From: a virus | Length of the DNA: 64,000 bases | IMG/VR virus record: IMGVR_UViG_3300027801_002517 | Coordinates: 93,370 to 157,369 of that record | Direction: 5' to 3' (one strand) | Part shown: positions 1 to 64,000 of the stretch, piece by piece | How the letters are laid out: each line of letters starts with the position of its first letter | How positions within the stretch are numbered: the stretch's first letter is position 1 | Notes under the pieces: generated by a model | The model's input: only the letters and a program-made list of their open reading frames with translations | The model's database searches: none | Told to the model about the DNA's origin: nothing | Program-made: the position numbers and the translations under genes

Positions 1-95
1 ATTGAAGCAGCTATCATGTCTATTAAAGGCGAATTTATTTGTTTCTCTAAAAGATCCTCATATTTTTGCCAACCAATTTTATTTTTTTTAGACAT
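1..95 (-). CDS. Hypothetical protein, N-terminal part only
   Basis: The start codon lies at 93-95 and the reading frame stays open to the left edge, so only the first 31 residues are visible (MSKKNKIGWQKYEDLLEKQ...). A clear ribosome site (AAAGGTGA) sits a few bases upstream. The fragment is hydrophilic and helical. It is too short to assign. Confidence 0.55.
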   Translation of the reverse strand, partial: MSKKNKIGWQKYEDLLEKQINSPLIDMIAAS

Positions 96-107
96 AATAA
101 TCACCTT

Positions 108-494
108 TCATGGTAACATTTCAGAAGGATTTATGTATGGAGTACTATCTGCCTCCTTTCTATCTGTAAGCTCTTGAGCTTCATTTGTTTTGAGATCTAT
201 GTATAATTGTATAAAATCATCGTGTAACTGTTTTAGATCTTGATCTAACAAATTACTTTGAATTAATTCTAAAGTATCCATTTGACCACGAAAAGAACTA
301 ACATAATTAATCAATGTGGCTAATTCAACAGCTTCAAATGGTCTATTTGAATTTTCTAAATCAATAAATAAAGTACCTTGTGTAGTCAGTAGAAAATTAA
401 TATTAATTAGAGGTTTACCGTCTTCTGTATTCTCTTCTATTTGTTCTTCAGACTTTGTGTTATAATTAAAATAATTTTTTATAAATTTAAACAT
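108..494 (-). CDS. Hypothetical protein (128 aa)
   Basis: Acidic, mostly helical protein with a basic N-terminus (MFKFIKNYF) and a Gln/Glu-rich stretch near residues 15-25. No catalytic motif, membrane segment or recognisable domain is visible. The ATG overlaps the last 8 bases of the upstream glycosyltransferase gene, so translation is probably coupled to it. Function unknown. Confidence 0.6.
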   Translation of the reverse strand: MFKFIKNYFNYNTKSEEQIEENTEDGKPLININFLLTTQGTLFIDLENSNRPFEAVELATLINYVSSFRGQMDTLELIQSNLLDQDLKQLHDDFIQLYIDLKTNEAQELTDRKEADSTPYINPSEMLP

Positions 495-1530
495 ACTTTA
501 TAATTTCTTGTGTTGTGTGTGACCAAGTGAATTTTTTAGAAGTTTCTATACCCGTTTGATTAAATGTGCGATGATCAGACAACGCAAAATCTTGCATGTA
601 TTTAGATAATATCTGTATGGTTGAATCTTCTATCTTACCCCAATTACCTTGACCAAAGAACCATTTATCATCAAATGCAGGCTCCATACTACTTATCGGG
701 ATTAAATCAGAGTTTTCTTTAGTACAAAATTCAGTATGAGCTGAATAATCTGTAGTTATAATATGCTTTCCACATGCCATCAACTCCAATACCTCTAAAT
801 TCCATCCTTCTGCCCTAGATGGAAAGACTCCACAATCCACTTCAGCCATAATATTATACACATCTACCTGCGTATTAACCCTTGGTATAAGTTTAACATT
901 AGGGCGATCATATAGATTTCTCCAATAATTCGCCTCATTAAGAGAATTAAAAGGATTCTCACACATCATCCATAATTCAACATTATCTTGATCTATCATA
1001 TCCCAAGCTTTGATTAGGATATCATGACCCTTACGAACTTCCCATTTACCACAGTTAAAGAAGATAGTTTTACTTCTATACTGATCTACTTTGGTTGGGA
1101 CAAATATATCTAAATCTACACCAAGTGGAGCTACACTGACTGGCACAGTGATACCATTCTGCTCCACAATTTCTTTAGCCCACTCTGAACATACTATAAG
1201 ATGATCAACTGAATTTAATTCATTAACTTCTTGATCTGTAAATGTATCCAACTCAAAAATTGGGAATCCAAATGTTTTACCAGTGAGAGCTTCAGGTATT
1301 CTCATATCATGCTGGTGCCAGATCTTTAAGACGGGAGCATCCTCAAAACCTGATTTATTCATATTGTTAGCAAGTTTTTTACATACCTCAAAATCCCCAA
1401 GATTACTACACTGAATTTCTCCAATAGGCCACAATGCTACATCAGCAATTTTATTAAATTCTTTTACAATATTTAATGAAGCAATGCCGTATCCTAATTG
1501 ATTGATAGGCCCGATGATATTTATCTTCAT
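487..1530 (-). CDS. Glycosyltransferase, GT-B fold, GT4-like
   Basis: The 347-residue protein has the two-domain GT-B layout. The C-terminal half carries the retaining-family EX7E signature (EGWNLEVLE, around residues 240-248), followed by ACGKHIITTDYSAHTEF, the usual nucleotide-sugar site of GT4 enzymes. The N-terminus MKINIIGPINQLGYGIAS looks like the first beta strand and glycine loop. It should transfer a sugar from an activated donor, but acceptor and sugar are unknown. Possible targets are virion proteins, phage DNA or host surface glycans. The phage also encodes GDP-mannose 4,6-dehydratase and an isomerase-type cupin, so a GDP-sugar donor is plausible. Confidence 0.85.
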   Translation of the reverse strand: MKINIIGPINQLGYGIASLNIVKEFNKIADVALWPIGEIQCSNLGDFEVCKKLANNMNKSGFEDAPVLKIWHQHDMRIPEALTGKTFGFPIFELDTFTDQEVNELNSVDHLIVCSEWAKEIVEQNGITVPVSVAPLGVDLDIFVPTKVDQYRSKTIFFNCGKWEVRKGHDILIKAWDMIDQDNVELWMMCENPFNSLNEANYWRNLYDRPNVKLIPRVNTQVDVYNIMAEVDCGVFPSRAEGWNLEVLELMACGKHIITTDYSAHTEFCTKENSDLIPISSMEPAFDDKWFFGQGNWGKIEDSTIQILSKYMQDFALSDHRTFNQTGIETSKKFTWSHTTQEIIKYV

Positions 1531-1541
1531 ATATCATTTCC

Positions 1542-1739
1542 TTATTCGCGTGGCACATCATGACTATAAAATAGCTTATGTCTTTGTGTACCATCAGTCT
1601 TACTAATTATTCTATCGTCTAAATATCCTTCTTGGATCAATTTTTTTGCAATAGTACTCTCAATTTCAGTTAAATCTTCTAAATCTTTTTTATTAAACTG
1701 TAAGGCAATCCATTCTGTTGTTGTATACCAAGTTAACAT
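1542..1739 (-). CDS. Small hypothetical protein, paralogue of 11484-11684
   Basis: 65 residues with the pattern WIA-x-QF-x5-L-x-DL-x-EIE-x-x-I-x-x-x-LI-x-EGYL. The same pattern recurs in the 66-residue protein at 11484-11684, so the two are paralogues. The shape suggests a small helical, perhaps winged-helix-like fold. The start has GGGGATTATTT just upstream. No function can be assigned. Confidence 0.6.
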   Translation of the reverse strand: MLTWYTTTEWIALQFNKKDLEDLTEIESTIAKKLIQEGYLDDRIISKTDGTQRHKLFYSHDVPRE

Positions 1740-1751
1740 AAATAATCCCCT

Positions 1752-1997
1752 CTAATTATTATGGAGAGAAACCTCATCAGGTTTGTTTCTGAATCTCTTA
1801 AGTGTCTCCAGCCTATCTTCAGCATCTGCTAAATTTGCCAAGGATTCTTGTAGGTTGTTGTGTAGATCTCCTGTACTATGGTCACCAATACCTGCTGGAT
1901 GATCCAGCAACATATGTAGACTTGCTTCAGCCTTTACTTTGTCAGTAATAGCCTGATGGTACAAAGAATCTAATGCTAATTCACGATAACTACTCAT
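1752..1997 (-). CDS. Hypothetical helical protein (81 aa)
   Basis: The composition suggests two helices, with a coiled-coil-like C-terminal half (LQESLANLADAEDRLETLK). The start ATG overlaps the thyX stop as ATGA, so it is translationally coupled to thyX. There is no recognisable domain. A role linked to ThyX is not implied by sequence, only by position. Confidence 0.55.
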   Translation of the reverse strand: MSSYRELALDSLYHQAITDKVKAEASLHMLLDHPAGIGDHSTGDLHNNLQESLANLADAEDRLETLKRFRNKPDEVSLHNN

Positions 1998-2674
1998 AGT
2001 TCAAATGCCTCCAAGGTTAATTTAAATGGATTTCCCTCTATACTTTTCACTTGCTCCAACATTGTAGCAGCAATCTCGCGAATTTCAAGTTGAGCATCAG
2101 GTTTATTTCGAAGATTTAAGAAATGTGCGAACGATCTCCAGTTGAACATGATATCAGCAGTAATTTGACTGTTGTATGTCTTGAAGAATCTGGCTGATTC
2201 TTTTGCTCTCTTGCGTCCCATCCAAGGTTCGAGGTCTGCTATACATTGATGGTAAAGTTCATTACCTAGATTCGTGTACTTCTCTAAAATGTCCACCCAT
2301 TCATCGTGAGGTTCAGCAAACGCTGTTGGAAAATCATCTGCGATATATGCAGTACATTCAGTCTCACCCCAATCTTCCGGTAGGTAATACTTATCTTCCT
2401 GCAATTCCTTATAACGAGCAGACTCAGCATTGACACTGACTCCCACTCTATGCTTTAAAATCTGAATATGTGAGGCAATATCCGTAGTTACTAAGAAATG
2501 TATAGAAGATTTCTCAAACGGAGTATGATGTCCCGCTTCAGCCAACATAGTAAGGAGCCTACCTATGCGTTTTTCCTTGTCTTCAGTAAATTCTCTGGAA
2601 GTAGAAGTCCAAGCAGAAAGTGCGTGACTTTTATCGCCACCATAATAACCAATCAATTCAACTTCGTTTTTCAT
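1994..2674 (-). CDS. thyX: Flavin-dependent thymidylate synthase ThyX
   Basis: ThyX makes dTMP from dUMP using methylene-tetrahydrofolate and FAD. The 226-residue length fits the family. The signature RHRxxSxNxxSxRY is present as KHRVGVSVNAESARY (about residues 75-89), with the first Arg replaced by Lys, a conservative change at the dUMP/FAD site. A second conserved patch (FKTYNSQITADIMFNWRSF) lies near the C-terminus. AAGGATAGTT upstream of the ATG is the ribosome site. Together with the dCMP deaminase (5114-5551) and the folate cyclo-ligase (12716-13291) it forms a dTMP supply route for phage replication. Confidence 0.93.
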   Translation of the reverse strand: MKNEVELIGYYGGDKSHALSAWTSTSREFTEDKEKRIGRLLTMLAEAGHHTPFEKSSIHFLVTTDIASHIQILKHRVGVSVNAESARYKELQEDKYYLPEDWGETECTAYIADDFPTAFAEPHDEWVDILEKYTNLGNELYHQCIADLEPWMGRKRAKESARFFKTYNSQITADIMFNWRSFAHFLNLRNKPDAQLEIREIAATMLEQVKSIEGNPFKLTLEAFEL

Positions 2675-2690
2675 AACTATCCTTCAATAT

Positions 2691-3641
2691 CTACCAGTTT
2701 TTACAAGACCAATATCGAGCCTTCCACTTTGGACCCGGAGTTTCACATTTGTGTCTTGCCCTAAAGCTTTTTCGTCGTGCAGGATTATCCTTCTTGATCT
2801 CCATATTTGGATCACCAAAGTTTACCTTAACTACATTACCCTTTTCATTCTTAACATAGACTGAAAACTTCTTGGGACCATCTGGAGTTCTAAAAGGTTT
2901 ATTTATCTTGACCTTTCTGCCTTGATATTCCGATGCACGAACTGGGATAAGAGTTCTACCGCCCTTCTTGTAGATACCTTTTCTCTCGTACTCATATACT
3001 TCACCAGTCTTAGGGTCTTTGTATTTAAAGCTACCCTTACTATCTTCTCCTTCATGCTTTTTGTACCAAGTCTGGAATTCTTTCATATTTTTACCGGGCA
3101 TCCATAATGTTTTATTGTCTCCACTCTTGTGAGAATGAACACCAGATAGACCAATCTTTTCAGCCATTTTTTCAGCAGCTTCCTTAGAATCAAATACATA
3201 ATCTTGCATTGGGCCAGCTTTATGTGCTACTGATTCCTGAGCTTTTTTGTAAGATTCTGGATCTGGACGGTCAGGATCTCCGGGTTTAGCTGGCTTATAT
3301 TTCTTACCTTCACGTTCCTTCTTCTTACGGATATTTTCCCATAATCCCGGTCTATCGGCTGCAATATCCCATTCTTCAATATCTTCATCCGCCTCAATAT
3401 AATCATTTTCTTCTGGGACTACAAAATTATCTTCATTGATTTCTTCTTCAAAACCATAAGCTTCATATGAGAAACTAAAGTCAGCGGCTTCCATATAATC
3501 AAGAGATTCAGCGGCTTTACTTAAGCAAACAGCAGTTCTTTGTTTATTAGATGGATATTCTTCTTTTAACTGGTTATCACTCATACATCGTGACATAAAG
3601 TCATTGGGTTTTTCACCTTCTTTTTTACTTGGGATTGGCAT
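2691..3641 (-). CDS. Conserved phage protein with SFRARHxC...YWSC C-terminus
   Basis: The 316-residue protein has two terminal modules seen in many large phage proteins. The N-terminus is MPIPSKKEGEKPNDFMSRCM followed by a Cys-containing helix (NKQRTAVCLSKA). The C-terminus is ARRKSFRARHKC...GPKWKARYWSCKNW, basic and aromatic, as in the DUF5872-type ending. Between them are an acidic stretch (residues about 55-95) and a Lys-rich middle. The function of this architecture is not established. It ends close to the thyX start and begins 16 bases inside the preceding membrane protein gene. Confidence 0.65.
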   Translation of the reverse strand: MPIPSKKEGEKPNDFMSRCMSDNQLKEEYPSNKQRTAVCLSKAAESLDYMEAADFSFSYEAYGFEEEINEDNFVVPEENDYIEADEDIEEWDIAADRPGLWENIRKKKEREGKKYKPAKPGDPDRPDPESYKKAQESVAHKAGPMQDYVFDSKEAAEKMAEKIGLSGVHSHKSGDNKTLWMPGKNMKEFQTWYKKHEGEDSKGSFKYKDPKTGEVYEYERKGIYKKGGRTLIPVRASEYQGRKVKINKPFRTPDGPKKFSVYVKNEKGNVVKVNFGDPNMEIKKDNPARRKSFRARHKCETPGPKWKARYWSCKNW

Positions 3642-4050
3642 AAATAACTCCTAAAAAATGTTCTATAGATGTTATAGTGTGATTATTGAATATATCGTTA
3701 ACAAGTTTTTTCGCTTGTGTCTTTTTTTCTCCAAGGGAGGTTAAAGTTAAAATACAATCTTGTTGCAATTTAGAAGGTTGTTTTTTCTTCGTAACCTTCT
3801 TTTTAACTTTTTTCTTCTTGGGAGCAGCCTTATACTTAGGTTTAGGCTTAAGCTTAGGTTTAGGTTCAATATCTGTGACGACAACAGGGCTTTGAGGTAC
3901 TTCAGTTTCAAATTCTGCAATTTTTATTTCGCTAAAATTTGGAAGCCTAATAGATAGTACACCAAAACCATACAAAACACTTAAAATCATACAACCAACC
4001 GCAAAAATGATGGAGGTTTGATCAACTACTTCATCCCAATGCGTTATCAT
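3625..4050 (-). CDS. Membrane-anchored protein with Lys/Pro-rich linker and small helical C-terminal domain
   Basis: One transmembrane segment (about residues 11-32, SIIFAVGCMILSVLYGFGVL) is followed by a long KPKPKLKPK/KKKVKKK linker and a compact C-terminal domain (DCILTLTSLGEKKTQAKKLV...). That domain resembles the three-helix RuvA C-terminal type, which binds ATPase motors in RuvA. The resemblance is by eye only. It may tether a partner to the membrane. The start has AGGATATAAAA upstream. Confidence 0.55.
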   Translation of the reverse strand: MITHWDEVVDQTSIIFAVGCMILSVLYGFGVLSIRLPNFSEIKIAEFETEVPQSPVVVTDIEPKPKLKPKPKYKAAPKKKKVKKKVTKKKQPSKLQQDCILTLTSLGEKKTQAKKLVNDIFNNHTITSIEHFLGVIYANPK

Positions 4051-4061
4051 TTTTATATCCT

Positions 4062-4087
4062 AAAAGCCGGTTTTGGTGAGATCCGGC
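4062..4087 (-). terminator. Rho-independent terminator candidate after ssb
   Basis: Read on the minus strand, GCCGG and CCGGC form a 5-bp GC stem around a 12-base loop, followed at once by TTTT. It lies directly after the ssb stop codon, between ssb and the membrane-anchored protein gene, so it would end or attenuate the ssb transcript. Confidence 0.55.
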
Positions 4088-4102
4088 AACTCATGTGAAA
4101 AT

Positions 4103-4420
4103 TTAATTAGGGCTTGGGCCTAAAGAAATCTTATCAGCAAAAATACTGCATGAGGTACGCATGTTGCTTTCGCTATCTTCATATTCTTCCACCTTAAGAG
4201 GACCAAGAACTGAAACAATACGACCCTTAGTCAGCTTATCATTCAGATTCTCTGCCATCTTACCAAAACACAACACATTTAGGAAGGTGGTTTCTTCCTC
4301 TTGTCCACGATAGCTATTAATAGCTATTCGAAATTTGGACATTGCAACACCCTTTTGAGTCTGAGAATACTCAGCGTCACGGGTCAACCGTCCACAACCA
4401 TTAAAACAATTTACATTCAT
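4103..4420 (-). CDS. ssb: Single-stranded DNA-binding protein (OB fold)
   Basis: The 105-residue protein follows the bacterial SSB pattern: N-terminal strand and GRLTRDAE, then MSKFRIAINSYRGQEEETTFLNV and CFGKMAENL, then KGRIVSVLGPLKVEEYED. It is shorter than cellular SSB because it lacks the Gly-rich linker and acidic tail that recruits host partners. This is common in phage SSBs. It should coat single-stranded DNA during replication. A clear AGGAG site precedes the ATG, and a hairpin terminator follows the gene. Confidence 0.9.
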   Translation of the reverse strand: MNVNCFNGCGRLTRDAEYSQTQKGVAMSKFRIAINSYRGQEEETTFLNVLCFGKMAENLNDKLTKGRIVSVLGPLKVEEYEDSESNMRTSCSIFADKISLGPSPN

Positions 4421-4440
4421 TCCTAGCTCTCCTAATCAAT

Positions 4441-4761
4441 CTAGCGGCTATTAACATTCGACAAGATTCTACCACGGACAACCTGAGCATTACCACGATT
4501 GGTACGGCTATGCGTTGCATCATACACATGCTGAGTAAAACTTCGAGGAAGACCAAGTGCTGAACCAGCCTTCATGGTTTCCTTCTTGTTATTACTGAAA
4601 GTCCCAAGACCCTTCTTGTGAGCTACAGCAGTAACAGGATTAAAAGTTTCACCCCTATCATTACCACGAGTTTTCGTAGCAGTAATAGTTGAATCTTCCA
4701 TACCCCAACGATAACACTGAGGAAGATTGTTCAGTGTTTCATAAAAATCGCTTCTATCCAT
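4441..4761 (-). CDS. Hypothetical basic protein (106 aa)
   Basis: The frame extends upstream to 4836, but the start at 4761 (MDRSDFYETL) has TTAGGAGAG at ideal distance and avoids overlap with the promoter-proximal gene, so it is preferred. The protein is rich in Arg, Asn, Thr and Gly, with SFTQHVYDATHSRTNRG near the C-terminus. No domain is recognised. It follows the coiled-coil gene and precedes ssb in the same transcript. Confidence 0.6.
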   Translation of the reverse strand: MDRSDFYETLNNLPQCYRWGMEDSTITATKTRGNDRGETFNPVTAVAHKKGLGTFSNNKKETMKAGSALGLPRSFTQHVYDATHSRTNRGNAQVVRGRILSNVNSR

Positions 4762-4813
4762 CTTAACTCTCCTAACAAAAAACATTAAAAACAAACTCCC
4801 ACAGTGGGAATTA

Positions 4814-5005
4814 TCATTCAGACTCAGCACCTTCAACTACCTCCTCATTTGTTTGGTCAGCTTGCAAGGTCTGCAATCCTTCATTTAAGTATTCAACCAT
4901 TCTTTCTTTTTCTGAATTCAATTCAGCAATCTTCTGGTCAATTACTTGAACTTCTCTTTGCACATTCAACAGGTGGGCTTCCGCCATTTCTCGTTCGCTT
5001 GGCAT
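4814..5005 (-). CDS. Small coiled-coil protein (63 aa)
   Basis: Almost the whole chain is an amphipathic heptad-type helix (residues about 5-50) with an acidic C-terminus ending GAESE. AAGGAGAAGAA precedes the ATG. It is the first gene after the promoter at 5034-5062 and heads the unit that includes ssb. Function unknown. Confidence 0.6.
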   Translation of the reverse strand: MPSEREMAEAHLLNVQREVQVIDQKIAELNSEKERMVEYLNEGLQTLQADQTNEEVVEGAESE

Positions 5006-5033
5006 TTCTTCTCCTTAGTGAGGTAGTATACTA

Positions 5034-5062
5034 ATTATAGCACACTGGAACAATAAAGTTAA
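5034..5062 (-). promoter_or_regulatory. Sigma70-type promoter for the ssb unit
   Basis: On the minus strand TTAACT (5057-5062) and a perfect TATAAT (5034-5039) are separated by 17 bp. It lies in a short non-coding gap directly upstream of the gene at 4814-5005. It should drive that gene, the 106-residue gene and ssb. Confidence 0.75.
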
Positions 5063-5113
5063 GTACTTTATTTAAGATTATTTGTAATTTGATAAAATAT
5101 TCAACCATTGTGG

Positions 5114-5551
5114 TTAGGGTGATACATCATATTCTATGACATACACTTCTGCTTCTTCAAACATCTTGCGAGATATCTCAAAGTCTTCCTGCCATCTCTT
5201 GTTATCTGATTTAAAAGAAATCACCCTACTGATGCCAGATTGAATAATCATACCAGCACATACAGAACAAGGCAAGAAAGGATAAGTATAAATATGACAA
5301 TGTTTAACATCTGTATTAGCAAAAAGCAAGGCATTTCTTTCCGCATGTACAATCATTTTGTATTTTTCTTCTCGATCATCCAACCTTTCGTCGTCTGCTA
5401 CGCCTTTTGGGAAACCATTGTATCCCACAGATACAACACGTTTATCATCATCCACAATTATAGCACCAACTTTAGTCGAAGGATCTTTAGACCAAGTAGA
5501 AGCATTCTGAGCCATTTCTAAGAATCTCATATCCCATCTCTTAAGAATCAT
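5114..5551 (-). CDS. dCMP/cytidine deaminase family (ComE-like)
   Basis: The 145-residue zinc-dependent deaminase has the HAE motif (HAERNALLFA) and PCxxC (PCSVCAGMIIQSGI). These supply the zinc ligands and the proton-shuttling Glu. The N-terminal part (MAQNASTWSKDPSTKVGAII) is typical of dCMP deaminases. It should convert dCMP to dUMP, feeding ThyX. The ATG overlaps the stop of the upstream nucleotidyltransferase gene, and AAGGAATTTAAACT precedes it. Confidence 0.92.
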   Translation of the reverse strand: MILKRWDMRFLEMAQNASTWSKDPSTKVGAIIVDDDKRVVSVGYNGFPKGVADDERLDDREEKYKMIVHAERNALLFANTDVKHCHIYTYPFLPCSVCAGMIIQSGISRVISFKSDNKRWQEDFEISRKMFEEAEVYVIEYDVSP

Positions 5552-6051
5552 AGTTTAAATTCCTTGAGAACTTTATCAATTTTCTTAAGCTCATCTTGTG
5601 ACTCTCTTTGCATTTTTGCAGCATTGTTAATCAGAACACTGGATGACTCCGCCTTGCTTCCACCAACATTATACTCACTGGTTAACTGATGATTATTTTT
5701 AGAACAAAATTTTTCTTCTGGAGTATTGCTATCACCTCTGTCTCCACCATTACAAAACATGAAATGATTTCTACCATTTGCTTGATTTTGAATTATAACA
5801 TGCTTCAATGTTTCTAAAACACTGGAATCTTTATCACGAGATAAAACAACTTTATCAACACATCGTAAAGCAGAAACAATTCTAATTCTATCTTCTTCAC
5901 TCATAAATGGGGTGCTACGCTTGACTGCAACCTGATGATCATTATTTATAATAACAATTAACTTATCGGCTATTTTTTTCGCTGCCTCCATGTAATCTAA
6001 ATGACCAACATGTAAAGGATTAAAATACCCAGATATAATTGCTATTTTCAT
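5548..6051 (-). CDS. Cytidylyltransferase-like nucleotidyltransferase
   Basis: The N-terminus has the family hallmark: a first strand, then SGYFNPLHVGHLDYMEAA with the nucleotide-binding HxGH (HVGH, residues 17-20). A second conserved Ser/Arg patch lies near SRDKDSSVLETL. Length 167 residues suits the small cytidylyl/adenylyltransferase group (TagD, PPAT and HldE-C types). The substrate cannot be told from sequence. It could activate a sugar phosphate or alditol for surface glycans. It is coupled by ATGA overlap to the gene at 6048-6293. Confidence 0.8.
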   Translation of the reverse strand: MKIAIISGYFNPLHVGHLDYMEAAKKIADKLIVIINNDHQVAVKRSTPFMSEEDRIRIVSALRCVDKVVLSRDKDSSVLETLKHVIIQNQANGRNHFMFCNGGDRGDSNTPEEKFCSKNNHQLTSEYNVGGSKAESSSVLINNAAKMQRESQDELKKIDKVLKEFKL

Positions 6052-6293
6052 TTTTTCTTCTTTCTTTTACCAGATTGTTCAATCTTACCAATGAAACAAT
6101 AGTAACATAAAGGCTCAGGTAAGAAATCGAAAACTCTTTTAAAATGTCTTACAGTACCATTCCTATCTCTTAGCATATAATGTTCTACTTCTCTACCTTT
6201 AGCACCTAATTCAGAACCATGAGTAAAAATTTCTCCACCGTATCGAAGCTTAAGAATAAAAGCCCAACAATAACAATTCCCAACGCAGTACAT
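6048..6293 (-). CDS. Small conserved phage protein (81 aa)
   Basis: The frame opens at 6308, but the ATG at 6293 (MYCVGNCYCW) has GGAG nine bases upstream and lies just after the upstream stop, so it is preferred. Cysteines and aromatics cluster at both ends (CVGNCYCW and CYYCF), and a KRKKKK tail ends it. The paired Cys suggest metal or disulfide binding. Function unknown. Confidence 0.6.
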   Translation of the reverse strand: MYCVGNCYCWAFILKLRYGGEIFTHGSELGAKGREVEHYMLRDRNGTVRHFKRVFDFLPEPLCYYCFIGKIEQSGKRKKKK

Positions 6294-6294
6294 C

Positions 6295-6540
6295 CTATGT
6301 ATCTCCATCCAAATATTCGTAGAATCGATCCATGAGTCTATCGTAAGTATTAGAGTTCCTCAAGCTCCCTGCTATAGTCTTGTAAAGTTTCTTAGGGAAT
6401 AAGATCATACCATGTTGCTCAAACTTGTCAATAGGTATTTGCTTTATTTCTTGAGAATCTTTACACACAACCATCTTTTTGATTTTTGGTTTTAGCTGAA
6501 CTGTCCAATCTTCAATGCTAACCTTAAATCCTTTAGCCAT
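6295..6540 (-). CDS. Hypothetical protein (81 aa)
   Basis: GGGGAG three bases before the ATG at 6540 marks the start, MAKGFKVSIEDW. The longer frame to 6591 has no ribosome site. The protein is mixed alpha/beta and basic, with no motif that points to a family. It overlaps the next downstream start region and belongs to the operon of small genes between the tmRNA and the nucleotidyltransferase. Confidence 0.6.
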   Translation of the reverse strand: MAKGFKVSIEDWTVQLKPKIKKMVVCKDSQEIKQIPIDKFEQHGMILFPKKLYKTIAGSLRNSNTYDRLMDRFYEYLDGDT

Positions 6541-6551
6541 ACACTCCCCTG

Positions 6552-6686
6552 TTAACCATATAAATAAGTAATTACCAATGCAATTCCACAAATAATAAAA
6601 GTAAATGTGATACCAATCCCCAACCCAAATATCATCATCATAATATATTGATCAAGTATTCTTTGTATCTTTTCTGGCTTTGGCAT
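6552..6686 (-). CDS. Single-span membrane peptide (44 aa)
   Basis: The start at 6686 (MPKPEKIQRI) has GGGAG six bases upstream. The earlier part of the open frame overlaps the tmRNA and is rejected. Residues about 16-42 are one strongly hydrophobic helix (MMIFGLGIGITFTFIICGIA). The gene begins 20 bases past the tmRNA 3' end. It is one of several tiny membrane proteins in this half. Confidence 0.6.
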   Translation of the reverse strand: MPKPEKIQRILDQYIMMMIFGLGIGITFTFIICGIALVITYLYG

Positions 6687-6705
6687 ATTAGGCTCCCGTA
6701 AAGAG

Positions 6706-6972
6706 TGGAGATGGGGGGAATCGAACCCCCGTCCTGTATAACCACAAATAATAATCTCATTCACATGTTTAGCCTCTAAGAGGCGATCTCAGCTTATACG
6801 ACAGTATATCCAGCTTGGGTTTACAGGGTGCTAGACAACCCCTACTGCTACGCAGCGAGTGCAAAACTAGTAGTTTTAGCATCTATTGTTTAGTCAGCTT
6901 TTTACGAGGCCCACTGACCAACCTCGACATGCGATCATTACCATTAATTATCAGTCAATTCCAGTCATCCCC
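6706..6972 (-). ncRNA. ssrA: Transfer-messenger RNA (tmRNA)
   Basis: The 5' end GGGGATG pairs with CATCTCC at the 3' end, reproducing the tmRNA acceptor stem with the G3-U wobble read by alanyl-tRNA synthetase. Discriminator is A and CCA is not encoded. The T arm (GGGGGTTCGATTCCCCC) is perfect. The conserved core GCATGTCGAGG...GGCCTCGTAAAAAGC is present. The tag frame at 6848-6880 reads GCT AAA ... GCG TAG, giving the degradation tag AKTTSFALAA. At about 267 nt it is roughly 100 nt shorter than the E. coli molecule, mostly in the pseudoknot region after the tag. It should rescue stalled ribosomes in infected cells. Confidence 0.93.
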
Positions 6973-6973
6973 A

Positions 6974-7591
6974 TTATAATTGTTCTTGTTTAAACCATAA
7001 ATCAAAATCTTGTTGTTTTAAAATGATTCCGGGTTTTCCTCCCATATATGGAATCTTCTGGATATTTCCCATATCCATATTTGTCTGTAGGAATACATCT
7101 ACTGTATCAGGCCACATAATTCCCCATTTTAGTTGATTCGCTTTTGATTCAATCAACTCAATATAGTTTTCTAAATTATAATCTTTTGGTTTTTTAAGGT
7201 TTGTACCACAATTGACAGAATTATAAATAAAGAGAATAGCGGCATCTTCTTTAATGTATGCTTTTAGGTCATTAACCTTGAGCGTAAATTTCCCTGCCGT
7301 TGGAACCCACTTCATTTCTAAGGGTAAGTCTTTAACAGCAACGCGATTGAAATGATGAACCGCCAAATCGATATCAACCATGAAGTCAGCACCAGCAGTA
7401 TTGGTGCCTGTCTCTACATATTCACCATCATTACCGATACCATTATCTCTTACGTTAGATAATACAATATCATTGCGACTATTGCAAATAGAAACCCATT
7501 TATCGAAGAAATATTTTTCAACCATTGTACCAAACTTGATGTCCTTTTTGAAGGTACTCTTGGTTCTGTTATCAAATCTTTTATCTGTCAT
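6974..7591 (-). CDS. Endonuclease-like protein, PD-(D/E)XK pattern
   Basis: About 205 residues. The pattern GADFMVDIDLAV...LPLEMKW followed by a helix and strand (KVNDLKAYIKEDAAILFIYN) matches a PD-(D/E)XK nuclease core with D and ExK, by eye only. It may be a phage nuclease or Holliday-junction-type enzyme. The ATG at 7591 has no adjacent ribosome site. AAAGGAG sits on the far side of the hairpin at 7599-7618, which may bring it close. A TTG at 7621 is an alternative start. The stop codon touches the tmRNA 5' end. Confidence 0.6.
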   Translation of the reverse strand: MTDKRFDNRTKSTFKKDIKFGTMVEKYFFDKWVSICNSRNDIVLSNVRDNGIGNDGEYVETGTNTAGADFMVDIDLAVHHFNRVAVKDLPLEMKWVPTAGKFTLKVNDLKAYIKEDAAILFIYNSVNCGTNLKKPKDYNLENYIELIESKANQLKWGIMWPDTVDVFLQTNMDMGNIQKIPYMGGKPGIILKQQDFDLWFKQEQL

Positions 7592-7594
7592 AAT

Positions 7595-7619
7595 CAAAAG
7601 CCGGGCCGAAGCCCGGCTC
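7595..7619 (-). terminator. Strong hairpin with TTCG loop: terminator or start-site hairpin
   Basis: A perfect 8-bp stem AGCCGGGC/GCCCGGCT closes a TTCG tetraloop (minus-strand reading) and is followed by TTTTGATT. It sits just after the stop of the secreted protein gene (7631-7981) and just before the ATG at 7591. It could end transcription, or bridge the upstream AAAGGAG to that ATG. Confidence 0.6.
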
Positions 7620-7630
7620 AACTCCTTTAA

Positions 7631-7981
7631 CTATCTAATACGGCGATAAAAACCAGGACGATAATACCAACGAGGTCGTCGGTATTCATAAGTACGAGGC
7701 TCTGGGAGACAAATGGGAGTCTTGAATGGAGCTGCTACAGCAGAACCGATTCCATGTACTATACCTGAAGTAGTATTGTACACATAATCTCCTGTCGCCC
7801 TAAAGATATCGCATGGAGCAATACAATGGAATCTCCTAACTCGTGGTCCACAACAATCCGTTGGTGCAGCAATTTCTGTAAATGCAGGATCTGGATATGG
7901 CTCTAGAGTCGGCTCTGCCGATTCTCCCGCCATAACTGATGACCCCACAACACAACACAACGCGAAAATACAGTTTCTCAT
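7631..7981 (-). CDS. Small exported protein, Tyr/Arg/Pro-rich
   Basis: 116 residues. MRNCIFALCCVVGSSVMAGE is a signal peptide with cleavage likely after MAG. The mature part has several Cys (DCCGPRVRRFHCIAPCDIF) and ends in an aromatic and Arg-rich tail (RRPRWYYRPGFYRRIR). This style occurs in exported proteins of planctomycete-like bacteria, a weak host hint. Role unknown. It is downstream of the SNase-like gene with a one-base gap, so both may act in the envelope. Confidence 0.65.
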   Translation of the reverse strand: MRNCIFALCCVVGSSVMAGESAEPTLEPYPDPAFTEIAAPTDCCGPRVRRFHCIAPCDIFRATGDYVYNTTSGIVHGIGSAVAAPFKTPICLPEPRTYEYRRPRWYYRPGFYRRIR

Positions 7982-8443
7982 TTACTTACCTTTCTTGGTC
8001 TTAGTAGCGAAACCTTCCTGTACCATAACTTCTGATACATTTTCTAATTTACCATCCCCATCCAGATCTTTCCAAAGGAAAGCAAGAACCCGTCCAAAGG
8101 TAAAGGAATCTTGAATTCTCTCTGTCATAGGAATTTCTATAATTATTTTATCGTCTTCGGCGAGCAAAGACTTTAGATATTCTTTAGATTTTAAACCAAG
8201 TTCCTTTTCTTCTATATCCTTGGTGCGTACCTCTGGTGCCCAACAGTCAAGCATTCGTACACGGATTTGTTTTTGAATACTAACCACTACTGTATCACCA
8301 TCATAAACTTCTTCAACTACAGCACTTGTAGTTAAATTTTGTTCAGGTTGATTACTCGCAGCAGCTATAACCCAAAATAAATTAGTTGCTACTAATGTAA
8401 TTAATATACTTAATTGATTTTTTCTATCAAAGAATTTTTTCAT
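7982..8443 (-). CDS. Staphylococcal-nuclease-like nuclease, exported or membrane-anchored
   Basis: After an N-terminal hydrophobic helix (residues about 12-30) comes an SNase domain: VVEEVYDGDTVVV, VRMLDCWAPEV with the R...D...E arrangement, FGRVLAFLWKD with the second active-site Arg, and VMVQEGFA. These match the catalytic Asp, Arg and Glu set of thermonucleases. A DLDGDGK loop may bind calcium. It should cut DNA or RNA outside the inner membrane, perhaps host DNA released at lysis or DNA of competitors. The ATG at 8443 overlaps the upstream stop (ATGA). A TTG at 8452 is possible. Confidence 0.82.
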   Translation of the reverse strand: MKKFFDRKNQLSILITLVATNLFWVIAAASNQPEQNLTTSAVVEEVYDGDTVVVSIQKQIRVRMLDCWAPEVRTKDIEEKELGLKSKEYLKSLLAEDDKIIIEIPMTERIQDSFTFGRVLAFLWKDLDGDGKLENVSEVMVQEGFATKTKKGK

Positions 8444-8826
8444 GATGTCCAATACTGATAATAAAAGTCTATAACTGATTTAAATATATTTGCTCGAAAG
8501 CCTCCTGCAGATGGACCCCCTGAATATGTTATATAGTAAAAGAGCCATAACTGAAAAAAGAAAATAAAAGGTATAACTACCCTGAATTTATTTTTGACCA
8601 AAAAACACATTAATAATACAGATAATAGCGTACCAATCATTTTAGCCTTGATGAAGCTATAAACACCATAATTATTGATTATATACAATCCCATAGGATT
8701 TTGTTCTGATTCAGGTAGTAACTCTGCGTGGATAAGACTTAAAGTATTATCATAAGCTGAAATTATACCTATAGCTAATATCATACTCAAATATACCAAC
8801 TTGGTGCTGGTATCGTTAGTATTCAT
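8440..8826 (-). CDS. Multi-span membrane protein (128 aa)
   Basis: Three or four hydrophobic helices are visible: residues about 10-26, 55-75, 84-98 and a weaker last one. The motif YDNTLSLIHAELLPESEQNPMG in the first loop and the KAKMIG helix resemble DUF5658-type membrane proteins. GGGGGTACATA precedes the ATG. It ends by ATGA overlap with the exported nuclease gene. Function unknown. It could be a holin-like or transport accessory protein, but nothing proves that. Confidence 0.6.
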   Translation of the reverse strand: MNTNDTSTKLVYLSMILAIGIISAYDNTLSLIHAELLPESEQNPMGLYIINNYGVYSFIKAKMIGTLLSVLLMCFLVKNKFRVVIPFIFFFQLWLFYYITYSGGPSAGGFRANIFKSVIDFYYQYWTS

Positions 8827-8874
8827 TATGTACCCCCAAGTGTTAAAAAATGATTTACACTTGGTTTATACACT

Positions 8875-9108
8875 TCATTCATCTTCCCAATCAAACTCTG
8901 CGAGCTGTTCATTACTAGCATTATATGTTTCAATAACATTAAAATCCTCTTCCTCCCACCACGATGTGTGTTCAGGATAGTAGTCCTCTGTGAGATCAAA
9001 ATCCTCAATCAACCCTTGTGGTTGGGGGAGTACAAACTTGCCCACTACGACATGAGAATCATTAATTGCATTAAAAGACATAAGTAAAAACTCTTCCTGT
9101 AAATTCAT
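8875..9108 (-). CDS. Small acidic protein (77 aa)
   Basis: The protein is strongly acidic with a C-terminus EEEDFNVIETYNASNEQLAEF. No domain is visible. The start at 9108 has a modest TTAGG upstream. An internal ATG at residue 10 is possible. The opposing-frame open stretch at 8826-9008 is a shadow of this gene. It lies 18 bases downstream of the tRNA-Arg gene. Confidence 0.55.
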   Translation of the reverse strand: MNLQEEFLLMSFNAINDSHVVVGKFVLPQPQGLIEDFDLTEDYYPEHTSWWEEEDFNVIETYNASNEQLAEFDWEDE

Positions 9109-9125
9109 TATAAAACCTAAAACAA

Positions 9126-9197
9126 TGGGAATGCCCAGATTCGAACTGGAATCAAATGTTTAGAAGACATTTATGTTATCCGTTACACTACATTCCC
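9126..9197 (-). tRNA. tRNA-Arg (anticodon TCT)
   Basis: Acceptor GGGAATG/CATTCCC, discriminator A, anticodon stem AATGT/ACATT with loop CTTCTAA, T loop TTCGAAT. It decodes AGA, a common Arg codon in this AT-rich genome. CCA is not encoded. Confidence 0.9.
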
Positions 9198-9236
9198 CAA
9201 TTAATATTATAGTTGAGTCATTGGTAATGTGAAGGG

Positions 9237-10181
9237 TTATTCTGAAAAATCTCCATAAAATGTGGTAACATTTTTTTGCCAATATTGATTTAAACCAGTT
9301 ACATCACGGGAATCATCTAAGGGACAGTAAACATTCCCTAAAAAATTAATATATTCCTGAATATCTTCAGTGTCTCCACCGTGTTGTTCATATCTATCCC
9401 AGTTTTTCTGTACAGTGGCGGCACACCAACCAGCCTGAGATCTATATGTAGGATCTACATCGGGATGTAAAATACCATACTCTCTACCTTCAGCACCATT
9501 TTCTGCATACCTAATAGCCGCCACAAGAGGTGCTAATTTAGTATGGAGATCTGGTCTAATATTTGATTCAATAGCTTCACAGAAATCTCCTAAGCCATCT
9601 GTGCCATCCTTGTCTTGCAATTTTTGTTCAAATGTTACTAATATTGAATTTGGACTAGGAAGTTTTACTTTAGGTTTATCTTCTGTGCCTTCATCTTCAT
9701 CTGCATATCTCATCTTCAGTAATGTATATTTTAACTTGTCGTGCTGAATTGTTAGACCATAAGTAAGTCTTTTAATCTGCGTGGCAATTTCTTTTGCATC
9801 ATAAATAGCATCTGATATTTGATATACTGTATCCTCATCAGGTAAATCTATCCAATCAGGATTTTTTTCTCTTTCAAGAGGCCAAAGGGAAGTACACTCA
9901 GGACAAAGAAATCCCTGTTTGTCATCTGAGTTATGACTGTCTTGATAGTGGGTAAATCTCATAAGCAAATCTGAATTATAAAAAATCACATTAGTGGCAT
10001 TTTCAAGTTCTTTATAGATCTGTTCATTACCATCGTGTAAGGATTGCTGGTTAACATACCTGTCATCACATCTTTGTAAAAAGAGATAGAGATTTACAAG
10101 GATCATAATCAATAATGATAACTGCAAACATCTAAATTCAACTTTATGTCGGCCTGTTTTAGTTTCTTGTTCTTTAGTCAT
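9237..10181 (-). CDS. Membrane-anchored lytic transglycosylase-like protein (candidate endolysin)
   Basis: About 314 residues. A short basic N-terminus is followed by one membrane helix (LQLSLLIMILVNLYLFL), then a coiled region with CPEC. The C-terminal 110 residues (LVAAIRYAENGAEGREYGI..., SQAGWCAATVQKNWDRY, FLGNVYCPLDD, YWQKNVTTFYGDF) resemble lysozyme-fold phage lytic domains. The Glu of RYAENG is the likely catalytic acid. The signal-anchor suggests export to the periplasm without a holin pore. The ATG at 10181 has AGAGGAATT upstream and is preferred over 10211. Confidence 0.7.
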   Translation of the reverse strand: MTKEQETKTGRHKVEFRCLQLSLLIMILVNLYLFLQRCDDRYVNQQSLHDGNEQIYKELENATNVIFYNSDLLMRFTHYQDSHNSDDKQGFLCPECTSLWPLEREKNPDWIDLPDEDTVYQISDAIYDAKEIATQIKRLTYGLTIQHDKLKYTLLKMRYADEDEGTEDKPKVKLPSPNSILVTFEQKLQDKDGTDGLGDFCEAIESNIRPDLHTKLAPLVAAIRYAENGAEGREYGILHPDVDPTYRSQAGWCAATVQKNWDRYEQHGGDTEDIQEYINFLGNVYCPLDDSRDVTGLNQYWQKNVTTFYGDFSE

Positions 10182-10200
10182 AATTCCTCTTTCTATATAA

Positions 10201-10551
10201 TTATCGTCCATATTTATCTGAAAGTCTTACGATGTCCCCTTCGTCACATTTTCCTCCTTGTATTTCATAAATTTCAAGAGCTTCGTCTCCAGTATTCTTC
10301 ACCATGTGTGTTTCAGTGGGTAGAATAACAATGTGGTCACCTTCGGAAATAGATAGTTCGGAATTATCAATAGTAATAACACCTTCTCCCGATGCAATAA
10401 ACCAAAATTCCATACGTTCTTTATGATATTGTTCGGATAATTGCTGGTCGGGATCTACTATAATTCTTTTAAATACAACTTTTTTATGCTCTGGTCGATA
10501 AATATCAATATAATACCCCCAAGGCTTCTCAATTAACTTATGCGTTGGCAC
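10201..10551 (-). CDS. Mannose-6-phosphate isomerase type II-like cupin
   Basis: A single cupin domain of 116 residues: KPWGYYIDIYR, KRIIVDPDQQLSEQYHKERMEFWFIASGEG with the metal-binding His and Glu, and GDHIVILPTETHMVKNTGD. This is the arrangement of the C-terminal isomerase half of bifunctional GDP-mannose pyrophosphorylases. It should interconvert fructose-6-P and mannose-6-P or a related sugar. A GTG at 10551 with GGAG seven bases upstream is the best start, since the longer frame overlaps the HAD gene. The product would feed the GDP-mannose used by Gmd (33017-34123). Confidence 0.8.
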   Translation of the reverse strand: MPTHKLIEKPWGYYIDIYRPEHKKVVFKRIIVDPDQQLSEQYHKERMEFWFIASGEGVITIDNSELSISEGDHIVILPTETHMVKNTGDEALEIYEIQGGKCDEGDIVRLSDKYGR

Positions 10552-10552
10552 C

Positions 10553-10894
10553 TTACAACTCCTCAATACGTTTAGCCTTGTCATCAACAACAAGATCAAA
10601 ATGTGGCTTTTCATCACCAACTTTTAACTCATGAAACTTACAACCCCAACTGTTCAATTGAGTCAATGTGTGATTGCGATAATTCTTGCCAGAAGTTGAA
10701 CCACGAGCTGTCCAATAAATAATTTTCCATCCCTCATCATATAGATTATTAATTTTTGCTATATTATCATGACTTGGTTCTGATAAATCATAGCGACGTT
10801 CACCAGAATAAAAACAAATTGTTTCATCAATATCTATAAATGCAACTTTTTGTTTGCCTTCCGGGCTAAATCTTGCTGCCTCATGAAATTCCAT
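10553..10894 (-). CDS. HAD-superfamily phosphatase
   Basis: 113 residues with HAD motif I (FIDIDETI), motif II/III region (IIYWTARGSTSG) and motif IV (FDLVVDDKA). The nucleophile is the first Asp of DIDET. No cap domain is present, as in small sugar-phosphate or polynucleotide phosphatases. It lies one base upstream of the cupin gene, so a sugar-phosphate substrate is plausible, though unproven. AAGGGATTAAT precedes the ATG. Confidence 0.8.
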   Translation of the reverse strand: MEFHEAARFSPEGKQKVAFIDIDETICFYSGERRYDLSEPSHDNIAKINNLYDEGWKIIYWTARGSTSGKNYRNHTLTQLNSWGCKFHELKVGDEKPHFDLVVDDKAKRIEEL

Positions 10895-10895
10895 A

Positions 10896-11201
10896 TTAAT
10901 CCCTTCTAATAGTTAAATCTATAATTTCTCCACTTTCAGTTAATTCCACGAAGAAAGAATCGCTTAAATTGATAGTGGGTACTACTTTATCTTCTTGAGT
11001 ATATAAAGTCCAAACATCTATTCTAAAATTATTCTGAAAAACATTTTTAGCGTCTATTTTGAATTTATTTTTAAGAATATTTTCAGATACATTGTTAGAA
11101 ATAAATTCATGCAACAATTCAGAATCTATATTCTTGTATACTTTTTCTGGTGTATTTTTTTTATTAATTGTCTTCTTAGGTTTTTTAGGATTCTTCAACA
11201 C
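10896..11201 (-). CDS. Hypothetical protein, basic N-terminus (101 aa)
   Basis: The first 20 residues are very rich in Lys and Pro (NPKKPKKTINKKNTP). The rest is alpha/beta with no motif. The start is a GTG at 11201 with AAGGAAATAAA upstream. It is co-oriented with and one base from the HAD gene. Function unknown. Confidence 0.55.
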   Translation of the reverse strand: MLKNPKKPKKTINKKNTPEKVYKNIDSELLHEFISNNVSENILKNKFKIDAKNVFQNNFRIDVWTLYTQEDKVVPTINLSDSFFVELTESGEIIDLTIRRD

Positions 11202-11213
11202 TTTATTTCCTTT

Positions 11214-11462
11214 TTAAGATTTATTTTTTTTCCATGAAAAAAGATTGTTCAGATATTTTTTTCGTTTGGAACAATTACATTCTTGTAATCCAAACCAATT
11301 TTTAAATCTTTCCTCGGTAATTCCAAACCTCGTAAGAGTTTCCTCTAATGCATCACCCAGTCCTGTTACTTCATTCTCTTTAGAGTTAAACTTTACACCT
11401 TTAGCATTTAATTCATTTATAACTAAATCCATTTCGTGTCTAATTTGATTTTGGTCGCTCAT
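11214..11462 (-). CDS. Small phage protein with CNCSKRKKYLN motif
   Basis: 82 residues. The C-terminal half (LTRFGITEERFKNWFGLQE then CNCSKRKKYLNNLF) has the Cys-x-Cys plus KRKxxLN pattern seen in many short phage proteins, possibly a DNA-binding or virion-associated zinc knuckle. The function is not established. GGAGAATAA precedes the ATG. Confidence 0.6.
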   Translation of the reverse strand: MSDQNQIRHEMDLVINELNAKGVKFNSKENEVTGLGDALEETLTRFGITEERFKNWFGLQECNCSKRKKYLNNLFSWKKNKS

Positions 11463-11483
11463 TTATTCTCCAATCTTTATAGA

Positions 11484-11684
11484 TTAGGATGGACAGTACT
11501 CTGTATTTTGCTGGTAAATTAATTCATAATACAGGACTTGGTTTTCCTCTTCAGAAAAAACAGCTTCTCCGTATAAATATCCTTCATCTATTAATCTATC
11601 AACAACTTCACGCTCAATATCATTTAAGTCACTGATATCCATACCTTCAAATCTCTTCGCTATCCAATCCAATGTCGTCATCAT
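11484..11684 (-). CDS. Small hypothetical protein, paralogue of 1542-1739
   Basis: 66 residues, DWIAKRFEGMDISDLNDIEREVVDRLIDEGYLY. It aligns without gaps over most of its length with the protein at 1542-1739, sharing WIA, DL, IE, LI and EGYL. Two copies 10 kb apart in one genome suggest duplication. It overlaps the end of the upstream acidic protein gene by 38 bases. Role unknown. Confidence 0.6.
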   Translation of the reverse strand: MMTTLDWIAKRFEGMDISDLNDIEREVVDRLIDEGYLYGEAVFSEEENQVLYYELIYQQNTEYCPS

Positions 11685-11976
11685 TTGTTATATTCCTATT
11701 CCTGAAGAAATCTAGTGCGTTTAGTATACCATCTACCGCTATGATTAAATCCCTGACTTGATTTGGAGTCATTTCAATGCCGTGTAGTGCAAAGAAATCC
11801 CTTGTTTCATATTCATCTCCACTATTATATCTTAATTGTTCCTCTGTATTAACCAAAAAAGATACCCAATCTAAAAAAGCCAGTTTTGTCCTCTCATTTT
11901 GTATTATTGACTGAAGTTCGTCATTTAATTTTTGAAAAAGATATTCATCTTCATCTTCATCTTCGGAATAACTCAT
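11647..11976 (-). CDS. Acidic helical protein (109 aa)
   Basis: Starts with an Asp/Glu run (SEDEDEDEYLFQ) and continues as predicted helices with no known motif. A TATAAT (about 12014) lies upstream, but no matching -35 box is clear. The start has AAAGATTTAAT upstream. Function unknown. Confidence 0.55.
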   Translation of the reverse strand: MSYSEDEDEDEYLFQKLNDELQSIIQNERTKLAFLDWVSFLVNTEEQLRYNSGDEYETRDFFALHGIEMTPNQVRDLIIAVDGILNALDFFRNRNITNDDDIGLDSEEI

Positions 11977-12089
11977 ATTAAATCTTTCTCATAGAGTATG
12001 ATACTATGTAATTATACCCGAAATAGTATATTATGATGGAAAAATAAGGATATGCTGATGAATTAATAGCAACATATCCTTAATTTAGT

Positions 12090-12389
12090 TTATCTCCATA
12101 ATCTTAAACGATAAGTTCCATATTTTCCAGTAGCAACTGCGTCTGCTACTAATCTCATTCTTCTTCTGGGTATGCAGGTGCCTAATGTTTTTGGGTTTCG
12201 ACCCTTACGTCCCCATCCACATCCTTCAAATCTGGCTCCATGTTTCCACGGACTACAAACTGAATAAGGAGGATGCCACCTGTAATTTTTATCGGCCATA
12301 TACTGGACTCTGACTTGAGCTACCTCTTGTAAGGTCATTTCTTTCGGTTGATTTGCCAAGACAATTGATAGAACTAATGCAGTAAACAC
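12090..12389 (-). CDS. Small exported basic protein
   Basis: About 99 residues. The hydrophobic N-terminus (FTALVLSIVLANQ) is a signal peptide. The mature chain is basic, with WHPPYSVCSPW, FEGCGWGRKG, TCIPRRRMRLVADAVA and YRLRLW. The short FEGxG, Cys and basic-tail style recurs in exported planctomycete proteins. A GTG at 12389 has GGAG six bases upstream and is favoured. The ATG at 12401 has no ribosome site. Role unknown. Confidence 0.55.
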   Translation of the reverse strand: MFTALVLSIVLANQPKEMTLQEVAQVRVQYMADKNYRWHPPYSVCSPWKHGARFEGCGWGRKGRNPKTLGTCIPRRRMRLVADAVATGKYGTYRLRLWR

Positions 12390-12416
12390 ATATATCTCCA
12401 TATAATGAAAAAAATA

Positions 12417-12512
12417 TCATCCTGATATTAATACACTTATAACCCACACAAAAACAAAAGTCACAAGCAGTTCAATTGTAATAATTACTATGTCTTCTTT
12501 ATTTAACTTCAT
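12417..12512 (-). CDS. Tiny membrane peptide (31 aa)
   Basis: MKLNKEDIVI then one hydrophobic helix (IELLVTFVFVWVISVLISG). Its ATG lies 14 bases inside the end of the gene at 12499-12729, so it is probably translated by coupling. It is below normal gene-calling length. Function unknown. Confidence 0.45.
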   Translation of the reverse strand: MKLNKEDIVIITIELLVTFVFVWVISVLISG

Positions 12513-12729
12513 TATTGTCCATCATTATTAAAACTTGTTCTGCTCCGTACAAAGTAAACTCCTGACAGACATCACATCTACGTTCTTGAGCATCTGGTTC
12601 AATACCAAGGCTACTAGCCCCACAATCCACATTGATACAGAATCCCTCATTCATATCACGAGCTACTGCATCAAATACTTCTTCAAAATCAAGAGTCCAA
12701 TCTGGATGGTTTGGCTTAGACATTTCCAT
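12499..12729 (-). CDS. Small Cys-containing protein, possible zinc ribbon (76 aa)
   Basis: CINVDC and CDVC pairs about 25 residues apart could bind zinc. The ending GAEQVLIMMDNNEVK is helical. Two in-frame ATGs (residues 1 and 3) are possible. The frame overlaps the 5-formyl-THF cyclo-ligase stop by 14 bases. No family is assigned. Confidence 0.55.
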   Translation of the reverse strand: MEMSKPNHPDWTLDFEEVFDAVARDMNEGFCINVDCGASSLGIEPDAQERRCDVCQEFTLYGAEQVLIMMDNNEVK

Positions 12730-13291
12730 ATATATTCCGTTCTGTAATAATCTTATCCATATAAATATCGTGAGATGCTACTGGAATCTCTTCAAACATT
12801 TGACATTCAAACGCCAAGGCCACTAATGGTGTACCCTGTCGAGCATTCTCCAGCAGCTTATCATAGTATCCTTTACCGTGACCCATCCTCGCACCAGTAG
12901 CATCAAACCCTACGCCCGGCACCATTATAAGATCTAATTCTTTTATGTCAACCTGTTTCTGAGGAAGACCACGCAATTCTTGAGAAGGCTCTAAGATACC
13001 ATACATACCTGTTTCTAATTCGTCCATACTCTCAAGATGGAAAAGCTCTAGCTCTCCATCGTCATTACACCAAGGCACCACTATATTTTTGCCACTACTA
13101 AGTGCCTCTGGTAGAGCATGACGAGTCCTGACCTCACTCCTTACATCAATATAAAACATGACAGCAGATGCATCGGCATATTCATATAGAGACATGAAAG
13201 TATCTACAATCGAACGACTTAGTTTGTCTTTGTCTTCTTGTTTGTTTCGGTTGTCATGGGCAGTTCGCCTCAGTTCATTTTTATTTATCAT
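12716..13291 (-). CDS. 5-formyltetrahydrofolate cyclo-ligase
   Basis: The protein has the cyclo-ligase pattern: basic helical N-terminus (NELRRTAHDN...), FYIDVRSEVRT, IVVPWC, and the signature DLIMVPGVGFDATGARMGHG followed by KGYYDKLL, which binds ATP and the folate. Length about 191 residues is normal for the family. It converts 5-formyl-THF to methenyl-THF, returning a dead-end folate to the pool that ThyX drains. The ATG at 13291 is preferred because the homology starts there. This is an unusual auxiliary gene for a phage. Confidence 0.88.
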   Translation of the reverse strand: MINKNELRRTAHDNRNKQEDKDKLSRSIVDTFMSLYEYADASAVMFYIDVRSEVRTRHALPEALSSGKNIVVPWCNDDGELELFHLESMDELETGMYGILEPSQELRGLPQKQVDIKELDLIMVPGVGFDATGARMGHGKGYYDKLLENARQGTPLVALAFECQMFEEIPVASHDIYMDKIITERNIYGNV

Positions 13292-13316
13292 AGTATGGTA
13301 CTCTTTGAATTCCTGT

Positions 13317-14741
13317 TTATACCGTTTGTAAAACTTTATTTGTATATTGTTCTTCAAACAATAGTTTTTGAGAATAGGTTTTTTTGTGACACTCTTTACA
13401 CAACATTGTACAATTTTTCGGAACTGTTAATCCTCCCTTACCATGAGGGATTATATGATGAGCATCCATATCATCTATGTCAAATTGCTCATCACAATCA
13501 GAACAGTATCCATCTTGTTTGTGGTATTGTTTTTTTCTATCTACTTCAGAAAATTTTCGAGATGGATCTTTATCTGTTTTGTCAGTACAACAATCAAGGT
13601 GATCGTGTAAAATTTTATTTTGTAGCCCTCTATTGACTTTGGTATGCCCAGAAGTATTTACACGCAATGAGTATTCATCAAGATCATTTTTAACTTTGGT
13701 TGATTTTATCTCCGCTGCTGTCCTTATGTCTACACTTAAGTCTTTTAGATGGTTTAGTAATTTTTCTTTATCAATTTCTCGACCTTCTAGTATCCAGTCA
13801 ATAATTACAACATTTAATGCATAAAAATTTGAACCTTTTGCAAATCTAGTTGATTTAAGTCCTACTGTTTGATCAAAGAGAAATTTCATAATCTCTAAAC
13901 TTTTCTTGATATTTTTTATAAGTTTGAACATATCTATATCTTCTTCATTGTTTTTAAAATATTTAAACACGTTCGCAACAGCCCACCCATTTAAATGTTC
14001 TTGATTATGAATGTAATATAAAAGTGCTGTTAAATATCTACCATCCCACTGTCGAATAACCGAGGATGTTGATGAGGCTTTAATAAGCATATCGGAATAT
14101 GGTCCATCAACACCAGTAAATGGCCGGAGGAAATCCTTAACTAAGGGTGTATCTCTATATTTTGATCTTAGTTTTTCTTGATCATTAAGATTTTCGCTTT
14201 GATTATATGATTGAAATAAAGCATCGATAAGATTTTTAATCTCAATCTCATTCACCCCATATGTTTCATATATAATTACAGTTATCTGCTTATCAAGAAA
14301 ACTTTTTCGGTTCGACTCATTAACGTCTTCCCATTTCTTTGCTTCTAGTTTATCAATAAAAAGATCAGGTAGAGTCGATAACTCTTTAGATAAAGAATAA
14401 ATGTTATGTATATAATCTTTTATACTAGAAGCTCTCTGTAGTCCATCAATTACTTCATAGTAAACTTCGCAAGCTTCCGGTAAAAGATTTTTGCGTATAC
14501 CATACCAATTATCATCATATGGTTTTTTAGTTTCACTATCTCTATATCTTTTCACAAGATAAAGTGGGGGTATAGAAATTCCGCTCCAAATGGAGTTAAT
14601 GAAAGCAATCTTTCTGTCGGCTGCCCATACTTCATCTCTTTGGTGATCAGGATTAAGAACATAGTCACCGCTATCTATCTTCTTTAATAGATTTTCAATA
14701 GAAATTTTTTCGTCTGAAAAATCATAGTTTGGGAGTTGCAT
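13317..14741 (-). CDS. DUF262 (GmrS-like) protein with C-terminal HNH nuclease
   Basis: 474 residues. The N-terminal third has the DUF262/ParB-like signature: LNPDHQRDEVW, KIAFINSIWSGISIPPLYL and VIDGLQRASSI, the nucleotide-binding DGQR-type motif. The C-terminus is a complete HNH with zinc Cys pairs: CSDCDEQF, DAHHIIPHGKGG, PKNCTMLCKECHKK. GmrSD and BrxU restriction enzymes use DUF262 with a DUF1524 HNH. Here a classical HNH replaces DUF1524. It lies 13 bases after a C5 methyltransferase and is probably the nuclease arm of a restriction-like locus. AAGGAAGG precedes the ATG. Confidence 0.85.
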   Translation of the reverse strand: MQLPNYDFSDEKISIENLLKKIDSGDYVLNPDHQRDEVWAADRKIAFINSIWSGISIPPLYLVKRYRDSETKKPYDDNWYGIRKNLLPEACEVYYEVIDGLQRASSIKDYIHNIYSLSKELSTLPDLFIDKLEAKKWEDVNESNRKSFLDKQITVIIYETYGVNEIEIKNLIDALFQSYNQSENLNDQEKLRSKYRDTPLVKDFLRPFTGVDGPYSDMLIKASSTSSVIRQWDGRYLTALLYYIHNQEHLNGWAVANVFKYFKNNEEDIDMFKLIKNIKKSLEIMKFLFDQTVGLKSTRFAKGSNFYALNVVIIDWILEGREIDKEKLLNHLKDLSVDIRTAAEIKSTKVKNDLDEYSLRVNTSGHTKVNRGLQNKILHDHLDCCTDKTDKDPSRKFSEVDRKKQYHKQDGYCSDCDEQFDIDDMDAHHIIPHGKGGLTVPKNCTMLCKECHKKTYSQKLLFEEQYTNKVLQTV

Positions 14742-14754
14742 AATTCATCCTTCC

Positions 14755-15831
14755 TTAATTTTTATTTCTTAACATCTTTAAACAAGATTTACCAATGGCG
14801 GTGCCGAGGCCACAAGGAACGGCATTACCTATCTGTTTGAACGCCTGTCCCTTTTTACACTTAAACATAAAAGTATCTGGAAAAGACTGTAGTCTAGCCA
14901 ATTCCCTGACAGTCATATGTCTTCCTTTTTCATAGTGGGTAAACACTGCACCATGATTTTCTTTAACTGTGTTACACGGTTTATCGGGATGACATTTCTG
15001 ATTGGCCTCACCATATCCAGAATAACTATCACCGTATTCAGTAGCCATAATTTTATCTGGGACCGATGGGTCAGTCTTATAAGCTCTGAACTCATGTGAA
15101 AATTCAATATCTTCCTCAATGTCTTTTAGGTCATCTATCGCATCTCTAACGGAAACCCATTTCTCCAAATCACCCGTACCAGACTCGTTGTGTGTCTCAT
15201 CTGGAAAAAGAACCTTGTTCTTAGACGCTATAATAATAACTCTCTCTCTGTGCTGCGGCACACCATAATTGGAAGCTTTTAATACTCTTGCTTCAGCGTT
15301 ATAGCCTAAATCAACAAATAGGTCAACCCATTTATCACAGACTGAGAATGTATATTCTTTATATTTTTTAAGTAACTTACCACTACTCAGCTTCTTTGAA
15401 TCTTTATTGATCTGTTTAAAAGTATCATCTGGAATATCAGATTCAAAATGATACATAGAAGCAAGACCTTTGACGTTTTCAATAACGCAAACATCTGGAT
15501 CTACTCTCTCCACAATATCAAAATAATCAAAATACAATTGTCCCCGATCATCAAATGGATCTCGCTTACCAGCATTGCTAAATGCCTGACAAGGAATTCC
15601 ACCAAGGATAACTTTTACTTCATTATCAATGCAGGCTTTTACAATAACATCTTTTATAGTTGGATCGGTAATACTTCCTTCGACTAAGTTACAATGAGGA
15701 TGATTGAACCTGAATGTTGAACATGCTGGCCCATCAAACTCATTAGCGACTCTGACCTGTAAACCATCTACCTTATCCATACCATAAGACATACCCCCAC
15801 AACCGGCGAATAAATCTAAAACGTTATACAT
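14755..15831 (-). CDS. DNA (cytosine-5) methyltransferase
   Basis: All main C5-methyltransferase motifs are intact in 358 residues: I DLFAGCGGMSYG (AdoMet), IV GGIPCQAFS with catalytic Cys near residue 81, VI ENVKG, VIII YGVPQHRERVI, IX TVRELARLQSFPDTF and X KQIGNAVP. The target-recognition region between VIII and IX is short (about 95 residues), so recognition is probably of a single site. It methylates cytosine C5 in DNA. It sits between a DUF262-HNH gene and a PD-(D/E)XK-like gene, all closely spaced. Confidence 0.95.
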   Translation of the reverse strand: MYNVLDLFAGCGGMSYGMDKVDGLQVRVANEFDGPACSTFRFNHPHCNLVEGSITDPTIKDVIVKACIDNEVKVILGGIPCQAFSNAGKRDPFDDRGQLYFDYFDIVERVDPDVCVIENVKGLASMYHFESDIPDDTFKQINKDSKKLSSGKLLKKYKEYTFSVCDKWVDLFVDLGYNAEARVLKASNYGVPQHRERVIIIASKNKVLFPDETHNESGTGDLEKWVSVRDAIDDLKDIEEDIEFSHEFRAYKTDPSVPDKIMATEYGDSYSGYGEANQKCHPDKPCNTVKENHGAVFTHYEKGRHMTVRELARLQSFPDTFMFKCKKGQAFKQIGNAVPCGLGTAIGKSCLKMLRNKN

Positions 15832-15847
15832 AGTTAATCTTCCCCTT

Positions 15848-16579
15848 TTAAATTAATATCTTGATGTTAGGGTCACAAGCCCGACCATAAAAATAATCCT
15901 TTGGTAATTTTAGATCAGACTCAAGACGTCTTAGTTGTTCTAACCTCAGTGTGAATTCATTAAACGTCGGAACAATATTCTTTAATCTTGAATTACCAGC
16001 GTGTAGCATAATTCTACCAGTAATTTTTTTTGACTTTGTACTCCACTTTCTACCGTCTGTACGCACTGGCTCCATCAGTACATTATTCAAGCAGTAATAA
16101 TCAAATGATAAGAATACGATCTCTTCTTTATTATGATCAAGATCATATTCTATTGTATAGACATAGTAGAATACCGGCTTATCCTTGTTATGTTTTTCTA
16201 AGCAGTTCAATAGGTTGGAATAGGCAGCAATCCCACTCTCACCAGCATTCTTGCCATTCCGCCTGACTCTCCGTACCTTGAGATTGATGAGGATAATACA
16301 ATCCTCTGTTTCTATAGTAAAATCATAGGGAGATTTGTTGTTGGCTTCTCTGGTAATAGTTGCTTTCTCCGTGGCACCGGACTTGATCATAGCTGCCTCA
16401 AAAATACAACCGAAAACGGAAGCCGAATCAAGTGGAGTATCTTCAAATATTAAATCATAGGGGCCTAACTTCAAAGGCATTGGCTCATAAAAAGTAAGTT
16501 GGCAATATCCGTGAAGATCAGACATTCTGTCCATCGCATCTGCTTTGATTAACTCTTGATATTCCAAATCATCAGTCAT
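15848..16579 (-). CDS. PD-(D/E)XK-like protein, candidate restriction endonuclease
   Basis: 243 residues. A helix with CIFEAAMIKSG is followed by SPYDFTIE, a turn, and IILINLKVRRVRR. This gives D-x12-N-x-K, a PD-(D/E)XK core in which the second acidic residue is Asn. Many type II enzymes show this I-x-IN-x-K form. Strands and helices after it (VFYYVYTIEYD) fit the fold. It is immediately upstream of the C5 methyltransferase, as in R-M operons. Assignment as endonuclease rests on the motif and neighbourhood, not on homology I can confirm. Confidence 0.6.
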   Translation of the reverse strand: MTDDLEYQELIKADAMDRMSDLHGYCQLTFYEPMPLKLGPYDLIFEDTPLDSASVFGCIFEAAMIKSGATEKATITREANNKSPYDFTIETEDCIILINLKVRRVRRNGKNAGESGIAAYSNLLNCLEKHNKDKPVFYYVYTIEYDLDHNKEEIVFLSFDYYCLNNVLMEPVRTDGRKWSTKSKKITGRIMLHAGNSRLKNIVPTFNEFTLRLEQLRRLESDLKLPKDYFYGRACDPNIKILI

Positions 16580-16809
16580 TTGTCAACTCCCTCACGTTCA
16601 TTAACTTGAGCAATTACCAAAGCATCTAGCTCTGCAATAGAAAATTTTCCGTTTAGTTCAATACATTGTTCATTTTCTTTAGGGTTTGTTGTAATGATAG
16701 TCCTACCCATATGTTTTTCATGTAGAAACTTAATTAAATAATCAGTACACCACAAGTGTCGGCCAAACTTTTTTTGCATAGCGTTAATTAAAAAGTTACC
16801 ATCTCTCAT
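16576..16809 (-). CDS. Hypothetical protein (77 aa)
   Basis: Mixed alpha/beta with no known motif. The start lies in the recurring TTGACAAATGAG cassette, with GGAGGCTC upstream. Its end overlaps the start of the candidate endonuclease by 4 bases, so the two are coupled. It might be a controller or accessory of the restriction-like cluster, but nothing in the sequence shows this. Confidence 0.6.
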   Translation of the reverse strand: MRDGNFLINAMQKKFGRHLWCTDYLIKFLHEKHMGRTIITTNPKENEQCIELNGKFSIAELDALVIAQVNEREGVDK

Positions 16810-17087
16810 TTGTCAAGAGCCTCCATAATCTTTTCTGCTAAAAATTCTCGACCTGTCTCGCTACCGAGATTTATCTCCTTGTCGGCAACATCTTCTAATA
16901 TTTTAATAATTCTATGATAGTAGGCCCAATCATAGGTACGACTACACCCTACTCCTTTATCTGCGTTCTCTCTTTTTCGGTAATTGATCACGTTTATGTC
17001 TGCTGGGTAATGCTCACACCCAGTAATATATCCACTAGGAGTATCATAACATATTGTTCCGCATTTTTCACATTCAAAGTTACTCAT
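16806..17087 (-). CDS. Zinc-ribbon-like small protein (93 aa)
   Basis: The N-terminus FECEKCGTICYD with later GCEHYP and GCSRTYD supplies Cys and His for a zinc site. The C-terminal half is helical (YYHRIIKILEDVADKEINLG). The start is in the GGGAGTTGACGAATGAG cassette. It overlaps both neighbours by 4 bases. Function unknown. Confidence 0.6.
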   Translation of the reverse strand: MSNFECEKCGTICYDTPSGYITGCEHYPADINVINYRKRENADKGVGCSRTYDWAYYHRIIKILEDVADKEINLGSETGREFLAEKIMEALDK

Positions 17088-17482
17088 TCGTCAACTCCCT
17101 CAAAGATATTTCCTACAACCACTTTAGAATATCGCCAATTACGCTCTGCCCCACCGTGACGATCAGGATCTTTTTTACCTAGAAACATAGCATCTTCTTC
17201 GCAGTAGGTTATTGTGAATCTTTCTTTTCTGTCTCTGTATTGCCACTCTACAATATCCCCCTCATAAATCTCCTTACCATTCTTATCTTTCAATCCCGTA
17301 TATTGCTGCACAAAGACTGTGGCATCAAAAACATTTTCCCACAATGGCTTATCTTTTGTACCATAATTTTCATATACAGTTCCGTCAATGCCTATCATAT
17401 ACTTATCTGAATGTTCATCAGGATAGATTATAGTTTTATCAGAATTTGTTTCGTGACATATGCGAAATTTAATCTCTCTCAT
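17084..17482 (-). CDS. YopX-family phage protein
   Basis: 132 residues with the YopX pattern: N-terminal MREIKFRI, the central VQQYTGLKDKNGKEIYEGDI and C-terminal VVVGNIFEG. YopX proteins are common in phages and plasmids, and their biochemical role is not settled. The start is in the GGACTTGACAAATGAG cassette. It overlaps the downstream zinc-ribbon gene by 4 bases. Confidence 0.88.
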   Translation of the reverse strand: MREIKFRICHETNSDKTIIYPDEHSDKYMIGIDGTVYENYGTKDKPLWENVFDATVFVQQYTGLKDKNGKEIYEGDIVEWQYRDRKERFTITYCEEDAMFLGKKDPDRHGGAERNWRYSKVVVGNIFEGVDE

Positions 17483-17492
17483 TTGTCAAGTC

Positions 17493-17690
17493 CTATAAAG
17501 GTAAATAAGAGGGACTACTCACACCATGTGCTTCACATTCTTCAAGTAGTTCTTTCAATGCTAAATGGGCTTCAAGGTAAATCTGGTTTTCCATAGCAAT
17601 TTTAATTTGCTTAACACTCGCTGGCAAAAAGAAATTCCTGATATTCATCCTCGTATTGGGATCATTACTTTTAATGTATGTATTACTCAT
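17493..17690 (-). CDS. Hypothetical protein (65 aa)
   Basis: Mostly helical (VKQIKIAMENQIYLEAHLAL KELLEE pattern) with a short Ser/Pro C-terminus. GGAGTGGGAAG precedes the ATG. It overlaps the end of the small gene at 17683-17838 by 8 bases. No function is suggested. Confidence 0.55.
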   Translation of the reverse strand: MSNTYIKSNDPNTRMNIRNFFLPASVKQIKIAMENQIYLEAHLALKELLEECEAHGVSSPSYLPL

Positions 17691-17838
17691 CTTCCCACTC
17701 CTCAGTTATAATAAGCTCTGCTTCGCCTCGTTGTAACATCTCAATAAACTCTTGTTTAGCGTCTTCAAGAGCCTTTGCTTCTGAATCAGCAATAACGGCC
17801 CGCATACTGTCAACGCTTATGACGTAAGTCTTACTCAT
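17683..17838 (-). CDS. Small acidic helical protein (51 aa)
   Basis: MSKTYVISVDSMRAVIADSE followed by an acidic helix and a WEDE end. AGGAGTTGAAG precedes the ATG, a strong site. It overlaps the next gene by 8 bases, the packing seen throughout this operon. It is short and of unknown function. Confidence 0.6.
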   Translation of the reverse strand: MSKTYVISVDSMRAVIADSEAKALEDAKQEFIEMLQRGEAELIITEEWEDE

Positions 17839-17847
17839 CTTCAACTC

Positions 17848-18378
17848 CTAAGTAGTTAGACAAACAGAATCAAGTCTATTATACCACCAATCGGGTGCTT
17901 GTCTACCTTTAATCCACTCGCATTGGATATTTTCCCGTTTATCGTAGAAATAATAATCACGATAGGCAGCAATAGAACAAGAGTTCTTGTATTCGTCTGG
18001 CATAGCTTGAGCAAATGGAGTCAGCTTACCCTCTGGAATAAGAGGGAACAGACTGCCAAGTACAGTAATTTGCCGCAGGCACGCATGTTCTTTCTTAAAG
18101 CGGAACTCAAACTCTTGACACAGAGCAATCCCATGCCAGAAAGACCACATATAATTCTCTCTGCTATCACCAACCCAGAGAGTTACCGGATGACGGTGGT
18201 AGCCCCCTTTGTGCGGCGTACCTGACTTGGTCAATGGCACTTGACTGTCTGTAGCACCATGACGACGAGCAGCACTAACCAACATCTGTGTAGCCTCTAC
18301 ACACATCTTGGGTACATGTTTGTCGCAATGCATACGAGCAGCAATCTGAGGATCTTCATCTAATGCAAAGATGTTCAT
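17848..18378 (-). CDS. Conserved phage protein of the MNIFxLDxDP...CDKHV family
   Basis: 176 residues. It begins MNIFALDEDPQIAARMHCDK and HVPKM, then VTLWVGDSRENYMWSFWHGI, LTPFAQAMPDEY, SIAAYRDYYF and a final PDWWYN. This pattern is widespread in tailed-phage genomes, where it is usually left unnamed or compared with pyrimidine-dimer glycosylases. The conserved His, Cys and Trp suggest an enzyme or nucleic-acid-binding fold. I assign only the family. Confidence 0.75.
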   Translation of the reverse strand: MNIFALDEDPQIAARMHCDKHVPKMCVEATQMLVSAARRHGATDSQVPLTKSGTPHKGGYHRHPVTLWVGDSRENYMWSFWHGIALCQEFEFRFKKEHACLRQITVLGSLFPLIPEGKLTPFAQAMPDEYKNSCSIAAYRDYYFYDKRENIQCEWIKGRQAPDWWYNRLDSVCLTT

Positions 18379-18683
18379 AGATCAAATTTTCCTAAATATG
18401 GATTTTTCTTCCAGTATTCAAAATCTTTGGCAGAGTCATCCCAAAGTTGTTTTTGTTTTTTGTCAGGACTATTTTTAACTTCATCCTGCTTCTTTGTCAA
18501 CCACTCTTTTACAACATTTTGAAAGTTTGGACTAAATCCACCTTGCTTGATCCAATCTGAGTAGTCGAAGACCGCATACTTTAAGTCCCACAACTCCTCA
18601 CCTAAATCCCGCTTATCTAAATCGGAATTACTCACTGCATCAAACAAATCAAGTATATTTTTCAAAGTTGCTTCAGGGTCCAT
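18375..18683 (-). CDS. Hypothetical protein (102 aa)
   Basis: Helical, charged, with several Trp (LWDLKYAVFDYSDWIKQGGF, EYWKKNP). It overlaps both neighbours (ATGA with the next gene, TAATG with the previous one), indicating coupled translation. GGAGAATAACTA precedes the ATG. Function unknown. Confidence 0.6.
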   Translation of the reverse strand: MDPEATLKNILDLFDAVSNSDLDKRDLGEELWDLKYAVFDYSDWIKQGGFSPNFQNVVKEWLTKKQDEVKNSPDKKQKQLWDDSAKDFEYWKKNPYLGKFDL

Positions 18684-18877
18684 TAGTTATTCTCCTGTAT
18701 TAGAGGATCAGTACGGTGATAATTTTGAATGCCAAGTGAAAATACACTTTGTTTAAACATCGGTTTTTCAAGGTTTTCAAGCTGTCGCTGTCTCCCTTCT
18801 TCAATGAGAGCAAGACCCATTAAAGAACACAGAACAATAAACATTATTGATAGAACCGTCTTTCCAATCTTATCCAT
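18683..18877 (-). CDS. Small membrane or exported protein (64 aa)
   Basis: Residues about 6-25 (KTVLSIMFIVLCSLMGLALI) form one membrane helix or signal peptide. The rest is hydrophilic. The start is in the AGGAGTTGACAAATGG cassette shared with several genes of this operon. It is the first gene downstream of tRNA-Leu. Confidence 0.6.
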   Translation of the reverse strand: MDKIGKTVLSIMFIVLCSLMGLALIEEGRQRQLENLEKPMFKQSVFSLGIQNYHRTDPLIQENN

Positions 18878-18912
18878 TTGTCAACTCCTATTTATAATAA
18901 AACTTACTACAG

Positions 18913-18997
18913 TAGCCGAAGCGGGACTCGAACCCGCACGCCCATTACGGGCACAGGATTTTAAGTCCTGAGTGTCTGCCTATTCCACCATCCGGCC
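18913..18997 (-). tRNA. tRNA-Leu (anticodon TAA)
   Basis: 85 nt with a long variable arm (TGCCCGTAATGGGCG). Acceptor GGCCGGA/TTCGGCT contains two G-U pairs, with discriminator A. Anticodon loop ACTTAAAAT gives TAA, reading UUA. T arm is GCGGGTTCGAGTCCCGC. Confidence 0.9.
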
Positions 18998-19026
18998 ATT
19001 CGATCCGATCACATTGGGTTAGACAT

Positions 19027-19284
19027 TCAGTCTTCAACTGAATCAAGAAAATGCCCAATACCCTGATGTAGACCAATCTCATAAAAATCATCGAAACTAC
19101 AATTTTTTCGGTGATGATATTCTTCACCAAGTTCATATCCTTCTGAGCCTGAATCCTCACAGATCCGTACTCCAAGAAATAAACCGCGACCATCACCATA
19201 ATTATTCATAACAAACACCGCTGTTCCATACTTAAACCAAGTATTCTTTTTAGCTATGTGCTGCCTGCCCCAGTGACTACTCAT
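19027..19284 (-). CDS. Hypothetical protein (85 aa)
   Basis: Aromatic and His-rich alpha/beta protein (YGTAVFVMNNYGDGRGLFLG, EEYHHRKNCSFDDFYEIG). No family is recognised. Its ATG overlaps the end of the upstream gene by 8 bases. The frame at 18945-19199 is a shadow. Confidence 0.6.
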   Translation of the reverse strand: MSSHWGRQHIAKKNTWFKYGTAVFVMNNYGDGRGLFLGVRICEDSGSEGYELGEEYHHRKNCSFDDFYEIGLHQGIGHFLDSVED

Positions 19285-19477
19285 TGTAATCTACTCTATA
19301 GTCAGCGATAGCCTGAACTTCGCCGTTATCTTCAACTTTATATTTTGTTAACAGTTTATATTCCTCCCCGGAAATGTGATACTTTGTCAAATGTTGTAAG
19401 GCATCTTCTTTTGTGTTGCATCTAGGAGTTACAGCCTCACATAACCCTGTGCTATTACAAATTACACCCTGCCACAT
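19277..19477 (-). CDS. Hypothetical protein (66 aa)
   Basis: Small protein with three Cys near the N-terminus (VICNSTGLCEAVTPRCNT) and an alternating strand pattern afterwards. GGGAGGGTAGTACA precedes the ATG. Function unknown. Confidence 0.6.
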   Translation of the reverse strand: MWQGVICNSTGLCEAVTPRCNTKEDALQHLTKYHISGEEYKLLTKYKVEDNGEVQAIADYRVDYNE

Positions 19478-19491
19478 TGTACTACCCTCCC

Positions 19492-19671
19492 CTATAGCAT
19501 CACTAATTCAAAACCCTGATCTTTAATATATGTCAAACACTCTTCTTCAACAGCGTCGGCGGTATCAGGATCATAATCATCATCCGTGCCATCAATATGG
19601 CTATCTTCCCATCCAAGAGATTCAGCCTTACTTAAAACTTCTTCAAAACAACTATAGATAAAAGTTTGCAT
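19492..19671 (-). CDS. Small acidic protein (59 aa)
   Basis: The ATG at 19671 overlaps the previous stop (TAATG) and has GGAAAAATTA upstream, so it is preferred to a TTG at 19683. A very acidic middle (GTDDDYDPDTADAVEEE) suggests calcium binding or nucleic-acid mimicry, without proof. Confidence 0.55.
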   Translation of the reverse strand: MQTFIYSCFEEVLSKAESLGWEDSHIDGTDDDYDPDTADAVEEECLTYIKDQGFELVML

Positions 19672-19826
19672 TAATTTTTCCAATGTTTAACCATTTCTTT
19701 TCGCCAGCGTTCCACGTCGGTATCTGGCATCTTATTCTTTTTCTTCTTTGGTTCTGGTTCTGGTCTTGATTTACACCATGCTATGGTAAACAGTAGTGCC
19801 ATTATTGTCAAGGACAATTTTATCAT
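19671..19826 (-). CDS. Small exported or membrane protein (51 aa)
   Basis: MIKLSLTIMALLFTIAWCKS is a signal or anchor sequence with a Cys at residue 18, a loose lipobox. A PEPEPKKKKNK linker and a charged helix follow. The start overlaps the upstream stop (ATGA) with no ribosome site, so coupling is likely. Too short for usual gene callers. Confidence 0.5.
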   Translation of the reverse strand: MIKLSLTIMALLFTIAWCKSRPEPEPKKKKNKMPDTDVERWRKEMVKHWKN

Positions 19827-20014
19827 TGAGGAAAACAAACCTCCTGCCAATCCTGAAATTCTTTATCGTCTTCAGGCTCAACAAAGTATAGGCTATACTG
19901 ATTGCAAAGTTCCACATAAGCCTCTGACTTGTCCATACTGGGATAAGTGGAAACTTCGCTGTTGTCAGAAATCTCTTCTAGTAGATTCTTAATCGCGTCT
20001 CTCAAGTCTTTCAT
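19823..20014 (-). CDS. Small acidic protein (63 aa)
   Basis: Helical N-terminus (LRDAIKNLLEEI) followed by an acidic aromatic C-terminus (YFVEPEDDKEFQDWQEV). GGAGATTTAAG precedes the ATG. A sigma70 promoter lies 35-60 bases upstream. Function unknown. Confidence 0.6.
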   Translation of the reverse strand: MKDLRDAIKNLLEEISDNSEVSTYPSMDKSEAYVELCNQYSLYFVEPEDDKEFQDWQEVCFPQ

Positions 20015-20049
20015 CTTAAATCTCCAAAAGGTTTGTTGTTTGTGTCTGT

Positions 20050-20077
20050 ATCATATCATCGACATCAACCCTGTCAA
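20050..20077 (-). promoter_or_regulatory. Sigma70-type promoter
   Basis: Minus strand: perfect TTGACA (20072-20077), 16 bp, TATGAT (20050-20055). It sits in the gap upstream of the gene at 19823-20014 and should drive the leftward run of small genes. Confidence 0.7.
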
Positions 20078-20080
20078 CCC

Positions 20081-20476
20081 TTAATTTGTTTTTTTAATAA
20101 ATCGCTGATTTAATAGATCTGTTAATGAAGATTCGTGATCAATAGGCTGACCATCCACACCATACAAGACCTCTACAATATCATATTCACTGCAAATCAC
20201 ATTCATTTTATCTGTCACCAACTCAACCATCTTTCTACCATCAAAATCCCCTGATGTCTCTAATAGCCAAATCTTTGCTATCTTTTTATCAGAGAAAATA
20301 GTAACAGCCATACATACTTCAAATCCACCATCACTAAACAACCACAATTCATTATTGTAAATATTCCTAGACAATTTATTCAACAACGTAGATCTGAATT
20401 TTATATCAGTCTGTCGCATCTTTGACAATGCTAATAGAAAACTATTTACACTATTCTTGTCAATTTTCTTCCACAT
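20081..20476 (-). CDS. Hypothetical protein (131 aa), possible acyltransferase-like fold
   Basis: The start at 20476 (MWKKIDKNSV) has AGGGAGGTTAGA upstream. The pattern of strands (LWLFSDGGFEVCMAVTIF, KIAKIWLLETSGDF) and helices is loosely GNAT-like, but no acetyl-CoA motif is clear, so the function is open. It lies between a candidate structured RNA and the promoter at 20050. Confidence 0.55.
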   Translation of the reverse strand: MWKKIDKNSVNSFLLALSKMRQTDIKFRSTLLNKLSRNIYNNELWLFSDGGFEVCMAVTIFSDKKIAKIWLLETSGDFDGRKMVELVTDKMNVICSEYDIVEVLYGVDGQPIDHESSLTDLLNQRFIKKTN

Positions 20477-20519
20477 TCTAACCTCCCTAATATATAGGTA
20501 TACCACGGTTTATAGGGTC

Positions 20520-20901
20520 ATATTAGAGCATAGCCGTTAAGCTTACCCCTAAAGTCCCTTAGTAATTTATATAGATTAAAACTCAAGTAATAAAAATTTC
20601 AATTCGTCTTTCGACGTGACCCACCAAGTTACTCCTCAGTAGAGCTTGGATTCCCTTGAAAACTAATTACTTACGGCAAAGCTTGTGAAGCTATCCGGTC
20701 ATCCCTTAACATCTTTACAATGATAAGTTATTATTCTGTTTGGTTACAGAATGGGCCTGAGTTCTACGTTACTGTTATAACGCCCCTGATCAGATCTAAA
20801 TTCACATTAATGGCAAGGTGAAATCCAGACAGGCTCTTACGCTACTGCCCCGTACCCTTCTTTATAATGATCCAAAAGGTGATCAATAAACTACATCTAT
20901 C
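20520..20901 (-). ncRNA. Candidate large structured RNA A
   Basis: About 380 nt without a credible gene but full of helices when read on the minus strand. CGTC-GAAA-GACG is a GNRA tetraloop only on this strand. Others are ATTCTGT-AACCAA-ACAGAAT, AGCTT-CAC-AAGCT, CGTTA-TAACAG-TAACG, TTCAC...GTGAA and a CCAAG/CTTGG helix with a CTC-TACT-GAG tip. A TATAAT at 20908-20913 lies just upstream. It is about 0.85 kb from the tRNA cluster. Boundaries are approximate. It does not resemble RNase P RNA by eye. Confidence 0.5.
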
Positions 20902-20907
20902 CAATGT

Positions 20908-20913
20908 ATTATA
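20908..20913 (-). promoter_or_regulatory. TATAAT -10 box upstream of structured RNA A
   Basis: A perfect TATAAT on the minus strand (context GCTATAATAC) with no good -35 box. It is correctly placed to start RNA A near 20901. Confidence 0.4.
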
Positions 20914-21155
20914 GCTGCCTATTCACAAGAGTGATGGATTTATTGGTTTTTTCTGTGGTTTTCTTTTTTAATATTTTAATTGTGGGTTTTTCTCCCAATA
21001 GTGAGAATAATAGAAAACATTTCTGGGGATTATTACCCAATATAGTTATACGTTTTATGGTTATTGTATGTCAAGGCTATCTTATCCTAAATATGCACTT
21101 TATCAATGAAAACAAAGCCCTAATAATACTACTAATATAATGACTAATACAAGGA
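20914..21155. other. AT-rich stretch without a supported gene
   Basis: A plus-strand frame (20904-21140) is hydrophobic but has no ribosome site and overlaps the TATAAT of RNA A. I see no gene that I can support here. Confidence 0.4.
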
Positions 21156-21341
21156 TTACTGTTGACATGAGGATTTTTTAAGTTGTGATAAGTTTATAAT
21201 TTCAACCACGACCCCATACAGCAAGCCAAAACCCAGTAAAAACATTGGTGGAATTGATATTTCGGCCTCACTCGACGCGGTCGAACCGTGTGCATGTGCG
21301 GCCCAAATACGGCCTCTAGACGGCTGATTCTGGTGATTCAT
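21156..21341 (-). CDS. Possible small membrane protein (61 aa)
   Basis: From the internal ATG at 21341 the frame gives a hydrophilic N-terminus (MNHQNQPSRGRIW) and one membrane helix (IPPMFLLGFGLLYGVVVEII). The frame stays open to 21620, but that part runs through the repeat array and is unlikely to be coding. The ribosome site is weak. Uncertain. Confidence 0.35.
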   Translation of the reverse strand: MNHQNQPSRGRIWAAHAHGSTASSEAEISIPPMFLLGFGLLYGVVVEIINLSQLKKSSCQQ

Positions 21342-21477
21342 AAGACTCAAAAATGGGGCAAAAGTGTTTTTTTTTACGGGGAAACACTTCAACATTCTCG
21401 AAAAAGCCAGTGTTTTTGTCATTTTTGGGAAATCGCTATATGAGACGATTAGCTGAGACACGGCCCAAATGAGGCGA

Positions 21478-21738
21478 AATGGCCCTTTTCGCTGACTATA
21501 CGTTATCGGGCGATGCTTATAGATTGACTGGGACATCACCCCCTTTTCGCTGACTGTCAAACAACTGGCGAGTATGATAGATTGGGCTTGACACAGCAAT
21601 GTAAAAATGCTATAATTCAAATAGTCCCAAATCTCGCTGACTGTTGAACACCTGGCGATGCTATAGGATCAGATGGGACAAATGGTCCAGTTTTCGCTGA
21701 CTGTCTAACAAGTGGCGATGCCCGAGGATCGGGCGGGA
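21478..21738 (-). repeat. Four-copy repeat array with conserved RNA helix, next to tRNAs
   Basis: Four copies of a unit about 60-70 bp long lie just downstream of the tRNA genes, each with the plus-strand core TTTTCGCTGACTGT...TGGCGATGC. Read on the minus strand each has an outer stem (GTCCCA/TGGGAC in one copy), a small hairpin and TCGCC...GCGA. The inner stem TGT/ACA in three copies becomes ATA/TAT in the leftmost, a paired change that supports an RNA fold. Function unknown. Confidence 0.6.
21588..21616 (+). promoter_or_regulatory. Perfect consensus sigma70 promoter on the plus strand
   Basis: TTGACA (21588-21593), 17 bp, TATAAT (21611-21616), a full 12/12 match. It lies inside the repeat array and points right, antisense to the leftward tRNAs. 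Confidence 0.6.
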
Positions 21739-21747
21739 CAAACGAAA

Positions 21748-21820
21748 TGGGTCCAGTAGGACTCGAACCTACAACCAACGAATTATGAGTTCGCTGCTCT
21801 AACCATTGAGCTATGGACCC
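21748..21820 (-). tRNA. tRNA with CAT anticodon, Ile2-like (or Met)
   Basis: Acceptor GGGTCCA/TGGACCC with discriminator A. Anticodon loop is CTCATAA. The body (TAGCTCAATGGTTAGAGCAG) resembles bacterial tRNA-Ile2, whose CAT is lysidine-modified to read AUA, more than initiator tRNA. Met elongator is the alternative. Confidence 0.88.
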
Positions 21821-21829
21821 CAACCTGAA

Positions 21830-21904
21830 TGACCCTAGCGGGATTTGAACCCGCGTTGCTGGAATGAAAATCCAGTGTCCTAGACCTAACTAGACGATAG
21901 GGCC
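21830..21904 (-). tRNA. tRNA-Glu (anticodon TTC)
   Basis: Acceptor GGCCCTA/TAGGGTC with one G-U pair and discriminator A. Anticodon loop is TTTTCAT. T arm is GCGGGTTCAAATCCCGC. It lies 9 bases upstream of the CAT tRNA. Confidence 0.9.
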
Positions 21905-21910
21905 GCATAA

Positions 21911-21984
<74 letters not shown>

Positions 21985-22028
21985 CGTGGCTTATTTGGTG
22001 ACCACCTCTTTTTCTAGCTGAACACCAT

Positions 22029-22226
22029 TCACCATCCCAACCAGTTAAGAATGTTCATCGCGAGGTAATTTCCATTACCGTCCGATTCCGCAATTATATC
22101 TTCTTCGTCTATGTCATACAACTCACCAGCCCCCAAAACTTCAACATTCTTGCGATGTGCTTCAAGTTCGGCAATTGCCTCGCCTTGTGATACTTCAGTT
22201 TCTTCGTCGATTTCGTCAAGTCTCAT
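22029..22226 (-). CDS. Small acidic protein (65 aa)
   Basis: The start at 22226 (MRLDEIDEETEVSQ) has GGAGAATTGAG upstream. The chain is highly acidic and helical, ending MNILNWLGW. It follows the gene at 22271-22498 on one transcript. Function unknown. Confidence 0.55.
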   Translation of the reverse strand: MRLDEIDEETEVSQGEAIAELEAHRKNVEVLGAGELYDIDEEDIIAESDGNGNYLAMNILNWLGW

Positions 22227-22270
22227 CTCAATTCTCCACAGGATAAGGGGGATTTTCAAACAACACTCTA

Positions 22271-22498
22271 TCATTCTCTTTCTTCAATGTCTATTTCGAG
22301 ATAATCCCCGTCAAGGGAATCTCGTTGGGCATCGATCACATTATCAAGAATGTAATCCCCACGATCATCTTCGTCAAGTGCCAACCACTGTTTGCCGTCG
22401 ATAGTTTCCGGTCCTTCACTATCACCAATCTTGAAAAACAAAGTCTTGTCAGGATCTGCCACGACCCAACCAGAGAACTCAACCACAATGTTACTCAT
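22271..22498 (-). CDS. Small acidic protein (75 aa)
   Basis: The start at 22498 (MSNIVVEFSGWVV) has GGAGATTTTGAG upstream. The protein has alternating strands then an acidic end (GDYLEIDIEERE). A promoter lies 35-62 bases upstream. No family is recognised. Confidence 0.6.
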   Translation of the reverse strand: MSNIVVEFSGWVVADPDKTLFFKIGDSEGPETIDGKQWLALDEDDRGDYILDNVIDAQRDSLDGDYLEIDIEERE

Positions 22499-22532
22499 CT
22501 CAAAATCTCCAATAGGGGTAAAGGGATACTCC

Positions 22533-22560
22533 ATTATATCATATATCGTCAATAGAGCAA
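22533..22560 (-). promoter_or_regulatory. Sigma70-type promoter
   Basis: Minus strand: TTGCTC (22555-22560), 16 bp, perfect TATAAT (22533-22538), upstream of the gene at 22271-22498. Confidence 0.6.
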
Positions 22561-22597
22561 GCCCAACAGTACACTAATTAACAAGATAACACGAATT

Positions 22598-22684
22598 GAT
22601 GTAAGTCGTTTGGTGGTAAGGAGTTAGGGAAATCGGGGCGGGCCGCGTCGGCCCTAAGTCCTTTGGTGGCAAGGGTTTAGGTCA
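22598..22684. repeat. Dispersed double-hairpin repeat, copy R1
   Basis: Two hairpins flank a GC-rich core. The first is GTAAGTCGTT...AAGGAGTTAG. The second, CCTAAGTCCTT...AAGGGTTTAGG, pairs over 11 bp with two G-U pairs when read on the plus strand. It lies between a transcription terminator and the next promoter. Confidence 0.75.
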
Positions 22685-22702
22685 ATTACTATTTTAAAGA
22701 AA

Positions 22703-22740
22703 TAAGAAAACCCCGCCCGGCGAACGACAACCGGGCAGGG
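22703..22740 (-). terminator. Rho-independent terminator after the DUF932 gene
   Basis: Minus strand: a 10-bp GC-rich stem CCCTGCCCGG/CCGGGCGGGG with a 10-base loop is followed by TTTTC. It lies 16 bases past the stop codon. Confidence 0.8.
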
Positions 22741-22755
22741 CACCCCTATTCTCAA

Positions 22756-23646
22756 CTATGCGATCAGTTCCAGAGCCAGTTTCTCAGCTTTGTGAACAGC
22801 CTGAGAATTCCCAGCTTTGAGAACCCTGTCGAAATCATTGTTGAATGACTTGCGTCGAGTTGCATCGTGCTGCTCGTATCCCTGCACGGCATTGTATGCA
22901 AGCCATGCGTTGGGATTCCGCAGGTCGAAATCGACGTTACTACGCCGCATCTCACCACTCAAACGCTTGAGAATCAATTCTGTACGATTCTTGTGAACCG
23001 TCACCGCACGTTTGCCAGCATCCTCGACAGGCTCTGGATAGATCTCATTCAAGAAATCTCGCATGTCAACTGTCTGTTGACTCATTTGCTTGATCATGGC
23101 AGTCAGATCGCACCACGATTCTTTGAGCATTGAGAATGCTCCGATCAGTTCATCCATTTGACCACGAAGACCAGAAGTGTGACGAATTGATCGAGAAAAC
23201 GACTCGACAGATTTCATCATTGACAGATTCAAACACATGTCACGGAAGAATCCAATCTCAGCTTTGAAGCCTCGACCATCATAACCACCGTTGACCATGA
23301 ATCGCGGGAAGATGTTGTCACCACCGGCAACATTGAACATATCACGACGATCCTCATTCGAAGGTGCAAATTGAACAAAATGACCATTGCGAAAGTGGCA
23401 ACGGACATTTGTATCACCGTCGAACGCTTCGGCAGCGGCTTCAGTGATTGCCAAAATGTCATCCGTATTGTGCGGAACATATCGGGCAGAAACTGATTTG
23501 CCAACACATTCGCTGTTGTCAGATCGGAACAATCCGAAATGAGGCGTTCGCATATTGTCGGGGCCGTACAGTGGAAACTTGTCAACCGAAAAGTTGAAAG
23601 TGTTCTGGACGGTTTCCAGTGCGGTGTCAGTTGTTAAAGTCGTCAT
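22756..23646 (-). CDS. DUF932-family phage/plasmid protein
   Basis: About 296 residues. DUF932 features are visible: an N-terminal ligand-like region, then VSARYVPHNTDDILAITE, a central NIFPRFMVNGGYDGRGFKA and a helical C-terminal half with RHTSGL and AWLAYNAVQGYEQH. The family is widespread in phages and plasmids, and its biochemical role is unknown. The start at 23646 (MTTLTTDTALE) has GGAGAACGTAGA upstream. It is a single-gene unit with its own promoter and terminator. Its codon use looks more GC-rich than the 0-20 kb genes. Confidence 0.8.
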   Translation of the reverse strand: MTTLTTDTALETVQNTFNFSVDKFPLYGPDNMRTPHFGLFRSDNSECVGKSVSARYVPHNTDDILAITEAAAEAFDGDTNVRCHFRNGHFVQFAPSNEDRRDMFNVAGGDNIFPRFMVNGGYDGRGFKAEIGFFRDMCLNLSMMKSVESFSRSIRHTSGLRGQMDELIGAFSMLKESWCDLTAMIKQMSQQTVDMRDFLNEIYPEPVEDAGKRAVTVHKNRTELILKRLSGEMRRSNVDFDLRNPNAWLAYNAVQGYEQHDATRRKSFNNDFDRVLKAGNSQAVHKAEKLALELIA

Positions 23647-23700
23647 TCTACGTTCTCCAAAAAAGGGGTTGTTTGCGACTCGTTGTCGCGTCATACAGGT

Positions 23701-23729
23701 ATTATACCTTAATTATCGGCAGTTGTATA
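23701..23729 (-). promoter_or_regulatory. Sigma70-type promoter for the DUF932 gene
   Basis: Minus strand: TATACA (23724-23729), 17 bp, perfect TATAAT (23701-23706). Confidence 0.65.
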
Positions 23730-23820
23730 GCTCAGCCTTAGTGATTAGGGCTTATTTCTCAAAGTTTTCCAAAGTATTTCGGCGGCAATCGGTAAAGATA
23801 GGGCAAGACATCCCAGAATC

Positions 23821-23910
23821 GTCGTAAGTCGTTGGTATCAAAGGAGTTACGACGCTCGCAGCCCGCCCCCGGCGTCCTAACCCCTTGCGGGGTAAGGACT
23901 TACGGCGACG
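23821..23910. repeat. Dispersed double-hairpin repeat, copy R2
   Basis: GTCGTAAGTCGTTGG...AAAGGAGTTACGAC, a CCCGCCCCCGG core and CCTAACCCCTTG...AAGGACTTACGG. Its second half is inverted relative to R1. It lies between the DUF932 promoter and the next gene. Confidence 0.75.
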
Positions 23911-23918
23911 TTTTGCTG

Positions 23919-24158
23919 TCATTCCTCCCAGATTAAGTCATCGTCCGTAATTTCCCCATTCTCGTCATCCACCCCAAACAGAGTATCCCAACAATCCCCA
24001 CAAGTTCCCGAAATTAGTAATTCCCTCTCATCTTCAGTAAGATAATACAAAACATCCTGAATCAATTCACCCTCCTGCCATTCCTTGTAGTCCGATGGTT
24101 TTACCCGAATACTATGTGCATTCGAACATTTCCAACATTCTACTTTGACATTATCCAT
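23919..24158 (-). CDS. Small zinc-finger-like protein (79 aa)
   Basis: Two Cys pairs (VECWKCSN and CGDCW) about 45 residues apart could bind one zinc. The rest is acidic. The start at 24158 (MDNVKVECW) has AGGTGATGCA upstream. A longer start at 24191 is less likely because of the overlap with the small gene 24172-24264. Confidence 0.6.
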   Translation of the reverse strand: MDNVKVECWKCSNAHSIRVKPSDYKEWQEGELIQDVLYYLTEDERELLISGTCGDCWDTLFGVDDENGEITDDDLIWEE

Positions 24159-24171
24159 TGCATCACCTGTT

Positions 24172-24264
24172 TTATTCATTGTCAGAATCATTGTACTTTA
24201 CTCCAAAAATTACCACTGCGAACATAATAAAAATACACAAAAACAAATCACCGGCATTTTTCAT
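24172..24264 (-). CDS. Tiny membrane peptide (30 aa)
   Basis: MKNAGDLFL then one hydrophobic helix (CIFIMFAVVIFGV) and a short polar tail. The ATG overlaps the stop of the GP88 gene as ATGA, so it is probably coupled. Function unknown. Confidence 0.45.
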   Translation of the reverse strand: MKNAGDLFLCIFIMFAVVIFGVKYNDSDNE

Positions 24265-25031
24265 GCGGTTTGTGCCTTCCCATAGCTAAACCTCTTTCCA
24301 TCTTTTTTGAGTTGCTTGATTGCGTCCGCTGCCTCAGATCCTTTCGGTTGAATGCCATGAATAATAAGGGCAAAATCATCATTTCCCCAAAACGGATTTG
24401 CTGCGTGTGTGTCATCGTGATCGACTTCCAAACCCAGCATATCGGCTTCCTCATAAGAGAACACTACTTTCGCAGATCGTAGACCATAGTCTACAATCAT
24501 ATCGTCACGGCGTCCACCATAACTTGCGGTAAGAATCAGATTATCGGGAATAATTTCCAGATTATCAACCCAATAAGGTAAAGACTTAGTATAAGCATAG
24601 AACAATCGGTCTGGATTCATGATTGCCGTTCTAATCCATGCTTCAAAGTATGCCGGGCTGAAGAAATCACCAGCAACGTGAATTCGGCAGATTCCCAGAT
24701 TCTTCGGCATCTGGTCACGAATAATCGAAACCATCTCACCAGCAGACTTACCACGCAAATTGTCAAAATTCTTCTTGCGAGAATTGTACACGTTCGTATA
24801 TGTGGCTTCCTGTGATGCACTGAAACAGCGAAATTCTGTTTTCTTGCCGTCCACAACTTTCCGCTTACCATCTACAATTTTTACCTTACTCAAACATTGT
24901 TCAGCAAACGGACACGAGTGACCAGACAATAGATCGAACGAATAAACTTTACGCTTATTCTCAAGATATACTTGCAGATCAGGATGATCGACCATTGCTT
25001 GCAATTTGTTGTTGGCTTTTGAGAATGACAT
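24261..25031 (-). CDS. GP88-family phage protein
   Basis: 256 residues matching the mycobacteriophage gene-88 type pattern: LLSGHSCPFAEQCLSK with two Cys, TEFRCFSASQEA, ICRIHVAGDFFSPAYFEAWI, LFYAYTKSLPYWV, LTASYGGRRDD, EVDHDDTHAA, FALIIHGIQPKGSEAA. The conserved Cys and the barrel-like order of strands suggest a radical-SAM-like or metal enzyme, but that is my inference and no function is established. GGAGGAGCGACT precedes the ATG. Confidence 0.85.
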   Translation of the reverse strand: MSFSKANNKLQAMVDHPDLQVYLENKRKVYSFDLLSGHSCPFAEQCLSKVKIVDGKRKVVDGKKTEFRCFSASQEATYTNVYNSRKKNFDNLRGKSAGEMVSIIRDQMPKNLGICRIHVAGDFFSPAYFEAWIRTAIMNPDRLFYAYTKSLPYWVDNLEIIPDNLILTASYGGRRDDMIVDYGLRSAKVVFSYEEADMLGLEVDHDDTHAANPFWGNDDFALIIHGIQPKGSEAADAIKQLKKDGKRFSYGKAQTA

Positions 25032-25058
25032 AGTCGCTCCTCCAATAGGGGAAAAGTG

Positions 25059-25517
25059 TTACGCGGTGAATTGTACCACAACTTCGGAACCATAGCAATG
25101 GCCAATGGCCATATCCACGAATTTTGCACGTTCTATAGGTTCTCCGTTCGTATTTGCCAACACAAACGAATCGTATTTGTACGGGTTATAGGTGACTGGC
25201 TTGAAAGGTAGCGGCAACCGATTTTCCCACTGCTGTTTTGGATCACACCAAAAACCACGAACAAACGCATGAACATTCTTTTGAGCATTCTTCAACACTC
25301 GCAAACGTCCGGCTTGTGACACTATAAACTCAGCATCCTGCAAACAAATGTAATCTGTGTGAAATTGAACAATTCTGTTCTGCCGGATTGACCAGCAATC
25401 TTTGTGGAGATTTTTGTAAACTTCAATCGGTTTACTGAAATCCAGTTTGGTGCGACATAACTCAGCAAGTCTAGAATCCGTCTTATGAACATTAATACAA
25501 TGAGTTTTACGCGGCAT
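25059..25517 (-). CDS. Conserved phage protein (152 aa)
   Basis: Pattern FSKPIEVYKNLHKDCWSIRQ, CLQDAEFIVSQAGRLRVLK and KNVHAFVRGFW is one I associate with unnamed phage genes often near GP88-type genes. Function unknown. It is preceded by a consensus promoter and is not closely packed with its upstream neighbour. Confidence 0.65.
   Translation of the reverse strand: MPRKTHCINVHKTDSRLAELCRTKLDFSKPIEVYKNLHKDCWSIRQNRIVQFHTDYICLQDAEFIVSQAGRLRVLKNAQKNVHAFVRGFWCDPKQQWENRLPLPFKPVTYNPYKYDSFVLANTNGEPIERAKFVDMAIGHCYGSEVVVQFTA
25070..25098 (-). promoter_or_regulatory. Sigma70-type promoter inside the preceding gene's end
   Basis: Minus strand: TTGCTA (25093-25098), 17 bp, TACAAT (25070-25075). It overlaps the last codons of the gene at 25059-25517 and would serve the GP88 gene. 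Confidence 0.55.
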
Positions 25518-25549
25518 GGTCGTTCTCCGTTGAGGCTAAGATACTCCCC

Positions 25550-25578
25550 ATTATATCATATCGTCCATATGATGTCAA
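25550..25578 (-). promoter_or_regulatory. Near-perfect sigma70 promoter
   Basis: Minus strand: TTGACA (25573-25578), 17 bp, TATAAT (25550-25555), all consensus, upstream of the gene at 25059-25517. Confidence 0.85.
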
Positions 25579-25711
25579 GGACTTTAGTCAAAATTGGCTA
25601 ACTCGCTAACTCACTGGCTGTACTATAAAAACGCAACCCTTTAGGGTTAGATGGGACATCCCACACAATAGCAGGTGTGGTGCGAATGCCCAAGTTCTCA
25701 AAAATAACAAT
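25579..25711. other. Non-coding gap with short hairpins
   Basis: No gene is seen. AACCCT-TTAGGGTT, TGGGA-CA-TCCCA and CACAC...TGTG follow one another at about 25630-25680, so part may be transcribed RNA or a terminator for something read rightward. Confidence 0.35.
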
Positions 25712-25801
25712 CGACGTAAGTGTATGGTATCAAAGGACTTACGACAAAACCGGCCCGCCCCGCCCGCCCTAACCCCTTACGGGGCAGGGACTTACGGCGA
25801 C
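25712..25801. repeat. Dispersed double-hairpin repeat, copy R3
   Basis: CGACGTAAGTGTATGG...AAAGGACTTACG, a CGGCCCGCCCCGCCC core and CCTAACCCCTTAC...GGGACTTACGG. Same arrangement as R2. Confidence 0.75.
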
Positions 25802-25811
25802 ACAACACAAT

Positions 25812-26006
25812 TTACATGTCAACAATTTTCTTGGTCGAGAAACAGCGGGTGCCACCCCGAACCTCGTCAACGGTCAGATATGGACCATTCGGCCCCTTAC
25901 CCTTACCAACCACAACACCACTTACATTCCGAAGAATGTTAAACTTTCCATGTCGTGGATACATAAACTTTACAGTGCTACCAATTCGCTTGTGTGTCTT
26001 AATCAT
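25812..26006 (-). CDS. Small beta-rich protein (64 aa)
   Basis: Alternating strands with Gly turns (GSTVKFMYP, SGVVVGKGKGPNGPYLTVDE) suggest a small SH3-like barrel. Two residues of overlap (TAATG) link it to the gene at 26006-26146, which looks like the same kind of fold. Function unknown. Confidence 0.6.
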   Translation of the reverse strand: MIKTHKRIGSTVKFMYPRHGKFNILRNVSGVVVGKGKGPNGPYLTVDEVRGGTRCFSTKKIVDM

Positions 26007-26146
26007 TAAACTTCTCTTTCTACGGTTTTAAAAGATACTTTAAACTCATTTCCTGCCTTCTTAATCATAACACCGTCGTGCAGGATTTTAACAACGGTGC
26101 CAATCTCTAGCTCAGTTCCTACTTTAATTATTGGTGTCTGATTCAA
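26006..26146 (-). CDS. Tiny beta-rich protein (46 aa), TTG start
   Basis: MNQTPIIKVGTELEIGTVVK followed by ILHDGVMIKKAGNEF and KVSFKTVEREV, a KOW/SH3-like strand pattern. The likely start is a TTG with GAGGAG five bases upstream, inside the end of the gene at 26124-26342. Below normal calling length. Confidence 0.5.
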   Translation of the reverse strand: MNQTPIIKVGTELEIGTVVKILHDGVMIKKAGNEFKVSFKTVEREV

Positions 26147-26342
26147 ACTCACTCCTCATTAAAAATTGTGCTTGTTGTTCTTCCAATAACTCCATTGGAA
26201 TAAAGTCCGGAAACATTTTTACCGCCCAATTTGCAGCCTCTGAGTTATCGACGAATAACCTTTCATCAAATGAGTCGCAAGGTGGCTTTACAAGTATTTC
26301 ACTTCCCGTCGATGGTCGGATAAATTTGATATGTGTATACAT
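26124..26342 (-). CDS. Hypothetical protein (72 aa)
   Basis: A short strand-rich N-terminus (THIKFIRPSTGSEILVK) and a helical C-terminus (MELLEEQQAQFLMRSEF). No family is recognised. It lies between the exported protein gene and the TTG-start gene. Confidence 0.55.
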   Translation of the reverse strand: MYTHIKFIRPSTGSEILVKPPCDSFDERLFVDNSEAANWAVKMFPDFIPMELLEEQQAQFLMRSEFESDTNN

Positions 26343-26351
26343 TCTGTAACC

Positions 26352-26591
26352 TTAAAAGTATTGTGGCAAATCGCCTAACATCATAGTTTTCTTTGGTTGT
26401 TCTTTTATAATGATTGTTGGCCAAACGTAGTATGCTGGTCTGTGCATTCGGTATTGTGGAAAGTTAGTATAACCGCCGATCCAACTATAAAACACAGGCA
26501 CAGGTTGAACATAGATCTTTTCAGGTTCTGCTGATTCAGCAATTCCACCCATGATACAAAACAAAGCAATAGAAAGCAAGAGATTTTTCAT
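26352..26591 (-). CDS. Small exported protein (79 aa), aromatic-rich
   Basis: MKNLLLSIALFCIMGGIAES is a signal peptide with a likely cut before AEP. The mature part is rich in Tyr, Pro and Trp (VPVFYSWIGGYTNFPQYRM, RPAYYVWP). It resembles the exported protein at 7631-7981 in style. Role unknown. It overlaps a tiny membrane gene by 4 bases. Confidence 0.6.
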   Translation of the reverse strand: MKNLLLSIALFCIMGGIAESAEPEKIYVQPVPVFYSWIGGYTNFPQYRMHRPAYYVWPTIIIKEQPKKTMMLGDLPQYF

Positions 26592-26659
26592 GGTTCGCGG
26601 GTTTCTCTAATAATGTACAGGAATGCCACTAGTGGCAGAAGTGAAAGCAAAACGGTCAT
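26588..26659 (-). CDS. Tiny membrane peptide (23 aa)
   Basis: MTVLLSLLPLVAFLYIIRET followed by REP and stop. The stop overlaps the next start as ATGA. The ribosome site (GAGGAATAA) is far from the ATG. Low certainty. Confidence 0.35.
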   Translation of the reverse strand: MTVLLSLLPLVAFLYIIRETREP

Positions 26660-26667
26660 AATAATAA

Positions 26668-26898
26668 TTATTCCTCATTTTCTTTTGCTTCAATCGCTTC
26701 CAAATCACTTTTCAGACTTTCCAACTCACGTTTCTTGTCGTTCTTGATTCGGTTCAGCAAACTATCAGCCAGAATCTGTTTGTCTGAAATTGACATAGGC
26801 ACGATGACTGTACTGCCGTCTTCACAACAAATCTCTAAGTTACTCCAACAAGTAATGTGCTTCACGTTTCCAACAGTGTACGTCGTTTCAATCTTCAT
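26668..26898 (-). CDS. Hypothetical protein (76 aa)
   Basis: The start at 26898 (MKIETTYTVGN) has GGAGATTGAGAAG upstream. Two Cys (CWSNLEICC) and an acidic coiled-coil C-terminus (LKSDLEAIEAKENEE) are the visible features. A consensus promoter lies 36-64 bases upstream. Function unknown. Confidence 0.6.
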   Translation of the reverse strand: MKIETTYTVGNVKHITCWSNLEICCEDGSTVIVPMSISDKQILADSLLNRIKNDKKRELESLKSDLEAIEAKENEE

Positions 26899-26933
26899 CT
26901 TCTCAATCTCCAAAGTAAGGTTTGTGAGTGTGT

Positions 26934-26962
26934 ATTGTAACACACTCAAAAGACAATGTCAA
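26934..26962 (-). promoter_or_regulatory. Sigma70-type promoter of the TACAAT array
   Basis: Minus strand: TTGACA (26957-26962), 17 bp, TACAAT (26934-26939), then ACACACTCACAAACC. The downstream element recurs at several promoters here. Confidence 0.85.
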
Positions 26963-27011
26963 GTCTATTCCCAAAAGTTTCCAAGTTCAAATGAAAAACT
27001 AATCGAACCAA

Positions 27012-27037
27012 GAAAGACCCCCGAAGGGCGGGGTCTT
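27012..27037 (-). terminator. Rho-independent terminator
   Basis: Minus strand: 7-bp stem AGACCCC/GGGGTCT followed by TTTC. It lies 20 bases past the stop of the gene at 27057-27224. Confidence 0.7.
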
Positions 27038-27056
27038 AATTGTAACACATCCAATC

Positions 27057-27224
27057 TCAAAAGTCAAGTTCAGCGGCCATCAAATCCGCCAGATTGTCAA
27101 GTTCTTCCTGAAATTCTCTTTTCCGTCCGTCTTCCCATTCCTGCATGAATGCCATTTCTTCCATGTTGAAACAAAGTTGCTCGTTTGGGGTTTCTTCGCA
27201 CTGAATCTCATCAAAACTGTTCAT
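27057..27224 (-). CDS. Small acidic protein (55 aa)
   Basis: MNSFDEIQCEETPNEQLCFN followed by an acidic helical chain ending MAAELDF. AAGGATTGACACG precedes the ATG. It has its own promoter and terminator, the single-gene layout of this region. Just under the usual calling length. Function unknown. Confidence 0.6.
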   Translation of the reverse strand: MNSFDEIQCEETPNEQLCFNMEEMAFMQEWEDGRKREFQEELDNLADLMAAELDF

Positions 27225-27258
27225 CGTGTCAATCCTTCAAGTTGAAAAGTGTCTGAGT

Positions 27259-27287
27259 ATTGTATCAGAACTCGCCTGATGTATCAA
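27259..27287 (-). promoter_or_regulatory. Sigma70-type promoter
   Basis: Minus strand: TTGATA (27282-27287), 17 bp, TACAAT (27259-27264). The -35 box overlaps the last codons of the next upstream gene. Confidence 0.8.
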
Positions 27288-27475
27288 GCCCGATCTGTGT
27301 ATTTTTTCCAAACTTTCTTGATATATTTTTCAGAGCCGAAATGATGACATCCTACTGGCTCATCATTATGATTTATCCTGATGGCCCACTTTTTGCCGTA
27401 GTTGTAGAGTTTATAATCCCAGCCAGCGAGATGATCTGGAGCCGTTGCGACGATTTTGGTTGTGTTGTTTTTCAT
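27284..27475 (-). CDS. Small basic protein (63 aa), likely leaderless mRNA
   Basis: Alpha/beta protein with WDYKLYNYGKKWAIRIN and KKVWKKYTDRA. The ATG begins 7 bases after the -10 box of its promoter, where transcription should start, so the mRNA probably has no leader and no Shine-Dalgarno. Function unknown. Confidence 0.6.
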   Translation of the reverse strand: MKNNTTKIVATAPDHLAGWDYKLYNYGKKWAIRINHNDEPVGCHHFGSEKYIKKVWKKYTDRA

Positions 27476-27481
27476 AGTTGT

Positions 27482-27510
27482 ATTATACTACTATTATCGT
27501 CCAAAGTCAA
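27482..27510 (-). promoter_or_regulatory. Sigma70-type promoter
   Basis: Minus strand: TTGACT (27505-27510), 17 bp, perfect TATAAT (27482-27487). Confidence 0.85.
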
Positions 27511-27558
27511 TGCTGTTCATTACAAAAACACACAAATAATTAAAAGTTTTTAGATATT

Positions 27559-27644
27559 GACGTAAGTCGTTACTACCAAAGGACTTAGGAATTTTGGGGC
27601 CGGGCTTCCTCGCCGTAAGTCGTTTGATACCAAGGGTTTACGTC
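27559..27644. repeat. Dispersed double-hairpin repeat, copy R4
   Basis: GACGTAAGTCGTTACTACC...AAAGGACTTAGG, a GGGGCCGGGC core and CCGTAAGTCGTTTG...AAGGGTTTACGTC. Lies between a stop codon and the next promoter. Confidence 0.75.
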
Positions 27645-27672
27645 AGCCGATCCGATTCCTTTAGGTGAGACA

Positions 27673-27786
27673 TTAGTGTAGGACAATTATTTCGAGAGCG
27701 ATTCCAGCCAGTGCGATTGTAGCACCAGTCAGGAAGAATCCAACCGCAACCGATACGGCAAATACTAGGTCAGGACTGTTTTTCAT
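27673..27786 (-). CDS. Tiny membrane protein (37 aa)
   Basis: MKNSPDLVFAVSVAVGFFLT and a second half also hydrophobic (GATIALAGIALEIIVLH), long enough for one or two spans. AAAGGAAAAACAAA precedes the ATG, the ribosome cassette common to 27-29.6 kb. Function unknown. Confidence 0.55.
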   Translation of the reverse strand: MKNSPDLVFAVSVAVGFFLTGATIALAGIALEIIVLH

Positions 27787-27855
27787 TTTGTTTTTCCTTT
27801 GAGGGTGTGTGGGGTGCCATTGTTATCCTGTCTGGCTTCAGGTGTTGGTCGAATG

Positions 27856-28092
27856 CTATTCGCAACCGTATCGGTCACATTGTCGTTGTACCATGTCAGA
27901 GTATTTCTTGCGGCCTGCGACCCACTCGGGATCAGTACAACGCCAGCAACTAAACTCGTCATCGTAGGCGATTGCTTTAGCACCTTGCAGCCACATAAAA
28001 GCCAGCATTTCCCGAATGCTCAAGAAAACGCGGTTTCCGTCTTTGTTTGGGATTTCGCAGGAAAATCGGTCGTTCCAAGATACTCCAGCCAT
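27856..28092 (-). CDS. Hypothetical protein (78 aa)
   Basis: Cys- and Trp-rich C-terminal half (FSCWRCTDPEWVAGRKKY, CDRYGC), a possible zinc site. It has a promoter of the TACAAT type 42-71 bases upstream. The ribosome site is weak (AGAAAGTAGAACA). The frame at 27783-27983 is a shadow. Confidence 0.55.
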   Translation of the reverse strand: MAGVSWNDRFSCEIPNKDGNRVFLSIREMLAFMWLQGAKAIAYDDEFSCWRCTDPEWVAGRKKYSDMVQRQCDRYGCE

Positions 28093-28133
28093 TGTTCTAC
28101 TTTCTGTTTTTCGTTCGTTGTTTGTGAGAGTGT

Positions 28134-28163
28134 ATTGTACCAGATAAGAGGTGGAAAATGCAA
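28134..28163 (-). promoter_or_regulatory. Sigma70-type promoter
   Basis: Minus strand: TTGCAT (28158-28163), 18 bp, TACAAT (28134-28139), then ACACTCTCACAAACAACG. Confidence 0.65.
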
Positions 28164-28176
28164 GGTCAATTGCAGG

Positions 28177-28449
28177 CTAATTATAAACATGGTCAAGAGA
28201 ATCGGCGAATCCTGAGACTTCGTCGCCATCCTGATCGTTTCCGAAAAACTCGCCTGTAGTGGGATTGACTTCGTCAACGTGAATCCATCGGCCTTCGAAA
28301 ACCGCATCCTGTCCAGCTTCAATACCCCAGTTCGGTGTAACTTCTTCGTTGGCCGTTTCGGCCTTCTTCGCTGTCCAGCGTGCTTGGCGACGTGCCCATT
28401 TACGGGCGGTTGCTTCTTTGATTTTGATTGCTTGCTCTTGACTTGTCAT
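28177..28449 (-). CDS. Hypothetical protein with basic helical N-terminus (90 aa)
   Basis: The start at 28449 (MTSQEQAIKIKE) has AAAGGAAACAAG upstream. An ATG at 28479 would be leaderless, so both forms are possible. The N-terminus is a basic helix (ATARKWARRQARWTAKK) and the C-terminus is acidic. A role in binding DNA or a host protein is possible but unproven. Confidence 0.6.
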   Translation of the reverse strand: MTSQEQAIKIKEATARKWARRQARWTAKKAETANEEVTPNWGIEAGQDAVFEGRWIHVDEVNPTTGEFFGNDQDGDEVSGFADSLDHVYN

Positions 28450-28485
28450 CTTGTTTCCTTTTGTGTTGTTGTTTGTCATACGTGT

Positions 28486-28514
28486 ATTGTACTATAATTA
28501 TCGACACACGTAAA
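28486..28514 (-). promoter_or_regulatory. Sigma70-type promoter
   Basis: Minus strand: TTTACG (28509-28514), 17 bp, TACAAT (28486-28491). Confidence 0.7.
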
Positions 28515-28591
28515 GCCTGTCATCAGCATATGGGCGTTAATTTCCAAAGTATTCCAAAGTATTTATGGCATGGAATTTGCTTGCGGAAAAT

Positions 28592-28678
28592 TGACATAAC
28601 CCGTTGCTACCAAAGGACTTACGTCGCCGGGGGCGGGCCTTCCGTGTCGTAAGTCGTTACTGTGTAAGGGTTTACGTC
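28592..28678. repeat. Dispersed double-hairpin repeat, copy R5
   Basis: GACATAACCCGTTGC...AAAGGACTTACGTC, a CCGGGGGCGGGCC core and TCGTAAGTCGTTAC...AAGGGTTTACGTC. Confidence 0.75.
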
Positions 28679-28709
28679 GGCTTAGCTGATTCCTTTGGGT
28701 AGGACAGCT

Positions 28710-28796
28710 CTACCCTGTCGAGATAGTAGCGAAGATTATTGCAATTATTATTCCTGAGAATACAGCAATGGTTTCAATCCTGTTTTGCTTACTCAT
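28710..28796 (-). CDS. Tiny membrane peptide (28 aa)
   Basis: MSKQNRIETIAVFSGIIIAI followed by IFATISTG and stop, one membrane helix. GGAG six bases upstream overlaps the end of the preceding gene. Function unknown. Confidence 0.5.
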   Translation of the reverse strand: MSKQNRIETIAVFSGIIIAIIFATISTG

Positions 28797-28799
28797 ACC

Positions 28800-29015
28800 C
28801 TACTCCGCTGCTGTGCCGAATTGTTCACAGTAGCTGTCAAATGCTGCGAGGTATCCGGTGTCAACATTCTCAATGCTCTGGATTGGTTGAGCAGGATAAA
28901 AGGGATTGTAATTGAAAGTCTGATTGACAAAATCAATCTGATCTTCCCGAACACTTTGGTGATTCATTACCTGATCAGTGTCGAGATACTTAGCAATTAC
29001 GTTGAAGCGTTTCAT
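28800..29015 (-). CDS. Hypothetical protein (71 aa)
   Basis: Starts MKRFNVIAKYLDTDQ and is Asn, Gln and aromatic-rich. AAAGGAAATAAC precedes the ATG. Its promoter is embedded in the end of the upstream gene. The neighbouring gene also begins MKRF, perhaps only by chance. Function unknown. Confidence 0.6.
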   Translation of the reverse strand: MKRFNVIAKYLDTDQVMNHQSVREDQIDFVNQTFNYNPFYPAQPIQSIENVDTGYLAAFDSYCEQFGTAAE

Positions 29016-29050
29016 GTTATTTCCTTTGGTGGTGTGTTGTGTGAGAGTGT

Positions 29051-29079
29051 ATTCTACAGTTCAAAGCAGCGAATGTCAA
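29051..29079 (-). promoter_or_regulatory. Sigma70-type promoter overlapping a stop codon
   Basis: Minus strand: TTGACA (29074-29079), 17 bp, TAGAAT (29051-29056). The TAG of the -10 box is the stop codon of the gene at 29054-29233. Confidence 0.8.
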
Positions 29080-29233
29080 TCGCCTTGCCAAAAATCTTTG
29101 TGGTTTTTCGATGATGGTCGCGAGCGAAGATGATAGCGATTTCTTCATTCTCAGCAGAGATGATGCCTGATGTAGAAACTTCGCTGTTACCTGAAAGCGG
29201 TACGATTGTGAAAGAGTAGTGAAAGCGTTTCAT
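29054..29233 (-). CDS. Small protein (59 aa)
   Basis: MKRFHYSFTIVPLSGNSEVS, then an acidic helix and IIFARDHHRKTTKIFGKAI. Alternating strands suggest a compact domain. AAGGCAACACA precedes the ATG. Its last 26 bases carry the promoter of the next gene. Just below the usual calling length. Confidence 0.6.
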   Translation of the reverse strand: MKRFHYSFTIVPLSGNSEVSTSGIISAENEEIAIIFARDHHRKTTKIFGKAIDIRCFEL

Positions 29234-29272
29234 TGTGTTGCCTTGTGTGTTGTTTGTTGTTTGTGATAGTGT

Positions 29273-29301
29273 ATTGTACCATATGGTTCTGGTTGTTTCA
29301 A
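29273..29301 (-). promoter_or_regulatory. Sigma70-type promoter
   Basis: Minus strand: TTGAAA (29296-29301), 17 bp, TACAAT (29273-29278), then ACACTATCACAAACAACA. Confidence 0.8.
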
Positions 29302-29303
29302 CC

Positions 29304-29459
29304 CTAATTCGTGTAGATTTCGTAAGTATTGCAGTTTTTGTGAGATTTCTTGTCTGATACGTTTACTGTGAGTTTGTGTGTTGGTTGGGGAAGAAACACA
29401 GGTTTGTCTGATGCATGTACTGTCAGTTTGTGTGTTGGTCGTGGTAGTGGATTGATCAT
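29304..29459 (-). CDS. Small protein with internal repeat (51 aa)
   Basis: The start at 29459 (MINPLPRPTHKLTV) has AAAGGAAACACA upstream. The motif PTHKLTVxxSDK occurs twice, at about residues 8-19 and 25-36. A short duplication has thus built the gene. First gene of the leftward half after the junction. Function unknown. Confidence 0.6.
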   Translation of the reverse strand: MINPLPRPTHKLTVHASDKPVFLPQPTHKLTVNVSDKKSHKNCNTYEIYTN

Positions 29460-29502
29460 TGTGTTTCCTTTGTTGTGTTGTCTTTGTCTTGTGTCTCTAA
29501 GT

Positions 29503-29531
29503 ATTATATCGGCATCATTGCCGTTTGTCAA
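29503..29531 (-). promoter_or_regulatory. Perfect consensus sigma70 promoter
   Basis: Minus strand: TTGACA (29526-29531), 17 bp, TATAAT (29503-29508), a 12/12 match. Confidence 0.88.
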
Positions 29532-29568
29532 TAGCTTTGCACAAGAAAATAAAAGATATTTCCCATAT

Positions 29569-29653
29569 TGACCTAAGTCATTGCTATCAAACGACTTACG
29601 TCGCCGAAAGCCCACTAGTATCGCTCTAAGTCTATACTGTACAACGACTTATA
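29569..29653. repeat. Dispersed double-hairpin repeat, copy R6
   Basis: GACCTAAGTCATTGC...AAACGACTTACGTC and TCTAAGTCTATAC...CAACGACTTATAC. The core is less GC-rich than in the other copies. It overlaps the 3' end of RNA B. Confidence 0.7.
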
Positions 29654-30177
29654 CAAATATAGTGGTAGGGGTTTTATCTTCAAAGATAGAATGGTGTCTT
29701 GCTGTGGAAAAAGCCAGGGTGGTGCAAACATAATTCACCAGCACCAATATCAATGTCCTACCCAATCTTACCCCCTCGCCCCTATTTATTTCGCTTGGTG
29801 TTTAGGTAGAGTCAAGATACAACCCGAGCATATAGCTACAACTGGTTACTACCAGTAGCTATTAACTTACCATCTGTGAGCGAACTGCAAAAGGATCATG
29901 ATTACCACTTGATGTTTGGGAGGATGCTTAAACCTCAACTCCTGAATTTTCAGTAAGTCCTCTGTCGCCAGAGCCTGATCCATTCTGTCCGATTGTTACT
30001 CTTATCGAGCAACGCTCGTAATTCTAATATGAGTACGGGTAATACTCATGCTAAACTCCAGACCATTCAGGTAATTTCTTTAAGCATTGCAGCTCGCCGG
30101 TCACACAACTGATTCGTCCACAGGACGAGATATTTGCCGGACATGGTTCAAAAAGAAATTTCCCTCTTGATAAGTCA
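29640..30177 (-). ncRNA. Candidate large structured RNA B
   Basis: About 540 nt with no gene but many helices. On the minus strand CTCTG-GCGA-CAGAG is a GNRA tetraloop, a loop type found only on this strand. Others are ATAGCTA/TAGCTAT enclosing CTGGT-AGTA-ACCAG, CGAGC-GTT-GCTCG, ATGAGTA/TACTCAT, CGTCC-TGT-GGACG, GGTGC/GCACC and ATCTT-TG-AAGAT. A promoter at 30184-30211 fits a 5' end near 30177. Size and phage setting recall the GOLLD and ROOL RNA classes, but I cannot match a consensus. Confidence 0.6.
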
Positions 30178-30183
30178 CTATCT

Positions 30184-30211
30184 ATAATATCCACAAGTAA
30201 CAGTTTTACAA
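30184..30211 (-). promoter_or_regulatory. Promoter for structured RNA B
   Basis: Minus strand: TTGTAA (30206-30211), 16 bp, TATTAT (30184-30189). Confidence 0.5.
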
Positions 30212-30269
30212 TGATTTTTTATGAAAATTTACCATTTTAGAATCTTTTATCCATCAAAACTACCATTTC

Positions 30270-30281
30270 GTGTATATTACT
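30270..30281 (+). promoter_or_regulatory. Putative late promoter motif 1
   Basis: GTGTATATTACT directly upstream of the first rightward gene. One of five related motifs. It has no -35 box. Confidence 0.5.
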
Positions 30282-30296
30282 ATTAGGAGGTACAAC

Positions 30297-30476
30297 ATGA
30301 AAAAAGACCCAGAAGAAATTACAACTATAAAAACCGTCGTTGTTGCGAGAGCCACTGCTGATCTCTGCGATGAAATTCTCGATGATTTACAAGTTCCTGA
30401 TCCACCAGATAAATCTATGGCTTCCCTAGTCGATGAGGCTGACGAATCCAAATTATCGAGGAGGAACGACGAGTGA
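30297..30476 (+). CDS. Small acidic protein, first gene of the late half (59 aa)
   Basis: AGGAGGTACAAC precedes the ATG at 30297. The GTG at 30270 lies in the promoter motif and is rejected. The chain (TTIKTVVVARATADLCDEIL, PDPPDKSMASLVDEADE) is acidic. It overlaps the next start as GTGA. Function unknown. Confidence 0.6.
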   Translation: MKKDPEEITTIKTVVVARATADLCDEILDDLQVPDPPDKSMASLVDEADESKLSRRNDE

Positions 30477-31252
30477 AGAATAAACAAATCTATAATCATA
30501 GATCGCATTCACCAGCACGAGTCATTGATGACGGTATTGAACTCATGTCACCTAAGAATGCTAATGACATAGCACCATCAGATATTGATTTTTTAAATAA
30601 TTGTAATCTGTTAAGTGATACAATTCCTGCAGATACAAATTTTTTCTATTCGTTGCGATGTAATGATTCTACGACGGAAAAACTGCTTTTTCTTGAAACG
30701 GGCTTTGGGGAATTAAAACACAGAGACGGTAGAGTATTTCTACAACGAGAATATATTTTCACTGACTTTCACCCAGATTATAATGAAATCCCCGTCCCTA
30801 CTAAGAATCATTTGAAGCCCCTGCCTGATTTTGTTAAAAACTGCATAATTTCCACACATTCACCAGCAGAATATCAAGAATTACTCATTGAAGAGCATTC
30901 TGTTGTATGTTCTATAGATAAATTTATCCCAACAATAGTTCCCCTAGAGGAAGCCACCCTACTGGGTCGCCTTGATGGACGCATACAATCTATAGACAAA
31001 GATGAACTCAAGTTTATTCTGGGTGACAACATTAAAATCGCCGTCGAGGAATCAAAAAGTCCCCTAAAGTTACAAACGGATGAATTTTCTGTAAATGGTA
31101 AGAATTCTATTATAATGACTGACCAAATTCAGTTAAGACCTATGAGATCAAGGCCAAAGCGATTTTCCGTAGGTTCCCTATATTACAATAGGGGTAAAAA
31201 GACATTTGAGTTTCATGACGGGGACAAATGGAGAACATTACTAACAGAATGA
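30473..31252 (+). CDS. Possible virion protein (259 aa)
   Basis: GTG start with GAGGAGGAAC upstream. The C-terminal part (SVGSLYYNRGKKTFEFHDGD KWRTL type ending) resembles C-terminal segments of phage fibre or head proteins that close with a strand, Gly-Asp turn and Trp. The rest has no known domain. It sits between a small acidic protein and the sigma factor. Assigned as possible virion protein only. Confidence 0.5.
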   Translation: MKNKQIYNHRSHSPARVIDDGIELMSPKNANDIAPSDIDFLNNCNLLSDTIPADTNFFYSLRCNDSTTEKLLFLETGFGELKHRDGRVFLQREYIFTDFHPDYNEIPVPTKNHLKPLPDFVKNCIISTHSPAEYQELLIEEHSVVCSIDKFIPTIVPLEEATLLGRLDGRIQSIDKDELKFILGDNIKIAVEESKSPLKLQTDEFSVNGKNSIIMTDQIQLRPMRSRPKRFSVGSLYYNRGKKTFEFHDGDKWRTLLTE

Positions 31253-31276
31253 TTTTTATCGAGGAGTTTACGACGA

Positions 31277-31786
31277 GTGCAAGTACCGGAAAACATGACA
31301 GAAGAAGAAACCGTTGAAATTATTCAGCGGGTTGTTGATCGCACAGCCCCTAAGTATACATTTCACGCATATACTATTGCGGATCTGAAGCAGGAGGCAT
31401 TTATTATTTGTATGGAGGCATTGCCTCGTTATGACGGGCTTCGACCACTGGAAAACTTTCTGGCCGTTCATCTTTCTAACAGAATGAAGAATTTTGTGAG
31501 GGACAACCACTTTACCCAAAGTGACGATCCTGTTCGTATTAATATAACGCAACCGGCTCAACTTGATGAATCTTATTATATGGAGTTTGATAAGAATAAT
31601 ATTACATATGAGGACATCGATTACCGCGACATGGCAAAATTAATGGATATTCATATGCCGCCATCTATGCGGCTTGATTATCTAAAGATGATTAATGATG
31701 TCTATATTGCAAAGCCACGGCGGGATGAGATTCAAATGATGATTGAGGATATATTAGAGGAGAATGGTTACTATGAAGAGGGGTAG
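31277..31786 (+). CDS. gp55-like late sigma factor
   Basis: 169 residues. The region YTIADLKQEAFIICMEALPR then YDGLRPLENFLAVHLSNRMK and NFVRDN matches sigma region 2 as reduced in T4 gp55, which directs host RNA polymerase to late promoters. No regions 1, 3 or 4 are present. The acidic end (MMIEDILEENGYYEEG) could be a sliding-clamp contact like that of gp55. GTG start with GAGGAG upstream. The GTGTATAAT-type motifs before late genes are its likely targets. Confidence 0.75.
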   Translation: MQVPENMTEEETVEIIQRVVDRTAPKYTFHAYTIADLKQEAFIICMEALPRYDGLRPLENFLAVHLSNRMKNFVRDNHFTQSDDPVRINITQPAQLDESYYMEFDKNNITYEDIDYRDMAKLMDIHMPPSMRLDYLKMINDVYIAKPRRDEIQMMIEDILEENGYYEEG

Positions 31787-32558
31787 GATATCTAAAGAAG
31801 AAGAAAAATTTATAGAATCAAGTATGGGCGTTATGTCTATAGTTGATATCTCGGAAAAATTAGATAGAGACCCAGATAGTGTTCAGCAATTTATTAAGCG
31901 GAAATTCAAGGTCGGACTTTCTGATGAGGAAGAAGCGGCGTATGATTTGGAGGAGCGTCCTTATTGGCATGACCTAAAACAGCAATTTACCGATGATGAG
32001 TTGGTAATGTTTAAATATCACTGGTCAAGAATCATTTCTCAGTTTAAAGATGATGTAATACCCACGGAAGAATTACAGGTAATTGATTTAATTAAGCTCG
32101 ATTTGTTAATGAATAGGTCTTTGAAGGCAAATAAGGAAAATTTAAATCAAATCTCGGCTTTTGAGGCTTTAGTTCAAGAGGAGAGAGCTAAGGATTCTGA
32201 TCAGCAGGACAGAGATCATATTTTTAACTTAGAAAGACAGTGTGCTTCGCTAAAAGCGTCGATGGAGTCACTAAACCGCGATTACCGCGACCTTCAGGAT
32301 AAAAAGAACAAGATGTTGAAGGAGATGAAGGCTACTAGGGAGCAACGGGTCAAAAGATTAGAGGACAGTAGGCAATCTTTTACGGGTTGGCTAACATATC
32401 TTATTAGTAATCCCGAACTTAGTAGGCAATATGGTATTCAGATGGAAAAAATGAGACTTGCAATGTCAAAAGAGAAAGAAAGGTTAAGTTCATACCATAA
32501 ATATGGAGATGGGCAGGTAGATCAACCATTTTTAACACCGGATACCGTCAAGGAGTAA
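31773..32558 (+). CDS. Helix-turn-helix and coiled-coil protein
   Basis: About 261 residues. Residues 1-45 (RGRISKEEEKFIESSMGVMS, DISEKLDRDPDSVQQFIKR) look like a helix-turn-helix. A long heptad coiled coil follows (residues about 135-200), then a helical tail. It lies next to the sigma factor and upstream of packaging genes. It could be the small terminase subunit or a late co-activator, and the sequence does not decide. GAGGAG is ten bases before the ATG at 31773. Confidence 0.6.
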   Translation: MKRGRISKEEEKFIESSMGVMSIVDISEKLDRDPDSVQQFIKRKFKVGLSDEEEAAYDLEERPYWHDLKQQFTDDELVMFKYHWSRIISQFKDDVIPTEELQVIDLIKLDLLMNRSLKANKENLNQISAFEALVQEERAKDSDQQDRDHIFNLERQCASLKASMESLNRDYRDLQDKKNKMLKEMKATREQRVKRLEDSRQSFTGWLTYLISNPELSRQYGIQMEKMRLAMSKEKERLSSYHKYGDGQVDQPFLTPDTVKE

Positions 32559-32560
32559 TT

Positions 32561-33007
32561 ATGTTTGTTGTGTGGTTGATACTGTGGTACTTTGTAATGT
32601 CTGTGTTGGAATATTCTATCCATAGATATACGATGCATAATAAAAAGTGGTTCTTGCCATACTGGATATTCTTTGATCATGCTATTCTGCACCATAAAAA
32701 TGGTAGAGATGATATAAATATTGATTTGCCAATTTATAATCATATTATCGTGGGATTTCCGTTAATCGTCGGTGCTTATATGATTAGTTATTCCTCCTTG
32801 GCAGCATTATTATGTATTTTTGCTTTTCATTCATACACTTGGACCAAAGTCCACCGAGGGATTCATGGGTTGGAAAAAAATTGGCTAATGAAGACAAAAT
32901 ATTACAAAAAAGCTAAACAACACCATGAACTACATCACGACAGACCCGGAAAAAACTTTGGTGTAGTATTTTTATTTACTGATAGACTATTTGGAACAAA
33001 AGTTTAG
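32561..33007 (+). CDS. Fatty-acid-hydroxylase-superfamily membrane protein
   Basis: 148 residues with three or four membrane helices and the His clusters of the di-iron membrane hydroxylase/desaturase family: EYSIHRYTMH, DHAILHHKNG, KVHRGIHG and KQHHELHHDRPGKNFGV. Together they supply about eight metal ligands. It should hydroxylate or desaturate a lipid or isoprenoid in the host membrane. AAGGAGTAATT precedes the ATG. A host-modifying auxiliary gene, rare in phages. Confidence 0.8.
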   Translation: MFVVWLILWYFVMSVLEYSIHRYTMHNKKWFLPYWIFFDHAILHHKNGRDDINIDLPIYNHIIVGFPLIVGAYMISYSSLAALLCIFAFHSYTWTKVHRGIHGLEKNWLMKTKYYKKAKQHHELHHDRPGKNFGVVFLFTDRLFGTKV

Positions 33008-33016
33008 GAAAACAAC

Positions 33017-34123
33017 ATGAAAGCTATTATTTTTGGAGTGACCGGACAGGATGGGAGCCATCTAGCGGACTTATTGCTTGAAAAAAATTATACGGTAATA
33101 GGTGTGACAAGAAGATGCAGTGTGGATAATACTGGCAGACTAAAGCATCTACTGAATTCTGATGGACTTAATCTGGTACACGGTGATATCACCGATGTAT
33201 TTAGTGTAATGAGTATTTTAAGAGATAACGAAGATGTAGATGAAATCTATAATCTCGCTGCACAGTCGCATGTGAAGGTATCTTTTAGCCAGCCAGCCTT
33301 AACTTGGGATATTACTGGTAAGGGGTGCTTAAATATCTTGCAAAGTATTGTAGATCTCGATTTGCATCCAAAATTCTATCAAGCTAGTTCAAGTGAAATG
33401 TTTGGGAAGAATTATGATATAACAATTAAAGACAAAGAACCGTTTGGTGATCCTTTTGAAGATACATTTGTTTCTACAAAATTTCAAAACGAAGATACTA
33501 AATTCTTACCACAGTCCCCATACGCTATTGCAAAATGTGCTGCCCACTATATGACGAGATTATTTAGGGAGGCTTATGGTGTTCATGCAAGTTCTGGAAT
33601 TTTATTCAACCATGAGGGGCCAAGACGGGGTGAGACTTTCGTTACACGGAAGATAACGAAGTGGATTGGGGAATTTGGTGGATGGCTAAACAAAATGGAA
33701 ATTAATCATACAGATATACTAAAAAGAGACTGTGATAGGTTATTTGCTTCTGGCGAGCAGTACTCTTTTCCTAAGCTCCGCTTAGGTAATTTAGATGCTT
33801 CAAGGGACTGGGGATATGCAGGAGATTATGTTGAGGCTATGTGGTTGATGTTGCAACAAGATAATCCAGACGATTACGTTGTCTGTACGGGAGAGACACA
33901 TACAATTAGAGAGTTTTTAGATGAGGCATTTGGTTATATCGGAATTACCAATTTCAACGATTATGTGGTTGTTGATCCAGAGTTTTATAGACCAGCAGAG
34001 GTTGATTACCTGAAGGGTGATGCTACTAAAGCAAATACTGTTTTAAATTGGAAACCTCAAACTTCATTCAGCGAATTAGTTAAAATGATGGTTGATGGTG
34101 ATATAGAAAATGAAAACATTTAA
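33017..34123 (+). CDS. gmd: GDP-mannose 4,6-dehydratase
   Basis: 368 residues, extended SDR fold. The NAD(P) loop GVTGQDGSHLADLLL, the VHGDITD strand, LAAQSHVKVSF and the catalytic SSSEMFG and SPYAIAKCAAHYM (YxxxK) are intact. It converts GDP-mannose to GDP-4-keto-6-deoxymannose, the entry to fucose, rhamnose and perosamine sugars. Product use is unknown, but glycosyltransferases at 487-1530 and 53251-54279 are candidates. A cupin isomerase at 10201 could feed it. TTAGGAAAACAAC precedes the ATG. Confidence 0.93.
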   Translation: MKAIIFGVTGQDGSHLADLLLEKNYTVIGVTRRCSVDNTGRLKHLLNSDGLNLVHGDITDVFSVMSILRDNEDVDEIYNLAAQSHVKVSFSQPALTWDITGKGCLNILQSIVDLDLHPKFYQASSSEMFGKNYDITIKDKEPFGDPFEDTFVSTKFQNEDTKFLPQSPYAIAKCAAHYMTRLFREAYGVHASSGILFNHEGPRRGETFVTRKITKWIGEFGGWLNKMEINHTDILKRDCDRLFASGEQYSFPKLRLGNLDASRDWGYAGDYVEAMWLMLQQDNPDDYVVCTGETHTIREFLDEAFGYIGITNFNDYVVVDPEFYRPAEVDYLKGDATKANTVLNWKPQTSFSELVKMMVDGDIENENI

Positions 34124-34394
34124 GGTTTATATGTGCTTAGACTTAGTTCTGGGTAGATTAAAAAAATATAAGTTAGATGAATATGGTTATGAAAATCCAA
34201 TCATTTTTGTTCACGCTAATGATCCAGACGATGCATGCCATCAAGCATATATAGGCTTATCAGAAAAAATTATCAAGCAAGGTCTATATAAAACTAATGG
34301 ATATTATGATGTTACTATTTTAGAGTTTACTAAAGATGTTTTAAATGACATAAGTATTATTTATGTAGGTATAGCTAATGAGAAGAAACTATGA
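34110..34394 (+). CDS. Hypothetical protein (94 aa)
   Basis: Alpha/beta protein with FKVYMCLDLVLGRLKKYKLDE and IIFVHANDPDDACHQAYIG, a ferredoxin-like strand pattern. It starts inside the end of gmd and overlaps the HNH gene, so it is translated by coupling. Function unknown. Confidence 0.55.
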   Translation: MKTFKVYMCLDLVLGRLKKYKLDEYGYENPIIFVHANDPDDACHQAYIGLSEKIIKQGLYKTNGYYDVTILEFTKDVLNDISIIYVGIANEKKL

Positions 34395-34641
34395 CGATCC
34401 ACTCTATAAAGAATGGCGACAACGAGTTAAAAAAAGAGATAAATATGAATGTCAAATGCCTTCTTGTTTTGCCACTAAACAGCTACAGGTCCATCACATT
34501 AGAAAATGGTCTTCAGCTTCAAATTTGAGGTATGATATAGATAATGGTATTACCCTATGTAAGCGGTGTCATAAAGATATCACTAAACATGAGGAATTAT
34601 ATGAATCTCTATTTATGGATTTAATAAGAAACAATGGCTAA
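34378..34641 (+). CDS. HNH endonuclease, small
   Basis: 87 residues with CQMPSC, VHHIRKWSSASNLRYDIDNG and CKRCHKDI, the full HNH with Cys zinc pairs. Short HNH proteins near terminase genes assist packaging in many phages. Next to the ERCC4 nuclease and terminase, this is the favoured role. A free homing endonuclease is the alternative. Confidence 0.85.
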   Translation: MRRNYDDPLYKEWRQRVKKRDKYECQMPSCFATKQLQVHHIRKWSSASNLRYDIDNGITLCKRCHKDITKHEELYESLFMDLIRNNG

Positions 34642-35146
34642 AAAATTTAAAAAACCCGATATTCCTGATTACTATGTTATTAAAGATACTAGAGAACAAA
34701 ACGGTTATTTCTTTAAAAAATTTAATAAATGTGCGGGTATGGTTACCCAAAAATTAGATACTGGTGATTATACCATTGAAGGTATGGAGGATAAGATTTG
34801 TGTAGAAAGAAAAGCCTCTGTTGAAGAAATTGCTATTAATCTTGGTAAACAAAAACATGCATTTATGAATGAAATTGAAAGGATGAAAGAGTTTCCTCAT
34901 AGATTTATAGTTTTAGAATTTAGTTTAGATGATTTGCTTAAATTTCCAGACGAAACCAGGATACCAGCAGATAAAATCAAGTCGGTAAAAATAACAGGAA
35001 AATATATTTTAAGATGCTTAATGCAATTTCAAGTACACGATGGAATACATATTGTGTTTGCAGATGATAAATACAATGCTTTTTTGTATATAAGTAGTCT
35101 CTTTAAGAGGATAAATGAACTATATACTATTGGGAGGCAAAAATAA
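34634..35146 (+). CDS. ERCC4-type nuclease
   Basis: 170 residues. The XPF/ERCC4 core is clear: VIKDTREQNGYFF, KLDTGDYTIEG and CVERKASVEEIA (ERKxxxE catalytic line), then FMNEIERM and an alpha/beta end. It cuts branched or structured DNA. It lies in a row of nuclease and packaging genes and may resolve replication or recombination forks before packaging. Overlaps the HNH gene by 8 bases. Confidence 0.85.
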   Translation: MAKKFKKPDIPDYYVIKDTREQNGYFFKKFNKCAGMVTQKLDTGDYTIEGMEDKICVERKASVEEIAINLGKQKHAFMNEIERMKEFPHRFIVLEFSLDDLLKFPDETRIPADKIKSVKITGKYILRCLMQFQVHDGIHIVFADDKYNAFLYISSLFKRINELYTIGRQK

Positions 35147-35796
35147 TGTATGAATTTCTAAATGATATACATAGCTACGGTGTAAATACCAAAACTAGAG
35201 AAATTTATATCAATTCTTTTATGTCCTCCAATGAAGAAGATCCCGGTGTAGATTTTAGAATGGCTACACAACTAATTAAAAATATCAACTACTTAGAATC
35301 ATTAAATGATAAGCCAATTTTAATACATATGTATTCAATAGGTGGTGATTGGGGTGCAGGAATGGCTATTTATGATGCTATAAATGCTTGTACTTCTTTT
35401 ATTACAATGGTTGCATATTCTCATGCGGAATCCATGAGTAGCATTATACTGCAATCTGCTGATTTTAGAGTAATGACTCCATATTCTTACTTTATGTCTC
35501 ACTATGGCTCAAGTGCTTATGAAGGTCATTATTTAAATGCACAAGCAAATGCTAAGTTTGATAAGAGGTGTTGCGATATAATGGTAGATATTTATTCAAA
35601 ATATCTTATTAAGTCTAAATTCTTTAAAGAAAACTATGAAGATGCAACACAAGAAAAAGCCAAAAATTATATTTTAAGAAAAATGAAGAATGGTGATTGG
35701 TATTTAGATGCAGATGAATGTTTATATTTCGGTTTTTGTGATGCATTACTTGGTGACAAAAAAGCTAAAGACATTGTGAGTTTAAGAAATGGTTGA
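35146..35796 (+). CDS. ClpP-like serine protease
   Basis: 216 residues with the ClpP/crotonase-type fold: PILIHMYSIGGDWGAGMAIY, then HAESMSSII with nucleophile Ser near residue 96, and YFMSHYGS with His about 119. The third residue is probably Asp in WYLDADE. Phage ClpP-like proteins often act as capsid maturation proteases. Here a separate prohead protease-scaffold exists (39855), so this may have another target. It overlaps the ERCC4 gene start and the terminase start region. Confidence 0.8.
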   Translation: MYEFLNDIHSYGVNTKTREIYINSFMSSNEEDPGVDFRMATQLIKNINYLESLNDKPILIHMYSIGGDWGAGMAIYDAINACTSFITMVAYSHAESMSSIILQSADFRVMTPYSYFMSHYGSSAYEGHYLNAQANAKFDKRCCDIMVDIYSKYLIKSKFFKENYEDATQEKAKNYILRKMKNGDWYLDADECLYFGFCDALLGDKKAKDIVSLRNG

Positions 35797-37771
35797 ATCA
35801 AATTTAAAAGTTATTAATGAAGCTTGGTTGAATATAGATATTGATGAAGATACAATATTCAATCCAATGTCTGTAGTGTCATTTAAGGAAGATGATTTCC
35901 ATCTTAGATTATCTTGGTTGATGACAAGACCAGAATATTTTTCTTTCTTATGTAAACATATCTTTAATGTCACAGTACTGCCTACTCAGGCACTTATTTT
36001 GCATGAAATGTGGAATCGTAAATTCCCTATGATAATTGCTAGTCGTGGGTTTGGCAAGTCTTTCATATTATCTCTATACGCTATGATGAGGTCTTTATTA
36101 CTACCAAAGAGAAAAGTAGTCGTAGTAGGTGCAGCTTTTCGTCAGTCTAAAGTCCTATTTGAATATATGGAGACTATCTGGAATAATTCTCCTATTCTTA
36201 GGGATATGTGCGATAGTGATAGCGGTCCTCGTAGAGATGTAGACCGATGTGTTATGAGAATCAATGATAGTCGTATTACTTGTTTACCTTTAGGTGATGG
36301 ACAAAAGATTCGTGGTCAACGTGCTAATGATATTATTAGTGACGAGTTTGCATCTATACCGCGTGATATTTTCGAAACGGTTGTTGCTGGTTTTGCCGCT
36401 GTAAGTTCTAATCCCATTGATAATGTTAAAAGGTTGGCTTCTGAAAAAAAAGCTCAATCACTTGGAATGGAACTTAACAAGTCAAAAGATGATATTGTAG
36501 AGAATAAAGATAACCAAATCATATTGTCCGGTACTGCGTATTATGACTTTAATCACTTTGCGGTATATTGGAAGAAATGGAAGTCTATTATAAAAAGTGG
36601 TGGTGATAAAAATAGACTTAGAGATGTGTTTGGTGGAGAAGATGTTCCAGATAATTTTGATTGGACCCAATATTCTGTTGTTAGAATACCATACGAACTT
36701 TTACCAGAGGGCTTTATGGATGCCGCACAGGTCGCTAGATCGAAAGCAACAGTACATGCTGGTATTTATCAAATGGAGTTCGGAGCTTGCTTTACGCGGG
36801 ACTCTCAGGGCTTCTTTAAGAGGACACTGATACAGTCCTGTGTATCTAATGATCAAGAGCCAATTAAAGACAATAAGGGGGATGATATAATCTTTGAGGC
36901 CCAACTGATGGGTGATCCTAACAAAAAATATGTATTTGGTGTTGACCCTGCTTCTGAAGTTGATAATTTTAGTATAATCGTTCTTGAGTTGAATCACGAC
37001 CACACAAGGATTGTTTACTCTTGGACTACTACGCGATCTGAACATAAACAAAAGGTTCAAAAGGGGTTTTCTTCTGAAACCGACTTCTATTCTTACTGTG
37101 CTAGAAAAATTAGAGATTTAATGAAATTGTTTCCATGTGTTCATATCGCTATGGACGCACAAGGGGGCGGAATTGCCGTGATGGAGTCTCTACATGATAA
37201 GGATAAAATTAAGAATGACGAGTTTCCAATTTGGCCCACAATTGATGATGATAAGCCCAAAGATACTGATGATGATCGTGGATTGCATATTTTAGAGATG
37301 TGTCAATTTGCTAGGTATGAATGGTTATCAGAAGCTAATCATGGTTTAAGAAAAGATCTTGAAGATAAAGCAATTATCTTTCCAAGATTTGATGCAATTA
37401 CAGTGGGACTATCTAATGCTGAAGATGGGTTAAAAGGGAGGATGTATGACACACTTGAAGAATGTGTTATGGAGATTGAAGAGTTAAAAGATGAACTTGC
37501 TATGATACAAATAACACAAACTGCTAATGGTAGAGATAGATGGGATACTCCTGAAGTTATTATAGGTGCTGGTAAGAAAAGTAAAATGAGGAAAGACCGT
37601 TATTCTTCCTTAATAATGGCTAATATGGCTGCTAGAAAAATATATAGAACACCAACACCTCGCGAATATCAATTCTATGGTGGGTTTGCCACAATTATGG
37701 ATGATAAGCCAAAGGGCGATATGTATACTGGTCCAAGTTGGTTTGTTGATAGTATGAAAGATATTTTATAA
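35789..37771 (+). CDS. terL: Large terminase subunit
   Basis: 660 residues. The ATPase motor carries Walker A (ASRGFGKSF), Walker B (DIISDEFASI) and coupling motif (IILSGTAYYDF). The C-terminal RNase-H-like nuclease begins FGVDPASEVDNFSIIVLE, with further acidic residues near IAMDAQGGG. It cuts concatemers and drives DNA into the prohead. The start overlaps the ClpP gene. Length is normal for T4-like terminases. Confidence 0.93.
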   Translation: MVESNLKVINEAWLNIDIDEDTIFNPMSVVSFKEDDFHLRLSWLMTRPEYFSFLCKHIFNVTVLPTQALILHEMWNRKFPMIIASRGFGKSFILSLYAMMRSLLLPKRKVVVVGAAFRQSKVLFEYMETIWNNSPILRDMCDSDSGPRRDVDRCVMRINDSRITCLPLGDGQKIRGQRANDIISDEFASIPRDIFETVVAGFAAVSSNPIDNVKRLASEKKAQSLGMELNKSKDDIVENKDNQIILSGTAYYDFNHFAVYWKKWKSIIKSGGDKNRLRDVFGGEDVPDNFDWTQYSVVRIPYELLPEGFMDAAQVARSKATVHAGIYQMEFGACFTRDSQGFFKRTLIQSCVSNDQEPIKDNKGDDIIFEAQLMGDPNKKYVFGVDPASEVDNFSIIVLELNHDHTRIVYSWTTTRSEHKQKVQKGFSSETDFYSYCARKIRDLMKLFPCVHIAMDAQGGGIAVMESLHDKDKIKNDEFPIWPTIDDDKPKDTDDDRGLHILEMCQFARYEWLSEANHGLRKDLEDKAIIFPRFDAITVGLSNAEDGLKGRMYDTLEECVMEIEELKDELAMIQITQTANGRDRWDTPEVIIGAGKKSKMRKDRYSSLIMANMAARKIYRTPTPREYQFYGGFATIMDDKPKGDMYTGPSWFVDSMKDIL

Positions 37772-37772
37772 T

Positions 37773-37784
37773 TTGTGTATAATT
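37773..37784 (+). promoter_or_regulatory. Putative late promoter motif 2
   Basis: TTGTGTATAATT, 59 bases upstream of the portal gene. No -35 box. Confidence 0.6.
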
Positions 37785-37842
37785 AAGGTAGTTGAATTAA
37801 CAATCCAATTACACTTCTTTCAATTGAATTGCGGAGAATCAA

Positions 37843-39795
37843 ATGAGTAATAAAAATTCTATCATTACCTGGGAAGACGGAGATGCATCAAGTAAGTCTC
37901 GTGCTATGGAACAATTTTCTGAGTCTATTGATGCATATGATGGTATTTCTAAAGCAAACCGTAGATCATTTTTAGATATAGAACCAAATATCTCTACTAG
38001 ACCAGGTTATGGTAAAGATGACTATTATGCATTCCGTTCAAATGAAGAGGTTCCGCAGCAGAAGAAAAAAGCCATTAAGATGTGTATGGAGGCTTATGAT
38101 AAAGTTGGTATTATTAGGAATATTATTGATTTAATGGGTGATTTTGGCAGTCAAGGCATCGATATTGTACATGAGAATAAAAGTGTAGAAAAATTCTATA
38201 AGCAATGGTTTAAGAAAGTTGATGGAAAAGAACGGTCTGAAAGATTTTTGAATAATCTTTACAGGACTGGAAATGTATTTATTTATCGTAGTGATGCAAA
38301 AATTAGTCAAGATATTGTAAAATATATAAGATCTATGGGTAGTGATATAACGGTTAAGCTACCATCTGTTAAGGAGGATGTCGTTCCTTGGAGATATAAT
38401 TTTTTTAATCCTTTAACTATCAATGTTAAGGATGGTAATTTAAATCTATTTTTAGGCAGGAAAAATTTTGAAATTTCAAATAAGTCTTTTGTAGACAATT
38501 TTCAAAAAGATAATATTCCAGCAAAGGTATTAGAAACTTTACCTCCTGAGTTAAAGATGAAGATTAAAAATGGTGAAAGGTCAATTCCTTTAGATGAAAA
38601 CAAACTCAGTGTTTACTATTATAAAAAAGATGATTGGCAGCAGTGGGCTAATCCACTTACCTATGCTATTCTTGATGATATTATTATGTTGGAAAAAATG
38701 CGTCTTGCAGATTTATCCGCTCTTGATGGTGCTATTAGTAATATTAGACTATGGACGCTTGGAAGCCTTGACCATAAAATCTTACCAACAAAAGACGGAG
38801 TTAACAAGCTCAGAAATATTTTAGCAAGTAATGTTGGTGGTGGAACAATGGAATTAGTCTGGGGTCCAGACTTAAAATATACTGAATCTAACAGTCAGGT
38901 TTATAAATTCTTAGGTTCTGAGAAATATCAATCAGTTCTTAATAGTATTTATGCGGGGCTTGGCGTTCCTCCAACTTTAACTGGTATGGCATCTAATGGT
39001 GGTGGATTTACTAATAATTTCATTTCTCTAAAGACATTAGTTGAGAGATTACAATATGGTAGAGATCAATTAACTAAGTTTTGGACTAAAGAGTTAGAAT
39101 TAGTTCGGAGGGCTATGGGATTTAGGAAAGCTGCTCATATTGTTTATGATCAACTGAGTCTATCAGATGAGGCAGCAGAAAAAAATCTATTGATTCAATT
39201 GGCTGATAGAAATATTATTAGTCATGAGACTATACTTGATAGATTTAAAGAAATTCCTACTGTTGAAAAAGTCAGATTAAGCAGAGAAAATAAAGATAGA
39301 GATAAAGATAAACTTCCAGATAAGGTTGGTCCATTTCATCCTCCTACTGAAAAAGATGATCTACCAGAAAATGAAAACGGTAGACCTAAATTTAAGAAAG
39401 ATGAAGAACCAAGAAAGAAAAGGGTTGAAAAGCCTAAAAGCACTCCTGGTGTTGCTGATTTAATTGTCTGGGCTAATAAATCATTTGATTTAATATCTGA
39501 TGTCACAAACAAAGCATTTTTATCTGTTTCCAACAAGAAAAATATGAGAAAGCTAACAAAAGCAGAAGTTGGCTATTTAGAAACCCTTAAGGTAGATATA
39601 CTAACAAATTTACCAGTTATGTATGAAAATGTAGATGCAAACTATATTAGTGAGATTGTTAAATCAAACAAAAAGACCCCAAAAGAGTTTAACGCAATTA
39701 TGGTAAACAAGGATATAAATATCTTAAATATGTCTATGGATGAGTACAAAAAACAAGTAGTAGCAAGTTATACAGAATATGTTTTAGGTAGTTAA
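37843..39795 (+). CDS. Portal protein
   Basis: 650 residues. The layout fits phage portals: an N-terminal helical region, the central LSALDGAISNIRLWTLGSLD and LGVPPTLTGMASNGGGFTNN (a typical clip/stem motif) and a helical C-terminus with a Lys/Glu/Pro-rich stretch before the crown. It follows the large terminase and precedes the protease-scaffold, the standard order. GGAGAATCAA precedes the ATG. Confidence 0.85.
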   Translation: MSNKNSIITWEDGDASSKSRAMEQFSESIDAYDGISKANRRSFLDIEPNISTRPGYGKDDYYAFRSNEEVPQQKKKAIKMCMEAYDKVGIIRNIIDLMGDFGSQGIDIVHENKSVEKFYKQWFKKVDGKERSERFLNNLYRTGNVFIYRSDAKISQDIVKYIRSMGSDITVKLPSVKEDVVPWRYNFFNPLTINVKDGNLNLFLGRKNFEISNKSFVDNFQKDNIPAKVLETLPPELKMKIKNGERSIPLDENKLSVYYYKKDDWQQWANPLTYAILDDIIMLEKMRLADLSALDGAISNIRLWTLGSLDHKILPTKDGVNKLRNILASNVGGGTMELVWGPDLKYTESNSQVYKFLGSEKYQSVLNSIYAGLGVPPTLTGMASNGGGFTNNFISLKTLVERLQYGRDQLTKFWTKELELVRRAMGFRKAAHIVYDQLSLSDEAAEKNLLIQLADRNIISHETILDRFKEIPTVEKVRLSRENKDRDKDKLPDKVGPFHPPTEKDDLPENENGRPKFKKDEEPRKKRVEKPKSTPGVADLIVWANKSFDLISDVTNKAFLSVSNKKNMRKLTKAEVGYLETLKVDILTNLPVMYENVDANYISEIVKSNKKTPKEFNAIMVNKDINILNMSMDEYKKQVVASYTEYVLGS

Positions 39796-39824
39796 AACCC
39801 GTTTTATGTATGTTTTAATGTATC

Positions 39825-39837
39825 TTGTGTATAATTT
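39825..39837 (+). promoter_or_regulatory. Putative late promoter motif 3
   Basis: TTGTGTATAATTT, 17 bases upstream of the protease-scaffold start. Confidence 0.6.
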
Positions 39838-39854
39838 AATACGAGGTGAAAATT

Positions 39855-41303
39855 ATGAATAAAATACAAATTTTTCAAAAAGAAATTGAAGATGGTATCT
39901 CTGATAAGGTTCAGAGTACTGCTTCAGTGGCTTATTTGTCTCCTTTTACTGTCAAGGCAGAAGAATTTACTTCTGAGATAGAAAAAAGTGAGATAGAAAA
40001 ACTTTTAGCCGATGAAAACAAGCAACACGATCTTTATTACTTAGAATCAGTGTTAGTTTCTACTAATTGGAATAGAAATGATGATGTATTTTTAGCAGAT
40101 GTCACATGGGCTGCGAGAAATACACCAGAAGACAAACCATTTAATTTTATGCATGATGAAAATGATATCATTGGGCATATTATAGGTAGTTATGTTACTG
40201 ATACTGAAGGAAATAAAATTTCTGACGATCAAGAAGAAACCCCTGCTAATTTTGATATTATTACTCGTGCGGTTCTTTATAATAGTTGGATGAATGAAGA
40301 AAATAAAGAGCGAATGGATAATATCATTGCGGAAATTGATGAAGATAAGTGGTTTGTTTCAATGGAATGTTTATTTGCTGGTTTCGACTATGCGGTTATT
40401 GACAAAACTGGTAGTCAACAGTTAGTAACTCGGAGTGATGATTCATCTTTCTTAACCAAGCATTTACGTGCTTATGGTGGAACTGGTGAATACGAAGGTT
40501 ATAAAGTTGGACGTGCATTACGTGATATTTCTTTTTCTGGGAAAGGATTGGTGTCAAATCCAGCAAACCCCAGGAGTATAATTTTAAACTCTAAAAGTAT
40601 TGCTTTTAGTGTTGATGGGTTTTCAACAATGAAGGAGACTAATATGTCTGAATCTCAGGTTCAAGAGGAGCAAGTGGTTAAAGAACCAGTTGTTGCTGAA
40701 GAACTAAATGAAGAGGTTGTTGAAACAGTAGAAGCTGATGCGGTAACAGATGATTCTACTACGGAAGCTACTGAAGTAGCTGAAGTAGCTGAAGAAGTAA
40801 TCGAAACTGCTGCAGAAGAAACTGTTGTAACAAATAGTGAGACAGATGAAGCTATTGCTTCTTTAGAAGAAGCTTTAAAATCTGCTGAGGTAAAAATTTC
40901 TGCATTAGAAGCAGTTGTTGCTAAATCAGCTAAGGATTTACAAGAAGCTGAATCTGAAATGTATGATATGAAGAAAAAGCAAAAAGAAGAAAAGAGAAAA
41001 GCTGCTTTAATTGAAGCTGGTGTTTCAGCAGATGAATTAGATGCTACTCTTGCTTCTTTTGGTTCTCTTGATGACGAAGCATTTGATGCTGTAGTCAATC
41101 TTTATGCTCGAAAGAGTATTGTAGCAACTGATTCTAAAGAAGAAGCTACAGAAGAAGCAGAAGCAGAAGTAACTGAAATTTTCGACGAAGTCGAAACATC
41201 AGAAGCAACTCTGGTAGAAGCTGAAACAGAAGAAGTAGATGAAATAGCAGCAACACGAGCAAGTATTGCTGATTACATCTCAAATTCAATTCTTAGTAAG
41301 TAA
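39855..41303 (+). CDS. Prohead protease fused to scaffold
   Basis: About 482 residues. Residues 1-255 look like a prohead protease: FNFMHDENDIIGHI (His), KWFVSMECLFAGFD and DISFSGKGLVSNPANPRS. The rest is a long acidic Glu/Ala coiled coil, as in scaffold proteins. A strong internal start at 40644 probably makes the scaffold alone. GAGGTGAAAATT precedes the ATG at 39855. The product is needed for capsid assembly and is probably self-cleaved and removed. Confidence 0.75.
   Translation: MNKIQIFQKEIEDGISDKVQSTASVAYLSPFTVKAEEFTSEIEKSEIEKLLADENKQHDLYYLESVLVSTNWNRNDDVFLADVTWAARNTPEDKPFNFMHDENDIIGHIIGSYVTDTEGNKISDDQEETPANFDIITRAVLYNSWMNEENKERMDNIIAEIDEDKWFVSMECLFAGFDYAVIDKTGSQQLVTRSDDSSFLTKHLRAYGGTGEYEGYKVGRALRDISFSGKGLVSNPANPRSIILNSKSIAFSVDGFSTMKETNMSESQVQEEQVVKEPVVAEELNEEVVETVEADAVTDDSTTEATEVAEVAEEVIETAAEETVVTNSETDEAIASLEEALKSAEVKISALEAVVAKSAKDLQEAESEMYDMKKKQKEEKRKAALIEAGVSADELDATLASFGSLDDEAFDAVVNLYARKSIVATDSKEEATEEAEAEVTEIFDEVETSEATLVEAETEEVDEIAATRASIADYISNSILSK
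40644..41303 (+). CDS. Nested scaffold protein from internal start
   Basis: In-frame ATG at 40644 with GAAGGAG (40631-40637) six bases upstream gives a 219-residue acidic coiled-coil protein (MSESQVQEEQVVKEPV...). Lambda C/Nu3 is a known parallel: scaffold translated from within the protease gene. Confidence 0.6.
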   Translation: MSESQVQEEQVVKEPVVAEELNEEVVETVEADAVTDDSTTEATEVAEVAEEVIETAAEETVVTNSETDEAIASLEEALKSAEVKISALEAVVAKSAKDLQEAESEMYDMKKKQKEEKRKAALIEAGVSADELDATLASFGSLDDEAFDAVVNLYARKSIVATDSKEEATEEAEAEVTEIFDEVETSEATLVEAETEEVDEIAATRASIADYISNSILSK

Positions 41304-41330
41304 TTCCTCTTTTCCTATAGGAGAAAAAAA

Positions 41331-41822
41331 ATGGCTCTTAAAGCAGATAGAAGTGTAGAGGCTACTGATATTAGCTTTTTCTACAACGCTGGCACAGCAA
41401 CCCGTGGGGGTGTGGCTGTGATCGAAAATAATAGTGCATCTGGTGCAGCAATGGACCAGGGTGCTAACTTGTGTGCTTATGCGACTGCAGCATCAACAGA
41501 TATTCCGGTTGGTATTCTGATGAATGATGTCGTTAATAAAGATTTAACGAGAACTCATTTAAATCAGCATAAAGACGAAATTCAGAAGGGTGGTAAGGTT
41601 ACCATTATGACTCGTGGTACTGTTACTACTAGCAATATCACTGGTACTCCAGCTCCAGGTAAGCTTGCCTATGCTGATAGTGCAAGTGCTGGTAATATTA
41701 CTGTAGAGCCAGTAGCAGCAGCTAATTCTGGATCTTTATGTGTAGGTCGTTGGATGTCTTATAAAGATAGTGATGGCTACGCTAAATTACAGGTCAATCT
41801 TCCACTCAACAACGGTGCATAA
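41331..41822 (+). CDS. Capsid decoration protein
   Basis: 163 residues, beta-rich, with a VGILMNDVVNKDLTRTHLNQ then GGKVTIMTRGTVTT pattern common to head-decoration or head-fibre base proteins. It lies directly before the major capsid gene. CTATAGGAGAAAAAAA precedes the ATG. It probably binds the capsid surface after expansion. Confidence 0.7.
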   Translation: MALKADRSVEATDISFFYNAGTATRGGVAVIENNSASGAAMDQGANLCAYATAASTDIPVGILMNDVVNKDLTRTHLNQHKDEIQKGGKVTIMTRGTVTTSNITGTPAPGKLAYADSASAGNITVEPVAAANSGSLCVGRWMSYKDSDGYAKLQVNLPLNNGA

Positions 41823-41851
41823 TCGCCCCCAACTAATAGGAGAATTTTAAT

Positions 41852-42859
41852 ATGTCATTTACTGAAAGACCAAGTGATGAATTTATTTCATTGCTTCGGA
41901 AAGCTGGCGATAGTGATCAAAACATCGCTATTGCAGCACAAAGAGAATTTGCTAAAGCATTGGAACTGCCTCTTCGTAAGGGAGTTTTGGCTGGCGATAT
42001 TCTTGGGAATATTTTCGAAGTAACCACAGTAGAATCTGGTGGAACAACTGAGTATCCACTCGACCTTATCTCTCCTGGACTTGAAGGTGAGCATATTGCT
42101 TACACTAATCCAGGTAATGGTAGAGTTCCTGAGCGTAGCGTAGAAGGTGACTATGTTGCGATTCCAACTTACAGTATCACAAGTTCTATCGACTTCTTGC
42201 TTCGATATGCTCGTGAAGCTCGTTGGGATATCGCTGCTCGTGCTATGCAGGTTATGGAAGCGGGCTTTACCAAGAAGATGAACGATGATGGTTGGCACAC
42301 AATGCTTGCGGCTGGTGTTGACAGAAACATCCTCGTATACGATGGTGATGCTACTGCCGGTATGTTCTCTAAGAGACTGGTATCTTTGATGCAGACTGTT
42401 ATGCGTCGTAATGCTGGCGGAAACACTGGTTCTGCTGGTCGCGGTCGTTTGACAGACCTGTATGTTTCTCCAGAAGCTCTGGAAGATATTCGTAACTGGG
42501 GTCTTGATCAGATTGATGAAGTTACCCGGCGTGAAATCTACAGTGCTTCTGAAGATGGTGCTCCAATTACCCGTGTATTTGGTGTTAATCTACATGATCT
42601 TGATGAACTTGGTGAAGGTCAAGAGTATCAGACATTCTTTACAGGTAGCTTAAGTGGTGCTGTTCAGGCTGCTGACCTTGAACTGGTCGTTGGTTTGGAT
42701 CAGTCATCTAATGACAGCTTTGTAATGCCTGTTCGTCAGACTCTTCAAGTCTTTGAAGATCCTACTCTTCATAGACAGCAGCGAGCTGGATTCTACGGTT
42801 GGGCTGAAATTGGATTTGGTGTCCTTGATAACCGTCGTGTTATCCTTGGCTCCTTCTAA
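41852..42859 (+). CDS. Major capsid protein, HK97-like
   Basis: 335 residues. Position after scaffold and decoration genes, the N-terminal acidic region, and segments such as EYPLDLISPGLEGEHIAYT, SITSSIDFLLRYAREARWD and MPVRQTLQVFEDPTLHRQQR are typical of HK97-fold capsid proteins. AATAGGAGAATTTTAAT precedes the ATG. A strong terminator follows. Codon use suggests high expression. Confidence 0.85.
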   Translation: MSFTERPSDEFISLLRKAGDSDQNIAIAAQREFAKALELPLRKGVLAGDILGNIFEVTTVESGGTTEYPLDLISPGLEGEHIAYTNPGNGRVPERSVEGDYVAIPTYSITSSIDFLLRYAREARWDIAARAMQVMEAGFTKKMNDDGWHTMLAAGVDRNILVYDGDATAGMFSKRLVSLMQTVMRRNAGGNTGSAGRGRLTDLYVSPEALEDIRNWGLDQIDEVTRREIYSASEDGAPITRVFGVNLHDLDELGEGQEYQTFFTGSLSGAVQAADLELVVGLDQSSNDSFVMPVRQTLQVFEDPTLHRQQRAGFYGWAEIGFGVLDNRRVILGSF

Positions 42860-42885
42860 TATTGTCAAAACGGTGAGTATAATAA

Positions 42886-42920
42886 GTCATCCTCGTACTT
42901 TGCGGGGATGGCTTTTTTTT
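42886..42920 (+). terminator. Rho-independent terminator after the capsid gene
   Basis: 10-bp stem GTCATCCTCG/CGGGGATGGC with a 7-base loop and an eight-T tail. It ends the capsid transcript and separates it from the next promoter motif. Confidence 0.9.
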
Positions 42921-42930
42921 GTGTATAATA
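42919..42930 (+). promoter_or_regulatory. Putative late promoter motif 4
   Basis: TTGTGTATAATA starts in the last T residues of the terminator and precedes the gene at 42977. Confidence 0.6.
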
Positions 42931-42976
42931 TGATATAAATTCTTTATTTCAAGGAAATTCCTACAAGGAGAATATA

Positions 42977-43441
42977 ATGGCTGCTCTTTCAGATTATTTA
43001 GAATCTGGTTTGCTTCACCATATTTTTAGGGGTGAAACTTTTGCTAAACCAGTACATGTTGCAGTTGCGTTGACGAGTGGTGTTATTGTTGATTCAGATA
43101 CTGGTGTAACAATTCAAGAATTATCTTCAGGTGACGGCGTTAATTCAACGGGATATGCTCGTATTAGCTTACATGCTCCAGCTACTAGTGGCAATGATAA
43201 GTGGAGTTATAATACTGCTGACCATTCCGCTGGTAGTGGTGTTATAAAAAATGGAGTTGATTTTGTGTTTGAACAAGCTTTACAAGATTGGGGATGGGTA
43301 TCTGGCATAGCCTTAGTTGATACTCAAGTCCACCAAGAAGGTAATTTGTTAATGCACGCACAGCTTGATAATCCAAGAATTATTTATACAGGTGATAGTG
43401 TCAAATTTAGCACAAGTACTTTACAAGTTTCCTTCAAGTAA
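42977..43441 (+). CDS. Minor virion protein, beta-rich
   Basis: 154 residues: SDYLESGLLHHIFRGE, VHVAVALTSGV, GYARISLHAP, WGWVSGIALVDT, NLLMHAQLDNPRII. The pattern belongs to a widespread group of small phage tail or fibre-base proteins with a jelly-roll-like fold. ACAAGGAGAATATA precedes the ATG. Position just after the capsid gene suits a neck or tail-fibre junction role. Confidence 0.65.
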   Translation: MAALSDYLESGLLHHIFRGETFAKPVHVAVALTSGVIVDSDTGVTIQELSSGDGVNSTGYARISLHAPATSGNDKWSYNTADHSAGSGVIKNGVDFVFEQALQDWGWVSGIALVDTQVHQEGNLLMHAQLDNPRIIYTGDSVKFSTSTLQVSFK

Positions 43442-43452
43442 GGACTAGATAA

Positions 43453-46400
43453 ATGATTTTGAGTAAACAGGAGTTCATTAACTCCCTTACTAATTATCTT
43501 CCAGATAATGCCAATCAAGAGATTTCTCCGTTAGATCTTAGAACAGTTATAACAAATTTAGCTGATTCTATTCATCTAATGACCGTATCAAATAGTATTG
43601 ATGCAGATAACGTGGGGACAAAATCTACCAGAACTTCTATTCTCGGAGAACAAGCTCTTGGTAAGTTAGATTTAGCTGGCAGGTCAACTTCAGATAATTC
43701 CGTTTTTGGTTACAATGCCTTATATGGAAATTATGACGGAACTCATAATACGGCTATTGGTTCCCAATCAATTAGTTGTAATGTTTACGGAGATCATAAT
43801 GTTGGAGTAGGAGTCAGTGCTCTTGGTGGTAATACTACAGGTTCTGGCAATATAGGTATTGGTAACTATACTTTACATAGAGGCAGAACTGGAAGTTTTA
43901 ATATTGCAATAGGTCATGCTGCTGGTAATTACATTGGTGAAGCTGACAGTTATAAATTTTATGTTGGTGCCATTCCTATTGAGCAAGATGAAGATTGTGT
44001 AGTTGACACAACATCTCGTCTTCCTTTAATGTATGGTAATTTAGAGAATAATCGTTTAGCTGTAAATACAAATGGTTTACATGATTTTGGAAATTTTCAA
44101 GTTGCTGGAGATGCCTCTCCATCTGTAAATGCCTCTACAAACTTAGGTCATGGCTCTAAACATTGGAAAATGGCTTATATTTCTAGTGGTATTTCTTATC
44201 CTAATTCTGGAACACTTACTATTTTTAGTGATGCACCTAAAGGAGCAGGTTTTCCAGATCAATACAATCTTACTGTTAGACAGCATTTCGACGGCAATGG
44301 AAATATTGGATTTGGCACTAATGCCCCATCTGGTGATCACGGTTTAATTACTGTAGCTGGAAACATAGTACCGTCTAAGAGTGGCGTTTATTCTTTAGGT
44401 CATCCTTCTTTACCTTGGGATGGACACTTTAATGATGTTACGATTAGTGGGCAATTTTACGCTAACGATGTTACATATAACACGATAGGTGAATGCTTAT
44501 ATGAATGTAAAACATTACACTTAGGCTCAAGTGGGTTATGCGATGAGGGAGATGGATTTCATAATAGTGCTGTGTGTGGTTATTTAGCTGATGCCGCTCT
44601 TGAGGGTGCTGGGTTTGAAATACATGCTAGTGGTTCTGATTATGTTCGTGATTATAGGCTTATTTATAAACAGCCAGATGTTTCAATACAATCAGATGCA
44701 TTGTTAGCTGATAATTCTTTCTCTAGATCTCATTTTGAATCTAACATTAGTTTAAGTGTTGCGGAAGGTATGCACATAAGAACACAGAGAGTGCTTGGTA
44801 GAGATCAGACAAGTATTATTAATGAAAGTGGATACAATGGATTGATTATTGCAACTGATAAAAGTTTATCAATTGCGTCTGGTTCATATATGACTTTTGG
44901 TCAAGTCAACAATGCCTCTGGAAATTATCCTGGTAGAGGAAATGTTTCATTCTTTGCTGCTTCTGGTGATAATACATATGATTTAGCAATTGCCAGTGTT
45001 AATTCTGGTTCTTTAGATAATACCTCTTTATCTAATGCTGTGCGTGTTGGTTTAGATTTCACTACTGCTGTTGCAGATACTAACAGATCCAGATTTAGTT
45101 TAAGGCAATATAATTTTGGTCATCCTGATTATGATAGATTTGTAATTGGTTCTGAAGGGGGCAAATATAGAGAGCATGACCATACCAGAGTGTTTGAACC
45201 AATTACTATTGCTAAGTCTGGTATGTATGTTGGTATTTCTAATTATGAAAGAACAGAAGGTTCTGCCCCAGAAATGCCTCAAGCTCATCTGCATGTTCAA
45301 GGTGCCAATAATGGTCCGTTTGCAGCTAATACTGTTGTTAGAATTGGTACTCGTACTGGCGACACAAGTAAGGATAGTATTTTTGAATTAACTGGGAATG
45401 GTCCCGAAGGTGCTTCTGGTTTACGTGTCTCTTATGATACTTCTACAGATTATATTGATTTTTCAACAATTGCTACAGATTCTAATCACTTTGCTACTAC
45501 AAGTGGTTTTATGTCTGTCACAAATAATAATTATGTTGGTATTGGTTCCACTATAGTTGGAACTACTAGAAAATTCACACCAATTGAGCCTTTAACAATC
45601 AATCATTTTGATTCTGGTGCCAGCGGCACAATTGCTATGAAAGAGCAAGAGAAAAATCCGGGAAATACTGCTGATTATGGAAAAATTTACGTTAAACCTA
45701 AATCTGGAACAGGTCAAACTCAGGCATTGTTTTTCTTGGATGATGCTGGAAATGAATTTGACTTAGTATCTAATATTATTGATAACACCAGTACTGTATT
45801 TACAGATGAATATAGAAATACTTTTGCGGGTTCTGGTACACCTAATAGCCTTCCAGTCAGTTCAAATAACCCAGATAATGCTGGTTATGGTTCCGAGTCA
45901 TTAAATAGTATCAGTTCTTCTTCTGGCAATACTGTTGTTGGTAATAGATCATTAAATAAAATGACTACTGGTGATCTCAATACTATTGTTGGTAACGATA
46001 ATCTGCGATATCAAAGTGGAGGTATGAACAACAATGTCATAGTTGGTCAGCACAACCTCGATAGCGGTAACAGCTCTTCTTATAACAATGTCATTATTGG
46101 TAATAATAATTTCAATAGTATTGATACTGCAGCAGATAATTCAATTATTATTGGTAATAGTGTAGCGACAAATGGAGCCGATTGGTCTGATAAATTATTG
46201 ATTGGCTATGGTGCTGACCCATTAATTTCAGGTCAATTGACAGGTTCTAAGAGTCTAACTATTAATGAAGCAGATTTTTATGTGACAAATGGTAATATTG
46301 TAGCGGGTGGTAATATTGTAGCGGGTGGTAATATTGCATCAAGTGGTAATATTACAACAAATGGTGATTTTATTATACAAGATAATGATAAATCTATTGA

Positions 46401-47841
46401 ATATAATATCAAACCACAAACATTAAGTACCGTTGATTATCTTAATACTGAAATAAAAGATACCTTTAATAGTAGTGTGGCTAGTGTTGTTCATAGATTA
46501 GTATTTACCACTTCTAATAACACAACTGGTGTTTTAGTAGAAAATGACTTTAGAAATGGTACTATGTCTAATAGTGCTTCATATGCTTCTACTGCAAATC
46601 CCACGGTTACTATTAATGGAGATATAAATCTTAGAGGTAAAATTAATTATTCTGATGGCACTTCTGCTTCTAGCTTTATCGGTCAAAATGTTAGTGCTGG
46701 TTCTGGTATATCTGCATCATATCCTAATGCTAATACTGTTAAATTTGATTTAGATATTTTAGAATTACAAAATGTATCTGATGTTTCTGTAAATACATTA
46801 AGCACAAAAAGTTATGTTCCTGTGCATGTTGATGGTGGTACAGCACTTGGTGGCAATGTTTTAGGAAGGATGTCATTTACTGAGCTTACAGATTTTGTTG
46901 GCAGTGGTTACGCATCTGTTGTGGGCAATGAGAATCATTTCTTTGCTCCTCCTCAAGATGAGAAAAATATTAGTCAAGTTCAAAATAGCGGTAGTGTGTT
47001 CATTGGACCTGGAGTTGGCCATTTATCCAGTGGCTGGAAGCACTCTGTTATGATTGGTACGAATGCTGGTTATGGTGCCTCAGCAAATAATAGTAATTTA
47101 TCTATAGATACAGCATCTACATTTATTGGATATAATGCTGGACGAGAAGCGGATAACATTTCCAATGGTTTATTTATTGGCACAAATGCTGGTGATTATG
47201 CTAGAGGAGCTAATGGATCAATATTTATAGGGCAAAATGCTGGTTCGTATTCGGAAAATACTGAATCTATTGGTATTGGTAAAAATGCTTTAAGAGGTTC
47301 TGTTGATAGTAACGATGCTAGTGCTGGTAATATTGAAATTGTAGCAAATCTACAAGATAACCAAAGGTTGTTATACAATAAAGGTTCTTATTCTAATCTT
47401 CTGAATATTCAAAATACAATCGCTGGAGATACATCTCTAAGAAGAATTTCTATTGGAGATACTGTCATTGGTCCTGATGCTGTCCTCTCTGTAAGAAAAG
47501 ACAACACAATCACAGGACACTCCACTACAGATTATATTCAAACTTGGTGGCATAATGACACAAAAGTTGCTCATATCGATTGTAGTGGTAATTTTGAAAG
47601 TCTTGATTATCCACAAGTGATAGAGGGATTCACCACCACTCAAATCCTGGGACCAACTCAATATACCGCACCAGTTAGTGGTAAAATTGTAAAAAGAAAT
47701 TCTGATTTCTCAACTGGCTCAGAAACTTGGGTTGTAAATAGAGATTCCACTTTAGCTATAGATCAAGATTCATTTGTTGTAGCTTATCTGGTTAATGGTG
47801 AATATCGACCGATACACGTTGCTTGTTCTGGTTCAATATAA
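43453..47841 (+). CDS. Very long fibre protein with Gly/Asn collagen-like and head-domain repeats
   Basis: 1,462 residues. Blocks such as NTAIGSQSI, NVGVGVSALGG, GNIGIGNYTL and NIAIGHAAG are left-handed beta-roll repeats of trimeric fibres and adhesins. Similar sets recur near residues 820-900 and 1190-1280. Between them are beta sandwich domains. It is a candidate long tail fibre or head fibre and presumably binds the host. No chaperone domain is seen at the end. AAGGACTAGATAA precedes the ATG. Confidence 0.8.
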   Translation: MILSKQEFINSLTNYLPDNANQEISPLDLRTVITNLADSIHLMTVSNSIDADNVGTKSTRTSILGEQALGKLDLAGRSTSDNSVFGYNALYGNYDGTHNTAIGSQSISCNVYGDHNVGVGVSALGGNTTGSGNIGIGNYTLHRGRTGSFNIAIGHAAGNYIGEADSYKFYVGAIPIEQDEDCVVDTTSRLPLMYGNLENNRLAVNTNGLHDFGNFQVAGDASPSVNASTNLGHGSKHWKMAYISSGISYPNSGTLTIFSDAPKGAGFPDQYNLTVRQHFDGNGNIGFGTNAPSGDHGLITVAGNIVPSKSGVYSLGHPSLPWDGHFNDVTISGQFYANDVTYNTIGECLYECKTLHLGSSGLCDEGDGFHNSAVCGYLADAALEGAGFEIHASGSDYVRDYRLIYKQPDVSIQSDALLADNSFSRSHFESNISLSVAEGMHIRTQRVLGRDQTSIINESGYNGLIIATDKSLSIASGSYMTFGQVNNASGNYPGRGNVSFFAASGDNTYDLAIASVNSGSLDNTSLSNAVRVGLDFTTAVADTNRSRFSLRQYNFGHPDYDRFVIGSEGGKYREHDHTRVFEPITIAKSGMYVGISNYERTEGSAPEMPQAHLHVQGANNGPFAANTVVRIGTRTGDTSKDSIFELTGNGPEGASGLRVSYDTSTDYIDFSTIATDSNHFATTSGFMSVTNNNYVGIGSTIVGTTRKFTPIEPLTINHFDSGASGTIAMKEQEKNPGNTADYGKIYVKPKSGTGQTQALFFLDDAGNEFDLVSNIIDNTSTVFTDEYRNTFAGSGTPNSLPVSSNNPDNAGYGSESLNSISSSSGNTVVGNRSLNKMTTGDLNTIVGNDNLRYQSGGMNNNVIVGQHNLDSGNSSSYNNVIIGNNNFNSIDTAADNSIIIGNSVATNGADWSDKLLIGYGADPLISGQLTGSKSLTINEADFYVTNGNIVAGGNIVAGGNIASSGNITTNGDFIIQDNDKSIEYNIKPQTLSTVDYLNTEIKDTFNSSVASVVHRLVFTTSNNTTGVLVENDFRNGTMSNSASYASTANPTVTINGDINLRGKINYSDGTSASSFIGQNVSAGSGISASYPNANTVKFDLDILELQNVSDVSVNTLSTKSYVPVHVDGGTALGGNVLGRMSFTELTDFVGSGYASVVGNENHFFAPPQDEKNISQVQNSGSVFIGPGVGHLSSGWKHSVMIGTNAGYGASANNSNLSIDTASTFIGYNAGREADNISNGLFIGTNAGDYARGANGSIFIGQNAGSYSENTESIGIGKNALRGSVDSNDASAGNIEIVANLQDNQRLLYNKGSYSNLLNIQNTIAGDTSLRRISIGDTVIGPDAVLSVRKDNTITGHSTTDYIQTWWHNDTKVAHIDCSGNFESLDYPQVIEGFTTTQILGPTQYTAPVSGKIVKRNSDFSTGSETWVVNRDSTLAIDQDSFVVAYLVNGEYRPIHVACSGSI

Positions 47842-47853
47842 TAAGGACGAATT

Positions 47854-50800
47854 ATGCCAACTGTTACCGGGGTGTATCATCTCAGGCCCATCTCTAATAT
47901 CACCTCTAATATGGATGATTGTCCATTTGGTGCTATTGATGATAACATGTTTAAGGGATTTAATGCTGATAGTGAATCGGCTTTTGCTACTGAATATTGT
48001 TTGAATGATGGTGCAAAATCTGCATTCACCAGTGGAGTTCATAGGGTTAGTGATATTCCAGCTAATCCAGGGGCGGTTGTTAGTGGTGTCACACTTTGGT
48101 CTTATTCTTCAGGTATTAGTACTGGTAGTACTGGTAGTACTAGTATTTTTAAAGGTGGTGGCAGTGGGGTAGACCATCTGGTTTCAGGAAGTGTAAAGTT
48201 AGATAATCAGTGGTATCATGATGCATATGGTCCCGCTATGGCTACATCTGGTGCTCATGATGGTGCTTGGGCTGCATATAAATTCCCTGAATATGAAGGT
48301 TCTGGATTAAGAGATTCTGCCGTTTCTAATATGGCAATAAACTTAGTTTCTCCACCCCAACTTGAAGATGATGAGTTTCGAATATATGCTGCATATTTAG
48401 AAGTTACTTGGACTCAAGAAGTTGAGTTCGATCATTTCTTATGTAATTGTCCCGAGAAGACTGGTATTTTAGTGCCAAACTTTGATGGTACTACTGCTCA
48501 TAATACTTCTCCCAATACTGATGGTGATACTAATTTCGTCATAGTTGGTGGACCATCTCATCGATATGCTGCGATGAATAATGGTGTATTAACTCCCGAT
48601 GATAGTGATTATATTCGGCGGGCGGCACAGCAAGGTGATGGTCCAAGCACTGTAACGGCATTTTTTGGTTTTGAAGATATGCCATTTGATTTTGATATAT
48701 TGAGTTCTGGATCTTTAAGAATTAGAGATAAAGGGAAGTCGGACTTGGATGTTCCGAATGAAGGTTTAAAATATCAATTTTTTAAGATTGATGAAACAAC
48801 TCCTTTAACAAATGAGATTATACACTCAGGCCAAAAGCCTCCTGGTGATACAGATATTTTTGGTAGTTTTACTAATAGATTAATTAATTTCAATTTAACT
48901 GGAGATATTGATAAAACTTCTTGGGATAATGCATTACTTAAAGTCACCCACTTTGATCCTCCCGGAACACCAGGTGAAGATAAAGATTACAGAATCTCTG
49001 AAATGGAACTATTAGTAGGTTATATCCGTCAGCCAATACCTATTCCATTTCCTTTATCATCTGGTGCTTGTTGTTCTTATGCTGCTAAATTTGATGATAA
49101 TTTACTTACTCCTTGTGCAAATTCATTACCAGTTTACCCAATTCTTACAGAGACGAATACGGCAAGTGGTTTAAAAATTGCAAATAGTTTACCTGTTGCC
49201 AGCATTAATAATCATATTGCTACTAATGGTTCTGGTAACAGAGTTGTATTCTCTCGGCATTTAACCAATTCTACTTCTGATTGGCCGAGTGGCACTTACG
49301 CACAAGTATTTCAAGAAAATGCTTCTTCTTGGGATATACTTGGAACACCTATAAACAGTGGTTCTTATTTGACAGAGACATTAACTGATCACTTAGAAAT
49401 TGTATCTGTTGATATGAATACAAGTGGTAATATGTTTGCGGTTTGCTGGAAAGAGAACCAATATATAGACTATAATAGTTGTGATGAGACACCCATACCT
49501 TTAAATGATGATTATCATGTTGGTGTTTATTATTGGTCTGATTCAGATTCCAACTGGAAAAGACGTGGTAATTATATAAGTTCACCCATGAGTTCTTATG
49601 TTTATGCGAATGGCAATGGAGAATTAGTTAGAAATCCAGGTTCTTTTGGTGATCAAATCAAGATGACTTCATCGGCTGATCGCATATTTATAAAAAATAA
49701 TCCAGCAGATCCTAATAGTCAGCAAAGTGTAGAAGCTTATAATTGGGATGGTACTCAATGGAATTATTATAGTACAATAGAAGTTGGTAGATTAGATTAT
49801 AGCGATAGATATACTGATGGTATTTTTGACGTGCCTTTATCTGAATATCCTGTTGCCCCATCTGGTGATTATTGTCCTGCTCCAATTACTTCGGGTATCT
49901 ATAATTATACTTTAGCTTTTGAAAGTATCATTGATGGCAATCCAGATCCAGCTAATGAGTACAAACTTATACGATCTAATTTTGCAAGCGATGTCTCCAT
50001 TGATTCTAATGATCAATATATTATTATAGCCCATGCAAATGCCTATATACACAGATCAAATGACGGTGTAATCAAACTATTAAAAAAAATTGGATCTTCT
50101 TATTCTATACTTAATTCTTTTTTTGGTGAATTAATTTACCAAGATTCCAATAATAGTGATTTTCACGGTCCAACAGAATCTGCTAAGTTTGGATTTTCTG
50201 CTGACATATCTTCTGATGGCAAATTTATTATAGGTGGTGCTCCTGCGTATAATAGCAACAGAGGATATGTAAAAATACATTACCAAAAATCTGTACAAGG
50301 TTTAGATGAAAGTTGGCCACACCTTGGTCAAGAAATTATTGGAAACTATTCTTATTCTGCTGGGCGGTTTGGTTTTGATGTTGCTATAGCCACTGGTAAA
50401 TCTAGTGAAACATCGCTTGTATCTTATAGCCCAGTTGTAGTTATTGGTGCTCCATATGTAGACCAATCTGGCACAGATGCTGGAATGATAGCAATCTATA
50501 GATACAAAGATAAAACAGCAGCTACAGACCCTTGGGAGCTTGTTCAGGAAATTCAAGGTCCAATAGCTAATGGTAAATTTGGGTATTCAGTCGCAATAGA
50601 TGATCTTGGTGAAACTATAGCAGTTGGTATGCCACATACGACAGAAAAAGGTCGTGTTTATATTTATAAATACAATTCTACTACAGATCAGTATGAAATT
50701 AAAAAATCAATTTTAGAAGACTATCCTTATGAGTCTAGTTTTATTGAGGGTGACTGCGATGGAGATCTGTTTGGATTTTCTGTAGATATTAATGGCAATG

Positions 50801-51612
50801 ATGGAAACTATCTTATAGCTGGGGCACCCAATTTTAGTACTGGTATTGTCCCTCAAGCCAATCGTGGGTATGTTAAATCATTCATATATAAAAATAATAA
50901 ATGGGTTACCGTACAATCTGATATTGATTCAAGTAAAAGCGATGTATTTATTGGGGGTCATACAGGCAGACGATTAGGATATGCGGTATCCATATCAAAT
51001 GATGGTACTAGAATTGCGTTTAGTGCTTTAAATGCTAGTACTGGTAAAAGTTTTGTTCAAGTTTTTGATTTAATACAACCCGATGTTTCTTTACCCAAGT
51101 GGTATTATCCAGTTAATAGGACTGGTACAAATTCTGGATATATTACGGATGGAACTAGTGATTACGGAACTAATATATCTTTAGGTGGCGATAAAATAGT
51201 TATCTCCTCAGATGAGTTAGGAATTGATATTTTAGATTTAGTAAGAACTGATTCTAGTGTTACCATTTTAGCCAATCCTCATTTGCACGGTCCTTATGCG
51301 GATGTATTTAATAGTTCATCTGACACTAAGTTATCTACTTCTCTCAAGAAGAAAAGTAAAACCGCATATTGTTTAGCATTGCGTAAGCAGGGTTTTGATT
51401 CTGCGGGCACAAAATATTCATTTTTTGTTCCAGGTCAGAAATGGTTTTTAGATCCAGATTTATTAATTCAATATCCAGACGGTATATACAAATCAATTGG
51501 ACCTTCTGTCGGTACTTCTGAATTTGAAGAGGGTTGGGCTGAAATTTCTAATGGCGAAGTCATAAAGGGTGGCACACTTATGAGTTATGACTATCCTGCA
51601 GCAAATAAGTAA
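47854..51612 (+). CDS. Large virion protein with FG-GAP-like beta-propeller repeats
   Basis: 1,252 residues. The second half holds repeats of the FG-GAP/integrin propeller type: FGFSADISSDGKFIIGGAPA, FGYSVAIDDLGETIAVGMP, FGFSVDINGNDGNYLIAGAP and LGYAVSISNDGTRIAFSAL. The first half is a Gly/Ser-rich sandwich with GACCSYAAK. Such propellers bind glycans or proteins, so a receptor-binding role is likely. AATAAGGACGAATT precedes the ATG. Confidence 0.75.
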   Translation: MPTVTGVYHLRPISNITSNMDDCPFGAIDDNMFKGFNADSESAFATEYCLNDGAKSAFTSGVHRVSDIPANPGAVVSGVTLWSYSSGISTGSTGSTSIFKGGGSGVDHLVSGSVKLDNQWYHDAYGPAMATSGAHDGAWAAYKFPEYEGSGLRDSAVSNMAINLVSPPQLEDDEFRIYAAYLEVTWTQEVEFDHFLCNCPEKTGILVPNFDGTTAHNTSPNTDGDTNFVIVGGPSHRYAAMNNGVLTPDDSDYIRRAAQQGDGPSTVTAFFGFEDMPFDFDILSSGSLRIRDKGKSDLDVPNEGLKYQFFKIDETTPLTNEIIHSGQKPPGDTDIFGSFTNRLINFNLTGDIDKTSWDNALLKVTHFDPPGTPGEDKDYRISEMELLVGYIRQPIPIPFPLSSGACCSYAAKFDDNLLTPCANSLPVYPILTETNTASGLKIANSLPVASINNHIATNGSGNRVVFSRHLTNSTSDWPSGTYAQVFQENASSWDILGTPINSGSYLTETLTDHLEIVSVDMNTSGNMFAVCWKENQYIDYNSCDETPIPLNDDYHVGVYYWSDSDSNWKRRGNYISSPMSSYVYANGNGELVRNPGSFGDQIKMTSSADRIFIKNNPADPNSQQSVEAYNWDGTQWNYYSTIEVGRLDYSDRYTDGIFDVPLSEYPVAPSGDYCPAPITSGIYNYTLAFESIIDGNPDPANEYKLIRSNFASDVSIDSNDQYIIIAHANAYIHRSNDGVIKLLKKIGSSYSILNSFFGELIYQDSNNSDFHGPTESAKFGFSADISSDGKFIIGGAPAYNSNRGYVKIHYQKSVQGLDESWPHLGQEIIGNYSYSAGRFGFDVAIATGKSSETSLVSYSPVVVIGAPYVDQSGTDAGMIAIYRYKDKTAATDPWELVQEIQGPIANGKFGYSVAIDDLGETIAVGMPHTTEKGRVYIYKYNSTTDQYEIKKSILEDYPYESSFIEGDCDGDLFGFSVDINGNDGNYLIAGAPNFSTGIVPQANRGYVKSFIYKNNKWVTVQSDIDSSKSDVFIGGHTGRRLGYAVSISNDGTRIAFSALNASTGKSFVQVFDLIQPDVSLPKWYYPVNRTGTNSGYITDGTSDYGTNISLGGDKIVISSDELGIDILDLVRTDSSVTILANPHLHGPYADVFNSSSDTKLSTSLKKKSKTAYCLALRKQGFDSAGTKYSFFVPGQKWFLDPDLLIQYPDGIYKSIGPSVGTSEFEEGWAEISNGEVIKGGTLMSYDYPAANK

Positions 51613-51621
51613 GGGAATAAA

Positions 51622-53241
51622 ATGGTTACACCCCTATTTACTAGGCAAACATTCAATTTTGATATAAATGATAGTGGCGATTTACTCGTTGTGGGATTGC
51701 CATATGCCGATATTGCATCTGGAACAGCACCTAATAGACAAGCACAAAGACAAGAGAATGGTGCTTTTATAACATTCACTGATAGACCATCTGGTGATTC
51801 AGTAACTGGCTCAGGGTTTATTTCTTCGTCATATTTTAGAAATAATTTAGATACGGATGTTTCTGGTATTTCTGGTAGTTCATTTGGTCATTCTGTTTCT
51901 TTAAATGGTAAAGGTGATAGATTAGCTGTCATTGCAGATCCAAACATATTTGGTTCTGGATTATTTCATGTGTTTGAGTCTGGATCTAATAATCTGGGAA
52001 GTTGTTTATATCCTAATTCGTGGGTTGATATTAGTGTCTCAGGCGTTTCAGGTGTTCGTATTCCAAGTTCTCACTCTGCAATACAACTTGATTCATCTGG
52101 CAATTCATTAATTACACACAGAAGTAAGTTTCAAAATTTTGATTCTTATGTATCAATTGATAAGATATATAGATATGAATACAAGTATGATACTTGCTCA
52201 AGTGATTATACTTGGTATAGAACTTCTATAATAGCTAAACACGAAAATGACACATATGATCGTATTGGCTTAGGTTCACAAGCAGCATTTTCTGATAATG
52301 GTTATAGAGTTGCCGCTACATATAATGTTTCGACACTTGAAAATGGTATTGGTACTTTTCATCAATACGGAGATGTATTTCTTGTTTATAATGAAACTGA
52401 TACTGGAACGTCTTTTACTGGTTTTGAGGGTAAACCTACATTTGGTTGTGAAGACTGGGTTTATGAGGGTGATTGTTTAACGAGACCATATTCCGTTTAC
52501 ACTTCTGGTCAATTATGCACTAATGTTACATGTCTGTCTGCTCTTCCTACTACTACAAGTACTTCCACATCATTACCTCCGGGTGTTGATCCTAATCCTA
52601 CATCAACTACGAATCCTCCCACAACAACTACTTCGACTACTATTGATCCTACGACTGAAAATCCAAGTGATCCTAAAGGAGCGTGTTGTTATACAAACGA
52701 TACTCAGACAAATCTATGTCAATATGTCACGGAGGCTAAATGTGCTGAAATAGGTAACGCTCCAGATGCACTTGGGAGTTTTACTTGGCAGAAAGGTGTA
52801 GCATGTTATCCCGATCCTTGTAATAATTGTGACTGTCCTGATAGTTTTAGTGGTCCAGTATTTTATCAGAATTTAAATACCATTGAATCGAATAAGTGCA
52901 ATTTTAATACTACTATTACTGCCTTAGCGGTTACAGAAACTACTGCTTATAAAATATATGAATTTGATGGAGTTTTAGAGTGTGGAGATCATTTTTATTA
53001 TAAAGCAAGATGTTTAAGGGGTGTTCCAGCTCCTGCCGAAGACGGAGATGCTCATAAGTGGGAAATTTTACAGGTACATATGGACTGTTTTAATAATTTT
53101 AAATGGAGACGTAGTACACAAGCTGATAAAGAACTTTTTAGTACATTCAATCATCATGGAACATGTACAGATCCTCCAACTTTTACTGTTACGCACACTT
53201 CAGATGGATATGATTATTGTAATTGTTGTGATAGTAAGTAG
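51622..53241 (+). CDS. FG-GAP-like virion protein with mucin-like linker and Cys-rich tail
   Basis: 539 residues. It begins as a continuation of the propeller style (FDINDSGDLLVVGLPYADIA, FGHSVSLNGKGDRLAVI). At about residues 305-350 a Thr/Ser/Pro-rich linker (LPTTTSTSTSLPPGVDP and more) resembles mucin O-glycosylation sites. A Cys-rich end follows (GACCYTND, TEAKCAEIG, ACYPDPCNNCDC), as in some bacterial surface proteins. The next gene encodes a glycosyltransferase. TAAGGGAATAAA precedes the ATG. Confidence 0.75.
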   Translation: MVTPLFTRQTFNFDINDSGDLLVVGLPYADIASGTAPNRQAQRQENGAFITFTDRPSGDSVTGSGFISSSYFRNNLDTDVSGISGSSFGHSVSLNGKGDRLAVIADPNIFGSGLFHVFESGSNNLGSCLYPNSWVDISVSGVSGVRIPSSHSAIQLDSSGNSLITHRSKFQNFDSYVSIDKIYRYEYKYDTCSSDYTWYRTSIIAKHENDTYDRIGLGSQAAFSDNGYRVAATYNVSTLENGIGTFHQYGDVFLVYNETDTGTSFTGFEGKPTFGCEDWVYEGDCLTRPYSVYTSGQLCTNVTCLSALPTTTSTSTSLPPGVDPNPTSTTNPPTTTTSTTIDPTTENPSDPKGACCYTNDTQTNLCQYVTEAKCAEIGNAPDALGSFTWQKGVACYPDPCNNCDCPDSFSGPVFYQNLNTIESNKCNFNTTITALAVTETTAYKIYEFDGVLECGDHFYYKARCLRGVPAPAEDGDAHKWEILQVHMDCFNNFKWRRSTQADKELFSTFNHHGTCTDPPTFTVTHTSDGYDYCNCCDSK

Positions 53242-53250
53242 GCAAAACTT

Positions 53251-54279
53251 ATGAAACTAACAATAGGAATGGCACACCACGATGATTTTCATGGTGCTTA
53301 TTTTACAATCCAAGATATAAGGAAAGAGTTATCTTTCAATGGTAGAGACGATATATTAAATAATATTGAATTTCTTGTTGTGGACAATAATCCTCATAGT
53401 AAGCATGGTCAAGCATTAAGTAGTTTTTTACGAAACCAGGTGCCTAATAGTAAGTATATTAGACATAGTTCTACTGTTGGTACTTCCGTATCAAGAAATA
53501 AGATAGTCGAAGAAGCAAGTGGCGATTTTGTATTAATTATGGATTGCCATGTTTTACTATGTCCATCAACTTATGTAATAACTAAGTTATTTAGATTTTT
53601 AGATAAGAATCCAAATACTAAAGATTTATATTCAGGGCCGCTTGTTTATGATAACCTCAAGAACAATTCAACACATTATAATGACGGTTGGGGAGCAGAG
53701 ATGTGGGGTAAATGGGGTTCTACATTTTCCTGTCAATGCGGTGAAAACTTTTCTTTGAGACAAAGGGGGGATTCTGGAAATTGTGACTATGTTCATCTTC
53801 TCTCGCAAGTTCCGTTAGAAAAGTGTATAAAATGTAATAAAGAATATCCCAAAATATCTTATTTTAGCAATGAAAAAACACTTAAAGATCTTGGCTATTA
53901 TCAACTTGGATTTAAAGATGATCCACCATTTGAGATTTTTGGTCAAGGTTTAGGTTTATTTTTAACAAAAAAAGATACTTGGTTAGGGTTTAACCCGCAC
54001 TGTAGAGGTTTTGGTGGAGAAGAAATTTATATTCATACCAAATACAGAAATTATGGTCGCAAAGCAATCTGTCTGCCTTTCTTAAGATGGCTTCATAGAT
54101 TTACTCGTCCAGATGGTGTTAGTTATCCCCTTACTTTAGAAAACAAAGCAAGAAATTATGTCTTAGAATTTGTCGAGCTTGGTTTAGATTTACAGCCAAT
54201 TTATGATAATTTCCATAGGCTACCAAAAGAAGTTATAGATTCTTTTGTTTATGAAGCAAAAAACATATATCATTCATAA
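53251..54279 (+). CDS. Glycosyltransferase, GT-A fold, polypeptide-GalNAc-transferase-like metal site
   Basis: 342 residues. A GT-A start (IEFLVVDNNPHSKHG), SRNKIVEEASGDFVLIM then DCH (D98-x-H100), a Cys-containing insertion (CQCGEN, CIKCNKE), GFGGEEIYIHTKYRNYG (253-270) and WLHRF with H282. The D-x-H, GGE and late His arrangement is that of polypeptide GalNAc-transferases (GT27), where these residues bind metal and acceptor. Gene order suggests it modifies the Thr-rich linker of the preceding virion protein. Sugar donor unknown. Confidence 0.75.
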   Translation: MKLTIGMAHHDDFHGAYFTIQDIRKELSFNGRDDILNNIEFLVVDNNPHSKHGQALSSFLRNQVPNSKYIRHSSTVGTSVSRNKIVEEASGDFVLIMDCHVLLCPSTYVITKLFRFLDKNPNTKDLYSGPLVYDNLKNNSTHYNDGWGAEMWGKWGSTFSCQCGENFSLRQRGDSGNCDYVHLLSQVPLEKCIKCNKEYPKISYFSNEKTLKDLGYYQLGFKDDPPFEIFGQGLGLFLTKKDTWLGFNPHCRGFGGEEIYIHTKYRNYGRKAICLPFLRWLHRFTRPDGVSYPLTLENKARNYVLEFVELGLDLQPIYDNFHRLPKEVIDSFVYEAKNIYHS

Positions 54280-54291
54280 TAGGAAAATATT

Positions 54292-57219
54292 ATGGCTCTT
54301 GTAATATCAGATAGAGTAAAAGAAACATCGGTTACTACTGGTACTGGTACTATTACTTTCAATGGTACGTATGGTGGTTTTCAATCATTCTTAAGTGGCA
54401 TTGGTGATGGTAACACCACTTATTATGCTATTGAAAATGATACATCTTGGGAGGTTGGTATTGGAACATATACTCAATCTTCTAATACATTATCACGAGA
54501 TACTATTTTAAAAAGTTCTGATAGCAACAGTGCTATTTCTCTTAATGGTGTGTCACGAGTTTTTTGCACTTATCCCGCAGATAGAGCAGTTTATTTAGAT
54601 GCTGATGGAAACATTGAATTTACTTCATCTGGAGTTTTTGAGCATATTTCTGTTACTAGTCTTGCACAACTTAGTAATGTAAACACGAGTGGCTTGCTTA
54701 CAGTCAGTGGTGATTTACTATTCAAGCCTAATGATCAAAACAATAATATATTTACTATGCAGAGAAGTTCTTCTGGTAATTTTTTCCATGCCTATGTTGA
54801 CGATACTTATGATAGAACTCTTGCTTTACATACAGATGGAGGCACATCTCCTACTTGGACATTAGGTTTAAAATCAAATCCAAACTCTGTGGTTGAAGCT
54901 CCAAACCATGCTTATATTTATGGTGTAGATGGTGATATGGGCATTGTTGCCAATTCACATAATGATGTGACAATTTCAAATACGACTGGATTTAACGTAA
55001 AACATAAAAATTCTACTATTCTAAAATCAAGCACTGTTACTGGCGTACACATAGATTCTGTTGCGACGGCTTACCCCGCTCTGACGATTAATGGAGGGGC
55101 AGCTCTCGCTACTAATATCCAAGAGTGGACAACATCTGCTGGTAGTGTATTATCTGTTGTCGATAAAGATGGAAATTTTGGCATTGGAAAAGATAATGCT
55201 GCTTATGAGCTTGATGTTGATGGTAGTGGCAAATTTGGTCAAATATGTTTAACTACTGGTATCATTTTTCCTGACGGTACGGCTCAAACTACTGGGTTTT
55301 CTGGAGTATTTAACTACAGTGCTGATATTGCAAATAATACTGCTTCTGGAGTTTCGGATTCTGGATATTTTGAGCATAGAATTAATACTCTTCCAGGTTC
55401 CATTGATTACTCGTCTCAGATTCTTGCTAATAGCCAGTCTGGAGTTGCTATTTCTGGATGGGCTTTTCAAACAATAATTAATAGTGGTGTAGCAGTTAGT
55501 GGTTGGGCTGGCTCTACAATGTCTATATTAGATACCGCTATAAGCGGTTGGGTTACTGAGACATTCATTACTAGTGATACCAATACTACATATACAGCCG
55601 GTTCTGGTTTAGAATTAGTAGGTACTGTTTTTCATTCTACAGATTCCAATAAAATATTATCTAATAGTGCTAGTGGTGTTGCTATATCTGGCTGGGCATC
55701 TGAAACGATTACAAATAGTGGTGTGGCTGTAAGCGGTTGGGCTGCTTATGGAATTTCTGCTAATACAACAAATATATCTGCAAACACAGCAAATATCACT
55801 CTTAATGATACCGATATTGCTACAAATAGTGCTTCAGGTGTTGCTATATCTGGTTGGGCTGCACAAACAATTACAAATAGCGGTGTCGCTGTGAGTGGAT
55901 GGGCAGCTTATGGGCTTTCCAATAACACAACAAACATATCTACCAATACGGCGAATATTTCTTCTAATAATGTAGATATTTCTGCCAATACCGCTTCAGG
56001 TGTTGCCATTTCTGGTTGGGCTACACAAACAATCATAAACAGCGGAGTTGCCGTAAGTGGCTGGGCAAACGCAACATTTAGTACCAATACTAATGTTGAT
56101 TCTGTTAGTGGTTGGGCAAATAGCACATTTGATACTAAAGCAAACACTGCCTCGATTAGTGGTTATGCAGAAGCAATTGCTGGAGCTGGTGCTAGTTATA
56201 GTTGGTCTATTAGTGATGGTACAGTTGCCGCAGATATTATATCAAATACTCAAACTGTAGTTATTAGTGGTATCAGTGGTATAAATACAGAGTATGTTGC
56301 TGGAGGTAATCTGTTAAAACTTTCGGGTGGTAGTCTTAGTGGTTGGGCGTCAGAAACTATAATTAATAGCGGAGTTGCCGTAAGTGGTTGGGCAAATTCG
56401 ACTATGTCTGCATTAGACACTACTGTGAGTGGTTGGGCAAGTGAAACTATAATTAATAGTGGTGTAGCAGTTAGTGGTTGGGCTAATGGTACATTTAGTA
56501 CAAGTTCTCATGTAAGTAATGTCAGTGGCTGGGCATTACAGACAATAATTAATAGTGGTGTTGCTGTGAGTGGTTGGGCAAACGAAACATTTGATACTAC
56601 ATCTAATACTACTGCAATCAGTGGTTGGGCAAGCGAAACCATCATTAATAGTGGTGTTGCTGTGAGTGGCTGGGCTAATTCTACTATGTCTTCGCTTGAT
56701 ACTGCGATTAGCGGTTGGGCATCAGAAACAATCATAAACAGCGGAGTTGCCGTAAGTGGCTGGGCTAATTCTACATTCATTACCTCAGATACTAATACAA
56801 CTTATACTGGTGGTAGTGGACTAACATTAATTGGAACTGAATTTAATGTTTCGTCTTTAGGTGGTAGTGGATCACTTGAAGGTTTGATCGTTGATAAAGC
56901 TATTAAAAGTATAATCAACACTGAAGCAGATGGTGCAACTATTACATTTGATATGAATGAGGCTAATACTCATATGGCCACATTGGGTGGCAATAGAATA
57001 ATTGCTATCTCTAATGCAGCTTCGGGTCAAAAGTTTATGTTGAGGCTTAAGCAAGATTCTTCTGGTAGTCGTACAGTAACATGGTTTAGCACTATCTATT
57101 GGGCAGAAGGCGGTTCTGCTCCTACTCTTACTACAACTGCTAATAAAGCAGATGTGCTTGGGTTTTTAAGCACTAGCGGCGGATATTATGATGGGTTCGT
57201 GATTGGTCAAAACATATAA
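54292..57219 (+). CDS. Fibre protein with about 20 SGW repeats
   Basis: 975 residues. Residues about 1-120 are a fibre attachment domain (RVKETSVTTGTGTITFNGTY...) also found in the gene at 61582. The middle has some 20 SGWx repeats, mostly NSGVAVSGWAN or SGVAISGWAS, with Asn-rich linkers. The end (ATITFDMNEANTHMATLGGN, VTWFSTIYWAEGG, YYDGFVIGQNI) is a typical fibre tip cap. It is a tail-fibre shaft, probably trimeric. AATAGGAAAATATT precedes the ATG. Confidence 0.8.
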   Translation: MALVISDRVKETSVTTGTGTITFNGTYGGFQSFLSGIGDGNTTYYAIENDTSWEVGIGTYTQSSNTLSRDTILKSSDSNSAISLNGVSRVFCTYPADRAVYLDADGNIEFTSSGVFEHISVTSLAQLSNVNTSGLLTVSGDLLFKPNDQNNNIFTMQRSSSGNFFHAYVDDTYDRTLALHTDGGTSPTWTLGLKSNPNSVVEAPNHAYIYGVDGDMGIVANSHNDVTISNTTGFNVKHKNSTILKSSTVTGVHIDSVATAYPALTINGGAALATNIQEWTTSAGSVLSVVDKDGNFGIGKDNAAYELDVDGSGKFGQICLTTGIIFPDGTAQTTGFSGVFNYSADIANNTASGVSDSGYFEHRINTLPGSIDYSSQILANSQSGVAISGWAFQTIINSGVAVSGWAGSTMSILDTAISGWVTETFITSDTNTTYTAGSGLELVGTVFHSTDSNKILSNSASGVAISGWASETITNSGVAVSGWAAYGISANTTNISANTANITLNDTDIATNSASGVAISGWAAQTITNSGVAVSGWAAYGLSNNTTNISTNTANISSNNVDISANTASGVAISGWATQTIINSGVAVSGWANATFSTNTNVDSVSGWANSTFDTKANTASISGYAEAIAGAGASYSWSISDGTVAADIISNTQTVVISGISGINTEYVAGGNLLKLSGGSLSGWASETIINSGVAVSGWANSTMSALDTTVSGWASETIINSGVAVSGWANGTFSTSSHVSNVSGWALQTIINSGVAVSGWANETFDTTSNTTAISGWASETIINSGVAVSGWANSTMSSLDTAISGWASETIINSGVAVSGWANSTFITSDTNTTYTGGSGLTLIGTEFNVSSLGGSGSLEGLIVDKAIKSIINTEADGATITFDMNEANTHMATLGGNRIIAISNAASGQKFMLRLKQDSSGSRTVTWFSTIYWAEGGSAPTLTTTANKADVLGFLSTSGGYYDGFVIGQNI

Positions 57220-57232
57220 GGGAATAAAACAA

Positions 57233-57577
57233 ATGCCAATGATGGAAAAATTTCTTGTTGTATGTTCTGTGCGGGTGCAAGATATACAAGAAGCCCGCAT
57301 AACTATTGAATCCATGTGTCGTCATACAATGAGAGGACATATTATTTCAGGATTTGGTGTAGAAGATAGTTTGCAGTATCTGTGTAATTCAACTGGTGCT
57401 GGTGATCCTACACATTGTCTTTGTTTTAGTAGTCATACAGATTTTTATATTAATAAATGGAGAGGATTAGAGTATGAGTATCGTATTAGAGACAAATGTC
57501 CCTCCTATTTTTGCGATAAAGTAGAATCAGAAGAAAGTTACTTGTCAGCCATGAATTTAAAAAAGATAGAAAAATAG
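57233..57577 (+). CDS. Hypothetical protein, Cys/His-rich (114 aa)
   Basis: The start at 57233 (MPMMEKFLVV) follows GGGAATAAAACAA. An upstream ATG at 57203 lies inside the fibre gene and is unlikely. SMCRHTMRGHIISG, YLCNSTGAGDPTHCLCFSSH and CPSYFCDK give many Cys and His. The pattern of first strand and helix is glycosyltransferase-like at most. Function unknown. Confidence 0.5.
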   Translation: MPMMEKFLVVCSVRVQDIQEARITIESMCRHTMRGHIISGFGVEDSLQYLCNSTGAGDPTHCLCFSSHTDFYINKWRGLEYEYRIRDKCPSYFCDKVESEESYLSAMNLKKIEK

Positions 57578-57586
57578 GAGGATATG

Positions 57587-57949
57587 ATGGCACTTTATGA
57601 TAGATTTAGAGGGCGTAATGATGATGGGGCGGATGTCCCAAAATTACCAATTTGGCCCACAATTACTACTGTGGCCGAGATTTTGTCTGGTGAAATAACA
57701 GACGCTGAAGCTATTGAAAGATTTAATCTTGATGCTGGTGATCAAGTTGAATTCGCTCAGATTAAAACCAAAGTTGTAGACGATATCACCGCGATGACAA
57801 CTTCGTTAGCTACTATTGGTTTAGATGTACCAACAGCTACTACAATTGCAAAAGCCGTGGCCCGTAATAGTTTTACCCAAACATTAATGAAGGCAGAACT
57901 GGGGTATGACACAAGAGTATCATTTAATACAGATATGGGGATTTCCTAA
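57587..57949 (+). CDS. Small virion-region protein (120 aa)
   Basis: AGGAGGATATG lies upstream of the second ATG, taken as start. The chain is helical with a Thr/Ala-rich C-terminus (AMTTSLATIGLDVPTATTIA). The neighbouring tail genes suggest a structural or chaperone role, with no motif to confirm. Confidence 0.5.
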   Translation: MALYDRFRGRNDDGADVPKLPIWPTITTVAEILSGEITDAEAIERFNLDAGDQVEFAQIKTKVVDDITAMTTSLATIGLDVPTATTIAKAVARNSFTQTLMKAELGYDTRVSFNTDMGIS

Positions 57950-59193
57950 TGGCTCTGATAGCGGAAAGTAAAGGTTTTACTGTTCCAGATGAAGATACTA
58001 CAGATTGCGTAAGTCTTACTTCGTCTGTTTGGGGTTCGGAAGCTCCCAAGACACATTTACTGTTTGGTATGGGTAATAGTGCTGCTGCGGTAAACACCGA
58101 TATGAAGAACAGTATTGGTTGGTCTGATGGTACTGACAATGTTGCGATTGGTAACGGTAGTGCGAATGGGCAAGGTACGTCTATCTGCAATCGTACACAC
58201 CAAACTGCTTATACTGCCCATCCTTTAGGTCTTAATGGAGGGACTTACGAAAGGGCTGTACAAAGTTCATATTCTAATGCTCCCAGAGTTTGTCATACTT
58301 GGAGTAATTCGGCTAATGATGCTTATAATTATTGGCTTATGGCTTTAGGTGGCGACGATGTAGAAAACGTATCGATTGATGTAATTTCGTCTCCAACTAG
58401 TGCTGGAGATGTTAGTTATACTGGTCCCGGATTTGAGCCTGACTTTTTATTGGTTTTTGCTATGCAGGCACATACTACGGGACTACCTAATGAAGCGATT
58501 CATTCAGTCCAAAACTTTGGGTTTAGCGATGGTACTACGGATGCATGTAATTATAATGTGTCTTTAGATGGAGTGGCTACCAGCGTTACAAAATCAGTAC
58601 ATTCTGCAAAATTCATTCAAATTCAATCCGCAGGCACGGGGGCTGATATTAATGTGGCGACAGTAAAGAGTTTAGATAGCAGTGGTTATACTATCAATTG
58701 GAGTTCTGTGATTTCCACCGCCCTATATTACAGCATTGTTGCGGTCAAAGGTCCGGCAGCTAAAGTTGTCACAACTACACAACCCGCCAGCAACACAACT
58801 AATGATTTAGATGCTGGATTTGTTCCAAAAGCTGGAATTTGTATGGGGGCGATGAAGACCGCTTCTCAAACACCATCAGATCATAATAGGTTCACAATTG
58901 GTACTTGGGATGAACAAGACAATATGGATGCTGGTGGTTGGATGGATGAAAATGGCCAAAGCACCACAGATGTTGATAGGTATATTTCTAATGCTTACAG
59001 TATTGTGAATTATAATCATGCTCAAACTGTGGTGGGCAGAGCTACCGTAGCGGCAGAGGGTGATGGTATAAGGGAAACTTGGAGTTCTACAAATGGAACC
59101 CAGTATGCTCATTCGTGGTTATTGCTAGGTGATACGCCATCTGAAGCATCTACCTCTAAGCCGCAACTGTTTTCTTTATTTGTGGATTTGTAG
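57949..59193 (+). CDS. Virion protein, beta-rich (414 aa)
   Basis: Ser/Thr/Gly-rich protein with VWGSEAPKTHLLFGMGNSA, TYERAVQSSY, GFEPDFLLVFAMQAHTTG and AHSWLLLGDTPSEAS. Its strand-rich, low-charge composition and place among fibre genes fit a structural protein, possibly a baseplate wedge or tip. The ATG overlaps the previous stop. Exact role unknown. Confidence 0.55.
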   Translation: MALIAESKGFTVPDEDTTDCVSLTSSVWGSEAPKTHLLFGMGNSAAAVNTDMKNSIGWSDGTDNVAIGNGSANGQGTSICNRTHQTAYTAHPLGLNGGTYERAVQSSYSNAPRVCHTWSNSANDAYNYWLMALGGDDVENVSIDVISSPTSAGDVSYTGPGFEPDFLLVFAMQAHTTGLPNEAIHSVQNFGFSDGTTDACNYNVSLDGVATSVTKSVHSAKFIQIQSAGTGADINVATVKSLDSSGYTINWSSVISTALYYSIVAVKGPAAKVVTTTQPASNTTNDLDAGFVPKAGICMGAMKTASQTPSDHNRFTIGTWDEQDNMDAGGWMDENGQSTTDVDRYISNAYSIVNYNHAQTVVGRATVAAEGDGIRETWSSTNGTQYAHSWLLLGDTPSEASTSKPQLFSLFVDL

Positions 59194-59199
59194 TAATTT

Positions 59200-59212
59200 A
59201 AGTGTATAAATA
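59200..59212 (+). promoter_or_regulatory. Putative late promoter motif 5
   Basis: AAGTGTATAAATA. It contains TATAAATA (59205-59212), the exact T4 late-promoter core. Confidence 0.65.
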
Positions 59213-59241
59213 TCTGTTAGATTTATTTTTGGGGGTTAGTC

Positions 59242-59538
59242 ATGGCACAGTTTTCCGTAGAAATTAATGATGCAGACGTGTCTAGAGTACTAGATGCTAT
59301 ATCTGCTAATTATAATAGGCCAGATACAGTTTCAAATCCTGGTTTTAATGCATCTCTTCCAGAAAGTGAATCGAACTCAAGAACTATTAGTAATCCAGAA
59401 AGTAAATCTGTATTTGCTAATAGAAAAGTTAGGGATTTTTTAAGTGAGCATGTAGATGCATATGAGGCTAAAGTAGCTAAGAAAGCAGCATTAGATGCAC
59501 TTCCCACAAGTATTACAATCTTAGATCCACAATTATAG
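59242..59538 (+). CDS. Small structural protein (98 aa)
   Basis: MAQFSVEINDADVSRVLDAI followed by SANYNRPDTV. The IDDADVxRVLDAxAANY pattern occurs in small proteins of tail clusters in other phages. The C-terminal half is helical and charged. GGGGG upstream of the ATG is the ribosome site. Exact role unknown. Confidence 0.6.
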   Translation: MAQFSVEINDADVSRVLDAISANYNRPDTVSNPGFNASLPESESNSRTISNPESKSVFANRKVRDFLSEHVDAYEAKVAKKAALDALPTSITILDPQL

Positions 59539-59546
59539 GAAATATA

Positions 59547-59684
59547 ATGAATTTTGGTGATACAACATTTAGTGAATTACCAATAGCATCCACTAAAGAG
59601 ATGTTTAATACACATAATGGTGAAGTATTTTCAATAGTTTTATCTATTCAAACTCATAAAGAAGTCAATTTGGATCTTAATTAA
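59547..59684 (+). CDS. Small protein (45 aa)
   Basis: MNFGDTTFSELPIASTKEMF followed by NTHNGEVFSIVLSIQTHKEV. AGGAAATATA precedes the ATG. Too short for usual callers, but it fills the gap in the structural operon in the same strand. Function unknown. Confidence 0.55.
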   Translation: MNFGDTTFSELPIASTKEMFNTHNGEVFSIVLSIQTHKEVNLDLN

Positions 59685-59745
59685 TGATTATAGAATTTAT
59701 TTTAACAATAAATACTTCTGAGTCAATTGATTTGCTGAGGTAATT

Positions 59746-60060
59746 ATGGCTAGTCAAATACATGTAGGCGATGTTGGTACTCGTTTTTTAGTCACTGTTA
59801 AAGATGACTCTTCAACAGTAGATCTGAGCGATTCTACATTAAAGCAGTTAAATTTTAGAAAACCAGATGATTCTGTTATATACCGGGATACATCTTTTAT
59901 TTCAGGTGGTAGTCAAGCATCTGGTGTTATGTATTATAATACAGTTGCTGGTGATTTAGATCAAGCTGGTAGTTATAAATTACAAGGAAAAGTTACAATA
60001 CCCAGTGGAACTTATTATACAGATATTCATACTTTTAAAGTGTACTGTAACTTGGAGTAA
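59746..60060 (+). CDS. Small tail/baseplate protein, BppU N-terminal-like (104 aa)
   Basis: IHVGDVGTRFLVTVKDDSST, VDLSDSTLKQLNFRKPDDSV, GDLDQAGSYKLQGKVTIPSG. This immunoglobulin-like strand order with a DLS...KPDG centre is typical of the BppU_N-like phage proteins at the base of receptor-binding devices. GAGGTAATT precedes the ATG. Confidence 0.65.
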   Translation: MASQIHVGDVGTRFLVTVKDDSSTVDLSDSTLKQLNFRKPDDSVIYRDTSFISGGSQASGVMYYNTVAGDLDQAGSYKLQGKVTIPSGTYYTDIHTFKVYCNLE

Positions 60061-60063
60061 AAT

Positions 60064-60576
60064 ATGTCTTGGCAAGGTCAAATGTCCACAATTGTTAGGC
60101 ATCTAATCAATGATGTGGATGCTACAAGCTATAAATTTTCAGCAGAAAGAATAGAAACTACTATTCTTGTGGCTGCACAGCTTACAACTATGAATGTGGA
60201 TTTTCCTAACACTTATACATTAAATGTAGAACAATGTAAATTATCACCAGATCCAACAGATGCTGACACATTAGATACAGCATTTATTGCTTTGATATCA
60301 TTGCGGTCTGCGTGTATTATCATTGGAAGTGAAATTAGAAGTGAATCTGGTAATGCTATTTCAATTAAGGATGGTCCATCTTCAATTGATTTGAGAGGTG
60401 TTACAAATACCTTAATTATTTTATATAAAGATGTGTGTGAAAAATATGAACATAATTTACTAGAATACAGGGCTGGTAATGCAGTTGCTGGACATGCAAT
60501 CCTTGGGCCTTACAGTCCTGGTTCTGATTTTGTTAGACATAATAATCTAGGTCATAGATCTGGTGGAAATTTTTAA
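60064..60576 (+). CDS. Conserved structural/connector-region protein (170 aa)
   Basis: SWQGQMSTIVRHLINDVDAT, YKFSAERIETTILVAAQL. This start is common in proteins of the neck or head-tail region of marine phages, often with a helical C-terminal half. TTGGAGTAAAAT precedes the ATG. Assigned by pattern only, as a connector or completion protein. Confidence 0.6.
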   Translation: MSWQGQMSTIVRHLINDVDATSYKFSAERIETTILVAAQLTTMNVDFPNTYTLNVEQCKLSPDPTDADTLDTAFIALISLRSACIIIGSEIRSESGNAISIKDGPSSIDLRGVTNTLIILYKDVCEKYEHNLLEYRAGNAVAGHAILGPYSPGSDFVRHNNLGHRSGGNF

Positions 60577-60588
60577 GGGAGAGTTATA

Positions 60589-61554
60589 ATGGCACCTACA
60601 ATGAGAACTTCTGGCGTTATACTTGGTAATATCGCCGAACAATTAGCTAACAATAATGCGGGTTTGATATCTGCTGAAGATGTTCGTGGTAATATGGAGG
60701 ATATAGCATTCTCGATTAACAGTATTGTAGCCAGTGGTGATACAGATGTTCAATTTCCTTTCTTTAATGATGTGAGATTTAAACATTTAGGGACTCCAGG
60801 GGTTGGTGGTCGTGTTATTGCGGAGTCTGGAATTTTGTTTCCTAATTCACCAAATTCACCAGGAACATTACAGCGAGAAGCATATCCTGGTGCTGGCCAA
60901 ATTGATCATAACGATTTAACTGGTTTAAGTACTGGTGATCCACATACACAGTATGTACCAATTGGCGGTTGGACTACTGCTAATCGGCAAATGACTGGAA
61001 ATCTTGCTCTTGGCAATCAATGGGTTGGTGCTTCTGGTGACAATGGTAGAGGAATTAAATTTGCAGCGTTAGATAATGGAAATAATGAAGTAGATATTTT
61101 AGTGTCTGGTGATTTTGTCTTTGATGACAATTCTAAGATAAGTACCGGGTTTTCTGCTGCTAAAGCATGGTTGAATTTTGATGCCTCTGGAGTTGGTACA
61201 AGTTCCCCGGTTATTAATTCTTGGTATAATGTTAGCGGTATTGCAAAAAATGCTGTTGGTAAATTTACTATTACATTTAATTCTGGGGTTTTCGCTAATA
61301 ATCATTATGTAGCCATTGGTACAAGTAATGCAACAACCACTTCAGGCTCTAAAGAAGACATGGATGTTAATACTGTAGCTTGTGTTCTTAGGCATGGCAA
61401 CGATGATAATGATGGATTAAGAACCTGTACTTTTGTAATTCAAAATGATGCTGGTGAATATGTCGATGGTAAGATTAATGATTTTGTAGCTTATGGATAT
61501 GAACCAAGTGCGATTTCCGGTGCTGTTCCTACTATAGTCGGTTACGGTGGTTAA
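60589..61554 (+). CDS. Fibre-type virion protein (321 aa)
   Basis: N-terminus helical (SAEDVRGNMEDIAFSINSIV), then GRVIAESGILFPNSPN, IDHNDLTGLSTGDPHTQYVP (a common fibre motif LTGLxxGDPHxQY) and a beta-sandwich end (KFTITFNSGVFANNHYVAIG). It probably belongs to a short fibre or baseplate part. AAGGGAGAGTTATA precedes the ATG. Confidence 0.7.
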   Translation: MAPTMRTSGVILGNIAEQLANNNAGLISAEDVRGNMEDIAFSINSIVASGDTDVQFPFFNDVRFKHLGTPGVGGRVIAESGILFPNSPNSPGTLQREAYPGAGQIDHNDLTGLSTGDPHTQYVPIGGWTTANRQMTGNLALGNQWVGASGDNGRGIKFAALDNGNNEVDILVSGDFVFDDNSKISTGFSAAKAWLNFDASGVGTSSPVINSWYNVSGIAKNAVGKFTITFNSGVFANNHYVAIGTSNATTTSGSKEDMDVNTVACVLRHGNDDNDGLRTCTFVIQNDAGEYVDGKINDFVAYGYEPSAISGAVPTIVGYGG

Positions 61555-61581
61555 TCATATATTATAATAAAGGTAAGATAA

Positions 61582-64000
61582 ATGGCTTTTCCAGATACAG
61601 TTTTTCTACATGATAGAATAAAAGAAATTAGTCACTCTACTGGAGCTGGCAATCTCTCGTTGGATGGTGCTGCTACAGGCTTTGGTTCTTTTAGTGGTGT
61701 TTACTCAAGTGGAGATGCTATATTCTATGCGATTACTGATGGTACAAACTATGAGGTTGGTTCTGGTTACTATATAAATGATGGTAGTACTGATTCTATC
61801 GCAAGATTTGCTTTCAATAGTTCTAATAGTAATAATAATGTTATTTTTAATCCTGGCATCAAAGAAGTATTTGTAAGCTATCCTGGAGAATTTGCTTTAT
61901 TCTCTGCTGGTGGAATGGATGGGTTCACCCAGCCAGATGTCAGTGGTATGGCATTTTTTGGTAGTCAGCAGACAGTCGATTATTCTTCTAATGTTATATT
62001 TGATAAAAATAATAACAGAATAGGTATTGTTCAACCTGCCCCTTTATATTCTATTGATATTGGTGGTACTCCTGAAAAATCTTTAATGAGATCTTCTGGG
62101 GTTATTGTTGCAGAGTCTGGAATTATTTTCTCTGGTGTAAGTCCAACTCATACTTCTGCGTATTCAGGTGGTATTCAGTTAGAACCATTTATGAGGAATG
62201 AGTTAGATCCTACAACTGGATCTAATGCCATATTTTCTTTAAGTGGATTAGTTGACCAAAGAATTTTATTGAATACTCAAGTAAAAGGTTCTGTTTTTGC
62301 TGGTCCAGCAAGTGGCTGTATTGGTGCTGGTTGCAGTCCAGATTATCCGACATTTAGATATTTAGCATCGGAAGATATCCCAGATTTATCGCATTTATAT
62401 ACTGAACAGTTTGTTGACGCAGTTGGGAATGTACCGTATCAAGGAGATATCACTTACTATAAAGAGAGTGGTGTTCTCGATCATGATCATTTCTTTACCT
62501 GGGATGCAAGTAACAATCGTATTGGTATTAATAGAACAGATCCAGGTTTTACTTTGGATGTTGATGGTGATGCTTCTATTAGTGGTAATATGTATATTCA
62601 AAGTGATGCTGATATTGAAGGTCATCTTCATGTTAGTGGTAATGTCGTTATCAGTGGCAATCTTGATGTTCAGGGTGATCTAACATATATTGATAGTAGT
62701 ACTGTTACAATTTGGGATAAGCAATTAGAACTTGCTTCTATGAGTGGAACGGCCCTTTATGCAGATTCAGCACTTGATGACGCTGGTATTGTCATTAAGT
62801 CTACAAATTCCGATAAGAAATGGACTTGGCATGATTCTAATGATTCTTGGAGAACAGATGAGGGTGTGGGTGCAAGTGGTCATTTAGAGGTAAGTGGTCA
62901 CGTATCATTCGGTAATGATTTATTGGTAGCTAATACTACTACTGTCAGTGGAAATTTGAATGTAAGTGGTATATCTAACTTTAAGGGAGATGCATATTTC
63001 GTTAATGATATTACTACAAGTGGCAAATTAAATGTAAGTGGTATATCTATTTTCAATGAAGATTCATACTTTACAAGTAACGCTCCAGTTGTAATGAGTG
63101 GTACATTAGGGGTCTCTGGTGCTGTTGATTTTGATTCTACATTAAATGTAGATGGTGTAAGCACTCTTAACAGCACACTTGATGTGGACGGAGCAACGAC
63201 TCTCAACAACATACTTGATGTAGACGGGACGACAGCTCTACATAGTGATTTATCTGTGGGTGGTGATGTCATTGTTAGTGGTAATCTTGATATCCAAGGT
63301 GATGTGACATATATTGATAGCAGTACCGTTACGATTTGGGACAAGCAATTAGAACTTGGTTCTATGAGCGGAACAGCTCTTTATGGAGATTCACAACTTG
63401 ATGATGCTGGGATTGCTATCAAGTCTACAAATTACGATAAAAAATGGACTTGGAGAGATTCCAATGATTCTTGGAGAACAGATGAGGGCATTGGGGCAAG
63501 CGGTCTTTTAGAAGTCAGTGGTCATGCAACACTTGGTAATGACTTATTAGTAACTAATGATGCCACTGTTAGTGGTCTCTTTAATGCTAGTGGAAACTCT
63601 ACTTTTGACAACAATGTATTTGTGAAGGACGATACCTATACCGTTGGTAATGCTACAACCAGTGGAACGCTTAATACCAGTGGCAATGTGTTCTCCAACA
63701 GCGATACCTACACCGCTGGTAATTCTACGACCAGTGGAACGCTTAACACCAGTGGAAATGTATTCTCCAACAGCGATACCTACACCGCTGGTAATTCTAC
63801 GACCAGTGGAACGCTTAATACCAGTGGAAATGTATTCTCCAATAGCGATACCTATACCGTTGGTAATGCTACGACCAGTGGAAATGTATTCTCTCATAGC
63901 GATACCTATACCGTGGGTCATGCGACGACCAGCGGAACGCTTAATACCAGTGGCAATGTGTTCTCCAACAGCGATACCTACACCGCTGGTAATTCTACGA
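61582..64000 (+). CDS. Very long fibre protein, C-terminus beyond the window
   Basis: The frame from the ATG at 61582 has no stop to the edge (over 800 residues). The start (MAFPDTVFLHDRIKEISHST) shares the attachment domain of the gene at 54292. Two copies of a 73-residue block (TYIDSSTVTIWDKQLEL...DSWRTDEG) lie at about 62656-62880 and 63279-63510. Then comes a tandem 24-residue repeat (DTYTVGNATTSGTLNTSGNV). It is a fibre shaft with repeated LNVSG units. AAAGGTAAGATAA precedes the ATG. Confidence 0.85.
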   Translation, partial: MAFPDTVFLHDRIKEISHSTGAGNLSLDGAATGFGSFSGVYSSGDAIFYAITDGTNYEVGSGYYINDGSTDSIARFAFNSSNSNNNVIFNPGIKEVFVSYPGEFALFSAGGMDGFTQPDVSGMAFFGSQQTVDYSSNVIFDKNNNRIGIVQPAPLYSIDIGGTPEKSLMRSSGVIVAESGIIFSGVSPTHTSAYSGGIQLEPFMRNELDPTTGSNAIFSLSGLVDQRILLNTQVKGSVFAGPASGCIGAGCSPDYPTFRYLASEDIPDLSHLYTEQFVDAVGNVPYQGDITYYKESGVLDHDHFFTWDASNNRIGINRTDPGFTLDVDGDASISGNMYIQSDADIEGHLHVSGNVVISGNLDVQGDLTYIDSSTVTIWDKQLELASMSGTALYADSALDDAGIVIKSTNSDKKWTWHDSNDSWRTDEGVGASGHLEVSGHVSFGNDLLVANTTTVSGNLNVSGISNFKGDAYFVNDITTSGKLNVSGISIFNEDSYFTSNAPVVMSGTLGVSGAVDFDSTLNVDGVSTLNSTLDVDGATTLNNILDVDGTTALHSDLSVGGDVIVSGNLDIQGDVTYIDSSTVTIWDKQLELGSMSGTALYGDSQLDDAGIAIKSTNYDKKWTWRDSNDSWRTDEGIGASGLLEVSGHATLGNDLLVTNDATVSGLFNASGNSTFDNNVFVKDDTYTVGNATTSGTLNTSGNVFSNSDTYTAGNSTTSGTLNTSGNVFSNSDTYTAGNSTTSGTLNTSGNVFSNSDTYTVGNATTSGNVFSHSDTYTVGHATTSGTLNTSGNVFSNSDTYTAGNST
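63631..64000 (+). repeat. 72-bp tandem repeat inside the fibre gene
   Basis: Units begin at 63631, 63703, 63775, 63847, 63901 and 63973. All are 72 bp except the fourth (54 bp, an 18-bp deletion). They are nearly identical and keep the frame, encoding DTYTxGNxTTSGTLNTSGNV and FSNS. The array continues past the edge. Confidence 0.9.

Follow-up and report, generated by a model that had tools for sequence, protein, structure and literature searches.

What does a glycosyltransferase (GT) encoded among the structural genes of a phage modify? The question arises in the window analysed here, which makes up the final 64 kb of a virus record 157,369 bases long and in which a run of large plus-strand genes lies downstream of genes with PHROG matches to a head protease (35146-35796), a terminase (35789-37771) and a major head protein (41852-42859, with further head proteins nearby). 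The run, all on the plus strand, includes PHROG matches to virion structural and tail spike proteins (43453-47841), an FG-GAP repeat protein (47854-51612), a putative virion protein of 539 residues (51622-53241), a 342-residue GT-A glycosyltransferase (53251-54279), a 975-residue repeat protein (54292-57219) and a tail-fibre match (60589-61554). The putative virion protein, which we propose as the acceptor, and the GT are separated by 9 nt on a common strand. The initial annotation had placed the GT inside the tail operon; the PHROG matches support a setting among structural genes, whilst we infer the presence of the 51622-53241 product in the virion from gene order, and Pfam and PHROG searches of this protein gave no match. 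Many copies of a repeat of the INSGVAVSGWANSTM / TASGVAISGWASETI type, nearly identical to one another, occur in the 975-residue protein, and an open-reading frame running off the window (61582-64000) carries repeats of ~24 residues (STTSGTLNTSGNVFSNSDTYTAGN). The window also contains a phage-encoded tmRNA gene (6705-6972, minus strand, tag AKTTSFALAA) and, elsewhere, five tRNA genes.

The proposed acceptor consists of an N-terminal part that appears FG-GAP-like by eye, a Thr/Ser/Pro linker and Cys-rich C-terminal modules. A match to beta-bungarotoxin was dismissed as a chance match of Cys residues. The linker, the putative glycosylation region, comprises residues 309-353 (52546-52680, plus strand) and reads PTTTSTSTSLPPGVDPNPTSTTNPPTTTTSTTIDPTTENPSDPKG; 32 of its 45 residues are Thr (16), Ser (6) or Pro (10), whereas 20,000 shuffles of the 539-residue protein yielded at most 28 (mean 18.9). 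The mucin-like stretch originally noticed at about 52545-52680 is thus borne out, and no other Thr/Ser/Pro stretch in the 157-kb record is as strong. The linker is not merely a DNA repeat, since its codons are mixed (ACT 9, ACA 5 and ACG 2, with four Ser codons and four Pro codons), which points to selection on the protein level.

The GT matches PF00535 (43.3 bits against a cut-off of 23.3, E 4.7e-11), as do 69/69 of its relatives, and no signal peptide or membrane segment was seen in it by eye. It has no PHROG match, neither PHROGs nor NCBIfam holds a specific family for it or for the upstream protein, and tblastn of both proteins against 50,697 phage records returned nothing useful. Relatives were collected with a motif scan (GFGGEE, 63 bases, WxHRF), which returned at least 120 viral stretches, every one with a relative. 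In a conservation alignment of 69 sequences, with relatives 38-55% identical to the window GT, the invariant residues are D98, H100, G253-E258, W280, H282, R283, F284 and R286. These define, on the plus strand, a D98-C99-H100 motif (DxH, 53542-53550) proposed as the metal/nucleotide site, of which D98 and H100 are invariant also in 63 bacterial sequences, a GFGGEE motif (residues 253-258, 54007-54024) that may form the acceptor/catalytic loop, and W280-L-H282-R-F (54088-54102), whose late His is the proposed third metal ligand. The Cys insertion recorded in the initial annotation is also present (C161-C195, 53731-53835, plus strand), in the form C161xC163, C178, C192xxC195; most members of the clade to which the GT belongs share it, and it may be a zinc-ribbon-like element. 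An alignment-based model of the GT reached a mean pLDDT of 95.6 and a pTM of 0.93, and a single-sequence AlphaFold model (pLDDT 43.5) was left unused.

GT27 polypeptide GalNAc-transferases (ppGalNAc-Ts) carry out mucin-type O-glycosylation in animals and Toxoplasma. In a Foldseek search of the PDB, the best 50 matches of the GT model were all polypeptide GalNAc-transferases, led by GalNAc-T2 (E 2e-12), with a best TM of 0.59 by query; the unrelated fold that the initial annotation had named as contrary to its proposal did not emerge. Alignment with hhalign places DCH with DSH, GGE with GGE (WGGEQ/WGGEN in GalNAc-Ts) and the late His opposite its GalNAc-T counterpart, in collinear order, albeit with E 3e-4 and a probability of 39.6% against a GT27 profile of three sequences. 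From the GGE Glu (E257) to the late His there are 25 residues in the window GT and in GalNAc-T10 alike, the latter counted in a PDB sequence retrieved with an approximate consensus query, of which only the returned PDB sequences entered the comparison. The motifs thus stand where GT27 enzymes have them, as first suggested from the sequence. The likeness extends to an acceptor rich in Thr, Ser and Pro, which for the phage GT is a proposed one.

The two differ in several respects. GT27 enzymes have a ricin-type lectin domain, of which the window GT is devoid (no Pfam match in it or in 69 relatives), they work in the secretory pathway, where the phage enzyme does not, they read W before GGE where the window GT reads F, and structural alignments of the window GT with GalNAc-Ts show 11-16% identity. 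After GGE stands a Glu that is invariant in the family, against Asn in GT27 and Gln in GalNAc-T10; in GT7-type inverting enzymes the residue at this place is an Asp that acts as the base. Because of this Glu the stereochemistry may be either retaining or inverting, and a GT2/GT7-like inverting reaction, in which E258 might act as the base, is possible, though the nearest solved fold is GT27. With the lectin domain absent, GGEE in place of GGEN and a weak profile score, we do not claim membership of GT27, and we describe the modelled enzyme as GT27-like. Of the mucin-type counterpart originally proposed, the predicted fold and the gene pairing described below stand, whilst membership of GT27 is not supported. 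That the transferred sugar is GalNAc itself we regard as doubtful.

If the GT acts on the linker, the two should recur together. Under a rule of at least 28 Thr/Ser/Pro and at least 12 Thr within 40 residues, a threshold set after seeing the window and used as the one rule for the position, random-neighbour and control-GT comparisons, the gene immediately upstream (-1) of the viral GT is mucin-like in 30/109 cases versus 13/1,108 at other positions (at least 120 loci, neighbours called by a simple ORF finder; Fisher p ~1e-23). The co-occurrence in other phages, which the initial annotation had proposed as a check, is accordingly found, and it is confined in position: at -2, -3, +2 and +3 combined, only 4/313 genes of the at least 120 viral loci are mucin-like. 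After clustering of the GTs at 70% identity, the counts among the matches listed are 18/49 at -1, 1/36 at -2 and 3/40 at +1. Among 48 phage GTs with GWGGED, taken as a control, 0/40 had a mucin-like gene at -1 (p 2e-5 versus the GT family).

Such a pattern might in principle reflect insertion, with GT genes recombining next to genes rich in ACN repeats and no functional link between the two; many of the linkers are simple Thr repeats able to recombine. We regard this as very improbable, as linker sequences differ widely (TTPPY, STSTST, TPTLTST, TEPTVPT), codons in the window linker are mixed, the linker is not always at the 3' end of its gene, and other GT families and random neighbours display no such preference.

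The pairing runs in one direction. Poly-Thr proteins drawn from viral contigs had a member of the GT family in 0/119 loci, and 89 neighbours of such proteins included no GT; a linker needs no adjacent GT, and most phage Thr-rich linkers would either carry no modification or receive it from elsewhere or from enzymes of the host. The GT predicts the linker; the linker does not predict the GT. Roughly 70% of the GT family members are without a strict mucin-like segment at -1. In four viral loci (L034, L077, L087 and L103) a poly-Thr protein is encoded four genes upstream of the GT rather than at -1, and the GT, where complete, has a long C-terminal extension.

A tree of 137 representatives places the window GT in a clade of 27 (SH-aLRT support 99%), of which 17 adjoin a strict linker. 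Amongst the ~22 clade members with a substantial neighbour, 19 have a Thr-rich one, the members lacking a strict linker lie mostly at a contig end or slightly below the mucin threshold, and only L073, L105 and L111 are clearly without a Thr-rich neighbour. Over the whole tree the linker label changes 25 times versus a shuffled mean of 32, which implies that the linker-GT pairing was gained or lost many times. A separate, large phage clade has a different conserved neighbour of 340 residues and no linker, and its substrate may differ.

A further possibility is that the GT glycosylates another part of the virion, such as the Cys-rich modules or other appendage proteins, with the linker a mere flexible spacer. 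Thr-rich linkers are indeed common in viral proteins with no GT nearby, and the three clade members lacking a Thr-rich neighbour would fit such an arrangement, but what the partners of the GT have in common argues against it. With Thr/Ser/Pro stretches masked, 46 partners fall into 26 homology groups (a few were left too short to reveal homology). They range from large phage proteins, through small bacterial ones with RR-type signals, to stand-alone Thr/Ser/Pro proteins, and the groups have nothing in common except the Thr/Ser/Pro segment. In three phages the GT gene is immediately preceded by one for a complete stand-alone mucin-like protein of ~150-165 residues that is almost entirely Thr/Ser/Pro (L061:1693-2142, plus strand; L080:1755-2249 and L096:4164-4640, both minus strand); about half of the residues are common to these proteins, and their C-terminus reads CNKLGF or CKKLGF. 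Partial copies occur in L022 and L069, where the contig end cuts them. On their composition the three complete proteins are candidate phage mucins, in which no plausible target other than the Thr-rich segment can be read from the sequence. Modification of some other virion part is, with these partners in view, improbable.

The family extends beyond phages. In 80 loci from bacterial species genomes, the gene at -1 is mucin-like in 13/72 cases versus 12/877 elsewhere (p ~2e-9), the partners being small proteins with Tat-like signals by eye, as with RRKFVKTVLAASAVTVPVVTSISLGGAAPAFA from Rhodococcus. Within the same protein, 23/63 bacterial GT members match an HprK-related kinase A model and 7/63 match PqqD models; neighbouring genes encode PqqD (12), an uncharacterised nucleotidyltransferase family (8), sulfotransferases and GalE, the last of which adjoins or is fused to some of the GTs and fits a UDP-sugar donor. 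In RiPP pathways PqqD-like proteins act as peptide chaperones. Their presence suggests that the substrate is a polypeptide and is handled in the cytoplasm, in keeping with Tat export after modification. Several loci (L134, L156, L140, L167, L172, L190 and L199, and the Rhodococcus loci L184/L188, where the partner stands beside the GT) combine a GT that is often fused to HprK-related kinase A with PqqD-like proteins and small Tat-like proteins with Thr/Pro-rich tails. At L184, from Rhodococcus erythropolis NBRC 15567, the gene pair lies at 7320-9986 and the putative exported protein has 177 residues. The bacterial GTs are fused to, or lie beside, genes of the NCBIfam HPr-rel-A system (TIGR04352 kinase A, TIGR04353 PqqD-like), which are absent from the phage GT members checked, and the open-access literature gave no link of this system to glycosylation of Thr-rich proteins. 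The bacterial loci may constitute an exported-glycoprotein or RiPP-like system that has gone unrecognised.

The same neighbourhoods bear on a role in DNA hypermodification, for which other phage GTs provide a precedent (Pyle et al. 2024, as cited in PMC12619734). The window GT gene stands among structural genes, its bacterial relatives adjoin genes for exported proteins and peptide chaperones, and its predicted fold matches polypeptide enzymes, all of which render DNA a highly implausible substrate to which we give almost no weight.

Which sugar is supplied may be approached through the other genes of the virus. A GDP-mannose 4,6-dehydratase (33017-34123, plus strand; PHROG 540, E 1.6e-71; PDB 1n7g, E 4.5e-95) is possibly a supplier of a GDP-deoxysugar, and its gene shortly precedes those for packaging and the head. 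Outside the window, at ~42-77 kb of the record (L008, L009: ~42700-77000), a minus-strand sugar cluster encodes two NeuB, a CMP-sugar synthetase-like cytidylyltransferase, two DegT aminotransferases, epimerases, a UDP-glucose/GDP-mannose dehydrogenase and several GTs, a gene content that suggests phage-encoded synthesis of nonulosonic acid. As the virus makes other sugars, other glycan targets exist.

This cluster is compatible with a GT that modifies a surface glycan of the host (O-antigen or capsule conversion) or builds a polysaccharide, its place next to Thr-rich tail proteins marking only a host-attachment gene module. Phage GTs often act on host glycans, and the PHROG matches of a few relatives are GtrB-like. 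The GT2-type PF00535 enzymes concerned (GtrB-like PHROG 22739, and the GWGGED-type, related to GT7) share PF00535 and a GGE-x loop with the window GT family, but have DxD where the latter has DxH; the GWGGED-type control family has no Thr-rich neighbour, and the membrane anchor is not seen in the window GT. A GtrB-like GT of O-antigen conversion was set aside for the window enzyme, which has neither a PHROG match nor, by eye, a membrane segment. A host glycan would also leave unexplained a Thr-rich segment that is found at -1 and rarely at -2, -3, +2 or +3, and the pairing of bacterial relatives with small Tat-like Thr-rich proteins and PqqD; we consider it an unlikely substrate.

Our preferred reading is that the 53251-54279 product is a cytoplasmic polypeptide O-glycosyltransferase modifying the mucin-like segment of its neighbour, which we judge to be likely. 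From the linker, the motifs, the predicted fold and the recurrent linkage, we infer its reaction, acceptor and role as follows. A soluble, cytoplasmic, nucleotide-sugar-dependent enzyme with a ppGalNAc-T-like GT-A fold would, during infection and before assembly, add sugars to Thr/Ser residues of the linker at 52546-52680, and these might be extended by other phage enzymes. Glycosylation would turn the linker into a spacer within a virion appendage that is stiff, hydrated and resistant to proteases. The GT would be a member of a large family, found in phages and bacteria, whose shared task is the O-glycosylation of Thr/Ser/Pro-rich segments; in bacteria the acceptors would be small proteins that receive their sugars in the cytoplasm and are then exported.

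Virion O-glycosylation is known from mycobacteriophages, in which phage GTs are reported to modify the phage's own virion proteins at the C-termini of capsid and tail-tube proteins (Freeman et al. 2023, Cell Host Microbe, PMC10527164, as cited in PMC12363180 and PMC12619734). The target there is not a mucin-like segment of the adjacent gene's protein, unlike the linker proposed here. Homology of the window GT to Che8 gp108, gp109 and gp110 was rejected (hhalign probabilities 0.06-5.5%), the resemblance amounting at most to a short GT-A motif. The open-access literature held nothing on this GT family, on phage mucin-type glycosylation or on the bacterial pairing.

The GalNAc-T-like predicted fold together with the recurrent pairing indicates that phages and bacteria probably have a mucin-type protein glycosylation of their own. 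We lean slightly towards a stronger statement, in which the two share an undescribed mucin-type module, composed of a soluble ppGalNAc-T-like enzyme and a dedicated mucin-like protein, that phages would apply to virion appendages and bacteria to small exported proteins. Virion glycosylation has so far been described mainly in mycobacteriophages, by enzymes non-homologous to the window GT. If our reading is true, glycosylated, mucin-like appendages are present on many aquatic phages, a matter of relevance to their adsorption, stability and recognition, and uncharacterised bacterial loci with an HprK-related kinase, PqqD and a small Thr-rich exported protein would gain a possible function. Should the homology to GT27 prove real, the shared module might shed light on how mucin glycosylation arose in animals. 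The gene pairs could also be simple cytoplasmic tools for mucin-type glycosylation.
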